From contig NZ_AUBF01000008.1 in NCBI RefSeq assembly GCF_000429105.1, positions 1 through 64,000 on the forward strand: a stretch of DNA of 64,000 nucleotides. Direction: 5' to 3'. The position numbers and the translations under genes were made by a program. The notes below the pieces were generated by a model. That model saw only the letters and a list, made by a program, of their open reading frames with translations, did no database searches and was not told the origin of the DNA. Below are positions 1 to 64,000 of the stretch, piece by piece. Position 1 is the first letter of the stretch. Every line of letters begins with the position of its first letter. Source of the DNA: Schaalia suimastitidis DSM 15538. Its GTDB lineage: Bacteria; Actinomycetota; Actinomycetes; Actinomycetales; Actinomycetaceae.

Positions 1-1074
1 GTCCTTGCTGCTGCTCTTCTTGTCGTACTTTCGGCATGTACCACCACCCCAGCAGCACAAGAAGAGGAAACACCCACCCCCGTCCTATTTACAGCCACCA
101 CCATGACCGCCGACACCGTCACCGCGACACTGCCGGTCGGATGGAAAGAAATCCCCCAAGGACAATACGGCCTCGGAAGCTACGTCGCCTCACCCAACGG
201 AACAAACGACACTTCCGTACCATCCATCAGCCTGATCCAGTTTGACCCACAAAATATCTCATTAAGTTACGGCCAAATCGCACCCGACACCTACGACCTC
301 GACGCCATTGTCAACCGTTCATTATTCGATTTGCGAAAAGACACCCAGTATTCGAACCTCACTGACCTTGGCACCCGCACCATTGGCGGTGCCCCAGCCA
401 GAGGCTACGTCTATGTTTATACCGATGATGGTGTATCCCACCGCACCGAAAAATGGCATGTAGGTCGCCACGACGGACTATGGGATGTCCAACTTAGGTC
501 AGCAGACAACGACACCACATTCCCACCCGAAATCTACGACATCCTCAACACCATCACCTGGGCCACACCGACACCCACCCTATTTACAGCCACCACCATG
601 ACCGCCGACACCGTCACCGCGACACTTCCGGTCGGATGGAAAGAAATCCCCCAAGGACAATACGATCCCGCAAGCTACGTCGCCTCACCCAACGGAACAA
701 ACGACACCTCCGCACCATCCATCAGCCTATTCCGTTCTGACCCAGAAAATCTTTCATTCTCTTACAAGCAAGCCACACCCGACACCTTCAACCTCGACAA
801 CATCTTCGGCAACAGATTCGCTGACATATGGAGAAATGAAAACAACTCAGATGCCACTGACCTTGGCACACGTACCATTGGCGGCGCCACTGCACGCGGC
901 TGCTCTTTCACTGAAACCGTTGACGGCATATCCCACCGCACCGAAATATGGGAGTTAGGTCGCCACGACGGACTATGGACCATCCAACTCAGATCAGCGC
1001 TAAATGACACCACACTCCCACCCGAAATCTACGACATCCTCAACACCATCACCTGGACCACCCCCACACCGTAA
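1..1074 (+). CDS. Lipoprotein with two tandem LpqN-like domains (5' end missing)
   Basis: The reading frame is already open at base 1 and continues to the TAA at 1072-1074, so the true start lies upstream of the window. The first visible residues form the end of a lipoprotein signal peptide: a hydrophobic run closed by the lipobox LSAC, followed by a Thr/Pro/Glu linker, so the protein should be anchored to the outer face of the membrane. The rest is two copies of a unit of about 165 residues. Each copy opens with TLPVGWKEIPQGQY and closes with PPEIYDILNTITW. The pattern of a GW near the N-terminus, an IGGAPARG-type strand and a C-terminal amphipathic helix resembles small actinobacterial LpqN/DcrB-like lipoproteins, but that is inference. 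It sits convergent with the FHA gene, 31 bases away. A role as immunity or substrate-binding lipoprotein is possible and not shown. Confidence 0.8.
   Translation, partial: VLAAALLVVLSACTTTPAAQEEETPTPVLFTATTMTADTVTATLPVGWKEIPQGQYGLGSYVASPNGTNDTSVPSISLIQFDPQNISLSYGQIAPDTYDLDAIVNRSLFDLRKDTQYSNLTDLGTRTIGGAPARGYVYVYTDDGVSHRTEKWHVGRHDGLWDVQLRSADNDTTFPPEIYDILNTITWATPTPTLFTATTMTADTVTATLPVGWKEIPQGQYDPASYVASPNGTNDTSAPSISLFRSDPENLSFSYKQATPDTFNLDNIFGNRFADIWRNENNSDATDLGTRTIGGATARGCSFTETVDGISHRTEIWELGRHDGLWTIQLRSALNDTTLPPEIYDILNTITWTTPTP
79..1071 (+). repeat. 495-bp tandem duplication inside the lipoprotein gene
   Basis: Two adjacent copies have a 495-bp period (about 79-573 and 574-1071). The first 150 bases of each copy are nearly identical, including ctatttacagccaccacc, and so are the last 45 bases. 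The middle 300 bases have diverged. The patchwork suggests an old domain duplication partly re-homogenised by recombination. Confidence 0.85.
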
Positions 1075-1105
1075 CGCCCAGCACGCAAAGATCCGCAAGC
1101 GCCAC

Positions 1106-2386
1106 CTATGTCCAACGAATGCGGAACTCTATGGATACGCCTTCACCAAGATCAATGACGTCTCCATCAGCCAGGGTCACGGTATTCATGGGAGCCACTT
1201 CTTCCAATACCCCCTGTGCTCGCCGCAGAAGCGTTCCATTGACCGACCCTAGGTCCATCAACGACCATGCCCCTGGGTCAAGTGCCAACACTGCGCAGTG
1301 CGAACGCGAAATTTCATTGTCGGGGCTAGGGACTTTTAAGGCAATTGCCTCCATTCGCCCAGGAAGCTTATGCGTATCCGGGGCTCGCCCAATCACCACA
1401 TCTCGTAAAACCTCCACTGGTGCCGATCCCGCGTAAATCAGAAAAGCACTGGACTGCGCCACAGGTAGTGCCTCTGGCCGCCGCATCACGGTCGCTTCGA
1501 CATCTATCTGGTGTTGCATACTGTTCCATGCGTTTTCCAATGCCTGTGGGGTGATCGTAGCTTCCAATGCTTCCGGATTTGCCAACGGCTCGCTTGTCGA
1601 AGTTGCTGTTTGGTTGCTCGCTGGTGGTTCGACCTCCATCTGTGGCAGCACGGGATTGGGCGCAACGTCATCGGGCACCCATAACTGCGGCGCAGGAACA
1701 GGCAGCTCTACCGCCTCGTGGAAGACACCCGTTGGTGGAGCGAAGGACGATGGCTGTGCCGGGCCTGGAGCAGGTGAGGAAGGCGGGGTAAATGCCACTG
1801 GATGACCAGTTGGTGGAGCGAAATCCACTGAAGACCATGCAGTCGGCGCAACTACAGCAGATTCAATGGGTGACAATGATTCAGCACCAGGCACACCCTG
1901 GTCTGCGATAGGTTGCGTAGTCGGAGTCGGCCCTGCAACGGTTGACGTATTCATCAAAGGCGCCGTATTACCAGTGGGAGTACCGATACACACCTCATTC
2001 GCGTGCGTACCAGATTGAATCACAGGCATCCATGCAGCCAGACTGGGGTCGCCGATACGCATCATGATGCAGTCGTACAGGGCTGGATCAATGGGCTCCC
2101 CCCAAAGATGATCTCGCACCTGTACAGGAGCACCAGAGGCAGGAACCAATTGCACGGTCGCTCCTCCAAACACACTAAGATACGCCACAGGGTGCGACGT
2201 ATCGAGGAACGCAAGCGGTGTCCCTAAGGCCCTGTGGTGCTGTAACCACCCAACAACATCTTCCCGCCCGTTCAACACCTGTTGTGCACTCGCCGCAACA
2301 AAAACGGGGACAAGGGCGACGCCAGACACCCCGTAGACAGCCACAGAACCGGCGCCTCGGGTCATGTATTGACTGATGTGCAACAT
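1106..2386 (-). CDS. FHA-domain protein, T7SS-associated
   Basis: The 426-residue protein has a C-terminal forkhead-associated domain (about residues 325-420). Its hallmarks are VIGRAP, then ISRSHCAV, then DLGSVNGT, which are the residues that read phosphothreonine in this family. The N-terminal 130 residues are a domain I do not recognise, joined to the FHA by a Pro/Ala/Thr-rich linker. The ATG at 2386 is preceded by ggcgga at good spacing and lies 15 bases downstream of the phosphatase stop, so the two are surely co-transcribed from the EccC side. An FHA protein beside a PP2C phosphatase and a secretion motor fits a phospho-dependent adaptor. The partner is unknown. Confidence 0.85.
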   Translation of the reverse strand: MLHISQYMTRGAGSVAVYGVSGVALVPVFVAASAQQVLNGREDVVGWLQHHRALGTPLAFLDTSHPVAYLSVFGGATVQLVPASGAPVQVRDHLWGEPIDPALYDCIMMRIGDPSLAAWMPVIQSGTHANEVCIGTPTGNTAPLMNTSTVAGPTPTTQPIADQGVPGAESLSPIESAVVAPTAWSSVDFAPPTGHPVAFTPPSSPAPGPAQPSSFAPPTGVFHEAVELPVPAPQLWVPDDVAPNPVLPQMEVEPPASNQTATSTSEPLANPEALEATITPQALENAWNSMQHQIDVEATVMRRPEALPVAQSSAFLIYAGSAPVEVLRDVVIGRAPDTHKLPGRMEAIALKVPSPDNEISRSHCAVLALDPGAWSLMDLGSVNGTLLRRAQGVLEEVAPMNTVTLADGDVIDLGEGVSIEFRIRWT

Positions 2387-2401
2387 ATTTATTCCGCCTT
2401 C

Positions 2402-3262
2402 TTAGGCTTTGCGACGAACCGTCGCAGTGGGAATAGGAGTGACAGAGTAAATGGGACGCGCAGTACCTTGGATCGTGACCAAAGAGTGATCCCCCACCAC
2501 ACGTTGCGCCTCGACGACGATGACAGTGGCGTTATCGCGCGTTCCTGCACCCAATGCCCGTCGTATTAGTTCAGCAGCAATGCTCTGCGGATCTTGCCCT
2601 TGTGTCACTACCTCAGCAATCACCTCGTCGGTGACAGCACCGTGCATACCGTCGGAGGAGATCACCAGGTAATCGCCTTGGCGCATCGGCACCCGAAAAT
2701 AATCAGCACTGGGGATCCCAGCCATCCCCGCCCCTAAGGCACGCGTGACGACATTGCTAGGCGGTAAAGGAACAGATATTCCGGTGGCAGCTTCGAAATC
2801 GCGCGCCTCTTGTCGGGCCGAATGATCTTTAGTGATTTGCTGAATATTGCCATCGGCAACCAAGTAAGTTCGCGAATCGCCGATATTAAAAATTAGCCAG
2901 TATGGCACAGGCGGTCCCAGGAGCGCCATCGCCCCCGTTAACGTCGTACCTGGAGAACGGTAGGGATCCGAAGAGTGCGCCAAAGCTGCAACCTGCTGCG
3001 CCGCCTCGGTAATCGCCGCTTCGACATCGTCAACTGTCGGCACCTTGCCTTCGAGCGCTTCTTGCCCCAGCCGTTGCCGAAGCACCCGCAAGCCCGTCTG
3101 AGATGCCCGTTCACCGCCCGCATGTCCGCCCATACCGTCGGCGACAGCAAATAGCGGCGAGGCAGCAACCCACGCGTCCTCGTTCATTGAGCGCACGGGA
3201 CCAATATCGGACGCAGCACCCCACCGTGTTGCTACCACCGATCCGAGTCTGGATACGTCCAT
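2402..3262 (-). CDS. PP2C-type Ser/Thr protein phosphatase
   Basis: This is a 286-residue PPM-family phosphatase. The metal-binding motifs are in order: RSMNEDAW near the N-terminus, FAVADGMGGHAGGE, NIGDSRTYL, VISSDGMHGAV and GTRDNATVIV. All conserved aspartates are present, so it should be active. I chose the ATG at 3262 because gaggggg lies five bases upstream; an in-frame GTG at 3292 would add ten residues with no good ribosome site. No membrane segment is seen, so it is cytoplasmic. It should oppose the Ser/Thr kinase at 22,390-24,030 and set the phosphorylation of the FHA proteins' ligands. It sits between EccC and the FHA gene in a leftward transcription unit. Confidence 0.95.
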   Translation of the reverse strand: MDVSRLGSVVATRWGAASDIGPVRSMNEDAWVAASPLFAVADGMGGHAGGERASQTGLRVLRQRLGQEALEGKVPTVDDVEAAITEAAQQVAALAHSSDPYRSPGTTLTGAMALLGPPVPYWLIFNIGDSRTYLVADGNIQQITKDHSARQEARDFEAATGISVPLPPSNVVTRALGAGMAGIPSADYFRVPMRQGDYLVISSDGMHGAVTDEVIAEVVTQGQDPQSIAAELIRRALGAGTRDNATVIVVEAQRVVGDHSLVTIQGTARPIYSVTPIPTATVRRKA

Positions 3263-3408
3263 CCAAACCCCCTCAGTATTGCTGGCCTGCACAAGGTACT
3301 ACGATACAGCCTTCCGCGTGCGGCAGCGGGCACTTATCCACAAGTGTCATGTCGCAGCCCATCCCAGCGTGGCGTCGCAAAGTGGGTACGAGCATTCAGG
3401 TGACGGAT

Positions 3409-6400
3409 TCACATTTGCCGAGGCGTCCACAACATTTGTGCCATGAACTTTCCATTGTCGCGGGACACGATTTGCGCACGTCCTGGGGGTAGTTTCATTG
3501 GCTTGACACCGCCCGCGATCGCACCTTCAACTGGATCACCTGATAGCAGGATGCACGTTGCACCCAATTCGCCAAGTGTCTGCACCACAGGCTCATAGAG
3601 TGTGCGGCCAGCACCTCCGCTTCTGCGTGCGGTCACAAGGTGCAGACCAATATCGGAGGCTTGCGCCAATAATGGTACTAGCGGTGACAACGGGTTGTTC
3701 CCTGTCGAGGAAATGAGGTCGTAGTCATCGACCAGTACCCATATGTCGGCGCCTGACCACCAGGATCGGTCGCGAAGCTGTGCTGGGGAAACATCATCTC
3801 CTGGTAGGCGTGACTGTAGGTACAGCGCTAATTGCGCGATACCTTCGGCTGCGCTATCGCGTGTGGTGTGGGTGCTGAGAAGGTAGTCGTCGCTGATATG
3901 CCCCATCATTGTGCGCCGTGGGTCAATCAGGATAATTGCCGCCTGTTCAGGCGTATGTGTACGCATGATTTCTGAGGCCAACGAACACAGGAAAGTCGTC
4001 CGACCAGACTTGGAGTCACCAAAAAGATACATATGGGACTCGCGTGCAGTGTCGAAAAGTAATGGCCCCAAGCGGTTTTCTTCGATACCCAAAATGATGG
4101 CCTTGTCAGCCACGTTGGCCTTCGCCCGCACATCTTCACTAGTAACCCGCTCTGGAAGCAGACGTAGTTTCGGGCCAGCCACGGTGTGGGCAGCAATCTG
4201 TTCCAGACAGTGCGCCACACCTTCGGACAGGGTATTTGGGTCATGGTCGCCGTCAATCCTTGGCAGTCCAACCAGTATGTTGAGTTTGGCGGTGTTAATT
4301 CCCCTACCTGGTCGTTCCGCTGGAATGAGTTCTGCCCGCTTACGGTCAATCCTGGAGTCGGCAGCATCGCCCATACGCAATTCGATGACGGACCCAAATG
4401 AGTCATCCATCTGCATTCGAATATCATTCCATCGACTGGTCGCCAGGATAAGGTGCACACCATATGACAGGGCTCGGGTGAGTAATTCTTGTATGCGCAC
4501 ATCAAGGCCGTCGAATTCCACACGCATTGCGGCCCAGCCGTCAACAACGAGGAATACATCCCCATAACCGTCGTCCCATCGACCTTCGGCGCGTCCTTTC
4601 CGGTAGGCACTCATTGAGTCGATCTTGTGACGCCGGAAGTAAGCTTCGCGATCAGCGATGATGCCTTCGATCTCTGCCAGCATTCGGTTCACTAGGTCTT
4701 TACGGTCACGAGTGGCCACCGCTGCAATATGTGCGGCACTGTCGAAGGGGGTGAATGAACCGCCACCTAAGTCAATGATGTAAAACTGTACTTCCTGTGG
4801 TGTGTGCACAAGTGACAGCGCCATGACGACGCTGCGCAGCGTTGTCGATTTGCCTGACAAGGCACTACCGATTACTGCCATGTGCCCGTTAGCACCAGAA
4901 AAATCAAAGGTGAGCACATCACGGCGCTGTTCAAGCGGCACGTCCACGACGCCCAGTGGAATCCTCAGCGGGCCACGTGAGCGCCAGGAAGGAGACAGCA
5001 AACCGTGGCCGTCAACTATTTGAAGGTCAGGCATCAGCGAATCAAGCGTATCGGGCACATCCAATGGTGGTAGCCACACCTGATGAGCTGGTGTTCCTTT
5101 TCCAACCATGCGTGCCACCGCAATGTCCATCTGCGTCATATCAGCCCACTGGGCATCGCCTGGAAGTTCAATCGTTTCGCTTACTTGGGGGGCGTCCACT
5201 GGATCTCGTTGCAGGACGGGGGCAGTCGTAAAAGGTAGGACCCTGATGGGTGCTGCCGCCATCCCCGCTTGCTGGGTGGCAGCTTCTTTCCGAGGCGGTG
5301 GCGGGGCAGCCACATAGGATGCCCTGAAGCGAATCATTTCGTCAGTACCGGGCTTGAGGTAGCCGACACCAGGAAATGACGGCAACTCATACGCATCGGG
5401 CACGCCGAGGACTTCGCGGGATTCACCGATCGAGAAGGTACGTAAACCAATTCGATAGGACAAATGTGAATCAAGTCCACGTAAGCGCCCCGACTCAAGG
5501 CGTTGTGATGCGAGCAGAAGATGGATTGACATTGAGCGACCAACGCGGCCCACCGTGGTAAAAAGTTCCAAAAACTCTGGTTTTGCGGTGAGGAGTTCCG
5601 AGAACTCATCCAGAATGATGAATAAGGCAGGAAGCGGCGGAAAACTGTGTTTTCCGCTCAGTCGATCCGCTTCATAAGTGGTGACATTGGCATAGTTCCC
5701 AGCGTCCCGTAGAAGCTCTTGTCGACGAAGCATCTCTCCGCGAAGAGCATCTTCCATGCGATCGACCAGCGACAACTCTGATTCAAGGTTAGAGATCATT
5801 GCTGAAACATGGGGAAGATCAGCCATGCCTGCGAAGGTTGCGCCGCCTTTAAAGTCCACCAGCACAAAATTTAGTTGCTCCGGCGAATGCGTCAGCGCCA
5901 TAGCGATCACCATCGTGCGGAGCACTTCGGATTTGCCTGAACCTGTGGCGCCGATAAGCAATCCGTGCGGACCCATACCAAGCTGCGCTGACTCTTTGAT
6001 GTCGATGACGACTGGCAGGCCTTCGGGGGTGACCCCAAAGGGGACACGCAGGCGATCACGCCCTTCACGCCGTCGCCATTGGGTATCGGGATCGAAATCT
6101 CTGATATCCCCCAAGCCAAGTAATTCCAAAAGGTCCGCTGAACGTTTCGGGTCCGATGTGCCAAGGGGTGTATCGGAGCCAGGAAGTTCTGTCTCGTCCC
6201 ACGCGGTCATCCGACGTGCGATTGCCTCTGCATGTGCGATACCCATAGTGTCTGGGGATGCGATGATGGGTTCTTGGTCGACGAGAACAAGTTCCATTTT
6301 GCCGGGGTCATCTTGGTGTTGAGCGGGATGAAGGATCATGCGCAATGTCGCTCGTGATGTGAGTGGCCCCCAGGTACTCATTGCTTTAATAACTGTTACG

Positions 6401-7410
6401 CCAGCAGTGCCTTCAGTTGAGCCGAGACGCTGAGTCAGCGGCAAATTCGCACCATCAGTGATGAGCACAAGGTGTGGCCAGTCGGTATCTGCTGACCGTG
6501 GCCTGAAGGCTGGACGTTGGGAATATTCTTCGCCGAGCATGTCATAAAGGTCAGCGGCATCTGTGCACACCATACGTGCTGGACCTAAGGCGTCACTGAC
6601 GTGGGCTGATCGTGCATGAGGAAGCCATTTCACCCATTCCCATTGGTCAAGGTTATCTTCGGTGCACAAGACGGCAATTTTTAGCGAAGTCGGTGGAACG
6701 AAGGTACACAGGTGCGACACCATTGCCCGAATTTGGCTGCGGGTAACGTCGTCTGATCCTGCGACTTCGATGGTGGAAAAATCACCGATGACGATACCAA
6801 AAGGAAGGTCGTCAACGGTGGAGAATGCGTCAAGGAACCGCTTCATTGCTGAGTGGCATACAACGTCAGGCTGCGCCAGTGGTGGAAGCTGCGGTTCTTC
6901 CAATTCCATTGACAGTGTTTGGGTCGATGTTCCAATACGCACCTTGAGCGCAGCATCATCGCCGACTTCGCGTTCCCACAGGCGGGACTGTTCGTGGGCA
7001 ATAAGGACAAGAGCATCAGGGCTGGGAAGGAACCAGTTGATGTATCGGCGCTGTTGTGTGGCAATAGTGCGCACGCTTGTGCGCGTTTCGGCCAGGTAGG
7101 CCAGATATTCCCGTCGACTATCGTTTACCTTGCGCCGATGGCTGCTGATTTGCCGATAGATATTGAATCCGATCATTGACACCATTGCGACAACCATGGC
7201 GCCTGCCATCAGAAGCATGCGTGTATTCGTTCCTTGAGACATCGCCATGAACACCATGACGCCCATGGAACCAACCATCGGGATCATCGTGGCAAGGATA
7301 TTGCCCATGCCGCCAGATTCAACTTGATCAGGTGGCGGTTGTATTGGGATGGTCCCTGTGGGTAGCTCTGGTGCCGTATGTTGGGTGCTTTGGGTACCAA
7401 ACCGGGCCAT
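3409..7410 (-). CDS. eccC: T7SS motor ATPase EccC (three FtsK/SpoIIIE domains)
   Basis: The 1333-residue protein is the full fused form (EccCa plus EccCb). Two membrane helices lie at about residues 37-57 and 64-85, followed by three FtsK-like ATPase domains with P-loops near residues 486-494 (GATGSGKSE), 847-855 (GSALSGKST) and 1131-1139 (GDSKSGRTT). The first domain has a clear Walker B (FVLVDFKGG). The second and third are degenerate, and the third carries Arg in place of the P-loop Lys, as often happens in domains that bind the secretion signal rather than power transport. EccC recruits WXG100 substrates and drives translocation. It is divergent from eccD across a 156-bp gap that must hold both promoters, and it heads the unit that includes the phosphatase and FHA genes. 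Confidence 0.97.
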   Translation of the reverse strand: MARFGTQSTQHTAPELPTGTIPIQPPPDQVESGGMGNILATMIPMVGSMGVMVFMAMSQGTNTRMLLMAGAMVVAMVSMIGFNIYRQISSHRRKVNDSRREYLAYLAETRTSVRTIATQQRRYINWFLPSPDALVLIAHEQSRLWEREVGDDAALKVRIGTSTQTLSMELEEPQLPPLAQPDVVCHSAMKRFLDAFSTVDDLPFGIVIGDFSTIEVAGSDDVTRSQIRAMVSHLCTFVPPTSLKIAVLCTEDNLDQWEWVKWLPHARSAHVSDALGPARMVCTDAADLYDMLGEEYSQRPAFRPRSADTDWPHLVLITDGANLPLTQRLGSTEGTAGVTVIKAMSTWGPLTSRATLRMILHPAQHQDDPGKMELVLVDQEPIIASPDTMGIAHAEAIARRMTAWDETELPGSDTPLGTSDPKRSADLLELLGLGDIRDFDPDTQWRRREGRDRLRVPFGVTPEGLPVVIDIKESAQLGMGPHGLLIGATGSGKSEVLRTMVIAMALTHSPEQLNFVLVDFKGGATFAGMADLPHVSAMISNLESELSLVDRMEDALRGEMLRRQELLRDAGNYANVTTYEADRLSGKHSFPPLPALFIILDEFSELLTAKPEFLELFTTVGRVGRSMSIHLLLASQRLESGRLRGLDSHLSYRIGLRTFSIGESREVLGVPDAYELPSFPGVGYLKPGTDEMIRFRASYVAAPPPPRKEAATQQAGMAAAPIRVLPFTTAPVLQRDPVDAPQVSETIELPGDAQWADMTQMDIAVARMVGKGTPAHQVWLPPLDVPDTLDSLMPDLQIVDGHGLLSPSWRSRGPLRIPLGVVDVPLEQRRDVLTFDFSGANGHMAVIGSALSGKSTTLRSVVMALSLVHTPQEVQFYIIDLGGGSFTPFDSAAHIAAVATRDRKDLVNRMLAEIEGIIADREAYFRRHKIDSMSAYRKGRAEGRWDDGYGDVFLVVDGWAAMRVEFDGLDVRIQELLTRALSYGVHLILATSRWNDIRMQMDDSFGSVIELRMGDAADSRIDRKRAELIPAERPGRGINTAKLNILVGLPRIDGDHDPNTLSEGVAHCLEQIAAHTVAGPKLRLLPERVTSEDVRAKANVADKAIILGIEENRLGPLLFDTARESHMYLFGDSKSGRTTFLCSLASEIMRTHTPEQAAIILIDPRRTMMGHISDDYLLSTHTTRDSAAEGIAQLALYLQSRLPGDDVSPAQLRDRSWWSGADIWVLVDDYDLISSTGNNPLSPLVPLLAQASDIGLHLVTARRSGGAGRTLYEPVVQTLGELGATCILLSGDPVEGAIAGGVKPMKLPPGRAQIVSRDNGKFMAQMLWTPRQM

Positions 7411-7566
7411 TCCAATTCTCCTGCGCAGGTATGTGCGGCTACGCGCTGAAGATGCATAGCTCGGTACTCATCCTATCGTCGCAGCGGCGACTTCTTGCGA
7501 GTAGAGTACTGAGTCTAGATGTATATCCCTCCACAACACACATCCTGAGCAGACACGGAGGACCCT

Positions 7567-8928
7567 GTGGGCAGTGCGATGGCTTCAGCGACGATCGTTG
7601 ACGGCGAACAACGTACCGACGTCGCAGTGCCGCGTGGGACAACTGTTGCTGGGATAATGGCAATGTTGAAGTTGAATGCCTCTCAGCCTGGGACTCACCT
7701 CACGCTTTCCGATGGCACCCCTTGTGATCTTTCCAGTGTGATTGGTCGCGATATTCCTGCCGGCTCCGTATTGGCTGTGGTTGATCGTCCTGCCCCACAT
7801 GGCGACCGCATCACTGCTGGTGGCAATGTTTCAGGACGCTCTTTGCGACCACTATTAGCTGCAGTGTCTCTACTGTTTCTTATGTATTCTCTGCAGCTGC
7901 TCGTGCTCGTAGTCCCTCTTGCGCTGCCCGCCGTTTACGGGTCCTTGATTGCCGAGGCGCCTCTGCCCGTTCCGCTTCGCCTAGCGGTTGCGCTTTTCAC
8001 CGCTGCGTTAGCATGCGCGGCATATACTCGCCTGCGTGCCTATCCGCTAACGAGCCTGTTTTTCCCTCTCACTGTGGGGATTTCCGCACTTGCTTTGTTG
8101 GACCCAAAGTCACCAACCTCGTTCTTGCTGGCATTTCCTGTCGTTTTCTGGGTCGCATTGGTAGCCTCTGTGATCCTGTGGTCTTTTGGCCGCAACGAAG
8201 CTGATGCCGCTTCAGGTGCCGTCTTCGCGACGCTTGCTGCCGTTTCTACAGCGATTGTTGCCACGTCCATTGCATACACGATCTGGGCGCCTATTGTGCT
8301 GGCGCTAATCGTTGCAACGTTGCCTTTACAACCGTCGGCAGCGCTGCGTATCCCACAGTCTCAGCTGATCGATCTTCCGTTGGTCCTCACTTCGGCGCCA
8401 CGTGTACGCTTTTTTAAGACCACCGCCCCATCGCGCATCACCTCCCGCAGGGTGGAGTATTCGCGGACCACTGCAGATACACGCGCGTTGGTGCTGATGA
8501 CAGCATCTATGCTCCTCGTTATTGGTTGCATACCCGCACTTAGCGGCATCGTCGATTTTCATAGTTGGTCCGGTATTGCAGGTGCAGGCGCAATGTTATG
8601 TGCCGCTGGCGGACTGTTTTTAGTACCGCGCACCTGGCGAGCTCCCCTGCTGCGCGTTTTCCCACGCATTGTCGCGTTGCTTATTGTCGTAATGTTCTTC
8701 GCGTCGCCTCCTGTACAGGAGGAAGTAGGGATTAGGCTGGCACCGGTGCTGTTGTTCGCCTTGGCAACCGTGGTGATCGGCGGACATATTCTTCACATAC
8801 GTATCGGACAATCGGCACTGCTGGGACGTGTCGGCGATATCTTCCAAAGTATCGCCTTAACCTGCGTGATTCCAACCGCAGTTGCCAGCACCGAGCTATT
8901 CCATCTTGTCAGGCAGGTGGCCTCATGA
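7567..8928 (+). CDS. eccD: T7SS membrane channel protein EccD (copy 1)
   Basis: The 453-residue protein has a cytoplasmic ubiquitin-like domain (about residues 5-80, ending near AGSVLAVVDRP) followed by about eleven hydrophobic segments, the defining architecture of EccD. The GTG start is supported by ggagg six bases upstream. In known ESX systems EccD dimers line the inner-membrane channel beside EccB and EccC. Its stop overlaps the start of the RDD-FHA gene by four bases (ATGA), so the two are translationally coupled. A second EccD of similar length lies at 11,224-12,534. The two differ throughout, which suggests a heteromeric channel. Confidence 0.93.
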   Translation: MGSAMASATIVDGEQRTDVAVPRGTTVAGIMAMLKLNASQPGTHLTLSDGTPCDLSSVIGRDIPAGSVLAVVDRPAPHGDRITAGGNVSGRSLRPLLAAVSLLFLMYSLQLLVLVVPLALPAVYGSLIAEAPLPVPLRLAVALFTAALACAAYTRLRAYPLTSLFFPLTVGISALALLDPKSPTSFLLAFPVVFWVALVASVILWSFGRNEADAASGAVFATLAAVSTAIVATSIAYTIWAPIVLALIVATLPLQPSAALRIPQSQLIDLPLVLTSAPRVRFFKTTAPSRITSRRVEYSRTTADTRALVLMTASMLLVIGCIPALSGIVDFHSWSGIAGAGAMLCAAGGLFLVPRTWRAPLLRVFPRIVALLIVVMFFASPPVQEEVGIRLAPVLLFALATVVIGGHILHIRIGQSALLGRVGDIFQSIALTCVIPTAVASTELFHLVRQVAS

Positions 8929-10112
8929 CTTCTCCAGCACATCATTCGCAATTCGGGCAAGCATTTATGCCAACCGTTGCAGCGCATTCGAAGCGGCGTG
9001 GTCTCCATGACGAGACTCTCCCAGAGAACTTTGCTCAGCCTGGCCAGCGGATACTCGCCTATGTCGTTGATTCTGCGTCTTTCTCGCTCGCCCTATTAGG
9101 CACATGGCTCTTTGTTCCATCGCTCCCCATTGTCGCCATTGTCGCCGCTGAGCTTGTTGTTGTGATGGCATTGGTGTGGGCGAGGACAGGTCGCACGGTT
9201 GGTGCGTGGGTTTCACGCATCGCGTCAGTCCAGTCCGGTTCCTCTGTTGCCCCAGGTTTAAAGCGAGCATTCGCCTACTGGAGCGTGTGGACCCTATTCC
9301 ACATCACACTCATCGGTCCGTTGTTGTCTTTGGTGTTGAGTAAGGCTGGACGGACGTGGCTTGATTCTCTTGTGGGCACGACGACGGTTGACATGCGTCA
9401 TCCCTTTGGCCGGAATTATGACGCTGCACTTCAGCATTCACATGGTGTGTCTGCTGGTCAGTTGTCGGTTGATCCAAGGCAGGGTCAAGTAGACGTTGAC
9501 CGCCGTTCGAGCGTTGCGCGGCCAGACGTTCCACTTCCTACCCGGGCCGAGGTGCAGCGCGCTGCCACTGCGCGCGCGCAGCAGTGGACCGTTGGATATG
9601 GGCCAACTTCTACCCCACCAAGCCCCGCTCACGCCAGTGAGGCGTCTCCTATTAGCACTTTGCCACCTACGACCAGCAATACCCCACTGGCCGCCACCAC
9701 TGTGCCACCTACAACCAGTACGATACCGCCCGCGCTTACTCCACCAGCACCTCTTCCTGCTGCAGCAACTCCGGTGTCTCCACCTGTAGTTGCGTTGGAC
9801 ACTGGGGAACGTATCCCTTTAACAACCCCCATTGTTATCGGGCGGGCACCAACTGATCAGCCGGGTTACACGACGGTCGTCATACAGGACGCGACCCGCT
9901 CTTTGTCGCGCACACATCTGCGTATCGGATTCTCTGACGCAACTGTGTGGGTTGAAGACACCCATTCAGCAAATGGCTCGTCGCTTCAAGTGTCCAATGG
10001 ACATCTTGTCAAGCTGGAACCTGGTCGAAAGGTGACCGCTGAAGTTGGTGCAAAGGTCATCATGGGCGAGCGTACACTCGTCATTGAAGCGTCTGGCACT
10101 GCATCTTTGTGA
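8925..10112 (+). CDS. RDD-family membrane protein with C-terminal FHA domain (copy 1)
   Basis: This 395-residue protein starts with a short cytoplasmic tail and then an RDD domain of three membrane helices (about residues 40-160; note the QRILAYVVD opening). A Pro/Thr/Ser-rich linker of about 120 residues follows, then a C-terminal FHA domain with VIGRAP, LSRTHLRI and DTHSANGSS. FHA domains bind phosphothreonine, so the protein probably brings phosphorylated partners to the membrane next to EccD, to which it is coupled by a four-base overlap. A paralogue lies at 21,177-22,331. It is the last gene of this short unit; the palindromic repeat 3' of it may act as terminator. Confidence 0.9.
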   Translation: MTSPAHHSQFGQAFMPTVAAHSKRRGLHDETLPENFAQPGQRILAYVVDSASFSLALLGTWLFVPSLPIVAIVAAELVVVMALVWARTGRTVGAWVSRIASVQSGSSVAPGLKRAFAYWSVWTLFHITLIGPLLSLVLSKAGRTWLDSLVGTTTVDMRHPFGRNYDAALQHSHGVSAGQLSVDPRQGQVDVDRRSSVARPDVPLPTRAEVQRAATARAQQWTVGYGPTSTPPSPAHASEASPISTLPPTTSNTPLAATTVPPTTSTIPPALTPPAPLPAAATPVSPPVVALDTGERIPLTTPIVIGRAPTDQPGYTTVVIQDATRSLSRTHLRIGFSDATVWVEDTHSANGSSLQVSNGHLVKLEPGRKVTAEVGAKVIMGERTLVIEASGTASL

Positions 10113-10247
10113 GTATCAGTCGTCGTGTCTTTTGCGCCACAACCATCGCACCGTGTCGCCCAAGACGTTACTTAAGTGAGTTGGCAAAATGTCGGACCTC
10201 TTGGCCGAGTGTCATTCGGGTAGACGATACGCGAGTAGAACGGGCGA

Positions 10248-10372
10248 GGTATTGGACGAAAGTGGCGTATCAGTAGCCGAAAATGGCGGATTTTCAGGAC
10301 ACAAATCCTTGAAAATCCGCCATTTCGTGTGGCTATTGAAGTGCGAGAAAACGCCTGTTGACACAGCCGCTT
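10248..10372. repeat. Palindromic dispersed element, copy 1
   Basis: A perfect 16-base inverted repeat (10281-10296 and 10310-10325, core AAATGGCGGATTTTCA) encloses a 13-base loop. Flanking sequence on both sides also matches a second copy at 50.4-50.55 kb, including ttggacga, gtatca and gaaaac. It lies between convergent genes, where it could end transcription from both sides. The rest of the 10,113-10,403 gap shows no gene. Confidence 0.8.
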
Positions 10373-10403
10373 TCAGTGTTGGTGACGCTTAGGCATCGCA
10401 CGT

Positions 10404-10688
10404 TCAGTCGAAGCGAACCGCTCCACGGCGATCCATTGACGAGTAGTCTTGGCCAGCGGCATCCACCATTTGTGCGATGCTTGCCAGAACTTCGCGCATA
10501 CCGGACATCCCTTCGTCCCACTGCGCCTTCGCTGCCGCATACGCCTGCTGTGCATCACCTTCCCAGGACGTCCTGAGTATCTCAAGGTCCCGGGTCATCG
10601 TTGCCATCGTATTTTCGATTTTGGCAGCGCCCGACGCAATATCAGCAGAGGTGGTGGCCACGGTTGCAAAATCAACCCTCAGTGTCAT
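10404..10688 (-). CDS. WXG100 (ESAT-6-like) secreted protein
   Basis: The 94-residue all-helical protein carries the hallmark Trp-x-Gly turn (SWEGDAQ, near residue 42) between two helices. Near the C-terminus it has the T7SS export signal Y-x-x-x-D (YSSMD). The start has aaggag eight bases upstream. Members of this family are exported as helical-hairpin dimers and are recognised by the last ATPase domain of EccC. It is the second gene of a two-gene leftward unit with the next WXG100 protein, 23 bases away, and the two probably form a heterodimer of the EsxA/EsxB type. Confidence 0.95.
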   Translation of the reverse strand: MTLRVDFATVATTSADIASGAAKIENTMATMTRDLEILRTSWEGDAQQAYAAAKAQWDEGMSGMREVLASIAQMVDAAGQDYSSMDRRGAVRFD

Positions 10689-10711
10689 CTTCGTTCTCCT
10701 TCAGTGATGAT

Positions 10712-11023
10712 TCAGCCTAGACGTGCAGCAAGACGGTTAAGCGCTTCCTGCTGCTGTTGATCGGTCGCATCGAAATCGGCTTGTGTACCGCGCAGGTTTT
10801 GTTCGAAACCTTCGAGAGCCCCGTTCACCTTTCGCGTGGACGCATTCCACGTCTCCATCAAACGGTGGAATGCAAGCGCTGCTTCACCAGTCCACCCGGA
10901 ACCGATGCGGCTTACGACCGCTTCAACCTCCGCGATATGCTTTGCAAGCTCTTCGCGTGACGCTGCAACGACATCTGCACCACGAATAATTGCACCGTCT
11001 TCAGCAAGAATATGACCTGCCAT
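10712..11023 (-). CDS. WXG100 (ESAT-6-like) secreted protein, partner
   Basis: The 103-residue helical-hairpin protein has the WXG turn (SGWTGEAA, near residue 44). The start at 11023 is preferred because ggagg lies five bases upstream; an in-frame ATG four codons earlier overlaps that ribosome site. Its C-terminal signal is a variant with Phe where Tyr is usual (FDATD), whereas the neighbour has the canonical YxxxD. This fits a heterodimer in which only one partner carries the full signal. The 200-bp gap to the divergent eccD copy 2 should hold promoters for both directions. Confidence 0.93.
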   Translation of the reverse strand: MAGHILAEDGAIIRGADVVAASREELAKHIAEVEAVVSRIGSGWTGEAALAFHRLMETWNASTRKVNGALEGFEQNLRGTQADFDATDQQQQEALNRLAARLG

Positions 11024-11223
11024 TATGTCCTCCATGTTGTGGGTCGAGGTCGGCCACGGTAGCCGTGCCCAACATGACAGCTCTCACACTACCCACTCAA
11101 ATGCCCTTTCGTCTACGTGCGCCACGAAGCGAATCCACAGGAGGTTGTGGCAAGCATGTTTGCGTCAGCCATGTAGCCTTAAGATCGGACCTTCACACCG
11201 GCGACTGTTCTCAAAGGACAAGC

Positions 11224-12534
11224 ATGCTCAGTTCGACTTCTCGCAACACAGCGCTACTACCGCTGACGGTGTCACTTAACACCCAAAGTGCGGATGTCAC
11301 CGTTCCGGCGACAATTGCTCTGGCGGAACTGCTCCCGGCGTTGGTTTCGCGCCTCGCACCACTTGACGCGCAGAATGCCTCCCTGGGCTTTTCTGTATCA
11401 ACGGCAAGCGGGCGCCGCCTCGACCTCACAAAATCCTTAAGAGAACAAACAGTTCGACCAGGATCCGTCCTTACGCTGCATCCGCATGGCACAACTGCTG
11501 AAGAGCAACGCTATGACGATCTCGTTGAAGCAGTGAGTACCATCGCCGAGCGCGATCAACAGCCATGGGAGGCACAGCATTCGCTGCAATTATCCGCCCA
11601 TGCTGCTGCGCTCCTCATTCTTGTCGCTGCTGCGCTGCTCACCCTTGACCAAACTATGAGCGTCATTTCGGCTGGGGTAGGTATTGTTGGCGCGATACTC
11701 ACCACCTTGGCGGCAATGGTGGTCAACAAATCAGGTAGCACCCCCGGTGCATTATCGCTCGTCCATACTGTGCCAGTGATATTGGGGGCTGCGGCCTTTG
11801 CATTAACCCCAGGCGGATGGGTGGGTATGCCACTGCTTGCCGCGGGTAGTGCCATCGCAGCGTCAGCGACAGTTCTCCTGGTGCTGCCTCGACGAAACTG
11901 GCCCTCGGCTGTAGGTCCGCTGACCGTCGGCCTTGCCTATCTGCTCACAGGTATCCTTACCTTTGTCTTCGACGTGCCGACTACACGAGCAGTGGCACTC
12001 TCCTGCGCATTACTTGCGATCATTTCCTTGGGTGCACCGTGGGTCGCAATGGCAGCGTTTCCCACTACCGTTGGCACTAACCGTGACCTGGAGCAGATCG
12101 ATCCGACTGTTGTGGGAGCCGTTGTGGAGGGTGGGCATATCTTTACAATCGCGCTGAAGGCTGGCGCCACGTTAGCACTTGTGACCTTCGCTCCGGCGCT
12201 GGCAACTTCGACATTGGGTATGGCATTACTTGGCGCCATCGGTGTCGCATTGATGCTCACCACCAGGGCTTTGCGCTCACGTGTCGAGGTAGTGATCGGT
12301 GTTATTGGAGGCATGGCCCTTAGCCTCATCGCGGTTGTAGCTGCACCCACCGTCGCCCCATGGACACTTCCGTGGGTCATTGGGGGCATGCTCACGGCAG
12401 CGATCCTCCTCCTCGGCATCAATGTCATTACCCCGAAGCTACGACCCTGGTTAACGCGATGTGCTGACGCCCTGACAAGTGCGGCATTGATCAGCATCAT
12501 CCCACTCACCGTCTTACTGTGGGGTGTTTTCTAA
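11224..12534 (+). CDS. eccD: T7SS membrane channel protein EccD (copy 2)
   Basis: The 436-residue protein has an N-terminal ubiquitin-like domain (about residues 8-95, ending VRPGSVLTLHPHG) and about eleven membrane helices. The frame is open further upstream, but the ATG at 11224 is chosen because aaagga sits seven bases before it and the ubiquitin-like fold begins right after. Its stop shares one base with the eccB start (TAATG), so the two membrane components are coupled. It has the same architecture as EccD copy 1 but is clearly diverged from it. Two EccDs in one locus is unusual for mycobacterial-type systems, which encode one. Confidence 0.92.
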   Translation: MLSSTSRNTALLPLTVSLNTQSADVTVPATIALAELLPALVSRLAPLDAQNASLGFSVSTASGRRLDLTKSLREQTVRPGSVLTLHPHGTTAEEQRYDDLVEAVSTIAERDQQPWEAQHSLQLSAHAAALLILVAAALLTLDQTMSVISAGVGIVGAILTTLAAMVVNKSGSTPGALSLVHTVPVILGAAAFALTPGGWVGMPLLAAGSAIAASATVLLVLPRRNWPSAVGPLTVGLAYLLTGILTFVFDVPTTRAVALSCALLAIISLGAPWVAMAAFPTTVGTNRDLEQIDPTVVGAVVEGGHIFTIALKAGATLALVTFAPALATSTLGMALLGAIGVALMLTTRALRSRVEVVIGVIGGMALSLIAVVAAPTVAPWTLPWVIGGMLTAAILLLGINVITPKLRPWLTRCADALTSAALISIIPLTVLLWGVF

Positions 12535-13907
12535 TGGCGTCAAATAAGGAAATACTTGAGGCTCAGCGTTACAACCGGCGTCGCCTCGTAACCGCGTTTT
12601 CTTCAGGCACGCCAGGTGGGAAAGAACTCGAATCGCGTTCACTCTTTGCCCCGCTCCTCGTTGGCATTGTGATCTCGGTGGTCATGCTTGCCATTGCTGC
12701 CGTGATGGGTCGTTTTTCTCCGGTGTTACCAAATGGATGGGAGAACTCCACCCTCATCGTTGTGAAAGGCACCGGTGCGCGTTATTTCACCATTGATGGC
12801 GTGCTGCGACCAGTAACGAATATTACGTCAGCACGGCTTTTATCTGACGCAGGGTCGTATAAGACCAGCGAGGTATCAGCCTCGCTGCTCGAAGGTATTG
12901 AGCGTGGGTCCCTCGTTGGTCTCACCGATGTGCCTGACGACGTTCCGGCCGCGCAGGCCCTGAACTCTGACCAGTGGTTGAGTTGCGCGATACACGATAT
13001 CGCGCACACATGGGTGGCCGCAGTCCCAGATAATGTGCAACCACACGACGCTGCGATTGTGTCGAATGAGGGCGCAACCTTCCTGATTTCAGGAGGATTC
13101 CGTTATGAGATTCCAACCCAACACCGAAATGGTGTGCTTTTCGCGCTTGGCTTGGAAACGCTTACCCCCACTCCTGTCACTGGGCAATGGTTGAGTTTAT
13201 TTGAGCAGGGTCCTGCACTTGTTCCTTTCGAGATCCACAATGTTGGTGCGTCTGTGTCGGGGATGCCAGCCTCTCTGGCGACCGCTGTGGTGGGTACGGT
13301 AATTGAAGTAAAGGAGTCTTCATCGATTCGTCGTTATATTGTCACTGGCAATGGACGCATCGCACCACTGAGTGACGTGGCTGAACGACTTTTTCGAATT
13401 AGCGAGGCGGGCATGCATTTGGGCAGCCCCCTGTCGGTTGCGGTAGCTGACCTCACTGACGTGACTGTCGATACTATTGGTCCGGTTCCACCTCAATGGC
13501 CCGTGTCAATATCGGCTCCTATTACCTCCGACTCGCTTCCGTGCGCACAACTGGTGGCAACCGTCGAAGGACTCCCCGTGACAAGACTCGTGTCCTTGAC
13601 GCAAGCACACGCTGAAAAGGAACTGGGCGTGGATCTGTCTACTCCACGTGTGCTTCGTGCCAGTACGATTCGAGGCGGCTCAGGAGCACTGGTTCGCGCG
13701 ACTTCAGGCGGTAGCTTCGGCGCTGTCATGCTGGTATCTGATGCCGGAACGATTCACGGGTTGGGGGCGGATCCTGACAACACATTGATGCGTTTAGGGT
13801 ACACGAGTGATGACGTCGCCACGATTCCTTCTGCATGGACGAACCTATTGCCCCAAGGTACCCCGCTTGATCCTGAGGCGGTGTGGAACACTGTGAGGGA
13901 GCAATGA
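12534..13907 (+). CDS. eccB: T7SS core component EccB
   Basis: The 457-residue protein has the typical EccB start: a short cytoplasmic tail with EAQRYNRRRLVTAF, one membrane helix (about residues 42-62), then a large extracytoplasmic domain with the repeated R-domain style seen in EccB (LPNGWENSTLIVVKGTGARYF). EccB contributes the outer-face portion of the secretion pore. I start it at the ATG overlapping the eccD stop; an in-frame TTG five codons earlier would lie inside eccD. Its stop overlaps the mycosin start (ATGA). Confidence 0.93.
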   Translation: MASNKEILEAQRYNRRRLVTAFSSGTPGGKELESRSLFAPLLVGIVISVVMLAIAAVMGRFSPVLPNGWENSTLIVVKGTGARYFTIDGVLRPVTNITSARLLSDAGSYKTSEVSASLLEGIERGSLVGLTDVPDDVPAAQALNSDQWLSCAIHDIAHTWVAAVPDNVQPHDAAIVSNEGATFLISGGFRYEIPTQHRNGVLFALGLETLTPTPVTGQWLSLFEQGPALVPFEIHNVGASVSGMPASLATAVVGTVIEVKESSSIRRYIVTGNGRIAPLSDVAERLFRISEAGMHLGSPLSVAVADLTDVTVDTIGPVPPQWPVSISAPITSDSLPCAQLVATVEGLPVTRLVSLTQAHAEKELGVDLSTPRVLRASTIRGGSGALVRATSGGSFGAVMLVSDAGTIHGLGADPDNTLMRLGYTSDDVATIPSAWTNLLPQGTPLDPEAVWNTVREQ

Positions 13908-15184
13908 TGCGGATGTCACGTCGTCAAACGCACATTGGGGTGATTGCGGCGTTACTGTTTGGCGCCTCGCTACTGGGCGCATTGCCAGCATCCTCGGATA
14001 CTTCAGTTGAACCATCGTCCAAGGTGGTGTCTTTTGCTGGTAGTGTGCTTGGCGTTGACGCCCTTCAGGAGGAAGCCTGTACGCCAGGAAACACGAGCTT
14101 CATTGACCAACCGCCTCATGCGCTTGCCCAATTGGGAATTCCGCAAGCCTGGGATCTGTCATTGGGCGACGTTACAGTCGCGGTAGTTGATTCAGGAGTG
14201 GCAGCGATCAATCCCCACCTGCGCGACGCTGTACTTCCTGGTATTGATCTGGTCACTGGCGGAGACGGGCAAACTGATACCCACGGTCACGGAACTGCGA
14301 TTGCCGGGATCATCGCCGCTCGCAAGGTTGAAGGATCTGGGCTTGTCGGTGTCGCACCCCAGGCACGGATTCTGCCGGTGAGGGTGTATGTCGATACGAC
14401 TCACGAGGCCATTCAGGCCGGGATTGCGCCTGATCCTTTACGCACAGCTGAGGGGATCCGCTGGGCAGCTGATTATGGTGCCGCCATTATCGTGATAGCG
14501 ATGTCCACCGCTACTGATGTCACCGCATTACGCGAAGCGGTGACATATGCGCACGACCGAGGTTCGTTGGTGGTGGCATCAGCGGGCAACGTTGACGATC
14601 AGACGGTAGACACGTCAATTCGCTTCCCTGCCGCGTACCCTCAATCATTGTCGGTGACAGCAGTAACCTCAGCAGGACTACCAAGTGACACAGTCCTTCA
14701 TGGGACCCATGTTGAGGTAGCGGCGCCCGGACAAGACGTGTTGACAACCTACATGGGGTATGGCGACTGCATATTTTCACCCAATGAGCCAATGACCTCC
14801 TACGCCACAGCCTACGCCTCAGGCGTTGCCGCTTTGGTGGCGAGCGCTCATCCGGCGGAGTCACCAGCAGATTGGAAGTACCGGATGCTGGCGACGGCTT
14901 TGCGCCCAGCAGGTGCACTACATGATACGGCGTTGGGGTGGGGCATTATTGCCCCTTTTGATGCCATCAATTTTGTCAATGATGGGATGCTACCAGGCCC
15001 TGATAACCCTCGGTTTTCTGAACCTGGCACACAGGTATTGCCAGTGATGTCGCGGACACAGAATAGCGATTCAGGCCAAGTGATTGTGGGGTTGTTGCCT
15101 TATGTGATTGCCGGTGGTGGTACTGCGATAGTTATTGCGACGCTTCTGGTCTCGATTTTGATCAGGCGAAATCGGGCCGATTAA
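13904..15184 (+). CDS. mycP: Mycosin (membrane-anchored subtilisin-like protease), copy 1
   Basis: The 426-residue S8-family protease has a signal peptide (residues 1 to about 31), a subtilase domain and a C-terminal membrane helix (about 390-422) ending RRNRAD. The catalytic triad is visible: Asp96 (AVVDSG), His129 (HGHGT) and Ser299 (MTSYATAYASG), with the oxyanion Asn in SAGN near 229. Two cysteines (about 59 and 289) could form the disulfide known in mycosins. Mycosins process substrates and stabilise the ESX membrane complex. Start and stop overlap with eccB shows operon membership. The Ser motif departs from the usual GTS-x-A-x-P. Confidence 0.92.
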   Translation: MMRMSRRQTHIGVIAALLFGASLLGALPASSDTSVEPSSKVVSFAGSVLGVDALQEEACTPGNTSFIDQPPHALAQLGIPQAWDLSLGDVTVAVVDSGVAAINPHLRDAVLPGIDLVTGGDGQTDTHGHGTAIAGIIAARKVEGSGLVGVAPQARILPVRVYVDTTHEAIQAGIAPDPLRTAEGIRWAADYGAAIIVIAMSTATDVTALREAVTYAHDRGSLVVASAGNVDDQTVDTSIRFPAAYPQSLSVTAVTSAGLPSDTVLHGTHVEVAAPGQDVLTTYMGYGDCIFSPNEPMTSYATAYASGVAALVASAHPAESPADWKYRMLATALRPAGALHDTALGWGIIAPFDAINFVNDGMLPGPDNPRFSEPGTQVLPVMSRTQNSDSGQVIVGLLPYVIAGGGTAIVIATLLVSILIRRNRAD

Positions 15185-15368
15185 ATGCGCGAAACTGGCG
15201 GCACCGCACCACAGTGATGCAACTGTTCAGAATAGTCGGCAGCACTCCCGTGGCTGTGCGTTTCAGTACCGGCAAATCTTCGCGTTGGTTCGGGACACTG
15301 TACCGTCTTCTTGCCGCGGCGTGTAGGCTGTGGGTGGTGTGGTAGTTGCCTTCTTCCTTGGAGGTCAT

Positions 15369-15800
15369 ATGTCTGAAGTTTCGGTGGATGTCGAGCAGAA
15401 CGCTCAGGCGTGCCAACAAGTTCTTTTAGCAGAACAGGACGCCGCGCAGGCAGTAGCTCGCCTGGATACCGCCTACCAGGAACAGACTGCGGCGAAGTGG
15501 GGGGTACAAGTTGGTCCGCGAGCTTTTCAGTCCGTATATTCAATGGCGCTGCAAGATGTCATGAACTCTATTGGTGGTTTGGAATCAGATCTTGCAACAT
15601 TTGAGGCGGGTATGCGTCAGGTACGGGAAGAGTTTGCTGATCTTGATACCGCATGGGCTGCTTTTGCCGACGGGTTAAATGGTGACCTTGAGCGGGCAGG
15701 ACAAGATGTTGCGCAAGGTGACGGTTCAGTGAATCACCGACCTAGTGATGCAACGTCGGGTGTTTCGGTTGCTGATTTGTTGAGTAATGAGATTCAGTAG
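15369..15800 (+). CDS. Small helical T7SS-locus protein, unknown
   Basis: I do not recognise this 143-residue protein. It is predicted almost wholly helical, with long Ala/Glu/Gln-rich stretches interrupted by a KWGVQVG turn around residue 50. That resembles the hairpin of WXG/LXG-type proteins, but no YxxxD signal is seen. The ATG at 15369 is chosen for the ggagg five bases upstream. It is followed 8 bases later by another uncharacterised gene and then a second mycosin, so it belongs to a sub-operon of the secretion locus. A secreted substrate, chaperone or structural accessory are all possible. Confidence 0.75.
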   Translation: MSEVSVDVEQNAQACQQVLLAEQDAAQAVARLDTAYQEQTAAKWGVQVGPRAFQSVYSMALQDVMNSIGGLESDLATFEAGMRQVREEFADLDTAWAAFADGLNGDLERAGQDVAQGDGSVNHRPSDATSGVSVADLLSNEIQ

Positions 15801-15808
15801 GGGGCATA

Positions 15809-17158
15809 GTGGCTGGTAGTCCCGCGTATGAGATGCTGCGTGCAGTCCATAACTTAGTTTATGGCGACGTCGCCGAGGAGTCGGCGGTCCGCAGTGCTAT
15901 TGCTCAGCTGGCTGATATTGACCGTCGCCTGGCCCAGTTTGGTGGTGCTTCTGGCTTTGTGGGCCAGGTTGAGGAGGCTGTGCAACGGTGGGTGAGTGAA
16001 AGACGAGTAAAAGTTCAGCATCTTCAAGGAATGTTGCAGACAATGCTTACCCGTCATAGTGTTGTGCGTAGTGTAATGGAGGCTGCGCGTGATCGTTTCA
16101 GTGAGTTGCCGTCTGAGCTGCTGACGCCTGCGGAGCAGTTTTTGGGTGCGACGGTATCGATGGTGACGATGCCGACGGTCTCGGTGCCTGTGTCGGTGTG
16201 GTTGGGGTATATCCGTGATGAGCGGAATCAGGAGCGCGAGCACATCGCACAGGGCATCCTTGACCAGATGAATGCGGAAATAAAAAGTCTCAGCCGCCTG
16301 TCGATGAACACTGACGACTACCAAAGGTACGACTTTCCTGGGAATGATGAGGGCGATGACGTGCCGGGTGGTGGGTTAAGGGATGCTGGGGTGATGGGGC
16401 GAGGTGTTGGCGGTGCCGTTTCTCCGTGGACTCCTCGTGCTGTGGAACAGGTGCCCTCCTTTGGTGAGGGAGGAGGATCGGGCGCTGCAGATCCTCGAGC
16501 GTACCATTTTGGTGGAGGTGATCCTTCGCGCGTGGCTCCAGTCCCTAACGATCGCCTTGTTCCGGGGGACAGGCTTGTCCGCGGGGCGCCTGTACCGTCT
16601 ATGGTGCCTAATAGTAACGCAGTGGGGTATGTGCCGCCGCGTGTAGCTGATTTTCACGATCCGAGGTGGCGGTCAAGTTATCACATTGGGGACTTATCAT
16701 CGCCAGCGTCGGGCATATTCCAGGGTGGAATCGTAGCCTCTGGGGCGGGTCTTGCGGTGGCACGGGTGTCGACCGGGCCCGGTATTGCTGGTTTAGCGAT
16801 TTCGTCCACTACGCCTTTAAAGGGGTCCTCTGCTGCTGGTGTGACACCTCAACTGGTGCGTGCAGCAGGGGCGTCGCAGGGAGCTTCAGGGTCGCTGCTT
16901 TCGGCTTCCGCGGCAAGCACGTCTTCTTCTGTGCCTGCTGGGGGGTCTGGCGCATCGCGAGGGGGTGCGTTGATGCCAGGTGTCGGCACCTCTTCGTCGA
17001 CTAAAGAAACTGATCCGAGTCGGCGGCGTGTGGGCTATCATGTAGTGCGCGTCGATGACGCTTCAGAAGGTGCAGTAGTGGCTGGCGATGCATGTGGATC
17101 AGGCTGTGCTGCTGAGTTAACACCATTGGGTGACGATGAGCGAGGTGACCGTTGGTGA
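15809..17158 (+). CDS. T7SS-locus protein with Gly/Ser/Pro-rich C-terminal half, unknown
   Basis: The 449-residue protein has an N-terminal half (to about residue 165) that looks helical and soluble, and a second half of low complexity rich in Gly, Pro, Ser and Val. There is no signal peptide or membrane segment, so it is not EccE. The GTG start has gggg five bases upstream. The stop overlaps the next mycosin gene. The arrangement of a helical N-terminal domain and a disordered tail is reminiscent of PPE or EspB-like secreted ESX proteins, but no PPE motif is seen. I assign no function. Confidence 0.75.
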   Translation: MAGSPAYEMLRAVHNLVYGDVAEESAVRSAIAQLADIDRRLAQFGGASGFVGQVEEAVQRWVSERRVKVQHLQGMLQTMLTRHSVVRSVMEAARDRFSELPSELLTPAEQFLGATVSMVTMPTVSVPVSVWLGYIRDERNQEREHIAQGILDQMNAEIKSLSRLSMNTDDYQRYDFPGNDEGDDVPGGGLRDAGVMGRGVGGAVSPWTPRAVEQVPSFGEGGGSGAADPRAYHFGGGDPSRVAPVPNDRLVPGDRLVRGAPVPSMVPNSNAVGYVPPRVADFHDPRWRSSYHIGDLSSPASGIFQGGIVASGAGLAVARVSTGPGIAGLAISSTTPLKGSSAAGVTPQLVRAAGASQGASGSLLSASAASTSSSVPAGGSGASRGGALMPGVGTSSSTKETDPSRRRVGYHVVRVDDASEGAVVAGDACGSGCAAELTPLGDDERGDRW

Positions 17159-18639
17159 GGCGCACATTATGGAGCACCGCGTTGGTGACGTGCATAATGC
17201 TATCGGCGGGCGTATCGGCTTATGCGCAAGGGTATGTGCATGAGGGGTATATTGATACTCAAAGTTACGTGTCTGCTTACGCGATTGATCAGCTGCGCGC
17301 AAAGGGGTATGACGGGCAAGGTGTCACCATCGGAGTGATTGACGGCCCAGTGGATGTTACTGCGCCAGAGCTACAAGGCGCGGACATCGAAGTGAAGTAC
17401 ATGTGCGACGAAGAGGATACGAACAACGCTAGTGAACTCGCCCACGGCACTGCGATTGCGTCAATTCTTGTCGCTAAAGACTGGGGGTGGGTCCCCCAAG
17501 CAAAAATCATTAACTATGCACTCCCCGATGGAGAACCCTCAGTGTCGTCTGGGTTTAGAAAACCCCCCACGAGCTGTAGGGGAATCCATCCGGTAGCGTA
17601 CGCGATTCATCAAGCGCTAAATGACGGTGTTGACATTATTTCCATGTCTTTAGGTGAAAGTCTCACAGAGTTTGATGAGGCTGCGATTGCTCGCGCTGCA
17701 GCGGTGGACGTTCCTGTCATCGCGTCGATGGGGAATGATAGCCGTGAAAATCCTGATGCCTCCTATGCCAGGCTCAGCACTGTGGTGGGTGTTGGTTCAA
17801 TTAACGCTGAAGGGTATTTGTCGAGTTTTTCTAACTACGGCGATGGATTAACGGTTCTTGCATTTGGGGAAGGCATCACTTTACGCAGTTTTGACGATAG
17901 TGGGTACTCGACACCTTCTCCTGGAAAGCAAGGCACCTCGTATTCGGCGCCGATGGTCACTGGCGCGATGGCGGCAGCGAAGTCGAAGTGGCCTGATGCT
18001 ACTGGACGGCAGTTGATTTATTCGTTGATGCGTACCGCTATCAGTGACTCAGATGGATGGACACCGCAGCTTGGGTATGGGGGGATGTCCGTTGAGGGCT
18101 TGTTGAACACCGATCCAACGACGATGCCCGACACAACGCCACTGCTTGGTCGTAATGGACTTTCTATTGAGTTGACTCAAGCTGATATTGATGACTATGA
18201 GGATGGGTTGACTTCCCCCTACTACCTTGAAGGTGACACGACGTACATTTATCGTGGTACTGACGAGTTAATCATCGCACTCTACCCAGAGATTTCACAG
18301 CCCGGCACCTCACCTCGATATGCCAATTCGCAAGCTACTTCAGACACTGATGCGGGGGTGCCTGTGTGGGTATGGGTACTCGTTGGTCTAGGCACAGTGA
18401 TCACCCTAGCGATAGTGGTGCGGTTTTTTAGCCGAAACAAAGGTGCTGGCCGTCAAACGCTCCCTGTGCCAGCATCACCATATGCGCATATTCCTCCTTC
18501 ACAGGCATCGACAATTCCGCCACTCCACGCACCCCAGGCCTCGCCTTACCCACCATCAACGCCATCACCAACAGGGTCTGCCTCCCCCACATGGCCACCA
18601 CCGTCGGCTCACCCTGACCAGCAGACGCCTCCTGCATAG
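17155..18639 (+). CDS. Mycosin-like subtilase, copy 2
   Basis: The 494-residue subtilase has a signal peptide (to about residue 25), catalytic Asp63 (GVIDGP), His97 (AHGTAIAS), Asn194 (SMGND) and Ser262 (GTSYSAPM). It then has a membrane helix (about 400-422) and a cytoplasmic Pro/Ser/His-rich tail of 70 residues. The nucleophile motif is more canonical here than in copy 1. The GTG at 17155 is preferred over a TTG one codon earlier because gaggtg is seven bases upstream; it overlaps the previous stop (GTGA). It probably cleaves a substrate of this locus, perhaps one encoded by the following effector module. Confidence 0.9.
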   Translation: MRRTLWSTALVTCIMLSAGVSAYAQGYVHEGYIDTQSYVSAYAIDQLRAKGYDGQGVTIGVIDGPVDVTAPELQGADIEVKYMCDEEDTNNASELAHGTAIASILVAKDWGWVPQAKIINYALPDGEPSVSSGFRKPPTSCRGIHPVAYAIHQALNDGVDIISMSLGESLTEFDEAAIARAAAVDVPVIASMGNDSRENPDASYARLSTVVGVGSINAEGYLSSFSNYGDGLTVLAFGEGITLRSFDDSGYSTPSPGKQGTSYSAPMVTGAMAAAKSKWPDATGRQLIYSLMRTAISDSDGWTPQLGYGGMSVEGLLNTDPTTMPDTTPLLGRNGLSIELTQADIDDYEDGLTSPYYLEGDTTYIYRGTDELIIALYPEISQPGTSPRYANSQATSDTDAGVPVWVWVLVGLGTVITLAIVVRFFSRNKGAGRQTLPVPASPYAHIPPSQASTIPPLHAPQASPYPPSTPSPTGSASPTWPPPSAHPDQQTPPA

Positions 18640-18766
18640 CAGGTGTGGGAGCGGTTTCATGTGACGGGGGTCGTGCGTGTCGTTGCGGCAGAAGGAGGTC
18701 TGTGAGCGGTGGTGACCATTCGTGTTTCTTGGCGGGAAATTGCCACCCGTGGAAGGGATGTGCGCA

Positions 18767-19078
18767 ATGTCGGTATTAGAGGTTGATCCGCCTGAATTGT
18801 TTTATTTTGCCTCGCGCTTGGATGATGTAGCGCAGGTATATGTTGATGCCCCATTGGGCGATGGTGCACTTGTCAGTGCGTCGATGCCGGGGGCAGAGTC
18901 TTTGGCTGCTTTTATCGGTGCTGTTGGAGTTCTTGAAGAATCGAATGCGGACCTGGTGGCAGCAATGAAGGATATTGCTGCTAATGCGCATGCTTGTGGT
19001 GCGGCATTTGCTTATAGCGATGATCAGGCTGCCAATGCGTTGTTGTCGTGTGTAGGTGTACTCAATGAGATGGTCTGA
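18767..19078 (+). CDS. EspC-like small T7SS partner protein
   Basis: The 103-residue, probably helical-hairpin protein starts with VLEVDPPELFYFASRLDDVA, a pattern like EspC-type small ESX proteins. A Phe variant of the export signal (FAYSD) lies near the C-terminus. The ATG at 18767 has aaggg ten bases upstream. The end of the gene overlaps the start of the lipase gene by 14 bases, so the two proteins are made together. Its likely role is a co-secreted partner or targeting factor for the lipase, as small helical proteins do for LXG toxins of Firmicutes. This role is inferred from position. Confidence 0.75.
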   Translation: MSVLEVDPPELFYFASRLDDVAQVYVDAPLGDGALVSASMPGAESLAAFIGAVGVLEESNADLVAAMKDIAANAHACGAAFAYSDDQAANALLSCVGVLNEMV

Positions 19079-20468
19079 TATTGCGCGGTGGGATCCTCGT
19101 GCATTAGAGCAGTTGGGGCGCGATATTGCTGCGTATCGTCTGCGGGTTGAGCATGCGGTTGAGGAAGTGTGGCGTGCAGAGAATCAGGTGCACGGTTCGG
19201 GAATGGCGTTAAGTGCGATGTTGGCTGCTTCGGGCCGTGTGAGGCTCCGAGCGGAGTGGTATGCGCAGCAGTTGGCGCAGTTGGCTGCGCTCACATCTGC
19301 TGCAGGTGATGGCGTGCGTGAGGTGAGGCGTCGGGTGTTTCGGTGCCAAGATTTTGCTGATCAGCGAGACTATTTGACGCTTGACAGTGAAGGAAATGTG
19401 CATTGTGTTATGCCATCGGAGGATCCTGAGGACGGGTACAGGAATCCGTTTGAATCAGACTATCATTCGGTGGCAGAAATGGCTGTCCGCACTAGCGCGC
19501 GTGATGACTTAATGCTGATGGTGGCAGAGGTGCATGCACTTGCTGAACAGGTCGATCACAACTACCGGTCGGGCTTATTGAGGATTATTCGAGGCCAGGA
19601 ATCCCCGTTGGGTGCCGGAGATGGTGCACTTGATGGGCGCATCACCAAGGCGGAGCCTCATCAGCGGGTGTTGGATCTTGGCGATATTTCCTATGCCATA
19701 TACCAAGACCACCTCACCCGCGCCCATAACCTTCCGAAAGGGTGGTCTGAGGTTGGGGTTGATGAGTTAAGGCATATGGGGTTGGATCCTAGTGATTTTG
19801 TGGATCCAGTAACAGGGTTCACTGCGGCATTATTTCGGCATGAAAATGGTGATTTTGTTGTGGCTTTTCGGGGGTCAGATGAGGGTATTGACTGGCCGAA
19901 TAATCTGGCGGGGTCGCTGAGTGTGTCGCCCCAACAAATTCAAGCGATAGATGTGGCTATGCGCGTGCGCTCTGCTCTTGAAAGCGCGGGTATAGGGATG
20001 GACCGCCTGCATTTTACTGGGCATTCTTTAGGTGGTGGCCTTGCGGCGCTGGCAAGTGTGGCAACAGGTAGCGCGGCAACAACCTTTAATGCGGCAGGGA
20101 GTTCTGACCTTGCGCTTGAGGCAGCTTTTTCTGCACGTAATAGCTCTTTTGGTGACCCGGATGCCGACGACCGTCAGCTAGCCGCACAGCGTATTGAAGC
20201 TTTCACTTCGGTCGATGATCCGCTCAGCCGTGCCCAGGGCGGGTCTCGGGCACCTGATGCTTTCGGCACCAGGATAGAGGTCGATCCGCCTGGGTCCCCG
20301 GAAGCTGCTGCTGGTGAGTATCGTGATACTCACCGGTACGTCCCGCCACAGGTCAAGTCTGCCGTGGATGCTCAGACATTATCCATACTGATCAAACAAA
20401 CACTAGAAGCCCATGGGGTAAGACCTATGCTTGATAAACTTGCGCACGATTGGGGGATACCACGATGA
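19065..20468 (+). CDS. Predicted T7SS effector: class-3-type lipase/esterase
   Basis: The 467-residue protein has a helical N-terminal region (residues 1-95, with WSDIARWDPRALEQL and no signal peptide) that suits WXG-like export by T7SS. An alpha/beta-hydrolase domain of the lipase class 3 type spans about residues 205-430. The nucleophile elbow is GHSLGGG (Ser321), Asp384 or 385 lies in SVDDPL, and His423 lies in DTHRY, so the triad is complete. Oxyanion-type AFRGSDEG precedes it. The ATG at 19065 has aggtg seven bases upstream. The stop overlaps the downstream lipoprotein start by four bases. The layout matches antibacterial lipase effectors guarded by a lipoprotein; a phospholipid or acyl-ester target outside the membrane is inferred. 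Confidence 0.85.
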   Translation: MRWSDIARWDPRALEQLGRDIAAYRLRVEHAVEEVWRAENQVHGSGMALSAMLAASGRVRLRAEWYAQQLAQLAALTSAAGDGVREVRRRVFRCQDFADQRDYLTLDSEGNVHCVMPSEDPEDGYRNPFESDYHSVAEMAVRTSARDDLMLMVAEVHALAEQVDHNYRSGLLRIIRGQESPLGAGDGALDGRITKAEPHQRVLDLGDISYAIYQDHLTRAHNLPKGWSEVGVDELRHMGLDPSDFVDPVTGFTAALFRHENGDFVVAFRGSDEGIDWPNNLAGSLSVSPQQIQAIDVAMRVRSALESAGIGMDRLHFTGHSLGGGLAALASVATGSAATTFNAAGSSDLALEAAFSARNSSFGDPDADDRQLAAQRIEAFTSVDDPLSRAQGGSRAPDAFGTRIEVDPPGSPEAAAGEYRDTHRYVPPQVKSAVDAQTLSILIKQTLEAHGVRPMLDKLAHDWGIPR

Positions 20469-20968
20469 CTCCTTCGCCCTGCCTTTACCCCACACGGCGT
20501 GCCGGATTCTCTGTGCGTCGGCTTGTTGCTACCGCACTGGCCTTCCTCCTTGGGGTGAGCACGCTGGCTGGATGTAACGCAGTAGCACCGCCAGAAAAAA
20601 TCGAAGAAATCAAAACAGCAATCATGGACATCGGCGCCCCCATCACCGACGTCTTCTTAGTTCACTCCGACCTCGGAGAAATCGGGACTGGACTGACCTT
20701 AGCAGTCACCGTTTCAACCCAGGAAGTCAGCCCTCAACTTGTCCGAGACATTGTGTTAACCCTCGACGAACACGTCAACTTCACTTTCAGCTCCGGCCTC
20801 ATCAGAATCGAAAGACAAGACGGCACCAGAATCCACATCCAAGACGCAGCACGCGCCGCAGGCGTACCCATTCGGTTTAGTCGCATCCCCGACGGCATCA
20901 ACTGGTTTAACGATGAAGAACTCATCGAAATAGCCAAAGCCGTACGCGCCACACCCCTCAACAACTAA
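20465..20968 (+). CDS. Lipoprotein, candidate immunity protein for the lipase
   Basis: The 167-residue protein has a long basic N-terminus and a hydrophobic segment ending in lipobox LAGC, so it should be lipid-anchored on the outer face of the membrane. The mature part (about 130 residues) looks like a small alpha/beta domain I do not recognise. It starts inside the lipase stop (ATGA) with gggg six bases upstream, so it is translated with the lipase. That is what one expects of an immunity protein that must neutralise an extracytoplasmic lipase. Its codons favour C and A in the third position, unlike the G/T-rich genes just before it. Confidence 0.8.
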   Translation: MTPSPCLYPTRRAGFSVRRLVATALAFLLGVSTLAGCNAVAPPEKIEEIKTAIMDIGAPITDVFLVHSDLGEIGTGLTLAVTVSTQEVSPQLVRDIVLTLDEHVNFTFSSGLIRIERQDGTRIHIQDAARAAGVPIRFSRIPDGINWFNDEELIEIAKAVRATPLNN

Positions 20969-21176
20969 AGCCCACCACACAAACATGAGCCTGCGCATAC
21001 CTTCCTGCTTCAATGACGTCACCATCCGACATACCTTCGGCAAAAAACATACGATCACGGAGTGAATGCTTCACAGCCCATCACACAAGGACCTTTGCTA
21101 CCCATCGGATTCATCACCCTGTATATTCATCACTTCGGTATGATCGAAGCATTGTGAGCAACCACTAGGGGGATCT

Positions 21177-22331
21177 ATGTCAACACCATCCCAACCACCG
21201 TGGGAGCCGCTAGGACCAGCACAGCCACGACAACGTCCTGATCATGGTAATGGCATGCGCCCAGCGACAATGTGGGCACGACTGTGCGCATACATGGTAG
21301 ACCTCCTATGCGTTCTCATCCCGACGCTGACCTTACTGTTAGTGAATTACCCCTTATGGCTAGCATCCCTCCCAGCAGGCGGCATCATCATTGGGGGTAC
21401 CCTTCTGAGGGCATTTACCGGCTACACCCTTGGTGGTGCCCTCACAGGTATTCGTGCAGCACGCACCAACACTACCCAGCCACCAGGTTTTGCTCGCCAA
21501 CTCGCCCGGACACTTGTCACACTCTTCCTTCACACCACGATTATCGGCCCTGCCATCAGTATCATCTTTGGCATAGGTGGCAAAGACTGGGTTGACCGCC
21601 TGTGCGGAACGTGGATGATCGCAGCCAATGACATCACCAGTACACCTCACCCCACTTATCGTCCCTCCCCGACCGTAAGCAACACGCACTTGGCCGCAGA
21701 GCCACCGGCCGTTCACACACAGGTTCGTCGCACCCCGACGCCTTGGCCCGCTCCCACGCACGCCAAACCCACCGCTGCCCATATGGCAACCACTATTCCA
21801 CAGGGTCCTTTGCCAACACCTTCACCCCAAAAGGAACACGACCGCGCGCACTTCGTCGATCCTATGCCCACCGTGTTAATGCCCACCATCGTTGCTATCT
21901 CAGGCTCCGACGGACATACCGCATCATCATGGTCGACACCACGGATTGTTCCCGCAGCTCACGTACACCACAGGTCAAGCCAAATCCCAGCCGGTAGGCT
22001 ACGGCTCGTTGTCGATAGCGGGCAATGTGAAGAGATCAGCACTCCCCTCATCGTTGGCCGTAACCCCAGTAACGTCGATCCTCAGGCAACCATTGTTGCA
22101 ATCCCCGATTCCACACGAACACTATCGCGCTCTCACTTCTTGCTACGGCCGTCTGGTGATGGGGTCACCATTGAAGACACATATTCCGCTAACGGCACCT
22201 GCGTGCGTTATCCCAGCGGCGAAAAAATCCCCCTGACACCAGGAACAAAAATCCAAATTCCCCCCGGCACGACAATCCTGGCAGGTGAACGGTCGATGCT
22301 CCTCACCTCCGATGCGGCGCCTCGACACTAA
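21177..22331 (+). CDS. RDD-family membrane protein with C-terminal FHA domain (copy 2)
   Basis: The 384-residue paralogue of the 8,925-10,112 protein has a short Pro-rich N-terminus, an RDD membrane domain (about residues 30-155, with LCAYMVDLL), a His/Pro/Thr-rich linker, then an FHA domain with IVGRNP, LSRSHFLL and DTYSANGT. The ATG has ggggga just upstream. It is preceded by a 208-bp gap with a plausible -10 (TATGAT, 21139-21144), so it may have its own promoter. It converges with the kinase gene. A kinase and a phosphothreonine reader side by side suggest it binds the kinase or its substrates at the membrane. Confidence 0.88.
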   Translation: MSTPSQPPWEPLGPAQPRQRPDHGNGMRPATMWARLCAYMVDLLCVLIPTLTLLLVNYPLWLASLPAGGIIIGGTLLRAFTGYTLGGALTGIRAARTNTTQPPGFARQLARTLVTLFLHTTIIGPAISIIFGIGGKDWVDRLCGTWMIAANDITSTPHPTYRPSPTVSNTHLAAEPPAVHTQVRRTPTPWPAPTHAKPTAAHMATTIPQGPLPTPSPQKEHDRAHFVDPMPTVLMPTIVAISGSDGHTASSWSTPRIVPAAHVHHRSSQIPAGRLRLVVDSGQCEEISTPLIVGRNPSNVDPQATIVAIPDSTRTLSRSHFLLRPSGDGVTIEDTYSANGTCVRYPSGEKIPLTPGTKIQIPPGTTILAGERSMLLTSDAAPRH

Positions 22332-22389
22332 GATGCCAAGGGACAGAGGTCCTACTACTCGGCCCTAAAATACGGTGTTCGGATAGCGC

Positions 22390-24030
22390 TTATGGGACCT
22401 GAATGCAGGTACTTGCCGGACTGGACTGACGCCCAGATTCGCCAACTGCAATCACCTCAATACAATGTTCGCCACTCATCGCCTCGGTACTCGCGTAGTT
22501 GACATTGACTGACCGCGTAACCTCTTCACCGTCGGGACGCGTAACGGTGTACAGATACGTTTTCACTTCACCCGCAACGGTCACTGCAGTCTCGTCAACA
22601 CCCTGATTTTGGATATCGGCTATTTGCTCATCAGCACCCGCGACACCCGCCGTGTCCTCTGTCGGCACTGTCTCCACTTCGCCAGGTACCGCCTCGCCAC
22701 GTTTCCACGTCCAATGAATCTCTGTTTCTTGGACAACACCACTAATGTCACGCACAGGTGCTGGCGCAGGCGCAGCAATATCTTCCAACGACTCCTCCGC
22801 TGGTGAGGTATCCCCACTAGTGGGCAGAACAATACCACCGCCACCAGTCAACATCGCCACGATCAAACCTGCTGCAATGACCGCACCCAGCACAACAAGA
22901 AGTAGCACGGTCAGCAAGCTCCTCCTATGCTTCGTTTGGCTAACACTACCGTTTCTGCGGTCGTCAATAGGGTCGCGCGTCACCTCACGTACTGTCCATT
23001 GGTCTTCCACAACCGAAGGAACATGAGCAGCAAAGTCAACAACCGGAATGTCACTCACGCGCGTGCGTTCTGCATCGATTGACGCAATGCCACGCAACCG
23101 CGTCGCATCGTCAAAAGAGTCGGCACTCAACCCTCCAGGGACTCCACCTCGTCCAGCAATTGGCAGGTCACGGAGCTCCATCTGCGTCACTTGGCGGCCC
23201 ATGATCTCTTGGACCTGCTGTAACGCACGACCAAACTCAAAAGCACTCGGTGTACGTGTCAATGGATCTACACGCATTGCCTCACGTAACACCACTTCAA
23301 GATGAGGCGGCGCATCCCCACGTCCTAATGCACGAAGAGCACCTGAACGCACCCGCGTCGCAATAGCCACCGCAGAATTATCGCCAACAGGGTCTTCAAA
23401 TGGGCTACGGCCAACCAACAGTGTCCACAACGTTGCCGCTAAAGCCCACACGTCCTGCGTGGGATGGGCGTGTGTGGACGCATGTTGTTGTTCTGGCGGC
23501 GCCCACAACACCGAAAAACCGTCTAGCCCACCCGGGCTCAGCATGCCGATTTCCGCCGCAACGCCGAAATCGCCAAGCACTGGTTTGCCGTAGGAATCGA
23601 GCATAACATTGCCGGGCTTGATGTCACGATGTACCAACCCTGACCTGTGCATCATCTCAACGCCACCGCATAAGCGAATAATCGTGTCTATCGCTCGATC
23701 AACAGCCATGGGACGTGCACGTACTTGAGCACCAATATTGGCAACCGGACAATATTCCATCACCAAATACGGTCGTCCGTCACCTGCGGTTCCTGCCGAA
23801 AACAGCTCAACAACCGCTGGATGCCCTGCCACGGTGGCCATCGCATTCGCCTCACGGCGAAGCTCCCGAATACCCGAGGATTCACCGCCAAAACGCGCCA
23901 CCTTAATGGCGACATCCCTGGCAGGCACATGCTGACGATACAGGTGAACATCCGCGAATCCACCTGAGCCAAGCAGACGAACCCACGTATACCCGTTCAA
24001 TTCAGGTGCAACTGCTCCCTGCGATGTCAT
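22390..24030 (-). CDS. Transmembrane Ser/Thr protein kinase
   Basis: The 546-residue Hanks-type kinase has a Gly-rich loop LGSGGFADV, Lys43 in VAIKVARF, the catalytic loop HRDIKPGNV (Asp136), DFG (Asp154) and APPE. The catalytic set is complete. A juxtamembrane linker leads to one membrane helix (about residues 375-400) and an extracytoplasmic domain of about 120 residues. That domain resembles a fibronectin type III fold (HCIEVIAVGESGRQSSPAS) rather than the PASTA repeats of PknB. The start at 24030 overlaps the transglutaminase-like stop (ATGA), with gggga upstream. It is the last gene of the five-gene leftward cluster, as in the bifidobacterial PFNA cluster (Pkb2). Confidence 0.95.
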   Translation of the reverse strand: MTSQGAVAPELNGYTWVRLLGSGGFADVHLYRQHVPARDVAIKVARFGGESSGIRELRREANAMATVAGHPAVVELFSAGTAGDGRPYLVMEYCPVANIGAQVRARPMAVDRAIDTIIRLCGGVEMMHRSGLVHRDIKPGNVMLDSYGKPVLGDFGVAAEIGMLSPGGLDGFSVLWAPPEQQHASTHAHPTQDVWALAATLWTLLVGRSPFEDPVGDNSAVAIATRVRSGALRALGRGDAPPHLEVVLREAMRVDPLTRTPSAFEFGRALQQVQEIMGRQVTQMELRDLPIAGRGGVPGGLSADSFDDATRLRGIASIDAERTRVSDIPVVDFAAHVPSVVEDQWTVREVTRDPIDDRRNGSVSQTKHRRSLLTVLLLVVLGAVIAAGLIVAMLTGGGGIVLPTSGDTSPAEESLEDIAAPAPAPVRDISGVVQETEIHWTWKRGEAVPGEVETVPTEDTAGVAGADEQIADIQNQGVDETAVTVAGEVKTYLYTVTRPDGEEVTRSVNVNYASTEAMSGEHCIEVIAVGESGRQSSPASTCIQVP

Positions 24031-26513
24031 CGTGTCTTCCCCTTCTTTGACCACCTACGCCTCGACCGCGTTCCCATCGCGTCCGCGGTAACTGCATGAC
24101 GCCGTTGATGGTCGAGGCGTTGTGTGCGGTCGCGTAGTCGTTCTTTCTTACGCTGTTCACGTTGACGCTTGTGATATTCGCGCAACGAACGAATAGAGAA
24201 TGTATACCTAAGACGCTCCCACAACGACGATGCGCCAGTAAGCTCAGCTGACAACTGTTCCACTTGACTCCATGTTGCGTGGGCAACTTCTGTCGTCGGC
24301 TCATCTGGCCCAAAATCCGCGCGATCAGCAGCCCTGGCAACTGCCACCGTGCCGGGCAACGCAGTTCCTTCGATACTCCACCGTGAAGAGGTATGAGCCG
24401 ATGGGGCCTCCTCCACAGTGTGGCTGGCCCACAATGTTTGAGACAGAATCCACGCAGTCTCTTGGCGTGTCAGCTCTGGTTGGACGGTGTGGCCTGCATC
24501 GATCGCCATGTCCACCACCTCGGCCCATGAACCTTCAATGGCTGCCCTCGCTGGTGCTTTACGGCGACGTGAACGTCTCCGCGCTTTAAACACAAGGATA
24601 AGGAGCAGGGGAAGCAGGAACAGGACGAGCGCGCTGCCACTGACTGCGATCAGTGCCCACGGCAGATGAGCGGTCTCGTCATCTTGTGGGTCAGCGTCCT
24701 TATCAGCCATCGTCGGCAACATCTCGGCAGGCTCTTCTGGCGGCTCAGGTGGTTGCAGCACCTGCGGACGTGGCACTGACCGCGGTTTCGGCACATCCGT
24801 TTGCGGAACTTGGTCGCGCGGCGGTGTCGGATCAAATACCGCCCAGCCGACGCCGTCAAAGTGAACTTCAACCCAGGAACGTATATCCTCGCCCTGGAAC
24901 TCCACCGTACCGCTTTCCTGCGGCGCATACGCGCCCATCACGACACGCGCGTTAATACCTAATGAGTGCAACATTAATGCCATCAGCACTGAGTACTGTT
25001 CGTCATCTCCGATGAGTTGCGCATTGTCAAGCATCCGTGTCAGTCGATCGGTGCGGTGCCCCGGTCGCGACTGTGCGCTGCCCTCATTCGAGAAAAATCC
25101 TTCCTCAGCAAGGTATCGTTCAATCGCTCGTGCGCGGGCTAGCGCGCCTTGTTCTTTGGAGGCAATTGTCGAGGCGAGTTCCGCAACCGCTGGCGGCACA
25201 CCTGTTTCGGTTCCCACGTACGGTGTTGCTTGTACGCCAGAAAGTTGACCATCAGTCCACGTAGGAGCGATCATCGTCTCCATCGTGTATGACAAAGGAC
25301 CCTGCGGCGCCGTCGTCACCGCTGCATCTGCCCACAAGTCCACATGCAAGCCATTTTGTTGCTTCCGAGCATCTGCTCCATCAAAGATCAGAGATGACAC
25401 TGTTCCGGTCAACGGTACCCACGGGCCAAGGAGACGATGTGTTGTCACGTGAATGGTCGCTTCAACGGAACCCTCAGGAACATTTCGCTCAGGAAATTCG
25501 GTCCCAACCTTGGTATATCCACCATTGTCGTACACACCCACTGGGCTTATGCGCATGGCAGTGCCGTCATACACATCCATGACGCCAATGCGTAGGCGAG
25601 CGTCTTTAGGTAATCCCTCGACGGTCGCAATCGTTTCACGTTCAAGGTCGGTTGAATAGTGTCTAAAGGCTGCTAAGGGTGTCGGATATTCCTGAACATC
25701 CAACGGAGGGTCGACGAGGTCGCGCAGCACAATGCGGTTCGTTGGCCCGTTGACGTAGCCAACGTAACCTAAGGACCCAGCACCAACAACGAGGACCGTA
25801 AGGATCCCCGCCATGACGCGTTGTCCGGCGCGCACCGCGTTACGCGACGCGCCTTGATGAATACCAGTGTTACCCGTATGCTCCCCGTTACCTCTGCCGA
25901 TACGCACATCAACACCACGGTCGAAACGCCGTCGCTGCGCTGCCCAGGCCCACCACAGAATTACCGAGGCGGCCCACCCAATCGCCAGCAACGGCCTCGG
26001 CTCGCTGGACGATTCCCCCCATGCGATACCGACAATACCCATGAGCGCCACCGGTATCGTCCCAGCGATCATTTTGCCTCGGGCCGTAAGAAGACCCGAA
26101 ACGGTGGCACAGACGAGTCCCGTGATCCACGGAAGAACCGCGGGACCTACGTAGGTCCCAGCCGGAGGTGTCAGCGTCAACAGGTCCATCCAGGCATAAG
26201 CGGACTGAACCACAAGGAGCTGGAGCGTGTGAGCCGTAGGCAATACACCGAAAAGTGTTGTTTCAGGGAGCGCGGCTACACCTCCCAGCAGGAAATATGA
26301 GGCAAGGACAGCCGCAATGGTCGAAAGTGCATCCCAACGCCACCAACGCGCTGCGGCTGCTATGGCCAAGCCAACCACGACGCCGCATCCTGCCGCTCGT
26401 AAGCCCACGAAACCACCAAAAACTGGTTCGTGGACGACGATGACAGGGACAAATAGGGCCAGTAAAACCAGAAAAACCCACCCCGGCTGAGGCACTATAC
26501 GGCGACGGAACAT
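24027..26513 (-). CDS. Transglutaminase-like membrane protein, catalytic residues missing
   Basis: The 828-residue protein has about six N-terminal membrane helices, an extracytoplasmic region with a transglutaminase core (about residues 420-570), another helix (about 625-650) and a cytoplasmic basic tail. The core is recognisable by GINARVVMGAY and GVGWAVFDPTPP. Where active enzymes have Cys (CEQFA), this one has Asp (DEQYS, residue 504). Where they have His (HAWVEV), it has Arg (RSWVEV, residue 545). It is therefore probably a binding or scaffold protein, not a crosslinking enzyme. The ATG at 26513 shares a base with the upstream stop. Neighbours are the DUF58 and kinase genes. Confidence 0.9.
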   Translation of the reverse strand: MFRRRIVPQPGWVFLVLLALFVPVIVVHEPVFGGFVGLRAAGCGVVVGLAIAAAARWWRWDALSTIAAVLASYFLLGGVAALPETTLFGVLPTAHTLQLLVVQSAYAWMDLLTLTPPAGTYVGPAVLPWITGLVCATVSGLLTARGKMIAGTIPVALMGIVGIAWGESSSEPRPLLAIGWAASVILWWAWAAQRRRFDRGVDVRIGRGNGEHTGNTGIHQGASRNAVRAGQRVMAGILTVLVVGAGSLGYVGYVNGPTNRIVLRDLVDPPLDVQEYPTPLAAFRHYSTDLERETIATVEGLPKDARLRIGVMDVYDGTAMRISPVGVYDNGGYTKVGTEFPERNVPEGSVEATIHVTTHRLLGPWVPLTGTVSSLIFDGADARKQQNGLHVDLWADAAVTTAPQGPLSYTMETMIAPTWTDGQLSGVQATPYVGTETGVPPAVAELASTIASKEQGALARARAIERYLAEEGFFSNEGSAQSRPGHRTDRLTRMLDNAQLIGDDEQYSVLMALMLHSLGINARVVMGAYAPQESGTVEFQGEDIRSWVEVHFDGVGWAVFDPTPPRDQVPQTDVPKPRSVPRPQVLQPPEPPEEPAEMLPTMADKDADPQDDETAHLPWALIAVSGSALVLFLLPLLLILVFKARRRSRRRKAPARAAIEGSWAEVVDMAIDAGHTVQPELTRQETAWILSQTLWASHTVEEAPSAHTSSRWSIEGTALPGTVAVARAADRADFGPDEPTTEVAHATWSQVEQLSAELTGASSLWERLRYTFSIRSLREYHKRQREQRKKERLRDRTQRLDHQRRHAVTADAMGTRSRRRWSKKGKTR

Positions 26514-27763
26514 TACGATAACGCTCCTAATGCCACTATTCGACCAAGGTGATCCAGACTCGGGCAATCCACCACGGACACTGCGCCAAGTCGGTGCCGA
26601 CGCATCGCAGTTCCTGGGGCGATTCGAAGCACGCCACAGACAATATTGGCACCAATCACCGCGTTGAGTCGCGCAATTTCTTCATCGGTTGTCAGCGGAC
26701 CAACCACCAGGGTCAGCACAGAAATATCGGGCCGTGCCGTGATCACTTCACGTAGCCGACGTCGAAGGCTGGCGCCAATCCTCACCTCAAGCTCGGCAAG
26801 TTCGTCAAGCATTCGCATAGGCGACGAGGTGGAAATCCAGCCCTGTGACGTTGCGAAGGATATTTTGCGCGAAGCAGTAAAGCCTGACAAGCCTAACGAT
26901 GCAGCAACGGACACTGCCAGTTCAAAATCCTCCCCTGCCCAGTGTTCTACACGCGTGTCAAGCATGATGAGATGGTGGCTTCGGCGGGTTTCTTCAAAAA
27001 CCCGCACCACAAGGCGTCCGGTGCGCGCAGTCGTCGGCCAGTGCACATTTCGCCGATCGTCGCCTGGGACGTAGTCTCGCAGCGCGTGGAAGGACACGTC
27101 TGAAGACGATAAACGTGCCGTCGTCACACCCTCAACATCAACCAACGCACCCGTGGCGTCAAAAGGGACACGGATTGTTTTCGGATGCACGTGAAGGCGC
27201 TGCGCGTGAGACCACTGACGTAAGCGGCGTAGTAGACCCAACGCATCGGTTCTTACGGTGCGAGGCGGTCCGATCGTTATCACGCCTCGTTTGCGGGCCT
27301 CGACTGAAAAAATCTCCTCCCACTCTTGTTGACCACGAAGCGGCGGAACAATGAAGCCTACCGCTGAGGAACCAACGGGGAGTTCGACCACACCGGTCGA
27401 ACTGCGGCGATGACGGGTATTACGGACACGTACCTCACCCATCGCGCTTTGTCCCGCAACGATACGGGACTGCGGTAGCCTCACCTTCACTGCATGTGGG
27501 CTTGGAACAAAGACCCACACTGCCGCTACAAACAACAACAAAAGAGCGAAGATCGCTAAAGCATAAGCCTCGACCCATCCGAACCACTGAGCGATCAGCG
27601 CCGCGAGTATGGCGCAGGCCAGTACCGCCCAACCTGTGAGGCTCACCCACGCCAGGCGTGTACGTACCCAAGCGATCCATCCGATGCTGACAATTCGGTC
27701 GCCAGCCTGCCGCAGCGCATGCCGCAGCATTACGAGGCGATGAATTCTCTTGAGCTGATTCAC
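26513..27763 (-). CDS. DUF58 membrane protein
   Basis: The protein is about 416 residues with two N-terminal membrane helices and the DUF58 signature about two thirds along (LRDYVPGDDRRNVHWPTTAR), followed by a von Willebrand A-like region starting LIMLDTRVEHW. DUF58 proteins are almost always encoded beside MoxR ATPases and transglutaminase-like proteins, as here. They are thought to act in assembly or maturation of membrane or surface complexes. The start is uncertain: the GTG at 27763, five bases after the moxR stop, is used; a longer frame would run back into moxR, and an ATG at 27730 is another option. Neither has a strong ribosome site, so coupling to moxR is likely. Confidence 0.88.
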   Translation of the reverse strand: MNQLKRIHRLVMLRHALRQAGDRIVSIGWIAWVRTRLAWVSLTGWAVLACAILAALIAQWFGWVEAYALAIFALLLLFVAAVWVFVPSPHAVKVRLPQSRIVAGQSAMGEVRVRNTRHRRSSTGVVELPVGSSAVGFIVPPLRGQQEWEEIFSVEARKRGVITIGPPRTVRTDALGLLRRLRQWSHAQRLHVHPKTIRVPFDATGALVDVEGVTTARLSSSDVSFHALRDYVPGDDRRNVHWPTTARTGRLVVRVFEETRRSHHLIMLDTRVEHWAGEDFELAVSVAASLGLSGFTASRKISFATSQGWISTSSPMRMLDELAELEVRIGASLRRRLREVITARPDISVLTLVVGPLTTDEEIARLNAVIGANIVCGVLRIAPGTAMRRHRLGAVSVVDCPSLDHLGRIVALGALS

Positions 27764-27767
27764 CAGA

Positions 27768-28733
27768 TCACACGCCCACTGCAGGAGATGGCACGGTTGC
27801 CAATGCCCGCGCGATAATACCTGATGCGGTTGCCCCTGAAAATGAGGCATCCGGGTCGACGACAATGCGGTGTGCCCACACAGGTGCTGCTAGTGCTTTC
27901 ACGTCGTCAGGAAGAACGAAGTTACGGCCCTGAGCGGCTGCCCACACTCTAGCACAGCGCACCATGCCAATCGCACCGCGTGTGGATACACCTAGGAGAC
28001 TCGTCTCATCTTCACGCGTTGCCTCTGCAAGGGCCGCAACGTAATCCAAAACAGCCCGGTCCATATGGTTGTGTGCTGCCAGCGCAGCTAAACGTGCCAC
28101 ATGTTCTGTGGCAAGTAATGATTTGAGGAACTTTGAGCGGTCAGGGGTTGCTGCGCCTTCGAGGATATCGACCATGGCCCCTCGGGATGGGTACCCCACA
28201 GATGTCTTCATTAGGAAGCGGTCAAGTTGCGCTTCAGGCAACGGATATGTTCCAGCTTGTTCCACCGGGTTCTGTGTCGCGATCACCATGAAGGGAGTTG
28301 GCGCCGCATGTGCCACACCGTCAACGGTCACCTGAGCTTCTTCCATCACCTCAAGGAGTGCCGACTGGGTTTTCGGCGACGCGCGGTTAATTTCGTCAGC
28401 AAGGACGATTTCAGCAAAGATCGGGCCGTTGTGGAAACGCCACTGGTTGCTTTGTTGGTCGTACATATTCACGCCGGTAATATCACTTGGCAACATGTCT
28501 GGAGTGAATTGAATACGTGAATTCGTACCGGAGATAGTGGCTGCGATTGCTCGCGCAAGCGCGGTCTTGCCTGTCCCTGGAGCGTCCTCAAGAAGCAAAT
28601 GCCCGCCAGCAAACATTGTGGTGAGTGCAAGCCGAATCACATGCTCTTTGTCAAGCAAAGCTTGGGACACTCCTTGCACAAGGCCGTTGAATGTCTGGGA
28701 AAAGCGGCCTGCATCTTCGGCGGTGATTGCCAT
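27768..28733 (-). CDS. MoxR-family AAA ATPase
   Basis: The 321-residue ATPase has Walker A APGTGKTAL (near residue 55), Walker B IVLADEINRA and sensor region MVIATQNPVEQAGTYPLPEAQ, all hallmarks of MoxR. Family members act as chaperone-like remodelers working with DUF58 or VWA proteins. The ATG has aggag seven bases upstream. It lies 39 bases after the giant surface protein gene and directly before the DUF58 gene, so it is in the middle of the leftward operon. All motor motifs are intact. Confidence 0.95.
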   Translation of the reverse strand: MAITAEDAGRFSQTFNGLVQGVSQALLDKEHVIRLALTTMFAGGHLLLEDAPGTGKTALARAIAATISGTNSRIQFTPDMLPSDITGVNMYDQQSNQWRFHNGPIFAEIVLADEINRASPKTQSALLEVMEEAQVTVDGVAHAAPTPFMVIATQNPVEQAGTYPLPEAQLDRFLMKTSVGYPSRGAMVDILEGAATPDRSKFLKSLLATEHVARLAALAAHNHMDRAVLDYVAALAEATREDETSLLGVSTRGAIGMVRCARVWAAAQGRNFVLPDDVKALAAPVWAHRIVVDPDASFSGATASGIIARALATVPSPAVGV

Positions 28734-28772
28734 CGTTTATCTCCTGAAGGTGATGGGGTGTGAGTCAAGGTC

Positions 28773-31700
28773 TTAACGCGGGCGACACGATAGTGAGGTT
28801 GTCAAAGCGGTGTCACCGTAAGGTAGGCGAATGAGCGGAGTTGGCAACGCTTTTTCCTTATTGGCCGCAACGATGAAGGTTTGCCCATTGGCTGGACCAG
28901 CGGTCACTGTGCAACGCAATTCGGTCACAGCATGCCAGTCACGACTGCTTACTTCAAGCAGTGCGCATGTCATTGCAGGATTTTCCTGTTCCTGAGCTGT
29001 GCAGGCGCGGGCCGAAGCAGTGACCGTCCCATACGGGTAGGCGCTTTTTTCTGGTGAGGTTGCCGTATTTCCAGACCTGTTGGTACCGGTCACCTTCACA
29101 GTGAGTGGTGTTCCAGGCTGGGCGGGTATGTCAATTGAACCTGTGGCACTTATTGGCCCTTGAGCAGTGTGGAAGAGTGCGCCATTAACGTAAACCTGGA
29201 TACGTTCGATCCCTGCAAAATCGGCACCCGGATCTGCGGTCCACGATGCACTCACTTTCCGTTCGCCTGGAACCAGAGTAACGTTCACCGCCCCCATTGG
29301 CCCTGTTGGCTGTGCGGTGGCGCTTATCGCTGGGCTTGCAGTATTGCTGCCAGCAGCCGTCGAGGCTTGCCGGAAGTACACGGTCGTGAGTTGGTCAGAG
29401 TTCACCTGAATCGTTGAGCTCTGCAGCGGTAACCATGTGGCCTGATCAAGACTGTATTGCAAGGCTAATTGACTTGCTGAGTACCCATTCCCTGGTCGCA
29501 GTGAGACTCCAGCGACACGCAACTGGCCGTGTGTGCCGGTTGGTGTCAGACGAGGAGTACCTGTAAGTGCGGCAGGTGTGCCGAGGGCTTGGAATTGGAA
29601 GGTTTGCGGTATCGAAGTTGCACCACCGCCGTTTGTCACCACGAATGTGGCATCGACACTTTCGCCGGCATCGATGGTGAAGGAATCTGACGTGGGCAAG
29701 GTTGAAACATCGGAGGAATATGTGCGGGTTTGTCCAGCCACGGTCACATGGACAGTGGTCAATGCCGGGCCGTTAGAACTGAGGTAATCCCAGTTCAATG
29801 TGACGGTCGACTGAGCGCCATTTCCTTGGGTGGCGGACACTCCGATCCACGACACACCAGCAGGCACGCCATAGGGCACGGTTCGTGCTGGTTGCGATAC
29901 TGCTGATGGCTGTTCGGAGCGATTGTGGGCCTGGATTGACACCTCATAAGGAACACCATTTTCAAGGCCACTTACCACGTGCGTAGTCGTACGCCCATCA
30001 ACCTCAACAGTGCGGCTGCCTCCAGATCCTCCGTTGATGAATAGGACATACTTCGTGATGGCTGAGCCCTTCGTCTCTGCGGCCTGCCATGTCACGGTCA
30101 TTTGAGTGTCACCCGGTATTGCCACCACACCGGTTGGTTCCCCTGGCTGCACATCGACAAGAACAGGGGCTGACGCAGGTGAAGGGTCAGATGTGCCCAT
30201 GCGATTGTGTGCCACCACGGTAAAGGAATGGCGATTCCCGTTTTCAAGGCCGGTTGCGGTACAAGTGGTCGTTACACATTCAAAGGTGGCGCCGCTCGAC
30301 GTAGCGGTCAGGGTGTAGCCCGTAATTGTCGAACCGTTATCAGCCCCTTGTCGGAAAGTAACGACTGCGGTCCCCGGACCTGTTGGTGTGACATCCGTAA
30401 TCGTCGGAGCGTCAGGACGGTCTTTTACCGCCAAACGAACCTTACCTTGAACGATACGAGCTGGATCACCGGTGGCATCCATCAGTCGATACACCACCGT
30501 CATCTCACCACGGAATGCTGCTGACGGGGTGATATTCAGTGTCGAACCCTGCGGATCCACTGTGCCTTCACCCAATTGAACCGAGGCATCCATTATCCGC
30601 ACCGGCACATCGGGGAATGGGTTCATTGTGTAGTGGGTCAGATCGATCCGTTGTGTACCACCCGCCTGCGCGGCCTCGACAATGGCGTCAGATGTCTGGA
30701 TAAGTGGGCGCGTTGACGCGATGACTGTAATCGGGATCTGCGTTTCCACTGCACCTGACCCGTCATCAACAGAAATCACCACATTGCCCGCTGGCCCCTT
30801 CGGGTGGTCTACACCAGCCGAAACCTCAAGCGTGTGCTCATTCAACGTCACGTCAATCCCCTGAGGAGAACCTGCCAAAGCGTAGGTGAAGTCGCGGGGG
30901 TCTGCGCCGTCAGGGTCGGTGACCATTAACGACAAGTCGAAGGTGGCGGGTTCTTCACCGGGTGCCACGCTAATGGGGGTGGGTCGCAATGACGGGGGTT
31001 GGTTTTCTGTTGCCGTTACTTCAATGGGCATTGTCAGCACTGCCGACAATGCCGAATCGTCATCACGAGGCCCATCGCTGACAGCGAATGACACTGAGGT
31101 TTTCCCCGACCATTCGGGTGTTGCGGTGAAGGTAATACTCCTGTCGCCTGACACCGAAATATCTGGTTCGATGCCAACTGATCGACGCACAGTGGTTGCG
31201 TCAAGGATGCGTGGGCTGCGTCCTTGCCTGACCACAACATATTCGCCAATATCGATCGTCATTGATTCGCCGGAGCGCATTTTCAGTGGGACCTTGGAGG
31301 CGTCAATGGTGGGGTTTGTGCGGTCGATACCTGCGACGGATACCAGTGCCGATGCGCTCAATCCATCGGGGTCTGTCACTGTGTACACGACGAGGCGACG
31401 CTGCGCTTGCGGGACAATAACCAGTTTGTTGTCAACAACGTTGACGTCATCAGTGTGGGTTGACACGACGAGAGCACCCGCATCGCCGTCGGGATCGGTG
31501 TCGTTGGCCAACACTGAAACGGTGACGTCACCACCTTCGGGAGGCAGATCGGCAAGAGAGACAATGTCGTCGCGTGCTACAGGTGGCTGCAGCTCTGCAT
31601 CTGGAGCAACATTGACAGTGAGTGTTCCAGTGCCCAGACCGCCTCTTCCATCGCTCACGGTGTACGACACGAGGTACGTGCCCGCCTGAGCGGGTGTGGT

Positions 31701-34700
31701 CATTGTGATACTGGCGTGATTGACGCGCGCGTCTATTTCTGGCGTATTTGTCTCAACTTCAGGCAGCAAGGAAATGGGGTCACCGTCAGTGTCAATGTCA
31801 TTAGCCAGGACAGGTACCGTGAGGCGACGTTCAGGTCGCGCCAAAACAGTGTCAGGTACCGCGATAGGAGACGCGTTATATTCTCCTGGAGCGGCGATGC
31901 CGACGCGTACCCTGGCGACAGCCTGTTTTCCTAGGCGGTCTTCCACAATGTAAGTGAAGACGTCGGTGCCCGTCACATCTGTCGCAGGCGTGTACTCAAG
32001 CCAGTCAACTCCCAGAGTCACAGTGCCCTTGGTTGGCGACTGTTCAATACCTACTAGGCTGACTGAATCCCCGTCGGGATCAATATTGTTCAGCGGAACT
32101 GGGATTTTCGTGGATTCGCCTGCAACAGCCCATGCGGTGAGTGCTTGTGGGCGTGGAGCAGCATTTGTTTCTTGTAGCGGCACAACTTGGAATGTGACGA
32201 GCGCAGTGGCCATATTGCCTGCACTGTCGCGCACAACGTAGGACACGTGCAATGTGCCTGCTTTCGTACCTGCCTCTAAGCGCACAAGATTACCGGTAAC
32301 AAATGGCGTACCCACTTCAGGGTCAGGCGTGTATTGAAGGACTGGATCAATCGTGAGTGCTAAGCCTGCTGGGGACCGATCATTAGAGAGAACATTTACT
32401 GAGGCTACGTCGCCAACACGGACGCGGGCATGGTCGGGCTGAAGTTCAGGTGGTTTGGTCGTATCGAGCGCACTTGTGGGCACAACCGTTACCAGGGCCG
32501 ATGCTGTATGCGTCCCATTGGACACCCAGTATTGGAACGACACGGCATTTTCAAGGCCGGAAGGTGCAGTGATTCGAAGCAGATGCCGATCGACCAGCGA
32601 CACTTCGAGTCCAAGATCTTGTGGGACCACGATCCTTTGTACGACAAGTACTCCACCAGCTGGATCAGAGTCGTTATTCAGCGGAGCACTGAGCGCTGAC
32701 CCCCCTGCAGGAAGGACAACCAGGTCGTCTTCTGCAACAGGCGTAGCCTGGTCGTCCGCGTTCACAACATCGACACGTATCATTCCGACCGCGGTCGCCG
32801 GACCATCTGTCACCGTGTACGTGAATTGGTAGGACCCGGGCGCCTGCGCGCCAAAGGTCACCGTGTCCAAATCAAGATCAGGTGTGAGTGTGGAACCAGG
32901 GGGAGCTGGCGATACCGCAACAAGGGCGATGGGGTCGCCATTAGGGTCTGTGTCGTTAGCTAATGGCTCAATGAGGAGTGTTTCACCTGCGCGGGCGACG
33001 ACGAAGTCGGCATTTGCGATCGGAGCAATATTGCCCGCAGGTTGAACATTGACGGTAAGCGTTCCATACCCTGTTTGTCTGCCATCGGACACTTCCAATG
33101 CGATGGCGTGCGGGCCGGGCGTCGCACCAAGATCACGTATGACGAGCGTGCCTTCTTCGCGGAATTGCACGTCGAGGCCATCTGACGCTTGGGCGTTGGC
33201 GAGGAAAATAGGGTCCCCATCTGGGTCTAGCCAGTCAGTGATGACGTTATATTCGATCTGTGCTTGTGCGCCGATCTTGATGGATGCATCGCGTAGTTGT
33301 TCTGGTGCACTGTTGACACTCCACGGGTGGATATTGACTGTGACCGTTGCTGTGTCGACTGCTTGTCCGTCGGATGCTTCGTAGGTGAATGTGGTGGAAC
33401 CTGTCGCGTGGTCAGGTACACCCGTTATTTGGAGGGCACGACCACCTCGCGTTCGGACAACTTGAGCGAAATGTGGGTCAGAGATATTCCGTGCTGTCAG
33501 GACGTCGCCGTCCGCATCACTGTCATTCGACAGTACTGGCAGTGTGGTCGTTCGTCCAGGACGCACCCCGAATGTGTCATCTTGAGCCTCTGGGGGCGTA
33601 TTTTGTTCTCGACGCTGTGGGTCAGCAATTTCCTCGGTAAGATCTGGGGAGTCTTCGAGTTGTTCGTCCTTGTCGAGCTCTGATTCAATTTGATCCCAGT
33701 CATTCATGAGGACCATTTTTTCTTCAGGAAGCCAGACTGCTCCGCCTCGTACATCGTTAAGAACAATACGGGTACGGTTGGTGCGGAAACGGGGTTCGCT
33801 CGCATTTTGCAGTGAGTCTACTTGCAAAGAATCTGAGTCCGCAGTGTTGTCACATGCACGCAAATACGATCCCGACTGTCCCCACGCAGCATAGGTGCAG
33901 CTCTTGTGGCGAACTGGGGGTGCCGCAATGCCGGGCGTCGAAGTGGTGTTGGCTTCAATGATCTGTGGCGTGGAGCCATCGAGTGGGACCAGGATGAGCG
34001 CCGAATCACTGGCCAAAGCCACCGTGTCGGCCTTCGGTCCAGCCTCTTGAAGAACAAGGTTTTTTGGAATGTCGTATTCGGTCAGGGATACCGCTCGTCC
34101 GTCAGGTAAGCGCAGACTATGGGCGGTGTGGTTGTAAATGACCGGTTGGTTTCCCACCGCAGTAACATCGAGTGTCGCTGCACTATCAACATTGTCCAGC
34201 GAGGTTTCAGTGACACGTTCAAGCGTGCCTTCGATAGTGACAGACGTAAGCAGCTGGTTGCGTGCTGAAGCAGCGAAAACGGTCCCGTCAACCGCTGTCA
34301 CTACGACACCACTGTCAAGTCCAGTGGCAACAGCAGCTTCGTCGGTAAATGAGATTGCCGACGGCATATCTGCTTGCGTAGTCCAGAGATTTCCTTCGGC
34401 TGTGTCGAGTACGCCGAGGCGTTGTCCACCTTGGTGGACCACAGCACCTTGTGGCAGCGATGTTGCTGCTTCGACGGTCACCTGTGCGACGTCAATGGGT
34501 GCCAGAGTGTGTGTGGTGCGATCGGTAAGGGTGACGACATCTGCGGTCTGGCCAATATCAAAATCCGTAGTTTGGGTCCGAAGCGCAGCATCAAGTGTCC
34601 GCGAATCGTAGTTAAGATGCCCGACCAAACGCTTTGAACCATTGGTCACCCAAATGCCGCCGTCATCAACATCAACCTCGGTGGTTGTCACACCCTGGTG

Positions 34701-34802
34701 AATGATCGCGAGTACAGAAATGACCAGGCTCACGACCAGAATGACAGCCGCCGGTATGCGGCTCCTGATCGCGTATTTCCCGACACTATTTCGAGACGAC
34801 AT
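28773..34802 (-). CDS. Giant membrane-anchored Ig/cadherin-like and fibronectin type III protein
   Basis: The 2009-residue protein has one N-terminal membrane helix (about 14-36) and an extracellular body. Residues about 45-380 have repeated short beta motifs (GQRLGVLDTAEGNLW, DGTVFAASARNQLL) like a beta-propeller. Then come about eleven Ig/cadherin-like repeats of 90-100 residues with the signature A-x-D-D...V-L-x-N-D-x-D-P-x-G-D. Four or five fibronectin type III domains follow (TGYTLTATSSG, TKYVLFINGGSG). Four cysteines cluster in the last 65 residues. There is no sorting motif, so it is held by its N-terminal helix. It is the first gene of the cluster with MoxR, DUF58, transglutaminase-like protein and kinase, matching the FN3 protein of the bifidobacterial PFNA set. 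Start supported by gaggtg. Confidence 0.92.
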   Translation of the reverse strand: MSSRNSVGKYAIRSRIPAAVILVVSLVISVLAIIHQGVTTTEVDVDDGGIWVTNGSKRLVGHLNYDSRTLDAALRTQTTDFDIGQTADVVTLTDRTTHTLAPIDVAQVTVEAATSLPQGAVVHQGGQRLGVLDTAEGNLWTTQADMPSAISFTDEAAVATGLDSGVVVTAVDGTVFAASARNQLLTSVTIEGTLERVTETSLDNVDSAATLDVTAVGNQPVIYNHTAHSLRLPDGRAVSLTEYDIPKNLVLQEAGPKADTVALASDSALILVPLDGSTPQIIEANTTSTPGIAAPPVRHKSCTYAAWGQSGSYLRACDNTADSDSLQVDSLQNASEPRFRTNRTRIVLNDVRGGAVWLPEEKMVLMNDWDQIESELDKDEQLEDSPDLTEEIADPQRREQNTPPEAQDDTFGVRPGRTTTLPVLSNDSDADGDVLTARNISDPHFAQVVRTRGGRALQITGVPDHATGSTTFTYEASDGQAVDTATVTVNIHPWSVNSAPEQLRDASIKIGAQAQIEYNVITDWLDPDGDPIFLANAQASDGLDVQFREEGTLVIRDLGATPGPHAIALEVSDGRQTGYGTLTVNVQPAGNIAPIANADFVVARAGETLLIEPLANDTDPNGDPIALVAVSPAPPGSTLTPDLDLDTVTFGAQAPGSYQFTYTVTDGPATAVGMIRVDVVNADDQATPVAEDDLVVLPAGGSALSAPLNNDSDPAGGVLVVQRIVVPQDLGLEVSLVDRHLLRITAPSGLENAVSFQYWVSNGTHTASALVTVVPTSALDTTKPPELQPDHARVRVGDVASVNVLSNDRSPAGLALTIDPVLQYTPDPEVGTPFVTGNLVRLEAGTKAGTLHVSYVVRDSAGNMATALVTFQVVPLQETNAAPRPQALTAWAVAGESTKIPVPLNNIDPDGDSVSLVGIEQSPTKGTVTLGVDWLEYTPATDVTGTDVFTYIVEDRLGKQAVARVRVGIAAPGEYNASPIAVPDTVLARPERRLTVPVLANDIDTDGDPISLLPEVETNTPEIDARVNHASITMTTPAQAGTYLVSYTVSDGRGGLGTGTLTVNVAPDAELQPPVARDDIVSLADLPPEGGDVTVSVLANDTDPDGDAGALVVSTHTDDVNVVDNKLVIVPQAQRRLVVYTVTDPDGLSASALVSVAGIDRTNPTIDASKVPLKMRSGESMTIDIGEYVVVRQGRSPRILDATTVRRSVGIEPDISVSGDRSITFTATPEWSGKTSVSFAVSDGPRDDDSALSAVLTMPIEVTATENQPPSLRPTPISVAPGEEPATFDLSLMVTDPDGADPRDFTYALAGSPQGIDVTLNEHTLEVSAGVDHPKGPAGNVVISVDDGSGAVETQIPITVIASTRPLIQTSDAIVEAAQAGGTQRIDLTHYTMNPFPDVPVRIMDASVQLGEGTVDPQGSTLNITPSAAFRGEMTVVYRLMDATGDPARIVQGKVRLAVKDRPDAPTITDVTPTGPGTAVVTFRQGADNGSTITGYTLTATSSGATFECVTTTCTATGLENGNRHSFTVVAHNRMGTSDPSPASAPVLVDVQPGEPTGVVAIPGDTQMTVTWQAAETKGSAITKYVLFINGGSGGSRTVEVDGRTTTHVVSGLENGVPYEVSIQAHNRSEQPSAVSQPARTVPYGVPAGVSWIGVSATQGNGAQSTVTLNWDYLSSNGPALTTVHVTVAGQTRTYSSDVSTLPTSDSFTIDAGESVDATFVVTNGGGATSIPQTFQFQALGTPAALTGTPRLTPTGTHGQLRVAGVSLRPGNGYSASQLALQYSLDQATWLPLQSSTIQVNSDQLTTVYFRQASTAAGSNTASPAISATAQPTGPMGAVNVTLVPGERKVSASWTADPGADFAGIERIQVYVNGALFHTAQGPISATGSIDIPAQPGTPLTVKVTGTNRSGNTATSPEKSAYPYGTVTASARACTAQEQENPAMTCALLEVSSRDWHAVTELRCTVTAGPANGQTFIVAANKEKALPTPLIRLPYGDTALTTSLSCRPR

Positions 34803-35041
34803 TCACACCTCTGAGGCTGAGGGGACTACAGCAGTGTCAGTTTCTCACATGTCGACTAGGGCATGCTCAGGCTGTTACCTGACAGACAGTTTTGACATCC
34901 ACCGCATGCAACCTGCAAACGACCTAGTCCATTTCGACGCGATATTCGACCTGATCACGGTCATATCCAGCCACACACCGCGGTAGGCGGGGTGCCTCTT
35001 GATGTCTTCATCACTGCCACAAGTGGAACAGCGTAACTCTT

Positions 35042-35611
35042 CTAGCGGGGCGCTCCTAATATCTGTATCCACATACGACCTAACGGGCGCTCCACAATCA
35101 GTTCGGCATTGCCAAAACCGGTACTCCATGGGCGACTAATCGTAGAAAGATCAATATCAGGTGTCTGGGTATCTTCTTGGGTCACAGTGGCGTAAGAATC
35201 TATCGCTGCTCCTAAACCCGTGTGTTTTTCGATGTAGGTAACGATTGCCTCAGGCTCTGCCTTCAACGAAATTACGTACCCCCATCCTCCCGGATACGAT
35301 TCGGCAAATTTGAGCGCAGGACGTACTTCAATGTCGTAGGCGCCCTCAGGTAAGTCGGCACCTGGCGATAGGGCCAAAATACTATCCAAATATGCTACTG
35401 ACGCCGGGTAGGGAAAATTCTCCAACAATTCTTCCTCCACAATTCCACTCTCCTTCGAGTCATCATTGGTCACTGGCGATGAAGCGTCGTCGGCCCCAGC
35501 GTTACCTGCAACAGGATGAGTGGTGTCGTTACCACGATCTGTTGAAACGAGGCCACAGGCCGCCACCAATGCTGAAGCCATCAACACAGTAATCAACACG
35601 CGTAACTTCAC
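35042..35611 (-). CDS. Lipoprotein, candidate immunity protein of effector module 2
   Basis: The 189-residue protein has a signal peptide and lipobox VAAC (Cys19), then an acidic Ser/Asp linker and a domain of about 120 residues that I do not recognise. Its start overlaps the stop of the upstream effector-like gene by four bases. This repeats the layout of the lipase-lipoprotein pair at 20,465, although the two lipoproteins do not look alike in sequence. A membrane-anchored immunity role against an extracytoplasmic toxin is inferred from position. The 239-bp gap between it and the giant surface protein gene contains no convincing gene. Confidence 0.75.
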   Translation of the reverse strand: MKLRVLITVLMASALVAACGLVSTDRGNDTTHPVAGNAGADDASSPVTNDDSKESGIVEEELLENFPYPASVAYLDSILALSPGADLPEGAYDIEVRPALKFAESYPGGWGYVISLKAEPEAIVTYIEKHTGLGAAIDSYATVTQEDTQTPDIDLSTISRPWSTGFGNAELIVERPLGRMWIQILGAPR

Positions 35612-37068
35612 GGCCCACTCCTTACGGTTGACACGCCTGACAGATCATATTCTTGCGCAATACCCGCTCTGTGCAATTCTTGCAGCTGCGCATCGCTCAC
35701 TGCCACAGGTCCGATAGTCACACCTTTGTTTCCATCCCAGTTATAGCGGTCAGCCATGTGCACCTGGTAGTCGTAGCGTGAAGACCACTCGCCGTTAGGC
35801 GATGAGGGAGGATAAACAGTTACCGTACCTGCGACTGCGTATTGAAAACCACCGGTCGCGTAGTACCAGTTCTCACTTTCCGACTTCTGCGCATAGTGGC
35901 TTTGCCAGTCGGTGGTAAACGGATACGTCACAGGGCCACTAGCTCCTGCATTTTGAGCTGCTTTGACAGCATCAGCAGCAACAGCATTCAGACGCACATC
36001 CACTTTACCCTGCAATGACGGTACTTCAGTTAGAAGCCGATCGACATTAGCATCCAACGGTTTGCCACTATTTCCAAGAAAATGCGTCAGATTCTTTGAC
36101 GCATCAGGCCACACTGCCTTTAAACCGTTTGCTGCCTGCGATGCTACCTCATGCACCAGTAGGTCATCTATCGTAGGAGAGTACTGCCCATGAGGCCCTG
36201 AACCGTCTTCAGGTGTATCACCACCGTACTTCCAGGGCGTTATCTTTGGAATGGGCGCATCTTCACCAGCAACTGGTTCACCCAATCCAAAAGGCGCTCC
36301 AGTACTATCTGTTTCCCCTTCGCCTTGCGGCTCACCAGCGCCCTTTCGACCGTCACGAGCACCGCCAAGTGAATCTCGCCTCCATGCGTCAGCAAGCAAA
36401 GCGCGTCCCGCAATGCGTGTACCGCCCAAACCAGCAATAGCAGCTCCATACATGCTGATTACGTACGCACTGGAAGAGAAGGCCGCAGCGGCATTCTCAA
36501 TGAGGGTATGGATGTGAGTCGTCTTCGCACTTACCCAACTGGTGACCTGAGCTAGCTCTCCAACAGTTGGGACCGTGTTTCCCGACGATATCAGTGGCGT
36601 GAAATGAACCAGCGCGTCGTCAACGGCGGCTTTGGCATTACTGTGCAACCCCTGCGCAATATTTGCCTGCTTTTCAAGAATCACGGACACGCCATACGCT
36701 GCCTGCGCGTGCGCGGTGAGGAGCGAGGAGAGTTCCTTGGTTCTACTCCGAAATGCGGTTAGAGTCATAGCTTGCTCACCATCAAGCACACCTACACAGG
36801 TACGAATGTCAGCAGCGTTCTCTTCAAGTTCTTGAGCAAATCGCCGCCAAGCAAAAATCGTCGCATCGACTGAAGCCCGATCGAAATCCAACCGTTCGAC
36901 CAATTCCAACAACGGTGAAAGCATCGTTGATAACCACACCGGCACCCCATAAGTACTGGTATTGACATATCCCGAATGTTTCAAATCTTCGTTCTCAGCC
37001 CAATGAGAAACACGTGCGTTCTCTGCAAAATCAGTAAGTGCTTGCGTCGCGCGCTCAACATCATTCAT
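35608..37068 (-). CDS. Predicted T7SS effector with unrecognised C-terminal toxin-like domain
   Basis: The 486-residue protein lacks a signal peptide. Residues 1-215 are helical (long Ala/Glu/Leu stretches, SHWAENEDL near the start, FSSSAYVISMYGAAIAG at the end) and look like an export domain of the LXG/WXG kind. A Gly/Pro/Glu-rich hinge (220-290) leads to a C-terminal region with WYYATGGFQYAVAGTVTVY, then DRYNWDGNK and LHRAGIAQEYDLSG. The last 110 residues look like a compact beta-rich catalytic domain. I do not recognise it with certainty; a distant likeness to colicin M-type lipid II hydrolases (GTVTV strand, DRY-x-W-D, HR) is only a hypothesis. The ATG at 37068 shares a base with the upstream stop. 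Confidence 0.7.
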   Translation of the reverse strand: MNDVERATQALTDFAENARVSHWAENEDLKHSGYVNTSTYGVPVWLSTMLSPLLELVERLDFDRASVDATIFAWRRFAQELEENAADIRTCVGVLDGEQAMTLTAFRSRTKELSSLLTAHAQAAYGVSVILEKQANIAQGLHSNAKAAVDDALVHFTPLISSGNTVPTVGELAQVTSWVSAKTTHIHTLIENAAAAFSSSAYVISMYGAAIAGLGGTRIAGRALLADAWRRDSLGGARDGRKGAGEPQGEGETDSTGAPFGLGEPVAGEDAPIPKITPWKYGGDTPEDGSGPHGQYSPTIDDLLVHEVASQAANGLKAVWPDASKNLTHFLGNSGKPLDANVDRLLTEVPSLQGKVDVRLNAVAADAVKAAQNAGASGPVTYPFTTDWQSHYAQKSESENWYYATGGFQYAVAGTVTVYPPSSPNGEWSSRYDYQVHMADRYNWDGNKGVTIGPVAVSDAQLQELHRAGIAQEYDLSGVSTVRSGP

Positions 37069-37391
37069 TATTGACAACTCTCAATATTGGCGATCATTGT
37101 TTCAGCCCGACGAGAAATCTGAGCTTCAGTTCGCAGAAAATCGTGCGCCGTTTCCTCCAAAGCCTCCGCAACCCGCTCGATACGGCATGCAACGGTTTTG
37201 TTTCCTGCACAAACATCCCTGACTAAGTCGTCATAAACTGACGCAACAATTGGGGATAGAACCTGTCCGAAAGCATCAGGTTGAACTCTACAGCGTTGAA
37301 ACGAATCGAACGCTCCGCACCGTCTGGCGATCACATCGAGATTTTCGGAAACACTGAACCATCCTTCTGGTGCACAATCGATATTGTCCAT
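37068..37391 (-). CDS. Small helical partner protein of effector module 2
   Basis: The 107-residue helical protein has six cysteines. Its central part (SPIVASVYDDLVRDVCAG) and C-terminal helix suggest a hairpin, and DFLRTE near the end resembles a Phe variant of the T7SS export signal. The ATG has aaggga about eight bases upstream. Its stop overlaps the effector start by one base. By analogy with the small gene before the lipase, it may be a co-secreted partner or targeting factor. No family is recognised with certainty. The upstream gap of about 140 bp should hold the promoter of this three-gene unit. Confidence 0.7.
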   Translation of the reverse strand: MDNIDCAPEGWFSVSENLDVIARRCGAFDSFQRCRVQPDAFGQVLSPIVASVYDDLVRDVCAGNKTVACRIERVAEALEETAHDFLRTEAQISRRAETMIANIESCQ

Positions 37392-37533
37392 TCAGGATTC
37401 CCTTCGGTTCGCACGGCGCGTCTATTCACACAATATACGTGTCATCTTCTTGGCACACAACGACACGACATAGGGCTCTGTCGCCTAGTGTGCTGGTACC
37501 TGATGTGAGCGCACGCGGTCGGGTTCTGGAACG

Positions 37534-38400
37534 GTGTTAATTACTCCAAGGGCCTGCTTAAAAGAGTGGCTCGAGGATGTCGTCATGATAGCTCGCACTA
37601 GTGGCGAGCCGATTCGTCAGATCGCCCAGTATTTCCAGATCACCGCATCGTACGTGCGCCGCTCGGATTATGTAGCTGAGCAGGCTGAGCACCTAAGTGC
37701 CGTTGCCGCATCCCAAATCTGCTGGGTTGCGTGCCCTCAAACGCTTCAACCACGTCCTCGAACATAAAATGAGATCTAAATAAAGAGCCACAGCGCATGC
37801 TGACTGCAGAACTCCCCAATATGAAATATCCGCTTGTTTGCAAGCAGGCATGCAGCGCATCGGGGTCACGCTCATGTCGGGTATTGGGATTGCAACACCA
37901 GCACTACTGTCGGTGAATCAAGTTCCCCATCAGCACCAGCGAGCCCACACTGGCTACTGGACGAACGCCCAGATTGACGCTCGCCGTAATGATCCAAAAT
38001 GCTGAATATCGCATCCTCGCCGCCGATCAAGCCTTGTCGGATAGGCCAAGCGGACGATCGCCTCCGCTAACGGCTGGTGGAGAGAATTAGACAAGAAACG
38101 CGACACAAACACTCAACCAGGGCCCGCAATTCACAATATCTGTGTGTCATCAAGGACGTGTTGCTCAGCCGAATCGTCGGCTACTCACACTCTCAATAAC
38201 GCAAATCCCGGCTTGCCGTTGTCGCGTTAGACAACAGCATCGTCCTGCACAGCGATGTTGTCGGCTGCATTTTCTAAACAGAGCTGGGCAGAAAGCTCCG
38301 ATAGAGCATACGCGCAGCATTGATCTTTACCTAGTGCAGGGGCGTCGATCGCCAACATGCAGCTACACTGCCGCAGGAAAACAAAGGGCCTACGCCTCGA
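37534..38400 (+). pseudogene. Decayed IS3-family transposase (OrfA plus OrfB remnants)
   Basis: No intact frame covers this stretch, but fragments in changing frames match the order of an IS3-type transposase. The OrfA helix-turn-helix DVVMIARTSGEPIRQIAQYF lies near 37,575-37,640. The leucine-zipper piece LRALKRFNHVLEHKMR lies near 37,725-37,775. OrfB pieces follow: CRVLG near 37,880, EYRILAADQAL near 38,005, then YLCVIKDVLLSRIVGYS and LAVVALDNSIVLHSDVVGC from 38,137 to 38,265. Stops at several points confirm decay. The very end (PQENK near 38,378) abuts the hspR 3' end. Terminal inverted repeats were not found. It is an old insertion between the effector module and the heat-shock operon. Confidence 0.8.
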
Positions 38401-38944
38401 TAATACGAACGCTGCCTTCAAGGACACGCACACCTGCAGGGCCTGCCTCAATGACAGCACGCACGCGGTGCGGCGCATACACGGGTGAGGTGGTTGCGAT
38501 GCCACGCCACAGAGCAACTTCTCCTCGGGCCACGTCAGCATCGCGAAGGCCGAGGCGCTGGCCACGTCGCACCGGATGGACTTCACCTGTGGGGGAGGCA
38601 GTGAAAACACGGTTTTGACGTTCGTCGAGTTCATCGAGTTGGCGGCGCATAAGTGCGCATTCCGCTTCGAGGTGCTCGACTTGTCGCTCAAGGTCAAGGA
38701 TGCGTTTAATACCTTCGAGATTGATGCCTTCGTCCTGACTTAAACGCTGAATTTGTCGGAGGCGCTGAATATCTCGCCCGCTATAGCGTCGTCCGCGCCC
38801 TTTGGTGCGTTGAGGAATTACCAGGCCAAGACGGTCGTATTGGCGTAACGTCTGAGGGTGCATACCTGCGAGTTCAGCAGCGACGGAGATGACGAAGGTC
38901 AGTCCTGCGTCATCTGCGCCGCCACGTCGATGGTTGCGCACCAT
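38390..38944 (-). CDS. hspR: Heat-shock repressor HspR (MerR family)
   Basis: The 184-residue MerR-type regulator has the HspR signature near the N-terminus (AAELAGMHPQTLRQYDRLGL), then GRRYSGRDIQRLRQIQRL and a coiled-coil helix. HspR represses the dnaK operon by binding HAIR inverted repeats, with DnaK as co-repressor. Two such repeats lie upstream of dnaK. The gene follows the dnaJ stop by one base, and ggag inside the dnaJ end serves as ribosome site. The C-terminal 60 residues beyond the coiled coil are not conserved in every HspR. Its 3' end touches the decayed transposase. Confidence 0.95.
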   Translation of the reverse strand: MVRNHRRGGADDAGLTFVISVAAELAGMHPQTLRQYDRLGLVIPQRTKGRGRRYSGRDIQRLRQIQRLSQDEGINLEGIKRILDLERQVEHLEAECALMRRQLDELDERQNRVFTASPTGEVHPVRRGQRLGLRDADVARGEVALWRGIATTSPVYAPHRVRAVIEAGPAGVRVLEGSVRIIEA

Positions 38945-38945
38945 A

Positions 38946-40001
38946 CTAGTTCTCCGCCTGCGTCATGAGATCATCGCGGATACCAACCTGGCCCAGGGCT
39001 GCATCAAGGGTTTTCACTGCCGCAACCTGTTCGGCCGTCAACGAGTGCGGGACCTCAATGCGAAGTTCAGCAATCAGGTCGCCCGTTCCCTTGGAGGTGT
39101 GCACGCCCGCACCGGGTACGCGCACCTCAGTGCCCGAGGAGGACCCTTGTGGGATCGTCACCATTTGGGTGGTGCCATCGAGAAGTGGCACAGTTACCTG
39201 CGCACCCAGAGCCGCCTCGGCAAATGTCACCGGCAGAGTAAAACGCAGGTGGTTTCCGTCGCGCCGGTAGAGCTTGTGTGGGCGCACCCGGACGGTGAGG
39301 AGAATATCGCCCGGCCCTCCCCCGTTACGGCCCGGTTTGCCTTTGCCTGGTAGTTTCACGGTTTGACCGTCTTTGACCCCGGCAGGGATGCGCGCCGAGA
39401 TCTGTTTACCGTCCACGGTCATACGCACGGTGGCGCCCGACAGCGCCTTCCTGAAACTCAGCGTGGTGCTGGCTTTCTGGTCGGCGCCTCGTTCTGGGGT
39501 GGCACTATGCGCGCCGTAATGGGGCTGTCCACCGTAGGTGCCTGCGCGGTAGCTCTGCCCGAAGGGGTTTGACGAGGCGCCGGCGAAGTCCTGCGCACCA
39601 CCGAACATTGAGAAAATATCATGAAGGCCGGGGCCGCCTGCGCCGCTTGCGTTGCCTGACGTCGAGAAGCGCACATTGGCGCGTCCTTGGCCAAACATTG
39701 AGCTGAAGATATCTTCGAAACCGCCGCTTGCCCCACCTGGGCCTGCTGCAAATCGCGCTCCACCACCTGCCATTGCACGGATGGCATCGTATTGTTTGCG
39801 CTGCTCTTTGTCCGAAAGGACCGCGTAGGCTTCACCGATTTCTTTGAATCGTTCTTCTGCTTGCGTATCACCCGGGTTTTTGTCGGGGTGCCAGGTGCGC
39901 GCAAGTTTGCGGTAAGCCTTGCGGATTTGTGCGCTGTCGGCGTCTTTACTCACGCCAAGGATCGCGTAGAAATCCTTTTCAAACCAGTCTTGTCCGCTCA
40001 T
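38946..40001 (-). CDS. dnaJ: DnaJ/CbpA-type co-chaperone without zinc finger
   Basis: The 351-residue protein has an N-terminal J domain (HPDKNPGD) followed by a Gly/Phe-rich region with many Phe-Gly and Ser. It then has two C-terminal beta domains ([38 protein letters not shown]). The four Cys-x-x-Cys-x-Gly-x-Gly zinc motifs of classical DnaJ are absent; the protein contains no cysteine, so it is a class B J protein. In this position it is the partner of the DnaK and GrpE encoded just upstream. It stimulates DnaK ATPase and delivers unfolded clients. Confidence 0.93.
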
Positions 40002-40038
40002 TGCGCGTCACCTCCTTTTGCGTGTTGCTTTTCGTTGT

Positions 40039-40824
40039 TCACTCCGGGTTGTCGACGAGTACTTTTACGGCCCGCAAAACCTTGTCCGACCGACGGTATC
40101 CCGGCTGTAAGACCTGGGCAATGACCGGGCGGTCAACCTCAGGGTTGACGTTGGCCATGAGCGCTTCGTGGCACTGTGGGTCGAAGTCGTCACCCGCGGA
40201 CCCAAAGCGTGTCAATTCAAAACGCACATTGAGTGTGTCTTCAAGTTTGGTCGCGATTGCAGCGAAGGGACCTTCTTCAAGGTCGCCAGCCTCTCGCGCT
40301 GCATGTATGTCGTCTAAGACCGGCAGAAGGGCTTCAAGGACATCCGTTTTACCGCTGTCACGCGTTGCCCCTGCTGCCTCCTTGGAACGTCGAACGTATC
40401 CGGCGTACTCCTGTTCGAGGTTATACAGGGACGCACGTGTACGTGCCACCTGGTCTTCGAGTTCGGCGATTTTTTCCAAGGCTGCAGCTAGGTCTGAATC
40501 ACCTAACTGGTCCTCGAAGGCACTCATGTCGATGTCACCGTCGCTTGGCTCGGCCTGTGTTGCTTCGTCTGACACGGCGTGGGCTGACTCCTCTGGCGCG
40601 GCCTGTGCGTAATCGCCTCGCGCGTCGTGGGTAGCCTCGTCAACGTCTTCACATGCGGTGGAGTGCGTATTGGACGAGGCAGATTCCCTGCTATTGGGGT
40701 TTACTTGTGTTTCGTCAAATGCACCGTGAGCGCCAGCATCGGGCGCGGCGGCGCCGCCCGTGGAGGCGGCGCCGTTTAGGTCCTGCGGCTGGTCTGTTGA
40801 CGAGTCGGCGTGGTCGAGACTCAC
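40039..40824 (-). CDS. grpE: Nucleotide exchange factor GrpE
   Basis: The 261-residue GrpE has an unusually long acidic, low-complexity N-terminal region (about residues 1-105, rich in Ala, Asp, Glu, Thr). A coiled coil and the family core follow ([55 protein letters not shown]-like end). It exchanges ADP for ATP on DnaK. The start overlaps the dnaK stop by four bases. It lies between dnaK and dnaJ in the heat-shock operon. Confidence 0.96.
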
Positions 40825-42656
40825 TTCTTTTCGTCCTCGTCCACAACCTCGGCGTCAATGACTTCATCTTCGGCTGCAGGTGTCTGAGTGTTTTCTTCAG
40901 CCTGCTGGGCCTGGTAGACCTCTTGTCCGACCTTCATGCTGGACTCATTGAGTTTGGCCACAGCTGCTTTCACTGCCTCAATGTCGTCACCTTTAAGGGC
41001 TTCCTTGACAGCGTCGACGTCGGCCTGGACGGTAGCGCGGGTATCTTCGCTCACCTTGTCGGCATTATCTTTGAGGAGCTTCTCGATGGAGTACGCTGCT
41101 TGTTCGGCGCCGTTGCGCGTTTCTGCGTCTTCACGGCGTTTCTTGTCTTCGGCTGCGTGCTCTTCAGCTTCGCGAACCATGCGTTCGATATCTTCCTTGG
41201 GCAGAGCCGAACCACCAGTGATGGTGACAGATTGTTCCTTACCTGTACCGCGGTCTTTTGCGGAGACATGAACGATGCCGTTGGCGTCAATATCGAAGGT
41301 GACTTCAATCTGCGGCATACCACGCGGAGCTGGCGCAATGCCGGACAGTTCGAAGGTACCCAGCGGCTTGTTGTCGCGGGTGAATTCACGTTCACCTTGG
41401 AAGACTTGGATCAGTACTGACGGCTGTCCGTCTTCCGCGGTGGAGAAGACTTCCGAGGCTTTGGTCGGGATCGCGGTGTTGCGGTCGATGAGCTTGGTCA
41501 TGATGCCGCCCTTGGTTTCAATACCCAGGGACAGTGGTGTGACGTCGATGAGGAGGACATCTGTGCGGTCGCCCTTAATGACACCAGCCTGCAGTGCAGC
41601 ACCGATTGCCACGACTTCGTCGGGGTTGACGCCCTTATTGGGTTCACGGCCACCGGTGAGTTCTTTAACGACAGCGGTCACTGCGGGCATACGGGTGGAT
41701 CCGCCAACCAGGACGACATGGTCAATGTCGGAAACCTGAATACCGGAGTCACGGATGACATCATGGAAAGGCTTTTTGGTGCGGTCGATGAGGTCGGAGG
41801 TCATTTCTTCGAATTTGGCGCGAGTCAGCGATTCATCGAGGTGAATGGGGCCATCAGCCGTCATTGACAGGTACTGCAGGGAAATATTCGTGCTTGTTGC
41901 GCTGGAAAGTTCCTTTTTGGCCTGCTCTGCGGCTTCCTTTAGGCGCTGCAAGGCGACAGGATCTTTGGACAGGTCCGCACCGGTCTTAGTCTTGACTTGC
42001 TGAATCAGCCAGTCAACAATGCGTTGATCCCAGTCGTCACCACCGAGGCGGTTGTCACCTGCGGTTGCGCGAACCTGAATGGTTGAGAAGCCGTCATCTT
42101 CCTTACCGATTTCCAGCAACGAGACATCGAAGGTGCCGCCACCGAGATCAAAAACCAGGATGAGTTCGTCTTCTTTACCTTTTTCGAGGCCGTAGGCCAG
42201 TGCCGCAGCGGTTGGCTCATTGACGATACGTTGGACATTCAGGCCCGCAATTTGACCGGCGTCCTTTGTTGCTTGACGCTGAGCGTCGTTGAAGTATGCG
42301 GGAACGGTAATGACAGCGTCGGTCACGGGTTCACCAAGGTATTCTTCAGCGTCCCGCTTGAGTTTGGTGAGGATACGGGCGGAGATTTCCTGAGGGGTGT
42401 AGTCTTTGTCGTCAATTTTGACGGTCCAGTCGGTGCCGATATGGCGTTTGACTGAAGAAATCGTGCGGTCAACGTTGGTAACAGCCTGACGCTTTGCAAT
42501 TTCGCCAACGAGTACTTCGCCTGTCTTGGAGAATGCCACGACTGAGGGGGTGGTACGCAAACCTTCTGCGTTGGCGATAATCGTGGGTTCGCCACCTTCG
42601 AGTACCGCGATTGCGGAGTTGGTGGTACCCAGGTCAATACCTACTGCACGTGCCAT
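40821..42656 (-). CDS. dnaK: Chaperone DnaK (Hsp70)
   Basis: The 611-residue Hsp70 has all nucleotide-binding motifs: [13 protein letters not shown] at the N-terminus, [42 protein letters not shown] and [11 protein letters not shown]. The interdomain linker is [16 protein letters not shown]. The substrate domain ends in an acidic EVVDEDEKK tail. It folds and rescues proteins and acts as co-repressor for HspR. It is the first gene of the dnaK-grpE-dnaJ-hspR operon, with aaagga seven bases before the ATG and two HspR boxes 66-148 bases upstream. Confidence 0.99.
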
Positions 42657-42721
42657 AAACGTTTCCTTTCTGTGCGCCGCACGAGGCGGAGCGAGAAGAA
42701 TCGGGTGAGGACCGATTCATA

Positions 42722-42742
42722 CTTGAGTCTGATGGACTCAAT
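42722..42742. promoter_or_regulatory. HspR operator (HAIR), proximal
   Basis: CTTGAGT, seven spacer bases and ACTCAAT match the HspR-associated inverted repeat consensus (CTTGAGT-N7-ACTCAAG) with one mismatch. It lies 66 bases upstream of the dnaK ATG. On the dnaK strand it reads ATTGAGT-N7-ACTCAAG, directly followed by TATGAAT, which could be the -10 box. Bound HspR would then block polymerase. The rest of the 42,657-43,016 gap shows no gene. Confidence 0.9.
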
Positions 42743-42783
42743 GTTACGCACCGTGCCACACAGGCGCAACTTCAATGCCGAAA

Positions 42784-42804
42784 GTTGAGTCAAGTACGCT
42801 CAAT
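42784..42804. promoter_or_regulatory. HspR operator (HAIR), distal
   Basis: GTTGAGT, seven spacer bases and GCTCAAT form a second, weaker HAIR. Its start lies 62 bases from the start of the proximal one, close to six helical turns, so the two could be bound on the same DNA face. Both half-sites keep the TTGAGT/CTCAA core. Confidence 0.8.
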
Positions 42805-43016
42805 TTTTTCAGCTGTTAGCCACTTGATCTGCACTTATCCTCTGCCCCCACTCTTACGCCACCCCGCACTAACACTGGCAAATACGCTTATGGTTGCCCG
42901 CACACTCGCAATAGCGGCATGCGGCGCAACACCACAAAGATGCTGACTTTAGGGCACACAGCCACGACAACGAGGCCTAATGGCCAAGACCGCCCGATCT
43001 GTGCCACTATCAATCC

Positions 43017-44180
43017 ATGCGTTGCGAACACTGGGAGCGATCTGAATGCCGCTCGTGCACGTGGCTAGATATTCCTCTGGACACACAGGTGCAGATGAAG
43101 GATGATGCCGCACGGCAGGCGTTAGCGGCACTTCCCTACGCCTCGGCAATCGAGTGGCTTTCTCCTGCCACCTCTAGCGAAACGGCCTTTCGCACCAAAG
43201 CGAAACTAGTTGTGGGCGGCACACCACGCCGCCCCACCTTAGGGACCCTGGATCACGAACGCGCGGGGGTTGATCTGCCTACCTGCCGCATCCAGCACCC
43301 AGCCATTAATTCGGCTATTCCCGCACTCAAACGCATTATTCGTGCGCTGCGCCTGCAACCATATGACATCACTCAAAAACGTGGCGAATTGAAATATATC
43401 CACATTAACGTTGGCACCGACGATGCGTTGATGCTGCGATTTGTCTTGCGCAGTCGGGAGCGTCTCAATGATGTGCGGGCAGCGCTAGGACTAATCCGTA
43501 CGTTAATCCCCTCAGCCAGGGTCATCTCAGCAAATATTCACCCTCGACATGAAGCCACCCTTGAAGGGCCTGATGAGATAATTCTGACGAAACGCAAAAC
43601 CGTGCCACTTTCGGTGGGCGATGTTGAACTACTGGTGGGTCCGCGATCATTTGTCCAGACGAATACGCATGTTGCTGGCGAGTTGTATCGGCAGGTCAGC
43701 ATATGGGCCGCCCTTGCTCTTCCCAGTGGCGAGGCACCGCACAGTATGTGGGATTTGTACTGTGGAGTAGGCGGTTTCGCCCTGTCATGTGCAGCGCGCG
43801 GCTTTGAATACGTCACGGGCGTGGAGCTCAGCCATGAGGCGATTGCCTCGGCACGCGAAGCAGCCAAGGCCGCTGGTATTGGACGCAAGCGATCTGATTT
43901 TTTGGCTGCCGATGCTACCGAGTGGGCTCGCACACGTGATGCCCTCGCCCAGCCCGATGTCGTGGTCGTTAATCCCCCGCGACGCGGCATTGGAAGTGAC
44001 CTTGCCAACTGGATTAACGAAAGCTCCGTGCCTCGCCTGGTCTACTCTTCGTGCAACCCCTTGACGTTGGCGCAGGATTTAGAGGCAATGCCTGCCTATC
44101 GCGCAACGCAGGCACGCCTATTCGATATGTTTCCTCATACCTCCCACGCGGAGGTCGCTGTCGTATTACATCGCGCGTGA
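43017..44180 (+). CDS. rlmC: 23S rRNA (uracil(747)-C5)-methyltransferase RlmC
   Basis: The 387-residue protein aligns along its whole length with RlmC (RumB): the N-terminal iron-sulfur cysteines (MRCEHWERSECRSCTW), the KRGELKYI block, the SAM site DLYCGVGGFALSCA, NPPRRGIG, and the catalytic YSSCNP with LFDMFPHTSHAEV at the end. It methylates U747 of 23S rRNA. In E. coli this is a distinct activity from RlmD, and the CRSC start is typical of RlmC. It is divergent from the dnaK operon across 360 bp and seems to be a single-gene unit. The ATG is fixed by the Cys cluster that must follow it. Confidence 0.93.
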   Translation: MRCEHWERSECRSCTWLDIPLDTQVQMKDDAARQALAALPYASAIEWLSPATSSETAFRTKAKLVVGGTPRRPTLGTLDHERAGVDLPTCRIQHPAINSAIPALKRIIRALRLQPYDITQKRGELKYIHINVGTDDALMLRFVLRSRERLNDVRAALGLIRTLIPSARVISANIHPRHEATLEGPDEIILTKRKTVPLSVGDVELLVGPRSFVQTNTHVAGELYRQVSIWAALALPSGEAPHSMWDLYCGVGGFALSCAARGFEYVTGVELSHEAIASAREAAKAAGIGRKRSDFLAADATEWARTRDALAQPDVVVVNPPRRGIGSDLANWINESSVPRLVYSSCNPLTLAQDLEAMPAYRATQARLFDMFPHTSHAEVAVVLHRA

Positions 44181-44279
44181 TACCCAACGGCAGGCAGCTT
44201 TCCAGCATTTCCCGCCATCCCTACCCCACCGGCACCTACCCCGCAACCGTCACATTGCCTCGGCACACCCCGCACACCA

Positions 44280-44340
44280 ACGGTCACGCACGCTGACGGT
44301 CACACACGCTGACCACTACGCACGGTGACCGCTACGCATA
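44280..44340 (+). repeat. 16-bp tandem repeat (about 3.8 copies)
   Basis: Consecutive 16-base units start at 44280, 44296, 44312 and 44328: ACGGTCACGCACGCTG, ACGGTCACACACGCTG, ACCACTACGCACGGTG and a partial ACCGCTACGCATA. The first two differ at one base. The array sits in the 245-bp gap between rlmC and the GtrA gene. Nothing else is visible in that gap. Confidence 0.8.
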
Positions 44341-44425
44341 TCTCATAAGACAACGGATAGACCTTTTCACCTCATATTCAGCTTCCACAGCTAACGCACA
44401 GCATTGGCATAAGGGCACCACAACC

Positions 44426-44974
44426 GTGGCCGCAATAGTTATGGGCATGGAGAACACTGCAGCCCGTAACACAGTCCGCTCGACGCTGATAGCTCTGGTG
44501 ACACGCTTCGCTCAACCGTTGCGGTACGTCGCCTCGTCACTGTCATCGACCGGACTGGACTACGCTCTCCTGCTTGGACTGAACGCTACTGTTGGCGGCC
44601 TGTTCCTCCCCGTTGTGGTTGCGCGTGTGTCGTCGTGCACGATGAACTACCTGCTGAACCGGAAGGTATTTGCAACTCAAGGCAAGATGTTGTCCACCGG
44701 CCTGAAATACGCTGTGATGGCATCAAGCGTCATGATGCTGTCCTACCTTTCTATACAGGCACTGGTTGCTGTCGGCCTGCCGTTATGGCTAGCAAGTCTG
44801 ACTGCTAATACGTCGCTCTTCGTGGTGAACTACCTGGGGCAAACCTTCTTTGTCTTTGGTAGCCCTGCCGATGTCGTACCTGCTTTTGCGGCACTACGCT
44901 CACAACTTGCGTCCTTCGCCGAGGCCGTGGCAGGACGCTTCCATCGCCCAGCCTCCGTTGTACTGGCAGCCTAA
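44426..44974 (+). CDS. GtrA-family membrane protein
   Basis: The protein is 182 residues (175 if the ATG at 44447 is used instead of this GTG) with four membrane helices spanning the GtrA domain. Typical features are RYVASSLSSTGLDYALLLGL at the start, SCTMNYLLNRKVF in the middle and VNYLGQTFFVFG at the end. GtrA proteins are thought to flip or help transfer lipid-linked sugars for surface glycans. No glycosyltransferase is adjacent, so the substrate is unknown. Short repeats flank it on both sides, and the downstream repeat begins inside its last codons. Confidence 0.85.
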   Translation: MAAIVMGMENTAARNTVRSTLIALVTRFAQPLRYVASSLSSTGLDYALLLGLNATVGGLFLPVVVARVSSCTMNYLLNRKVFATQGKMLSTGLKYAVMASSVMMLSYLSIQALVAVGLPLWLASLTANTSLFVVNYLGQTFFVFGSPADVVPAFAALRSQLASFAEAVAGRFHRPASVVLAA

Positions 44975-45135
44975 TCAGTGTTCCCCGCGTGCTGATCACT
45001 GGTCCTCGGTGCGGCGATCGCTGGCACCCGCGTGCTGATCGTTTGCCCCTCGTGCGCTGAGGGGTTACTCACCGGCCCCGTTGCAGCGGTAGCCTGATCG
45101 CTGGCACCTCGTGTGCTGAGGGGGTGATCCCCCAG
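44955..45135 (+). repeat. Degenerate repeat cluster downstream of the GtrA gene
   Basis: At least three imperfect copies share the plan CTGATCGCTGGCACC followed by CGCGTGCTGATC or TCGTGTGCTGAGG. They include gcctaatcagtgttcccc (44,958), gcgatcgctggcaccc (45,013) and gcctgatcgctggcacc (45,090). The first copy overlaps the end of the GtrA gene. The remaining sequence up to 45,260 shows no gene. Confidence 0.6.
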
Positions 45136-45264
45136 CCACGATTACAGTCCACCTAGCCAGTGCGTGCAGCATGAATTGTGTACGAGCTGGAATGCTTGTG
45201 ATATTAGCTGCGGGCACTGAAATCGCCCTCGATTGTGTGCATTTGAAGATGTGACGTAGACACG

Positions 45265-45297
45265 AAGCCGCCCGCGGAGATTGTCCGCGGGCGGCTT
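45265..45297 (-). terminator. Strong stem-loop 3' of the SdrD-B protein gene
   Basis: A perfect 14-bp GC-rich stem (AAGCCGCCCGCGGA paired with TCCGCGGGCGGCTT) has a five-base loop and starts 34 bases after the stop codon of the leftward surface-protein gene. The T run after it is short, so it may be a weak intrinsic terminator or a 3'-end stabiliser. It could also stop readthrough from the rightward GtrA gene. Confidence 0.75.
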
Positions 45298-45331
45298 GTC
45301 CGTTACTTGACGCTGAGGTCAGGCGCTATAG

Positions 45332-48300
45332 TCACGCGCTCAGGCGTCGGCGGATGGCGATGGTGGCTCCGCCAGCAAGGAGAAGCACGATACCAAAGCC
45401 TGCGATTGTGACACCGTCGGTACCGGTCTTAGCGACCTTCGATGGTGCCTTCTTGACGTAGCCGAAGTCGAGGGTAAGGTCTTCGTCGCCGTCGTTGGTA
45501 AGGTCGCGTGAGACCTCAAATCCACTTGACGAATCCCCAGCGGCGTCACCTTGCTTGGGTGTCGTCGCATCGTAGCCCGCAGGTGGCGTCACCGTCACCT
45601 TGTACTTGCCTGGCACCAGGTTCGGGAACTCGTAGTAGCCATTGCCGTCGGTCTTCACCGGGTTCACCGGATTGCCGTCAACATCCTTGATCAGGTTACC
45701 GTCAACGTCAGTGATGCTCAGCGTGACATCTTTGATACCCGGTTCGCCTGGATCTTGGCGTCCATTCTTGTTGGTGTCTTCCCACACGTAGTCGCCGACT
45801 TTGACCTTGGGACGAATGTACCCGAAGTCCAACGTTGGGTCTTCGCCACCGTCAGTGGTCAGGTCGGTGGACTCAGCCTTGCCAGCCTGGGCGGAGGAAT
45901 CCTTCGCAGTGTCGCCGCCTTGAGCATCCGTGGTAGCAATGAAGCCCTCAGGAGCAGTCACGTTCACGGTGTAGTGCTGTCCAGCAGGCAACACCGGCAG
46001 ATTAGCGAAGGTGTACTTACCATTGGCATCCGTGGTGGTTGGACCGACAAGCTGCCCAGCAATATCGCGCACCTCCTGATCATTAGGACCAACGATCGTC
46101 AGCGTCACGCCCTTAATACCAGGCTCGTCATCATCCTGCACACCATCACGGTCACGGTCTTCCCACACATAGTCACCCACCGAAACACGTGGACGCACAT
46201 AACCGAAGTCAAGGGTAAGGTCCTCGTCACCATGTTGGTTCAAACCAGTCGAAGCAACCGTACCAGCCTCAGCCGACGAATCCTTCGCAGTGTCACCACC
46301 TTGAGTATCAGTTGTGGGAATGAAACCTTGCGGAGCAACGACGGAAACCGTATACGACTCGCCCGCACCCAAAATGGGCAGATGAGCGAAGACATACTTG
46401 CCATCATCATCAGTGGAGACCGGCCCTACAGCGTTACCTTTGACGTCGGTAACAGGCTGACCACCAGGGCCAACTATCCTCAACGTCACACCCTTAATAC
46501 CGGGCTCGCCATCATCTTGCACGCCATCGCGGTCAAGATCTTCCCACACGTAGTCACCCACGGTAACTGAACCCGGAGTCTTCGCATGCCATGGATCATC
46601 ATCAGTGACAGGCTTGCCAGAAGCAACACCCTTACCACCAACAGTCACAGTATCAGCATGCACAGTATTTGCAGCCATACCTTGGAGTGTGGCGGTACAC
46701 GTATAGCTTTCTCCCACTGCAAGGACAGTCGCAGCATCGAAGGTGACCACGCCGTTGGTTGCGGTAACTTCGTTGCCTTTCAGTGTGCACTTGAGGTCGG
46801 CAAGGGTCGGACCGGTGGTGGTTGCATCTGAGAAAGTAAGTTCCTTCAGACTTTCATTGCCATTATTGGTCACATCGAAGGTAACGGTCTTAGATTCTTC
46901 AACCTTAAGTTGAACCGCAGCATCAGCAGTATCAGCATCACCAACGGCAAGGGTATCGGAATACTTCTCCACCAAGATGCTAGGAGCAGCCTTGATGTAC
47001 CCGAAGTCCAACGTGAGATCTTCATCCCCGTTGGCGATCAAATCCTTCGATTCGGCCCGTCCAGCTTGAGCTGATGAATCCTTCGCCGCGTCAGCGCCAG
47101 CATTTTCCTTCGCAGGAATAAAGCCAGCAGGTGCGGTCACAGTGACAACGTAATGGGTGCCGGCTGGCAGCACCTCCAGGCCTGCGAACAGGTATTTACC
47201 GTCAGTACCAGTGGTCGTTGTTGTCGTAGCATTGGTGCCATCAGCGTTTTTCACTGTGGCTCCGTCAGTGCGTGAAATGGTGAGGGTAACGTCTTTGATG
47301 GGGCGATCAGTTGCGTCCTGCAAACCGTCATCATTGACGTCTTCCCACACGTAGTCACCTACGGCAACTTGCGCGCGCACATAGCCGAAGTCCAACGTGA
47401 GGTCCTTTTCGCCATGAGTAACCAGGCCCGTGGTTGTCGCAAAGCCCGCCTGAGCTGAAGAATCAGTGGCGGTGGTTCCTTGCCCATCTTGGGTGGCAAC
47501 GAAACCAGCAGGAGCAGTCACCGTCACCTTGTAGTGGTCGTCCGGGCCAAAGGTTGGCAGGTTTTCGAAGAGGTACCTACCTGTGGCGTCGGTCGTAGCA
47601 GGTCCGACAAGATTGCCCCTGACGTCCGTTACCTGTGCGCCCGCTGAATTGGTCAGCGTGAGCACAACACCTTCGATGGGTCGATCGGTGCCGTCTTGGA
47701 TGCCATCACGGTTGACGTCTTCCCATACGTAGTCACCCACTGTGACAGAGCCTGGGGTACGTGAATGCCACGGGTCGTCGTCGGTTACTACCGTGCCTGA
47801 ACCTACGCCCTTACCTGTGACCGTAGCCTGGTCAGCGTGGGACTTATTGGCTGGCATGCCGGGCAAGGTAGCTGTACATGTGTAGCTTTGCCCAACCGGC
47901 AGCACCGTATTGGGGTCGAAAGTAACGACACCGTTCGCGGCGGTGACAACTGTGCTTCCTAGGGTGCAGCGCAGATTCGTCAGGCTCGGTCCGTCACCGG
48001 TATCGTCGCGGAAAGTGAGTTCCCGCAGATCTTCGTTGCCATTATTGGTGACCTCAAAGGTCACGGTCTTAGATTCGTCGACTTTGAGTTCCACTGCGTC
48101 GTCTGCCGTGTCGGCATCACCTGTGGCGAGCGCGTCAGAGTACTTTTCGACCTGAATACTTGGTGCGTGACGTACGTAGCCGAAGTCGAGGGTGAGATCC
48201 TGTGCACCGTCAGTCAAAAGCGGCGATGCGGTCGCATGGCCAGCAACAGCCGAAGAGTCCGTGGCAGTGTCAGCACCAGCGGTTTCCTTCGCTGGACGCA

Positions 48301-50068
48301 TCCCCGCAGGCGGGGTCACGGTGACCACGTAGTCCACACCCTGCGGCAGGATTTGCAGGCCAGAAAACAGGTAGTTGCCCTGGTCATTGGTAGTCTCTGT
48401 GGTGTCTTGTCGAGGCGTTCCATCCGCATTATTGACAGTGTTACCATCGCTGCGCGAAACGGTGAGCGTAACGTCCTTAATGGGGCGGTCGGATGCATCT
48501 TGCACACCATCGTCATTAACGTCTTCCCAGACGTAGTCACCGATGGAAACAGCAGCGACTTTTGTAGCGGTGTTTTTGATATTTACTGTCGTCACCTGTT
48601 GATCACCAATGGTGAAGTTGACTTTGTCAATCTCAGGTGTTCCCCATTGGACAGTACCGCTTGGTGCGGGTGACACCGTAGTCGGGTCTTCCGTTACAGC
48701 AACACGGGTTCCAACAGGAAGCGTAACGATCGGGTCGAAGTAAGCAGTTTTACCAGGGGATATTTTCATTACACCTCGACCTGTCACCCCATCCGTATCC
48801 ATTGCGAAACCAGCCGGTGGTGTCCACTGTGGCGTGAATTGCGTGAAATGCTGTGGAAGGGTGAATACGACACCGAGGTCGAAGGTTGTGCCATCTTGAA
48901 GCAATGACGCCCCATTACCATCAACAAGTTTGGCCACATTGAATGTACCGAAGCCCCGTTCCATACGGACGGTGATCGTCACTGCTTCAGTGTAGAAGGT
49001 GGTACGGGTGATCTGTTGATCAATACCGACCACGGAAGCCGTATTGCTGTAGATGATGCCTGGGCGCACTGGCGTATCAAATTTAACTGGCACGCGAACC
49101 ACCATATTGGTGCTTGGAGGGAAGGCACCGGTGATGATGATATCAACGTTGGTACCGTCGGCTGACGGAGTCATTTGAAGACTCCAGTTCTCGCCGGGCG
49201 AGTTGTAGACGTTGTTGATACCCCTGAGCACGATCCATTGAGCAGGCGATGCAGCGCTCTTGCCGAGGATAAGTGTTGCATCCCATGGGCGTGACGCATC
49301 GTAGGTTTGGCCTGGCCCCAGCGCATCTTTAATAGTGAGAGTTGAGCGTGTATGTCCGTCAGCAATAAAGGTTCCGCTAGGTATGGAATGTGCAAGATAA
49401 TCCGTACCCCACACGATTGACCACTGACCAGTACGCGCACCCTGGGTGAGCTGCTCGGCCCATTTTTCGAATTCCCACCCAACATAGGGTTCGGGCCTAA
49501 TCGGTTGCCCACCAGGTAGACGTACCTGTGTCACAACGCCGTTGAGGTTGAAAGGCACCGTTGAGGTTGTTGTGGCAGCGATCGCGGTCAGTAGGACTGT
49601 AGCGTTTCCTTGAAAGGCTCTAAAGCCACTGTCATAGAGTTGAGCCGCAGTTTCGTTGAATGTGCACACCATTTGTTTCTGTTCGGACACGCAGGTACCG
49701 ACGTTATGGGAGACACCATTGGGCGCGGGAACGACCATCGCATCTTGACGCCCGATTTCTCGAATATCGAAGGCGTCAGGAAGAATAATGCTGAACGACA
49801 TCCCGCTGGTAATAGGTGCAACGTTGCTCGCGTTCCAGTCAAATGCGAGTTTCGCGACATTCCATTCATAAAGCTGGTCGTCGACAGCACCGGAACCGGT
49901 GGCGTCTGTTTTTACCAGGGTCGCGTTATTCACCACAATATTAGGATTATTGTCAGCCAGGGTTGGACGTGCCCCGATGAAGACCAAAGCAAAACACAGG
50001 GCCGCGATGAGGACACCAAGAACCCCCTTTCTCAAATTTAGGGGGCCAGACAAGACGTTGGGAGTCAT
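45332..50068 (-). CDS. Cell-wall-anchored SdrD-B repeat surface protein (VAKTG sorting motif)
   Basis: The 1578-residue protein starts with a signal peptide (to about residue 38, ending TLADNN). The N-terminal adhesin-like region (40-500) includes a block TFNVAKLVDGNG...FDLGVVFTLP, as in DUF5979-type domains. Six SdrD-B domains follow, each opening with VGDYVWED and a D-x-N/D-x-D-G-x-Q-D calcium-loop-like motif, interrupted by two EKYSDALATGDADTADD-type domains. The C-terminus is a sorting signal: SKVAKTGTDG, a hydrophobic stretch and RRRLSA. VAKTG is closer to the LAxTG of class E sortases than to LPxTG. It is probably an adhesin on a stalk. It is downstream of the pilin gene in the same direction, but a 537-bp gap with terminator and repeat separates them. 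Confidence 0.93.
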   Translation of the reverse strand: MTPNVLSGPLNLRKGVLGVLIAALCFALVFIGARPTLADNNPNIVVNNATLVKTDATGSGAVDDQLYEWNVAKLAFDWNASNVAPITSGMSFSIILPDAFDIREIGRQDAMVVPAPNGVSHNVGTCVSEQKQMVCTFNETAAQLYDSGFRAFQGNATVLLTAIAATTTSTVPFNLNGVVTQVRLPGGQPIRPEPYVGWEFEKWAEQLTQGARTGQWSIVWGTDYLAHSIPSGTFIADGHTRSTLTIKDALGPGQTYDASRPWDATLILGKSAASPAQWIVLRGINNVYNSPGENWSLQMTPSADGTNVDIIITGAFPPSTNMVVRVPVKFDTPVRPGIIYSNTASVVGIDQQITRTTFYTEAVTITVRMERGFGTFNVAKLVDGNGASLLQDGTTFDLGVVFTLPQHFTQFTPQWTPPAGFAMDTDGVTGRGVMKISPGKTAYFDPIVTLPVGTRVAVTEDPTTVSPAPSGTVQWGTPEIDKVNFTIGDQQVTTVNIKNTATKVAAVSIGDYVWEDVNDDGVQDASDRPIKDVTLTVSRSDGNTVNNADGTPRQDTTETTNDQGNYLFSGLQILPQGVDYVVTVTPPAGMRPAKETAGADTATDSSAVAGHATASPLLTDGAQDLTLDFGYVRHAPSIQVEKYSDALATGDADTADDAVELKVDESKTVTFEVTNNGNEDLRELTFRDDTGDGPSLTNLRCTLGSTVVTAANGVVTFDPNTVLPVGQSYTCTATLPGMPANKSHADQATVTGKGVGSGTVVTDDDPWHSRTPGSVTVGDYVWEDVNRDGIQDGTDRPIEGVVLTLTNSAGAQVTDVRGNLVGPATTDATGRYLFENLPTFGPDDHYKVTVTAPAGFVATQDGQGTTATDSSAQAGFATTTGLVTHGEKDLTLDFGYVRAQVAVGDYVWEDVNDDGLQDATDRPIKDVTLTISRTDGATVKNADGTNATTTTTTGTDGKYLFAGLEVLPAGTHYVVTVTAPAGFIPAKENAGADAAKDSSAQAGRAESKDLIANGDEDLTLDFGYIKAAPSILVEKYSDTLAVGDADTADAAVQLKVEESKTVTFDVTNNGNESLKELTFSDATTTGPTLADLKCTLKGNEVTATNGVVTFDAATVLAVGESYTCTATLQGMAANTVHADTVTVGGKGVASGKPVTDDDPWHAKTPGSVTVGDYVWEDLDRDGVQDDGEPGIKGVTLRIVGPGGQPVTDVKGNAVGPVSTDDDGKYVFAHLPILGAGESYTVSVVAPQGFIPTTDTQGGDTAKDSSAEAGTVASTGLNQHGDEDLTLDFGYVRPRVSVGDYVWEDRDRDGVQDDDEPGIKGVTLTIVGPNDQEVRDIAGQLVGPTTTDANGKYTFANLPVLPAGQHYTVNVTAPEGFIATTDAQGGDTAKDSSAQAGKAESTDLTTDGGEDPTLDFGYIRPKVKVGDYVWEDTNKNGRQDPGEPGIKDVTLSITDVDGNLIKDVDGNPVNPVKTDGNGYYEFPNLVPGKYKVTVTPPAGYDATTPKQGDAAGDSSSGFEVSRDLTNDGDEDLTLDFGYVKKAPSKVAKTGTDGVTIAGFGIVLLLAGGATIAIRRRLSA
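45450..48552 (-). repeat. Six SdrD-B coding repeats
   Basis: Six units of about 110 codons each begin with a VGDYVWED block. Units 4, 5 and 6 are adjacent; units 1/2 and 3/4 are separated by a second domain type of about 120 residues. Nucleotide identity between copies is high (for example tcttcccacacgtagtcacc recurs), so recombination between copies can change the stalk length. Confidence 0.85.
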
Positions 50069-50431
50069 GGAGTCCTCTTTCGCCGGGCGTAGAAGCCGCT
50101 ATATGTGCACTAACAGGGATTCACTCAATAGTCAATGAACGCTAACGCCTCAAAGAAATGAGCATGATACTTCATAGGTAATCCTAACAGGATACTGTAT
50201 TGATATCTATGCCTCTTGCACATGACGCACACTTCACACGGATATCTTTGCGCAATGCCCTTAACACGACATGTCCCCAACATTCGGCGGTGGAGCATCC
50301 CATTCGTCGAAGACCGTCGCAGATACCTCATGGCAACACGCACAGCAAATCCAAAACACCCCTGAGTCGAATACTCTCGTTGTCGTGATATTTCGCAATG
50401 TTGGCCAGATTCTTCCAGATATTCGGCCCTT

Positions 50432-50556
50432 TTGGACGATTAAGGCTGTATCAAAACCCAAAATGGCGGATTTTCAGAACAAAAGTCCTTAAAAATCCGC
50501 CATTTTATGTGGCTTCCAGTTGGATCTCCGGTGCAGAAAACACCTTTTGATGCAGG
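50432..50556. repeat. Palindromic dispersed element, copy 2
   Basis: A perfect 15-bp inverted repeat (50460-50474 and 50492-50506, core AAAATGGCGGATTTT) sits in flanks that match copy 1 at 10.3 kb on both sides. It lies in the 537-bp gap between the pilin and SdrD-B genes, just beyond the pilin terminator. The remaining 50,069-50,430 stretch shows the leader of the SdrD-B gene and no other gene. Confidence 0.8.
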
Positions 50557-50567
50557 CCCTTTACCAA

Positions 50568-50596
50568 GGGGCAGACGTTCCAAGAACATCTGCCCC
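50568..50596 (-). terminator. Terminator stem-loop 3' of the pilin gene
   Basis: On the pilin strand, GGGGCAGATGTTC pairs with GAACGTCTGCCCC (one T-G wobble) around a three-base loop, ten bases after the pilin stop codon. The tail has only a short T run. It should separate the pilin transcript from the downstream surface-protein gene. Confidence 0.75.
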
Positions 50597-50605
50597 CGTG
50601 CCTAT

Positions 50606-52216
50606 TTAGCTGCGATGGACTCGACGTCGCGTGACCATGGCGGAGCCGATTGCGAACAGCACAAGAGCGCTGCCTGCGATCATCATGAGCAGTTGCCCAT
50701 TCGCACCGGTCATTGGTAGTGCTGGAACCGACTGCTTAGTGTTTGTCACTTGAGCATCCGGTGCAATGGCAATATCCGTGGTGCCAACCTTCACCGTCAG
50801 GGCCGTACGCGCATTGTCGCCTTGAGGCAACGTGTACCCCGTTGGGGCTGCAATTTCTTCAAGGACGTAGCAACGGGTATTGTGCTGCGGCTCCGCGTCG
50901 GCGGTGCCAGTGGCTACACCAGAGTCGATGAAGAGACCTGGGATGGTGACAACGCCATTAACTGAGGTGAAAGTGTCAACAACCTGGTTGCCAACGAGCA
51001 CCTGGACCGGGTCGGTTTTATCTGCGTGCTTTTCCTTGGTGCAATTCTCAAATTCTTGCTTCCCAAGGTACACCTTGAATTGTGCACCATTCAGACCTGT
51101 GGTGTTATCGTGCGCGTCAACCTTCTTCACTTTGACGTCGCCCCAAGCGGTGACCACCTTGTTGGTAGGGATATACGGCGGAGTTGTTGGGGGTTCTTCC
51201 GGGTTCGGTGGAGTGTCGGGATTCGGTGGCGTATCGAGGAGTTTTGTATCCGAGGCAATGCTCGCTCCGTTTTGAATCTTGCCTTCAGCGACCGCGCCAG
51301 TGACTTTACCAGAGAAAACCGTCACAAGGTTCTTACCCTTGCCGTTCTTTGCTTTAATGAGACCCGCAGCGGTAAGCTTCACGATCCGTTCGTTATTTTG
51401 AGCTGTCACTGTGTAGTCAGTGTTGAGCACCAGTACATCGTCGCCAATCTTGACTGACTCGACTGCCACCTCGCTGAAGCGAGAGTCCAGAACGTCACGA
51501 ACCCAGTAATACTTGTAGTACGAATTGTCGGCGAGTTTTGGCAAAAGTGCGGTCACGGGGAACTGTACTTTTGCCCCCAGACCAAAACCATCCGGCGCTT
51601 CAACGGCTTTGGTTGGCGCAGTCTGCACTGCGTTCTTGGGGTAGACATGTACGTCATACAACCATTTACCACCGGAGGAAATGGTGTCGGGGAATGGGAT
51701 GGTGACGACGAAGGGGGCTGCTTTATCCACAACATGATTAGGAGTGGCCGTTTCGCAGATCAGGTAAGCGGCAACCTCCAGATTAGAGAAAGTCGCCTCA
51801 CCACCACCAGCCGTGACTTGAGGAGTACCAACGGGGGTCAGCGTGGCGTTCACCTGCTGGCCGAGGTTACCGGATGTACATGCATCTAGTGGAATCTTGT
51901 TGGCAACTTTAGCCAAGCTATCCCACCCAGCGGCAGTAGTGAGGTCGACATTAACCTTGTAGGCAGTAAATGTTACGCCATCAACGCCTGCCGTTGTGAG
52001 GCTATCTGGACCCTTTGGTGTTGAGGTAGCACTTGCGCCGTCTGGCTGGTGCTCGTGTTTGTGAACGTGGATCGTGCCTCGTTCATTGACCTTGATGTCG
52101 CCGTAGTGCGGATCAACCGCAAGTGCAGCACCCCCGAAGACGGTGGTGAGACCCAGTGCAAGCGCACCAGCGGTGGCGAGCAGACGCCCAGCGCGTGTGC
52201 GAGTGACGGTGGTCAT
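50606..52216 (-). CDS. Major pilin of FimA/SpaA type (LPMTG-anchored)
   Basis: The 536-residue protein has a signal peptide (to about residue 33). The pilin motif WLYDVHVYPKN (near residue 195) carries the Lys that sortase joins to the next subunit. The E-box is YVLEEIAAPTGYTLP, and the sorting signal is LPMTG, a hydrophobic helix and RRRVHRS. A Pro/Asn-rich PPNPEEPPTTPP spacer lies in the middle. The length and motifs match shaft pilins of Actinomyces type 2 fimbriae. The preceding gene on this strand is a larger tip-like protein, the usual order of a pilus cluster, but no class C sortase follows. Confidence 0.93.
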   Translation of the reverse strand: MTTVTRTRAGRLLATAGALALGLTTVFGGAALAVDPHYGDIKVNERGTIHVHKHEHQPDGASATSTPKGPDSLTTAGVDGVTFTAYKVNVDLTTAAGWDSLAKVANKIPLDACTSGNLGQQVNATLTPVGTPQVTAGGGEATFSNLEVAAYLICETATPNHVVDKAAPFVVTIPFPDTISSGGKWLYDVHVYPKNAVQTAPTKAVEAPDGFGLGAKVQFPVTALLPKLADNSYYKYYWVRDVLDSRFSEVAVESVKIGDDVLVLNTDYTVTAQNNERIVKLTAAGLIKAKNGKGKNLVTVFSGKVTGAVAEGKIQNGASIASDTKLLDTPPNPDTPPNPEEPPTTPPYIPTNKVVTAWGDVKVKKVDAHDNTTGLNGAQFKVYLGKQEFENCTKEKHADKTDPVQVLVGNQVVDTFTSVNGVVTIPGLFIDSGVATGTADAEPQHNTRCYVLEEIAAPTGYTLPQGDNARTALTVKVGTTDIAIAPDAQVTNTKQSVPALPMTGANGQLLMMIAGSALVLFAIGSAMVTRRRVHRS

Positions 52217-52318
52217 ATGTGATCACTCTTTCTTTTCAGATGCAGCGTTACGCTACAGTACTTGTCCTTTATATTCCCGTGTGAGAGACGGATTGAATCT
52301 GAGGTCAACCTGAGTTAC

Positions 52319-55084
52319 TCAGGAAGTTATCCGCCTCCTTCCGCAATGCCCGACCAGCAGTGCCAGCGCAGTTATGCCTGCACCTGCGACAAGGAAGTAG
52401 TCGGCACCCATTCCGCCGGTCAAAGGGATGGATACTCCTTGTCGTGGATGGTTAACGATATTTCCTACGTTCACTGTGATGTCGCGGCTATCAATGACGA
52501 AGGTTTTCGTTTCGGATGACAGACTGTAGCCAATGGGCGGTCGCGCTTCGACCAGTGTGTAGCGGCCGAATGGCAGTGCCCGCACATGTATGACGCCCTT
52601 GGTGGGGTCGGTGTCCCTTAGTGCTGCGTTACAGGGAGCAGCAATACAATCTTCAACGGTGATCGCGGTACCTGTCGGCTGCGTAGGTGTGATGGTCCAT
52701 GCCGAGCCGCCGAGAAGATTAGCAGGCGTTTGATTGTCGGTCTTTCGCCATGTGACGGCACCTTCAGCTTTCAGGTTGCGAATATTGCCCAATGCGATAG
52801 TTTGTCCATCGGTCATCACATTGACGTCTCGAATGGCCGTATCACGCAGGTACCCTGTTGGGGCTGTATGTTCACTCAGGGTGTACCTGCCGAATATGAC
52901 GTCGACTAGTGTGAAATGTCCGGGCCGCGCATCGGTGTCGTATCCTGTTGACGCACAGGGCGCTTGGGTACAGTCCATGATGGTAAGTGCTGGCCCAGAA
53001 GGATTCGTCGGCGTGAAGGTCCATATTGACCCTGCTAATGCGTCATTTGCTTCGCCGACCTTCCTCCAGGTAACGGATGCTTTAATCTTACGGTTCGGTA
53101 ATGATCCTAGGTTGATGGGGTTGTGATACGACGAGCGCGTGACGACAATGCCCGTCTTTTCTGGTGCAGCAACATAACCCACTGGGGCCTGTATCTCTTC
53201 TAATGTGTAGGTACCTGGGGGTATTTTGCCTTCAACGAAGATCTTGCCAACTGCAGGGTCGGAATCATTAGTTCCATTGTCAGAGACACTGTAGACGGCG
53301 GAAGGATTGCTTTGGTCTTTTAGACGCCATTGACTGCCGGGCAACAGTGTATTTGTTCCAGATTCCACTTTATTCCACCGTAATGACCCAAGTGCAGGCT
53401 CATTAGTGAAAGTACAGGTGATGGCAGTTCCGGGACGGACATATGGCACAGTCAATGTATGGCGTGTCGGTGTCTGCCGTATCGTTTCTACAGGTGTATT
53501 AGTCCCGTCTTGGACCACGCATGTCAGCGTGGACTTGTACTCGTTAATGTTGGTATTGCTATCGTTCGCCGCTTCCCAGATGGTATATGTCGTTCCTGAA
53601 AGTACGATCTGCGGACCAGCTACCTGCGGTTGAATACCTGTGATATTTCCACTGGTTGCTGTAGCCAGTTTCTTGTTACCTAAACTAATACCATATTGGA
53701 AATGATCGCTCGGCAAAGCGCGTCCAACAATATTTTTCTTCACCTCAATGGTCACCGGCGAAGCACAGGATGCCAAATCTCCCGACTTATACAGGCCTCC
53801 CGGAGCTGCCACATATTCATCAATGATTGAACTTCTTGCAATCGGCTCATATGTGAACGGATCAAGTGCTTTGATAACGGATCGATTGGTTGCGCTACTC
53901 GTGTTTTGCACGTACACGCGACCACGAGAGTCCAAGGCAATGCCGTTATAGATGTCAGTCGTAGGGTCTTCAGTTCTCTCGGTGCGTGACTCACCACTAG
54001 GAATAACGGCATTGCCATTAGCCGCATTTAAGTCTGCCGCCGCAACGGGAACGACACCTTGGTCGCCACCTTTGCCATTATTCCAAAGGATAAAGAGGTC
54101 ACCGTGGGCGTTCATGGCTATGTCGCCGTTTAGACCTTGGCGTTTCCCATCGGCGCCGTATTTAACTGGCCCGATTTCGACAATGCCGATTCGCTTCAAG
54201 TTCACGGTGTCAACACGGAAGAGTTCAAAGTATTCCTTGCCTGCTTCAGCATAGAATCCACCAAAATAGTACGGGGACGCTTTCACTGGATTTGTTGCGC
54301 CACCAACAATTTGGTAGGCATTCGGTATTTTCGAACCGTAGTTACCAATATCAAACGCTCCCCACAGTCGTTCTACACGATTAGTGCTTGATGTCCACAT
54401 GTAGAGCTGTAGCGCACGCTCGGGCGCAATATTTGAGCCTGCGGGTAGGGGTGGACGCCGCGTGAGGGCATAGGCAAGCTGTCCGTTATTTCCAATGGCA
54501 AGCCCATTGAAAGATGTTCTAGCCTCTGCAATTGCATCGATATTAAAACTAAAGACATCCGCACTGGTAGCGCCTACTTGTCCGGTGTTAGGATCTATGG
54601 ACAGACGCCTCATGTTGCCGCTTGCCGTTAAGCCATACATCGTATTGTCTTCACAGCTCAGCGCGTCAGAGCTGCGTAGGTTCATCGCCGACATTGAACG
54701 AAAGGTGGTTCCTCCCGTCTCAGGAGCAAGAGTCTCGGCACTGTCAGCTGTTGACATGGAAGATGTCATCTCCGGGGCATTTTCTGCGATGGCAGCTTCC
54801 ATTTCCTGCGCAGTTTCCGCAGTAGTGTCATCACCGACGCCCACTACTTGCATATCGTCGGCAGTGGACGATGCCTCAACATCTGGTGACACCTGTGACA
54901 GTACATCTGACGGCTGGTTTATCGTAACAATAGGCTCGTCTACAGGCTCAGGGCTTACGTCATTTGCCACTGCCTGAAGTGGCATGACGAGACTTCCTGA
55001 TATACCTGCAAGTAAAAGCAGGGCAACGAGCGAGCGATGTCGCACCACGACACCCTTTCGGCGCCCAAGTTCTAATGGACGCAT
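52319..55084 (-). CDS. Pilus tip-like adhesin with SpaA-type domains (IPLTG-anchored)
   Basis: The 921-residue protein has a basic N-terminus and signal peptide (to about residue 41). An Asp/Ser/Thr/Ala-rich stalk is followed by a region resembling a beta-propeller (about 145-445: NTMYGLTASGNMRRLSIDP, NGQLAYALTRR). Then come about four prealbumin-like SpaA/Cna-B domains, each ending in E-box style GTYTLEEIQAPVGY or GRYTLSEHTAPTGY. The C-terminus is SIPLTGGMG, a hydrophobic helix and CGRRRITS, so it is wall-anchored. No Lys pilin motif is seen, as expected for a tip protein. The ribosome site is ggagg. It precedes the pilin by 102 bases and is probably co-transcribed with it. Confidence 0.9.
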   Translation of the reverse strand: MRPLELGRRKGVVVRHRSLVALLLLAGISGSLVMPLQAVANDVSPEPVDEPIVTINQPSDVLSQVSPDVEASSTADDMQVVGVGDDTTAETAQEMEAAIAENAPEMTSSMSTADSAETLAPETGGTTFRSMSAMNLRSSDALSCEDNTMYGLTASGNMRRLSIDPNTGQVGATSADVFSFNIDAIAEARTSFNGLAIGNNGQLAYALTRRPPLPAGSNIAPERALQLYMWTSSTNRVERLWGAFDIGNYGSKIPNAYQIVGGATNPVKASPYYFGGFYAEAGKEYFELFRVDTVNLKRIGIVEIGPVKYGADGKRQGLNGDIAMNAHGDLFILWNNGKGGDQGVVPVAAADLNAANGNAVIPSGESRTERTEDPTTDIYNGIALDSRGRVYVQNTSSATNRSVIKALDPFTYEPIARSSIIDEYVAAPGGLYKSGDLASCASPVTIEVKKNIVGRALPSDHFQYGISLGNKKLATATSGNITGIQPQVAGPQIVLSGTTYTIWEAANDSNTNINEYKSTLTCVVQDGTNTPVETIRQTPTRHTLTVPYVRPGTAITCTFTNEPALGSLRWNKVESGTNTLLPGSQWRLKDQSNPSAVYSVSDNGTNDSDPAVGKIFVEGKIPPGTYTLEEIQAPVGYVAAPEKTGIVVTRSSYHNPINLGSLPNRKIKASVTWRKVGEANDALAGSIWTFTPTNPSGPALTIMDCTQAPCASTGYDTDARPGHFTLVDVIFGRYTLSEHTAPTGYLRDTAIRDVNVMTDGQTIALGNIRNLKAEGAVTWRKTDNQTPANLLGGSAWTITPTQPTGTAITVEDCIAAPCNAALRDTDPTKGVIHVRALPFGRYTLVEARPPIGYSLSSETKTFVIDSRDITVNVGNIVNHPRQGVSIPLTGGMGADYFLVAGAGITALALLVGHCGRRRITS

Positions 55085-55683
55085 TATCCCTCCTTGCAGA
55101 CAAGCATCAAAACTTACCTGATGGCCAGTATCTAACTTACGCTATTTGCCAAAACCTAAGCATTTGCCACAAGCTGACTTATTTACTTATGTTCAAGCAG
55201 TTTTAATCATAGCGATTTCAAGACATATCTATCTGGGTTTTGATGGACTGTTGCGCAAGTCATGGCTGACACCTGGCTTTATGCCTTGCATTCCTGTCAA
55301 GTTAACCACACAGCCCCGGAAGCATATTTGCTGAAAACCTGCCGAATACTACGACGCAAATCACCTACCAACCGGTAACTAATTTCGTTAACTTTAATTA
55401 ATTCCACTATTTGGACGAATGAAGTATGCCGCCCTCACTACCTTCGCCTTTGACCTACCTCCCTTGCAGCAAGGCGGAAAATACAGCACCTCGTGACACT
55501 TCTTCATTCTTTTTATTCTCAAACCCGTCAAAAGCAAACAAATTGCCACCTACTGGCAAGTTATCCATGAAGATACTGCTACGCGAAGCTCACCTCGCCA
55601 TCAAGGCCCCCACTAAATACCCTTTGCTCGACAATCGACACCGCTACCCGAGAATCCCACTTACAGCAGCAAAAGAGCATTAT
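55085..55683. other. AT-rich intergenic region upstream of the pilus operon
   Basis: About 600 bases without a supported gene; short frames here lack ribosome sites and have atypical codons. It is visibly richer in A+T than its surroundings. It holds the promoter of the leftward pilus operon. Direct repeats of atttgcca (18-base period, about 55,143-55,168) and of aacttac (about 24-base period) just upstream of the adhesin start could be regulator-binding sites. The 3' end of the histidine kinase gene lies at its right edge. Confidence 0.5.
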
Positions 55684-57330
55684 TTATCGCGGCAAATACA
55701 CCTCAAATGTCGTGCCATGTGCCTGGGGATGCTCCTTCAATTCGCCTGCACATACAGTCCGCATTTCCACACGCCCGCCCATTGCCTCGGCAATCGACGA
55801 AACGATGGAGAGCCCAAGGCCAGATGAGCCTTTCCCATTTGCCCGTGTACGCGAAGTATCCCCGCGAACAAAACGATCAAACACGGTGGTGCGTAACTCC
55901 TCGCTGATGCCTTCGCCGTCATCACTCACCGAAAGCACCACAGAACCCGACGGTCCAACGCCAGCTCGCCACTGCCTCTGCCCGCTCTGCGTAATCTCCA
56001 CATCACTGTCGCGCACTGCCTCAAGGCGTACACCCACACGGACCGCCGTACCAGAAGCCGTGTGCACCCGAGCATTGTTGACCAGATTCGCCAACACCTG
56101 TCGCAGCGCAGCTTCGTCTCCACGCACGATACACTGCGTGGCCGCTTCCCCGTCAGGTACATCAAGGATCCACTGATGATCAGGACCAGCTGCGTGTGCG
56201 TCCATCACGGCATCCACCACAAGCGGCACTACGTCAATGGCGTCTTCAGCAAGTTCCCGACCAGCGTCCAAGCGGGCCAGCAATAACAGGTCTTCGACGA
56301 GGCCCGACATCCTCGACGACTCAGAGGCAATACGTGCCAGCGCGGTCGGCGCATCAATTGAGTCACGTTGCAAAAGCTGCGTATAGCCCGCAATGGACGC
56401 CAAAGGGGTACGCAATTCGTGGGAGGCATCGGCAACGAATTGGCGGAGCCGTTGCTCTGATTCGGCGCGCGCCTGCAGGGCCCCTTCAACGTTGTCAATC
56501 ATCGCGTTGAGTGCTCGGCTGACGTCCCCTACCTCAGTACCCTCGGATGCCTTATGCGACACTCGTTCAAATGGCGCAATCTGCGCCGTCGATTGCAAAT
56601 CAAGGTCACTAATTTCACGCGCAGTCTCAGCGACATCCCCCAGGGGCTTCATTTCCCGTTTCACCCAACGGCGCCCAATAAAGGCCGCAGCCGCAATAAT
56701 GACCAGCGCCACACCTGCTTCGACAGCCAAGAGGGTCCGGGCAATGCCATCAACTTGTTTCAACGACTGACCAACCACAATGAATGAGCCGTCACTTGCA
56801 TGTTCCGCCAGCACACGAAAGCGTCCGTACTGGCCAATAGAGACGGTAACAGGGTGCTTCCCTGCCTTAATATCTGTCAGCTTCTCCACCTGCTCATCGT
56901 CCAGAGATACCACTTCAAATCCCCAGACAATACCTGCACTCACTTGCCCATTTTTTGAAACAACCTGCAGTTGTCCTTCATTCGACCCAGGACCTTCCAG
57001 ACCGTGGGGAGGACGAGGCGGGCCGTCGCTATCAGCGGTCTCCTCAGACTGGGTATCGTCGGTGGGCAGCGTCGCATCTTGCGTGTATTCACTGACTTCT
57101 TGTTGTAGCGGGTCACTCACCCCACGTGCGACCTGCTCAGTAGTACGGTGAAGCTGCTCAGCTAAACTGCTATCAACCTCGCGCATCATCCACGTCACCA
57201 TTGCAACCGTGGCCGCAGCCGCCATCAATGCCAGTGCCGTTGCGACGATCAACGCCACAAAAAGGGATAAGCGCGCCGACAGCGTCCATCGGCGGCGATT
57301 TTTGGGCTCAGGCACAAGGGCACCTTTCAT
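55684..57330 (-). CDS. Two-component sensor histidine kinase
   Basis: The 548-residue kinase has two membrane helices (about 20-47 and 200-220) that bracket a sensor region of 150 residues, acidic and Pro-rich in part. A HAMP linker (REMKPLGDVAETAREI) follows, then the dimerisation/phosphoacceptor box DASHELRTPL (His304), N-box NLVNNARVHT, G1 DDGEGI and G2 GSSGLGLSIV. It phosphorylates the response regulator encoded 57 bases upstream. The order resembles MprA-MprB/TrcR-TrcS type pairs. The first ATG has no clear ribosome site; a GTG at 57315 preceded by aaagg is an alternative start. The ligand is unknown. Confidence 0.95.
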   Translation of the reverse strand: MKGALVPEPKNRRRWTLSARLSLFVALIVATALALMAAAATVAMVTWMMREVDSSLAEQLHRTTEQVARGVSDPLQQEVSEYTQDATLPTDDTQSEETADSDGPPRPPHGLEGPGSNEGQLQVVSKNGQVSAGIVWGFEVVSLDDEQVEKLTDIKAGKHPVTVSIGQYGRFRVLAEHASDGSFIVVGQSLKQVDGIARTLLAVEAGVALVIIAAAAFIGRRWVKREMKPLGDVAETAREISDLDLQSTAQIAPFERVSHKASEGTEVGDVSRALNAMIDNVEGALQARAESEQRLRQFVADASHELRTPLASIAGYTQLLQRDSIDAPTALARIASESSRMSGLVEDLLLLARLDAGRELAEDAIDVVPLVVDAVMDAHAAGPDHQWILDVPDGEAATQCIVRGDEAALRQVLANLVNNARVHTASGTAVRVGVRLEAVRDSDVEITQSGQRQWRAGVGPSGSVVLSVSDDGEGISEELRTTVFDRFVRGDTSRTRANGKGSSGLGLSIVSSIAEAMGGRVEMRTVCAGELKEHPQAHGTTFEVYLPR

Positions 57331-57387
57331 CTGTTGCTATGACGGGCACATGTTGGCAGGACGCAAGCGAAGGCGTGCGCTGGACCA

Positions 57388-58164
57388 TTACTTTTCTGCC
57401 GCAGGCCGCAAAATATACCCTGCGCCACGAACGGTGTGAATCATCGCTGGCCGATCTGCCTCAATCTTCTTGCGCAGGTACGAGATATAAAGCTCGACCA
57501 CATTTGCTTGTCCGCCAAAATCATAGGACCACACGCGGTCAAGGATCTGCGACTTTGAGAGCACAACATTGGGGTTTTCCATCAGGTAGCGCAGCACCTC
57601 AAATTCGGTGTTGGTCAACACGATGGCTTCACCGGCGCGAGTGACATCGTGTGAATCCTCGTCAAGGACGAGGTCACCGACCGTCAGCACATGGCTCACG
57701 GTATTCGTCGCCATCCCCGCACGGCGTAATAGTGCGTCAATACGTGCAGTCACCTCGTCAAGGTCAAAAGGTTTGGTGACATAGTCGTCAGCACCTGCGC
57801 GCAGCCCCGCCACTCGGTCAGCCACGGCATCACGCGCCGTCAGGAAGAGAACCGGCAGGTGTGCCTTCTTTTTACGCAGACGCTCCAGGGTGGCCATTCC
57901 GTCAAGTCCTGGCATCTGAATGTCAAGGACTACAACGTCAGGGTCGAAGGCATCAGCTTCATCAAGGGCTTCCCACCCATTCGAAGCAGTGTGGGTATCC
58001 CACCCTTGGTGGCGCAGTGCCGCAGCCAGTAAGTCCGCAAGCATCGACTCGTCGTCAACAACGAGAATACGGGCAGGGGTACCATCGGGGCGCACAAATG
58101 TGGATTCATGTGGTGGTGTCACATAGGTGATTCTTCCATGTTTGACGCCACTAAGTACATGCAC
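57388..58164 (-). CDS. OmpR/PhoB-family response regulator
   Basis: The protein is 258 residues if the ATG at 58164 is used; a GTG at 58122 with ggaag upstream would give 244. The receiver domain has ILVVDDES, phosphoacceptor Asp81 (VVLDIQMPGLDG), Thr in LFLTARD and Lys131 (TKPFD). A winged-helix DNA-binding domain follows (VLTNTEFEVLRYLMENP, SYLRKKIEADRPAMIHTVRG). It is the partner of the downstream kinase. The proximity of the pair to the pilus operon might mean control of it, but nothing in the sequence proves that. Confidence 0.95.
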   Translation of the reverse strand: MHVLSGVKHGRITYVTPPHESTFVRPDGTPARILVVDDESMLADLLAAALRHQGWDTHTASNGWEALDEADAFDPDVVVLDIQMPGLDGMATLERLRKKKAHLPVLFLTARDAVADRVAGLRAGADDYVTKPFDLDEVTARIDALLRRAGMATNTVSHVLTVGDLVLDEDSHDVTRAGEAIVLTNTEFEVLRYLMENPNVVLSKSQILDRVWSYDFGGQANVVELYISYLRKKIEADRPAMIHTVRGAGYILRPAAEK

Positions 58165-58209
58165 TACCTGTGAAGGCCCTGTGAAAGCTGCAGCTTTCTT
58201 GGCTCTACG

Positions 58210-58806
58210 TCACACGAGTTGTCGTCGACCTTCGAGTGCCCTACCAAGGGTGAGGGCATCGGCATACTCCAAGTCGCCACCCACAGGTAGTCCCATAGCC
58301 AGGCGCGTTGTCTCGACCCCGATAGTGGACAGCGTGCGCGCAAGATATGAAGCGGTGGCTTCTCCTTCGATATTGGGGTTGGTGGCCAGGATCACTTCGG
58401 TGACCTGACCGTCCTGCAGTCGCACAAGCAGCTGACGGATGCGCAGCTGTTCGGGTCCTATGCCGCGTATAGGGTCAATGGCGCCGCCCAGCACGTGGTA
58501 GCGTCCACGAAAAACGCGGGCAGATTCGATGGCGTGGATATCTTTTGCTTCCTGCACTACACAGATTGCCGAGGCGTCCCTCCTTGGGTCTCGACAGATC
58601 GTGCACTCGTCACTTTCTGTGAGATTGCCGCAGGTAACGCAGTGTTTTACGCGGTGGCGAACGGCAGTGATCGCCTCGACAAGGCGGTTGACGTCGTCGG
58701 GTTCAGCGTCAAGGAGATGCAGTGCCATACGTTGCGCAGATTTTGGCCCAACGCCTGGAAGTTGTCCTAGTTCGTCAACGAGGTTTTGTAAGGCACCTTC
58801 GTACAC
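58210..58806 (-). CDS. recR: Recombination protein RecR
   Basis: The 198-residue protein has the helix-hairpin-helix [19 protein letters not shown], a C4 zinc finger ([19 protein letters not shown]) and a Toprim region ([26 protein letters not shown]). RecR acts with RecO and RecF to load RecA at gaps. It starts 2 bases after the dnaX stop, the conserved dnaX-recR arrangement of bacteria; the usual small ybaB gene between them is missing here. Confidence 0.98.
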
Positions 58807-58808
58807 TC

Positions 58809-61800
58809 TTAGAAGCCTCCTTGGGTGGGTTGGGTTTCGATAATGGTGCCGCCAAGGATTTCAAGTACAGCGCCGACGCCGACCATACCTGAGTTTTCTG
58901 CGTCTTCGTCGTCCATACTCGCCGAGTCGTCATCAGCTGCAGAGATATGCGTAACTGTCGCATACGGCGCAGTTTCATCTGCCTGGACCGTCGCGTCACG
59001 CTTACTGTCGACTTCCATCGCGGCAGGCTGCGACATCGCAGGCCATGCGCCACTTTGGTCTTGTGGCGACGCTGAAGTCCAACTTTCGCCCGGGTCGTCC
59101 GGCGCCACCTCGTCCCAAACGGCAGGTTCCTCTAGGTGTGTCACCATCGGAGGCACCGAGGCCTGGTCATGTGGCGCCACCGGCAATGCGGAGGTCTGGT
59201 CATGAGGAGCTTTCTGCGATGCAATAGTCCCGTCTCGTGGCACTACCGGCGATGCAGCCGACACGTCACGTGGCGTGTCATTGTGGCCACCGACGGTATC
59301 TGAGAGGGGACCGTGAGCGTTGGCCCCTGCCTCATTGATCCGCCCATTTTTTACAGGAAGACGGCCCCATTCCGCTGCCGGATCCCCTGGCAGGTAGTGA
59401 CGATCGACCTGCGGCGTGGCGAGGTTGGTGGGCGCAGTATCTGGTACCTGCGTCAATTCTTCGCGCACATTGCTTATCGGTTCGCCGATGCGTGCCGTTT
59501 CGCGGAGTCGATCGGGGTCGGCTAGGCGCGACGGTTCAGGTATCCGGGGTTCTTCTGCGTGGTTTGACGCTGGTCCTTCGTGCCCAAGACGAGGCAGTGT
59601 CGGCCAGTCGCCCTGGTCGCCGCTAGGTGCGTAGCCCGGATGCGCTGGTATATGACCTTCCGGGATGGGAGCAGCTTCAGGCCATCCGGTCTGTTCTTGG
59701 TCAATATGCGCGTCGCCACGTGGCTGGTCAGTGCGCCCATCCTCATGCGGTTGGTCAACATTCCCATCCCCACGCGGTTGGGTTGGTACCTGTGCTGCGC
59801 CCAGCGTGTCCTGTGCTGCGAAGCCGCTCACGGCTGCCTCGTCAGCCTCAGTGACGAGGCGGTGCGACGAATCTGGTAGACCTTCTGATTGCGGCTCCTG
59901 TGCGGCGTGGCCGCCTTCATCAAAAGGGTGAGGCTCACCGCCGTGGGACGGTTCGGGCCAGGGGGCGTGCGTCGCGCGCGCATCCGTCAAGGGGCGGCCA
60001 CCGCCCGATTGTCCCACTTCAGCTCGCACCTGCAGTTGAAGACCGGTAACCTCATGGATTGCACGTGCAACGATGTCACTGCGACCACCAGACGTAAAGT
60101 GAGCAACATGGCCTGGTGTCGGTAACAGGATCACAGCTACCTGGGCATCAACAGCGCCGAGCTGGCCATTTTGATGCAGCATCGACCATACGACTCGACT
60201 GGTATTAGCGATCGAATCAACGACTTCAGCCCACCGGCTCCGCAAGATGTCAGCATCACGACCCTGGGCTGTTTTCTGAGGCAAGGGCTGCTGTTCAGCA
60301 GTTACAAGGGGAGGTTCTGGCTCTTTGGCCGGCGTCGCAGGTATTTCTGCCTCGGTAAAAACTTGATGCGTGCCTACCATTTGCCCTGCATCTTGGGCAG
60401 AATCAGACACAGCCGCAGGTGCCACAACCTCGGGGGCCGCTGCGGGAGCCGTTAGTGGCGAAGCCGCAGCAGAAGGCGCCTGAATTGGGGGTGGTGAAGG
60501 AAGCGTGGATGCTGCCTGGTCGACAGGTGGTGAAGGATGCGCGGGTACCGATTGGGCTGAGGTAGGTGCCGTAGGGTCCTGGCGTGTGGGGGAGGTTCGT
60601 TGGGCTTGTCGGCGCCGCGCAAGTTCTTCGCGCGCCTGCCGCGCACCAAAACCTGTGGCAACAGGCGAAGCTTGCTCCACGGGTGCACCACCACCTGGTA
60701 GACCCACTGCGCCAGGCACCGGCACCTGAGTGCCACCAACAGCGCTGCCCTGCGCCCAAGCCTCGGCAGGCACAAGGATGCGGCCAATAAGTAACTCCAG
60801 TTGGAGCCTCGGTGATGTCGCCCCCGTCATAGCACGTAACGCCTCGTCAACCAGATCTGCCGCACGCGACAGCTGGCGTGGACCCCAATTGCGTGCCTGG
60901 ACGAACATGCGTTCAACCTGGTCGGAGGGTGTTCCTGCGAGCACCTCCCGCGCCCCGTCACCCGCCACGGCGATAATGAGCAGATCACGCAAACGCTGCA
61001 GAAGATCTTCAGCAAAACGCCTGGGGTCGTGGCCCGAATCCACCATTCGTTCAACGACTCGGTATGCCGCAGCTCCATCTCCGCCAGCAAGCGCATCAAC
61101 ACTTTGATCAAGAAGCGCCTGGTCTGTATAGCCCAAAAGTGCAACTGCCGTGTCATAGGGCACGTGCATATCTATCGCACCAGCCATGAGCTGATCAAGG
61201 ACAGATAATGTGTCCCGCACGGATCCGCCACCAGCGCGCATCACCATTGGAATTACCCCGTCATCGACGGCGACATGTTCCTCTTTACACAGCTGCGTAA
61301 GGTAAGGACCTAAGACGTCGGGGGGAACGAGTCGGAACGGGTAATGGTGAGTCCGCGAACGAATCGTGCCAAGGACACGTTCCGGCTCGGTTGTGGCAAA
61401 AACAAATTTCACGTGCTCAGGTGGCTCTTCCACCAACTTCAGCAGCGCGTTAAAGCCCTGGGAGGTGACCATATGGGCTTCATCAATGATGAAAATCTTG
61501 TAACGGTCACGCACCGGTGCAAATGTGGCACGTTCCCGAAGATCACGCGCATCGTCGACACCACCATGTGATGCTGCATCAATTTCAACAACATCCAAAG
61601 AACCCGGGCCACCCGTGGCAAGTTCACGGCACGAGTCACACTGCCCGCACGGGGTGTCCGTCGGGCCGTCTGCACAGTTGAGGCAGCGCGCTAAAATGCG
61701 TGCGGACGTCGTTTTTCCGCATCCGCGCGGCCCCGAAAACAGGTAGGCATGCGTGACGCGGTTGGCCCGTAAAGCCGCACGCAAAGGATCGGTCACGTGT

Positions 61801-61862
61801 ATCTGACCAATTACCTGTGCGAAGGTATCGGGTCGGTAGCGGCGGTACAGTGCTGTGGTCAC
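58809..61862 (-). CDS. dnaX: DNA polymerase III subunit gamma/tau
   Basis: The 1017-residue clamp-loader subunit has [15 protein letters not shown], Walker [14 protein letters not shown], the Cys zinc knuckle ([19 protein letters not shown]), Walker [10 protein letters not shown] and the sensor [10 protein letters not shown]. The ATPase part ends near residue 370. The remaining 640 residues are a Pro/Ala/Gln/His-rich low-complexity tail broken by one folded-looking block ([21 protein letters not shown] to LQVRAEVG). This is longer than most DnaX proteins. Near residues 690-730 and 880-920 short motifs repeat ([13 protein letters not shown]). It heads the dnaX-recR unit, 37 bases after hemG. 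Confidence 0.97.
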
Positions 61863-61899
61863 CCTCCAACCCTAAAGGTAGAGGCCGACATTTGCGTAC

Positions 61900-62427
61900 C
61901 TACCCCAATAATTTGGCGAAGTTTTGTGCAAAAACACGAACGGCCGCCCAGTCGGTGTAGTCCACTTTGACACCTGGCCCATGAGGTTTACCGGAGCGAG
62001 TAAGGATTTGCTCCATCAAAAAGGTATCGACACGGTTATACAGATCGAAGTTAATCTCCCCTGTGACCAGTGTTGACATCGTCGGATTCCACGGGGTAGA
62101 GGCGAGGAATTTTCGCGAGTACACATTTGTTTCAACCTCAGCTCGATCAGCACGTGCTGACGACAGGCTCACCCCAACAAATGCGGTGGGCATCGCGTTA
62201 AGGCGTTCGGCATTGGCCACAGTGAAACGCTTGAGACGCGGAGAATAGAAACCGTAACGAACCGATCCTGCAATAAGGACCGCCTCCGCTTCAGTCGGCA
62301 CCGTACGCATGACGTGCGCTGGGCGTGTATCAACTTGGTGCCCACAATCACGCAGAACCTCCGCCATCGTGTGGACGATACGTTCTGTATGTCCAAAGCG
62401 ACTTGAATGTAACGCAAGGATGTTCAT
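61900..62427 (-). CDS. hemG: Menaquinone-dependent protoporphyrinogen oxidase HemG-like flavodoxin
   Basis: The 175-residue flavodoxin-fold protein follows the HemG pattern throughout: LALHSSRFGHTERIV (FMN phosphate loop), AGSVRYGFYSPRLKRF, AMPTAFVGVSLSSARADRAEVETN, YSRKFLASTPWNP and the end KVDYTDWAAVRVFAQNFAKLLG. HemG oxidises protoporphyrinogen IX using menaquinone. No other heme gene is in the window. The ATG at 62427 fits the family start; an in-frame ATG at 62445 is an alternative. It probably shares transcription with dnaX. Confidence 0.88.
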   Translation of the reverse strand: MNILALHSSRFGHTERIVHTMAEVLRDCGHQVDTRPAHVMRTVPTEAEAVLIAGSVRYGFYSPRLKRFTVANAERLNAMPTAFVGVSLSSARADRAEVETNVYSRKFLASTPWNPTMSTLVTGEINFDLYNRVDTFLMEQILTRSGKPHGPGVKVDYTDWAAVRVFAQNFAKLLG

Positions 62428-62853
62428 TGCCTCGTATCCTCTCATTGTCGTTCAGTGCGAAGTCAGTGTCGCAAAGCGCGAAGGTGTGCAGATTACCGAG
62501 GCCTATCCACGCCTGTTCGGTAATGCGACGTCTTAGGGTATCGCGGTCGCTAGACACGGCATATGACGGGGTGTCACATCCACTGCTGCTTCCCGTTTCG
62601 CACATTGTCGTGCTGGATTTGTGCGAGGCAGCGGTACGGTAACGGAGTGCTTGCCATTATTTGGGGGTGGAATTACGTCACAACCCCATGACTTAAGTGA
62701 CATATTATGAAATTGTGTCAGTTTATTTTGGGTGGCTATTTTTCGTTGACGACAAGCGACTCCGACACGCTGTCACCAACATTGCACCATCGAAAGCCCA
62801 TCATTACTCCCGTACACATGACGCAAAACACCACATAAAACAGAAAGACAAAA
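62428..62853. other. Divergent intergenic region hemG / ECF transporter, with inverted repeats
   Basis: This 426-base stretch has no supported gene. An exact 8-bp inverted repeat (ATTACCGA 62492-62499, TCGGTAAT 62517-62524), extended inside by GGC...GCC, forms a hairpin 65 bases upstream of hemG. A TGACA...TGTCA pair (62698-62702, 62716-62720) lies in an AT-rich segment upstream of the ECF genes. Either could be a regulator site. I recognise no riboswitch here. Confidence 0.45.
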
Positions 62854-63459
62854 ATGCCCGCATCACCATCGCGCCGTACCACAGCCCTCGATGCCCGCAG
62901 CCTCGTCAACGCCGGCGTATTCGCTGCCCTATACTTTGTCATCCTTTTCGCAACCGCTCTCATCGGCTTCATTAACCCCGCATTACACCTTCTTGGAATC
63001 CTTGTCGGCACATTGATGAATGCGGCAGTCACCCTCTTGTATATGGCAAAGACACCACGCATGTGGGCAATGACCATATTCGGCACAGCCATCGGAGCAA
63101 CAATGGTTTTGCTCGGGCAATTCTGGGGGACAGTCATCCTGTCAGCACTCTGCGGCCTAGCTGCCGACCTCATTGTGCGCGCAGGCGCATATCAAGGCCG
63201 CCTCCACGTCTGCATTGCCTACGGCGTATTCCAGTTTTGGACAATCGCTCCACTATTCCCGGTCATCTTCGGGTCGGACGCTTTCTTCCAACGCATCGCA
63301 CTGCGCCAAGGCGTCGAATACGCCGACCTTATGCGCAACCTATTTACCCCGTGGTTCCTCCTCACATTCCAAGTTGTCGTCTGTCTCGTTGGGTGCATCG
63401 CCGCATGGCTAGCCACACGCATCCTCGCCAAACACTTCACCCGCGCAGGGATACTGTGA
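62854..63459 (+). CDS. ECF transporter S component, MptD/Trep_Strep family
   Basis: The 201-residue integral membrane protein has five or six helices. The pattern (ARSLVNAGVFAALYFVI near the start, then GTLMNAAVTLLYMAKTPR and LCGLAADLIVRAGAY) matches the MptD/Trep_Strep family of putative energy-coupling-factor substrate-binding proteins. The substrate of this family is not settled. The stop overlaps the T-component start by four bases, which supports the transporter assignment. The ribosome site is weak (agaaaga). It begins a rightward operon that continues past the window. Confidence 0.85.
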   Translation: MPASPSRRTTALDARSLVNAGVFAALYFVILFATALIGFINPALHLLGILVGTLMNAAVTLLYMAKTPRMWAMTIFGTAIGATMVLLGQFWGTVILSALCGLAADLIVRAGAYQGRLHVCIAYGVFQFWTIAPLFPVIFGSDAFFQRIALRQGVEYADLMRNLFTPWFLLTFQVVVCLVGCIAAWLATRILAKHFTRAGIL

Positions 63460-64000
63460 CAACCGCTTCGAGCCGCCTCGTCGATCCGCGAACCAAAATC
63501 ATCGCATTACTGGCCATCAACGTACTGGTGATGGGGCCGGGCCCCTTTTCGCTGACCCTCACCTGCGCGCTCTTACTGCTCCTGCCGTTGTCAACCCTGG
63601 GCACACCACGTGCCGTCCTCACTTGGGCAATATGGACAGGACTCTGGGCCGGGCTGTACCTGGCATTACCACTGCTGTGGCACGGCTGGGCCCCAACGAT
63701 CGTCGCCGCACTAGGGTTTTGGATGACTCGCTTTAGCGTTGGCTTTGCCTGCGCGTGGTATGTCATCGCTTCGACACGAGTCAACGAACTCGTTGCAGCC
63801 TTTCGTTGCCCCCGCGCCGCCATCATTCCATTGGCCGTGATGTTGCGCTTTGTCCCCGCTCTGGCCATCGAGTTTCGAGCAATCATCGACGCGATGCGTC
63901 TTCGAGGTATCGCCACATCACCCTTGCGTCTTCTGGCGCATCCCGCACAGTGCGCGGAATACATCCTTGTGCCACTCTTGGCCTCGGCGACGCGTATGGC
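63456..64000 (+). CDS. ECF transporter T component (EcfT/CbiQ family), 3' end missing
   Basis: The frame opens with a GTG overlapping the S-component stop (GTGA) and stays open to the window edge, giving at least 181 residues. The start LVDPRTKIIALLAINVLVMG is the typical EcfT opening, membrane helices follow, and the coupling-helix motif DAMRLRGI near residue 150 carries the conserved Ala/Arg-x-Gly signature that contacts the ATPases. With the S component it forms the membrane part of an ECF importer. The A components presumably lie beyond base 64,000. Confidence 0.88.
   Translation, partial: MTTASSRLVDPRTKIIALLAINVLVMGPGPFSLTLTCALLLLLPLSTLGTPRAVLTWAIWTGLWAGLYLALPLLWHGWAPTIVAALGFWMTRFSVGFACAWYVIASTRVNELVAAFRCPRAAIIPLAVMLRFVPALAIEFRAIIDAMRLRGIATSPLRLLAHPAQCAEYILVPLLASATRM

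Follow-up and report, generated by a model that had tools for sequence, protein, structure and literature searches.

The open reading frame at positions 24027–26513 on the minus strand of the window, the whole 64,000-nucleotide stretch of Schaalia suimastitidis DNA analysed here, encodes a TgpA-like pseudo-transglutaminase of 828 amino acids (P0001). Sequence comparison gives good support to the view that this protein and its lineage are pseudoenzymes devoid of thiol chemistry, because the ectodomain has lost its thiol and the triad is free to vary while the fold is kept and close pairs show purifying selection, in agreement with the initial annotation of a probable pseudoenzyme, whose suggested binding of peptide or peptidoglycan is a candidate function. 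On the same evidence, P0001 belongs to an old dead lineage in actinobacteria and does not represent one decayed gene. Members of this lineage are encoded in one operon with MoxR, DUF58 and a giant surface protein; genes for FHA proteins and a Ser/Thr kinase usually lie close by, and the pairing with the giant gene is nearly exclusive.

The topology of P0001, deduced from predicted helices and basic loops, places N-terminal membrane helices at residues ~12–254, followed by an ectodomain (~258–618), a further membrane helix (619–643) and a cytoplasmic C-terminus. The Transglut_core domain (24828–25181, minus strand, 62.5 bits; residues 445–562, 57.8 bits in Pfam against a cut-off of 23) assigns the protein to the PF01841 superfamily. 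The predicted model (pLDDT 85.4) matches Pseudomonas TgpA (6g4h) with a Z-score of 21.1 and an rmsd of 3.5 over 250 residues, confirming that the fold is kept, as had been proposed. TgpA_N (PF11992) gave no match in P0001 at E-values up to 1; it matched L002 and 24 of the 42 A2 relatives.

Since the GDDEQY segment of P0001 aligns without gaps to the G-x-C-x-x-Y/F segment of Cys-bearing relatives, D504 (codon 25002–25004) occupies the position of the catalytic Cys and R545 (codon 24879–24881) that of the catalytic His, with residues numbered from the start codon (ATG, 26513, minus strand). The alignment puts D561 at the Asp/Glu position. The three positions read Asp, Arg and Asp, and the catalytic Cys-His-Asp/Glu triad of TgpA-type enzymes is absent. 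D504 is invariant across the 19 rows of alignment A1. The only cysteines of P0001 (43 and 135) lie in predicted membrane helices, and a search of the ectodomain found none. The Cys to Asp and His to Arg replacements first read from the sequence are thus borne out, the catalytic Cys and His columns of active TgpA-type proteins matching D504 and R545.

The comparison was extended to 176 aligned TG domains, P0001 included, of which 120 lack the Cys (dead set) and 56 bear it (live set). The live set has His in 56 of 56 domains and Glu or Asp as third triad residue, again in 56 of 56. In the dead set, the Cys position is occupied by Asp (95), Ser (9), Glu (7), Ala (4), Gly (2), Thr, Pro or Gln (one each), the His position by His (78), Arg (15), Thr (15) or other residues (12), and the Asp position by Asp (85), Asn (12), Tyr (9), Phe (4) and others. 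The claim that both essential residues are replaced therefore stands for P0001 and not for the lineage, where only the loss of Cys is defining and 78 of 120 domains retain the His. With Arg in only 15 of 120 domains, a conserved Asp-Arg salt bridge was ruled out as a family feature. Residues 440–570 are Cys-free in 114 of the 120 domains, and no Cys column reaches 10% across the 120, so the conserved cysteine elsewhere that would have spoken against a pseudoenzyme was not found; a new histidine, H486, is conserved instead. While all three triad positions vary, the dead lineage preserves the fold and certain new residues. A QVLxPP linker is usually preserved as well; in P0001 it follows the TG domain (conserved and Pro-rich, P-R-P-Q-V-L-Q-P-P-E, residues 581–590, 24744–24773, minus strand) and has a pLDDT of ~67 in the predicted model.

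The new residues raise the question of another active site. Within the dead set, conservation is 82% for H486, which occurs in 0 of 56 live domains, and 94% for R490; D503 (111 of 120) and E505 (106 of 120, with Asp in 8 more) are each below 25% in the live set. Together with D504, H545 and D561, present in many members, they could form a site that acts on the cell wall or on peptides by metal- or acid-based chemistry. We consider such a repurposed enzyme quite unlikely, given that the old nucleophile, His and Asp positions are free to change, with Ala, Gly, Thr, Tyr and Phe among the replacements, that H486 is missing from 18% of the dead set, and that the PDB match lists point to no other enzyme, a missing match being in itself no evidence.

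Selection was assessed within the genus. As most of the 159 pairs (median dN/dS 0.456) are distant and near saturation, only 24 close pairs were used (dN <0.1, not independent); their domain dN/dS ranges from 0 to 0.19, except for L023/L024 (0.40), the one pair among five less-overlapping close pairs whose domain evolves no slower than the rest. Some members have lost all three catalytic positions, as a decaying gene or functionless remnant might, but this explanation is scarcely credible and is refuted by conservation: the gene is kept across the order with low dN/dS in close pairs, W547, E549, W557, R523 and Q506 are invariant in the 120 dead rows, and the frame is open, with translational overlaps with DUF58 and the kinase. 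Random decay of a single gene was rejected on the same two grounds, conservation and the low dN/dS of close pairs.

The MoxR partners separate nearly as the live and dead TG types do. A single clade is not rejected by the AU test on the MoxR tree (108 rows, p-AU 0.506), in which the live/dead branch is weak: SH-aLRT is 53 without L247, and with L247 the label changes twice. A second inactivation at L247 is possible. The TG tree built without the triad columns (110 rows) also shows two label changes, 48 of its 54 dead rows falling in one starred set. As judged from these trees, a single origin of the dead lineage is not rejected, nor is it firmly shown.

P0001 lies in an operon. Its ATG at 26513 overlaps the DUF58 stop as taATG, and its stop at 24027 is overlapped as ATGA by the kinase ATG at 24030. 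Also on the minus strand are the genes for a giant protein of 2009 amino acids (28773–34802), a MoxR AAA+ ATPase (27768–28733, Pfam AAA_3, 209.7 bits), the DUF58 protein (26513–27865, Pfam, 40.9 bits) and a Ser/Thr protein kinase whose C-terminal portion is extracytoplasmic (22390–24030, Pfam Pkinase, 108.9 bits). An RDD membrane and FHA protein adjoins the operon on the opposite, plus strand (21177–22331). The giant protein carries an N-terminal membrane anchor, a propeller-like domain at its N-terminus (~45–390), Big_9/cadherin-like repeats and two fn3 stretches.

Association with this giant gene distinguishes dead from live copies. The order-wide sample comprised 59 genomes and 83 loci, from which L241, L242, L244, L246 and L248, without a TG-profile match, were left out, giving 78 TgpA-type ORFs of ~700 amino acids or more (one of 679); its listed matches end at an E-value of ~4e-11, and weak, mostly dead-type copies are under-sampled. 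Cys, His and Asp/Glu are kept in 51 of the 78, none of which follows a giant-protein gene. The other 27 lack the Cys; 26 follow a giant propeller/Ig/FN3 gene and the remaining one is at a contig end. The giant-gene HMMs were built from dead loci; in an HMM-free check, 31 of 39 dead loci but 0 of 55 live ones had an ORF of at least 1200 amino acids immediately upstream of MoxR. The giant gene was not seen in 10 of 119 dead loci: the contig starts too close in L051, L055, L056, L061, L080, L081 and L103, and likewise in L249, whereas L159 and L272 have no such excuse. A set of 80 loci, the best 80 of 437 found with peptide patterns including GDD[ED]QY and therefore biased to the dead type, was kept out of the order table, and six loci with flanks (4 dead, 2 live) were picked from the class sample.

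Both types occur together in at least 19 of the 52 order-sample genomes in which a copy was classified, and the source genome itself has an intact-triad copy at C9, so that the dead protein might be a regulatory decoy of an active TgpA paralogue, acting via a heteromer or by substrate competition. Counts of live-only genomes in this sample are upper limits, G043, G062 and G079, for example, carrying further matches. However, among 35 genomes of the genus, 29 have a dead-type match (290 bits or more) and 6 a live-type one, with 4 having both and 25 the dead type alone. These dead-only genomes, and the presence of a separate MoxR and DUF58 in the dead operon, make a decoy very unlikely.

The neighbourhood also suggests a non-catalytic subunit or accessory of type VII-like secretion, in which the dead operon would assist an EccC/EssC-like ATPase encoded next to it in exporting or anchoring its substrates. 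Within the retrieved flanks, 35 of 119 dead loci and 0 of 56 live ones have EccB/EccC/EccD-like genes, an ESX set lies at 3409–19078 in the window, and other loci have a downstream FHA-FtsK/SpoIIIE ATPase. We regard this role as unlikely, since 84 of the 119 dead loci, which are related and have flanks of ~9 kb or less, show no Ecc gene there, and EccB was found in only 6 of 59 order genomes, near a dead copy only in the source genome, while 23 or more of the 52 genomes classified carry a dead copy. ESX as an obligate partner of the dead operon is, on these EccB counts, unsupported.

Several known systems resemble parts of this arrangement. TgpA of P. aeruginosa (6g49/6g4h) likewise carries an ectodomain with this fold after its membrane helices. 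It keeps its catalytic triad, according to its description (PMC3507681), unlike the dead lineage, which is in addition paired with a giant surface protein. The bifidobacterial PFNA cluster (pkb2, fn3, aaa-atp, duf58, tgm) shares its five gene kinds with the window, where kinase, giant FN3 protein, MoxR, DUF58 and TG lie together at 22390–34802, but the kinase comes last, after TG, instead of first. In family-f3 genomes, which have the PFNA gene order, the best kinase match lies on the same strand as TG, ~10 kb upstream and on the far side of the giant gene (8 of 8), and the catalytic Cys is replaced by Ser in 7 of 7 loci read. Because of this Ser, the bifidobacterial PFNA 'transglutaminase', which the literature presumes to be a cysteine protease, is probably catalytically dead too. 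The minus strand, the paired giant gene and the same loss in PFNA-type clusters are points beyond the initial annotation.

RloB of the Pseudomonas rlo operon, like HM2192 of Shewanella, is described as an inactive transglutaminase fused to seven membrane helices, and mutations in it rescue an rlo protease mutant (PMC12239564, PMC12096838). RloB shares with P0001 an inactive TG domain outside a multi-helix membrane protein and an operon with a cytoplasmic ATP-using protein, but its partners are an ATP-grasp protein and an aspartic protease in place of MoxR, DUF58 and the giant protein. Pfam presumably holds a model for such inactive TG domains fused to seven helices; P0001 matched no RloB-type family there at E-values up to 1. 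Inactive TG domains of polymorphic toxins have been proposed as peptide-binding anchors of a long surface protein, sometimes beside bacterial Ig domains (PMC3482391). Their triad residues are lost as in P0001, but in these systems TG is fused to the toxin, whereas P0001 is a membrane protein in its own right, encoded alongside the giant protein. MoxR-vWA ternary systems also combine a MoxR ATPase and a partner with domains that lack catalytic activity (PMC7159879). Their propeller forms a fusion with the vWA protein; no such fusion was found in this operon, where the giant membrane-anchored protein carries the propeller-like domain and the partner of MoxR is DUF58. The window MoxR scores 48.5 bits with bpMoxR versus 209.7 with AAA_3.

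As the likeliest role, we propose that the P0001 ectodomain would serve outside the membrane as a receptor or anchor without catalysis, linking the giant protein to the cytoplasmic module of MoxR-DUF58 and the kinase. It would hold or sense the giant protein, or else a peptide presented by that protein, by the cell wall or by its own QVLQPP linker. Through the membrane helices the signal would reach the kinase and the MoxR-DUF58 ATPase pair, and these would control the placing or anchoring of the giant protein. We hold belief and doubt in this explanation as a whole to be about equal. The conserved H486, R490, D503 and E505 could instead form a new active site. A fuller version is tentative and rather doubtful: in an actinobacterial surface machine, MoxR-DUF58 and a kinase/FHA phospho-switch may act via the dead TG receptor on the giant membrane-anchored propeller-Ig-FN3 protein, the dead cleft being kept for binding, perhaps of the protein's own QVLQPP linker serving as an internal pseudosubstrate that the true ligand releases, with catalysis lost upon recruitment of the giant protein, once and early in the class, and the bifidobacterial PFNA cluster as a late form.

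If the pairing holds, an upstream giant gene would predict from the neighbourhood whether a TgpA-type copy is live or dead, and the live operon without the giant gene and the dead operon with it would offer a natural contrast for MoxR-DUF58 function. The usual reading of TgpA-type proteins encoded beside MoxR and DUF58 is transglutaminase or cysteine protease; if our view is right, the whole lineage, including the bifidobacterial PFNA 'TGM', would be without thiol chemistry and should be studied as receptors or scaffolds.

The 828-residue TgpA-like membrane protein P0001 is encoded on the reverse strand. Its frame opens with the ATG at 26513, overlapping the stop of the DUF58 gene, and closes at 24027, overlapping the start of a kinase gene. 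Pfam analysis located Transglut_core at residues 445-562 (57.8 bits) and identified same-strand neighbors encoding a 2009-residue giant surface protein, MoxR and DUF58, with a Ser/Thr kinase downstream; an RDD-FHA gene lies on the opposite strand. The window's MoxR is nearest to one recorded under Trueperella pyogenes (82%), and named relatives are mainly Actinomycetaceae, Microbacteriaceae and Propionibacteriaceae. Alignment bore out the replacements proposed in the initial annotation, Asp at the catalytic Cys (D504) and Arg at the catalytic His (R545), the third triad position being D561. Scanning the ectodomain for cysteine revealed none. The genome carries two further transglutaminase (TG) copies, on contigs C7 (Asp and Arg as in P0001, with Glu third) and C9 (Cys, His and Glu). 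An arginine deiminase gene (C7, 15718-16971; locus L144) lies shortly downstream of the C7 operon, the genome's second Cys-less one.

An AlphaFold2 model of P0001, obtained with 42 sequences, reached a pLDDT of 85.4 and a pTM of 0.67, with a pLDDT of about 67 in the linker 571-600. The modelled ectodomain aligned with TgpA (6g4h) over 250 residues (Z 21.1, rmsd 3.5; Foldseek E 5.8e-11). The giant protein (gene 28773-34802) displays a propeller-like domain (residues 45-390) between its membrane anchor and its Ig-like and FN3 repeats. Modelling of its first 419 residues (pLDDT 89.7) yielded numerous propellers among the Foldseek matches, headed by 1l0q, a YVTN propeller from an archaeal surface protein (E 1.5e-8, TM 0.43). 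Adjoining this gene, a 489-residue protein (35608-37077), with by eye a helical N-terminus and a different C-terminus, had no Pfam match and could be a putative secreted toxin-like protein.

PF01841 matches listed in 59 genomes of the order were narrowed to those with long frames, giving 83 loci, 78 of which yielded a TG domain. Among these listed matches, Cys was present in 51 of 78 copies, always with His and Glu/Asp (51/51) and never with a giant gene upstream (0/51), while 26 of the 27 Cys-less copies had one; the sole exception, L249, begins at a contig end. Fisher's test gives p = 8e-20, but on rows that are related by descent. As the giant-protein profiles derive from Cys-less loci, upstream ORF size alone was also examined: from locus L143 onward, an ORF of at least 1200 residues preceded MoxR in 31 of 39 Cys-less and 0 of 55 Cys-bearing loci. 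Across all 175 classed loci, which include biased named ones, the giant gene accompanied 109/119 Cys-less and 0/56 Cys-bearing copies. In eight of the ten Cys-less loci lacking it, the contig starts too near; the other two, L159 and L272, are either true exceptions or encode a giant protein too distant for detection. At the Cys-bearing locus L215, neither MoxR nor DUF58 was seen.

In the Cys-less set (120 rows, P0001 included), the Cys position is occupied by Asp (95), Ser (9), Glu (7), Ala (4) or others (5), the His position by His (78), Arg (15), Thr (15) or others (12), and the Asp position by Asp (85), Asn (12), Tyr (9) or others (14). Residues W547, E549, W557, R523 and Q506 are invariant, and R490, D503, E505 and G541 (each above 85%) and H486 (82%) are new to this set. 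A QV[LIVR]xPP linker follows the TG domain in 88/119 Cys-less and 0/56 Cys-bearing copies, and a looser version of it in 17 Cys-less and 2 Cys-bearing ones. The TG-domain dN/dS was low in 24 overlapping close pairs (0 to 0.19, one pair at 0.40).

Mapped onto a 108-row MoxR tree, the Cys label changes twice, against 36 times in shuffles, and the AU test did not reject a single Cys-less clade (p-AU 0.506). Leaving out L247 reduces this to one change, across a branch with a support of only 53. A TG tree built from columns outside the triad also shows two changes and places 48 of 54 Cys-less rows in one starred set. Given these label changes and the weak branch, the data are consistent with a single origin of the Cys-less lineage, short of proof. 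L247 (G047:C21) carries Ser, Arg and Asp, and its MoxR groups among those of Cys-bearing operons; it may be a second, separate loss, its placement possibly reflecting either such an inactivation or a long-branch effect. Cys-less copies also occur beyond the order (picked loci L269-L272). In seven loci from family-f3 genomes, Ser replaces Cys, while the His position holds Thr, Gln or Glu and the Asp position Tyr or His. In all eight such genomes searched, the top kinase match is found some 10 kb upstream of the TG gene and on the same strand, as in the PFNA order described in PMC8430577; by this gene order, these genomes are presumably bifidobacterial. The corresponding tgm is treated as a putative transglutaminase in PMC6803598.

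A type VII (ESX) set adjoins the P0001 operon at 3409-19078, comprising EccB, an EccC-like ATPase and two EccD-like proteins along with two subtilases, one EspC-like protein and an RDD-FHA protein. Beside it, a lipase-like (Mbeg1-like) gene and, immediately after it, one for a small lipoprotein (19056-20968) could encode a putative secreted effector and its partner. A large FHA and FtsK/SpoIIIE ATPase resembling the EssC/EccC motor of type VII systems was also observed downstream of L066, L088, L264 and other Cys-less operons. Ecc-like genes flank 35/119 Cys-less and 0/56 Cys-bearing loci, with EccC-like matches in 26 of the Cys-less ones, which hints at a link to type VII secretion. Since just 6 of the 59 order genomes have EccB, and the window's own is the sole one with it near a Cys-less copy, type VII secretion is at most a recurrent neighbor.

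Cys-less copies do not need a Cys-bearing paralogue, since 29 of 35 genus genomes have a Cys-less-type match of at least 290 bits (Asp in the 22 whose Cys position was read), six have a Cys-bearing type and four have both. Inactive bacterial transglutaminases are already known, as described for RloB (PMC12239564) and HM2192 (PMC12096838); PMC3482391 proposes anchoring via peptide binding for inactive forms in polymorphic toxins, and human EPB42 and FBXO21 are presented as inactive in PMC10318531. No report of triad loss in MoxR-DUF58-TG operons, or of its pairing with a giant protein, was found among the open-access papers searched. Thiol loss, fold retention, the operon and the giant pairing are all established at the sequence level. 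P0001-type proteins, probably catalytically dead, would act outside the membrane as a receptor or anchor for the giant protein, and may be coupled across it to MoxR-DUF58, the kinase and FHA.
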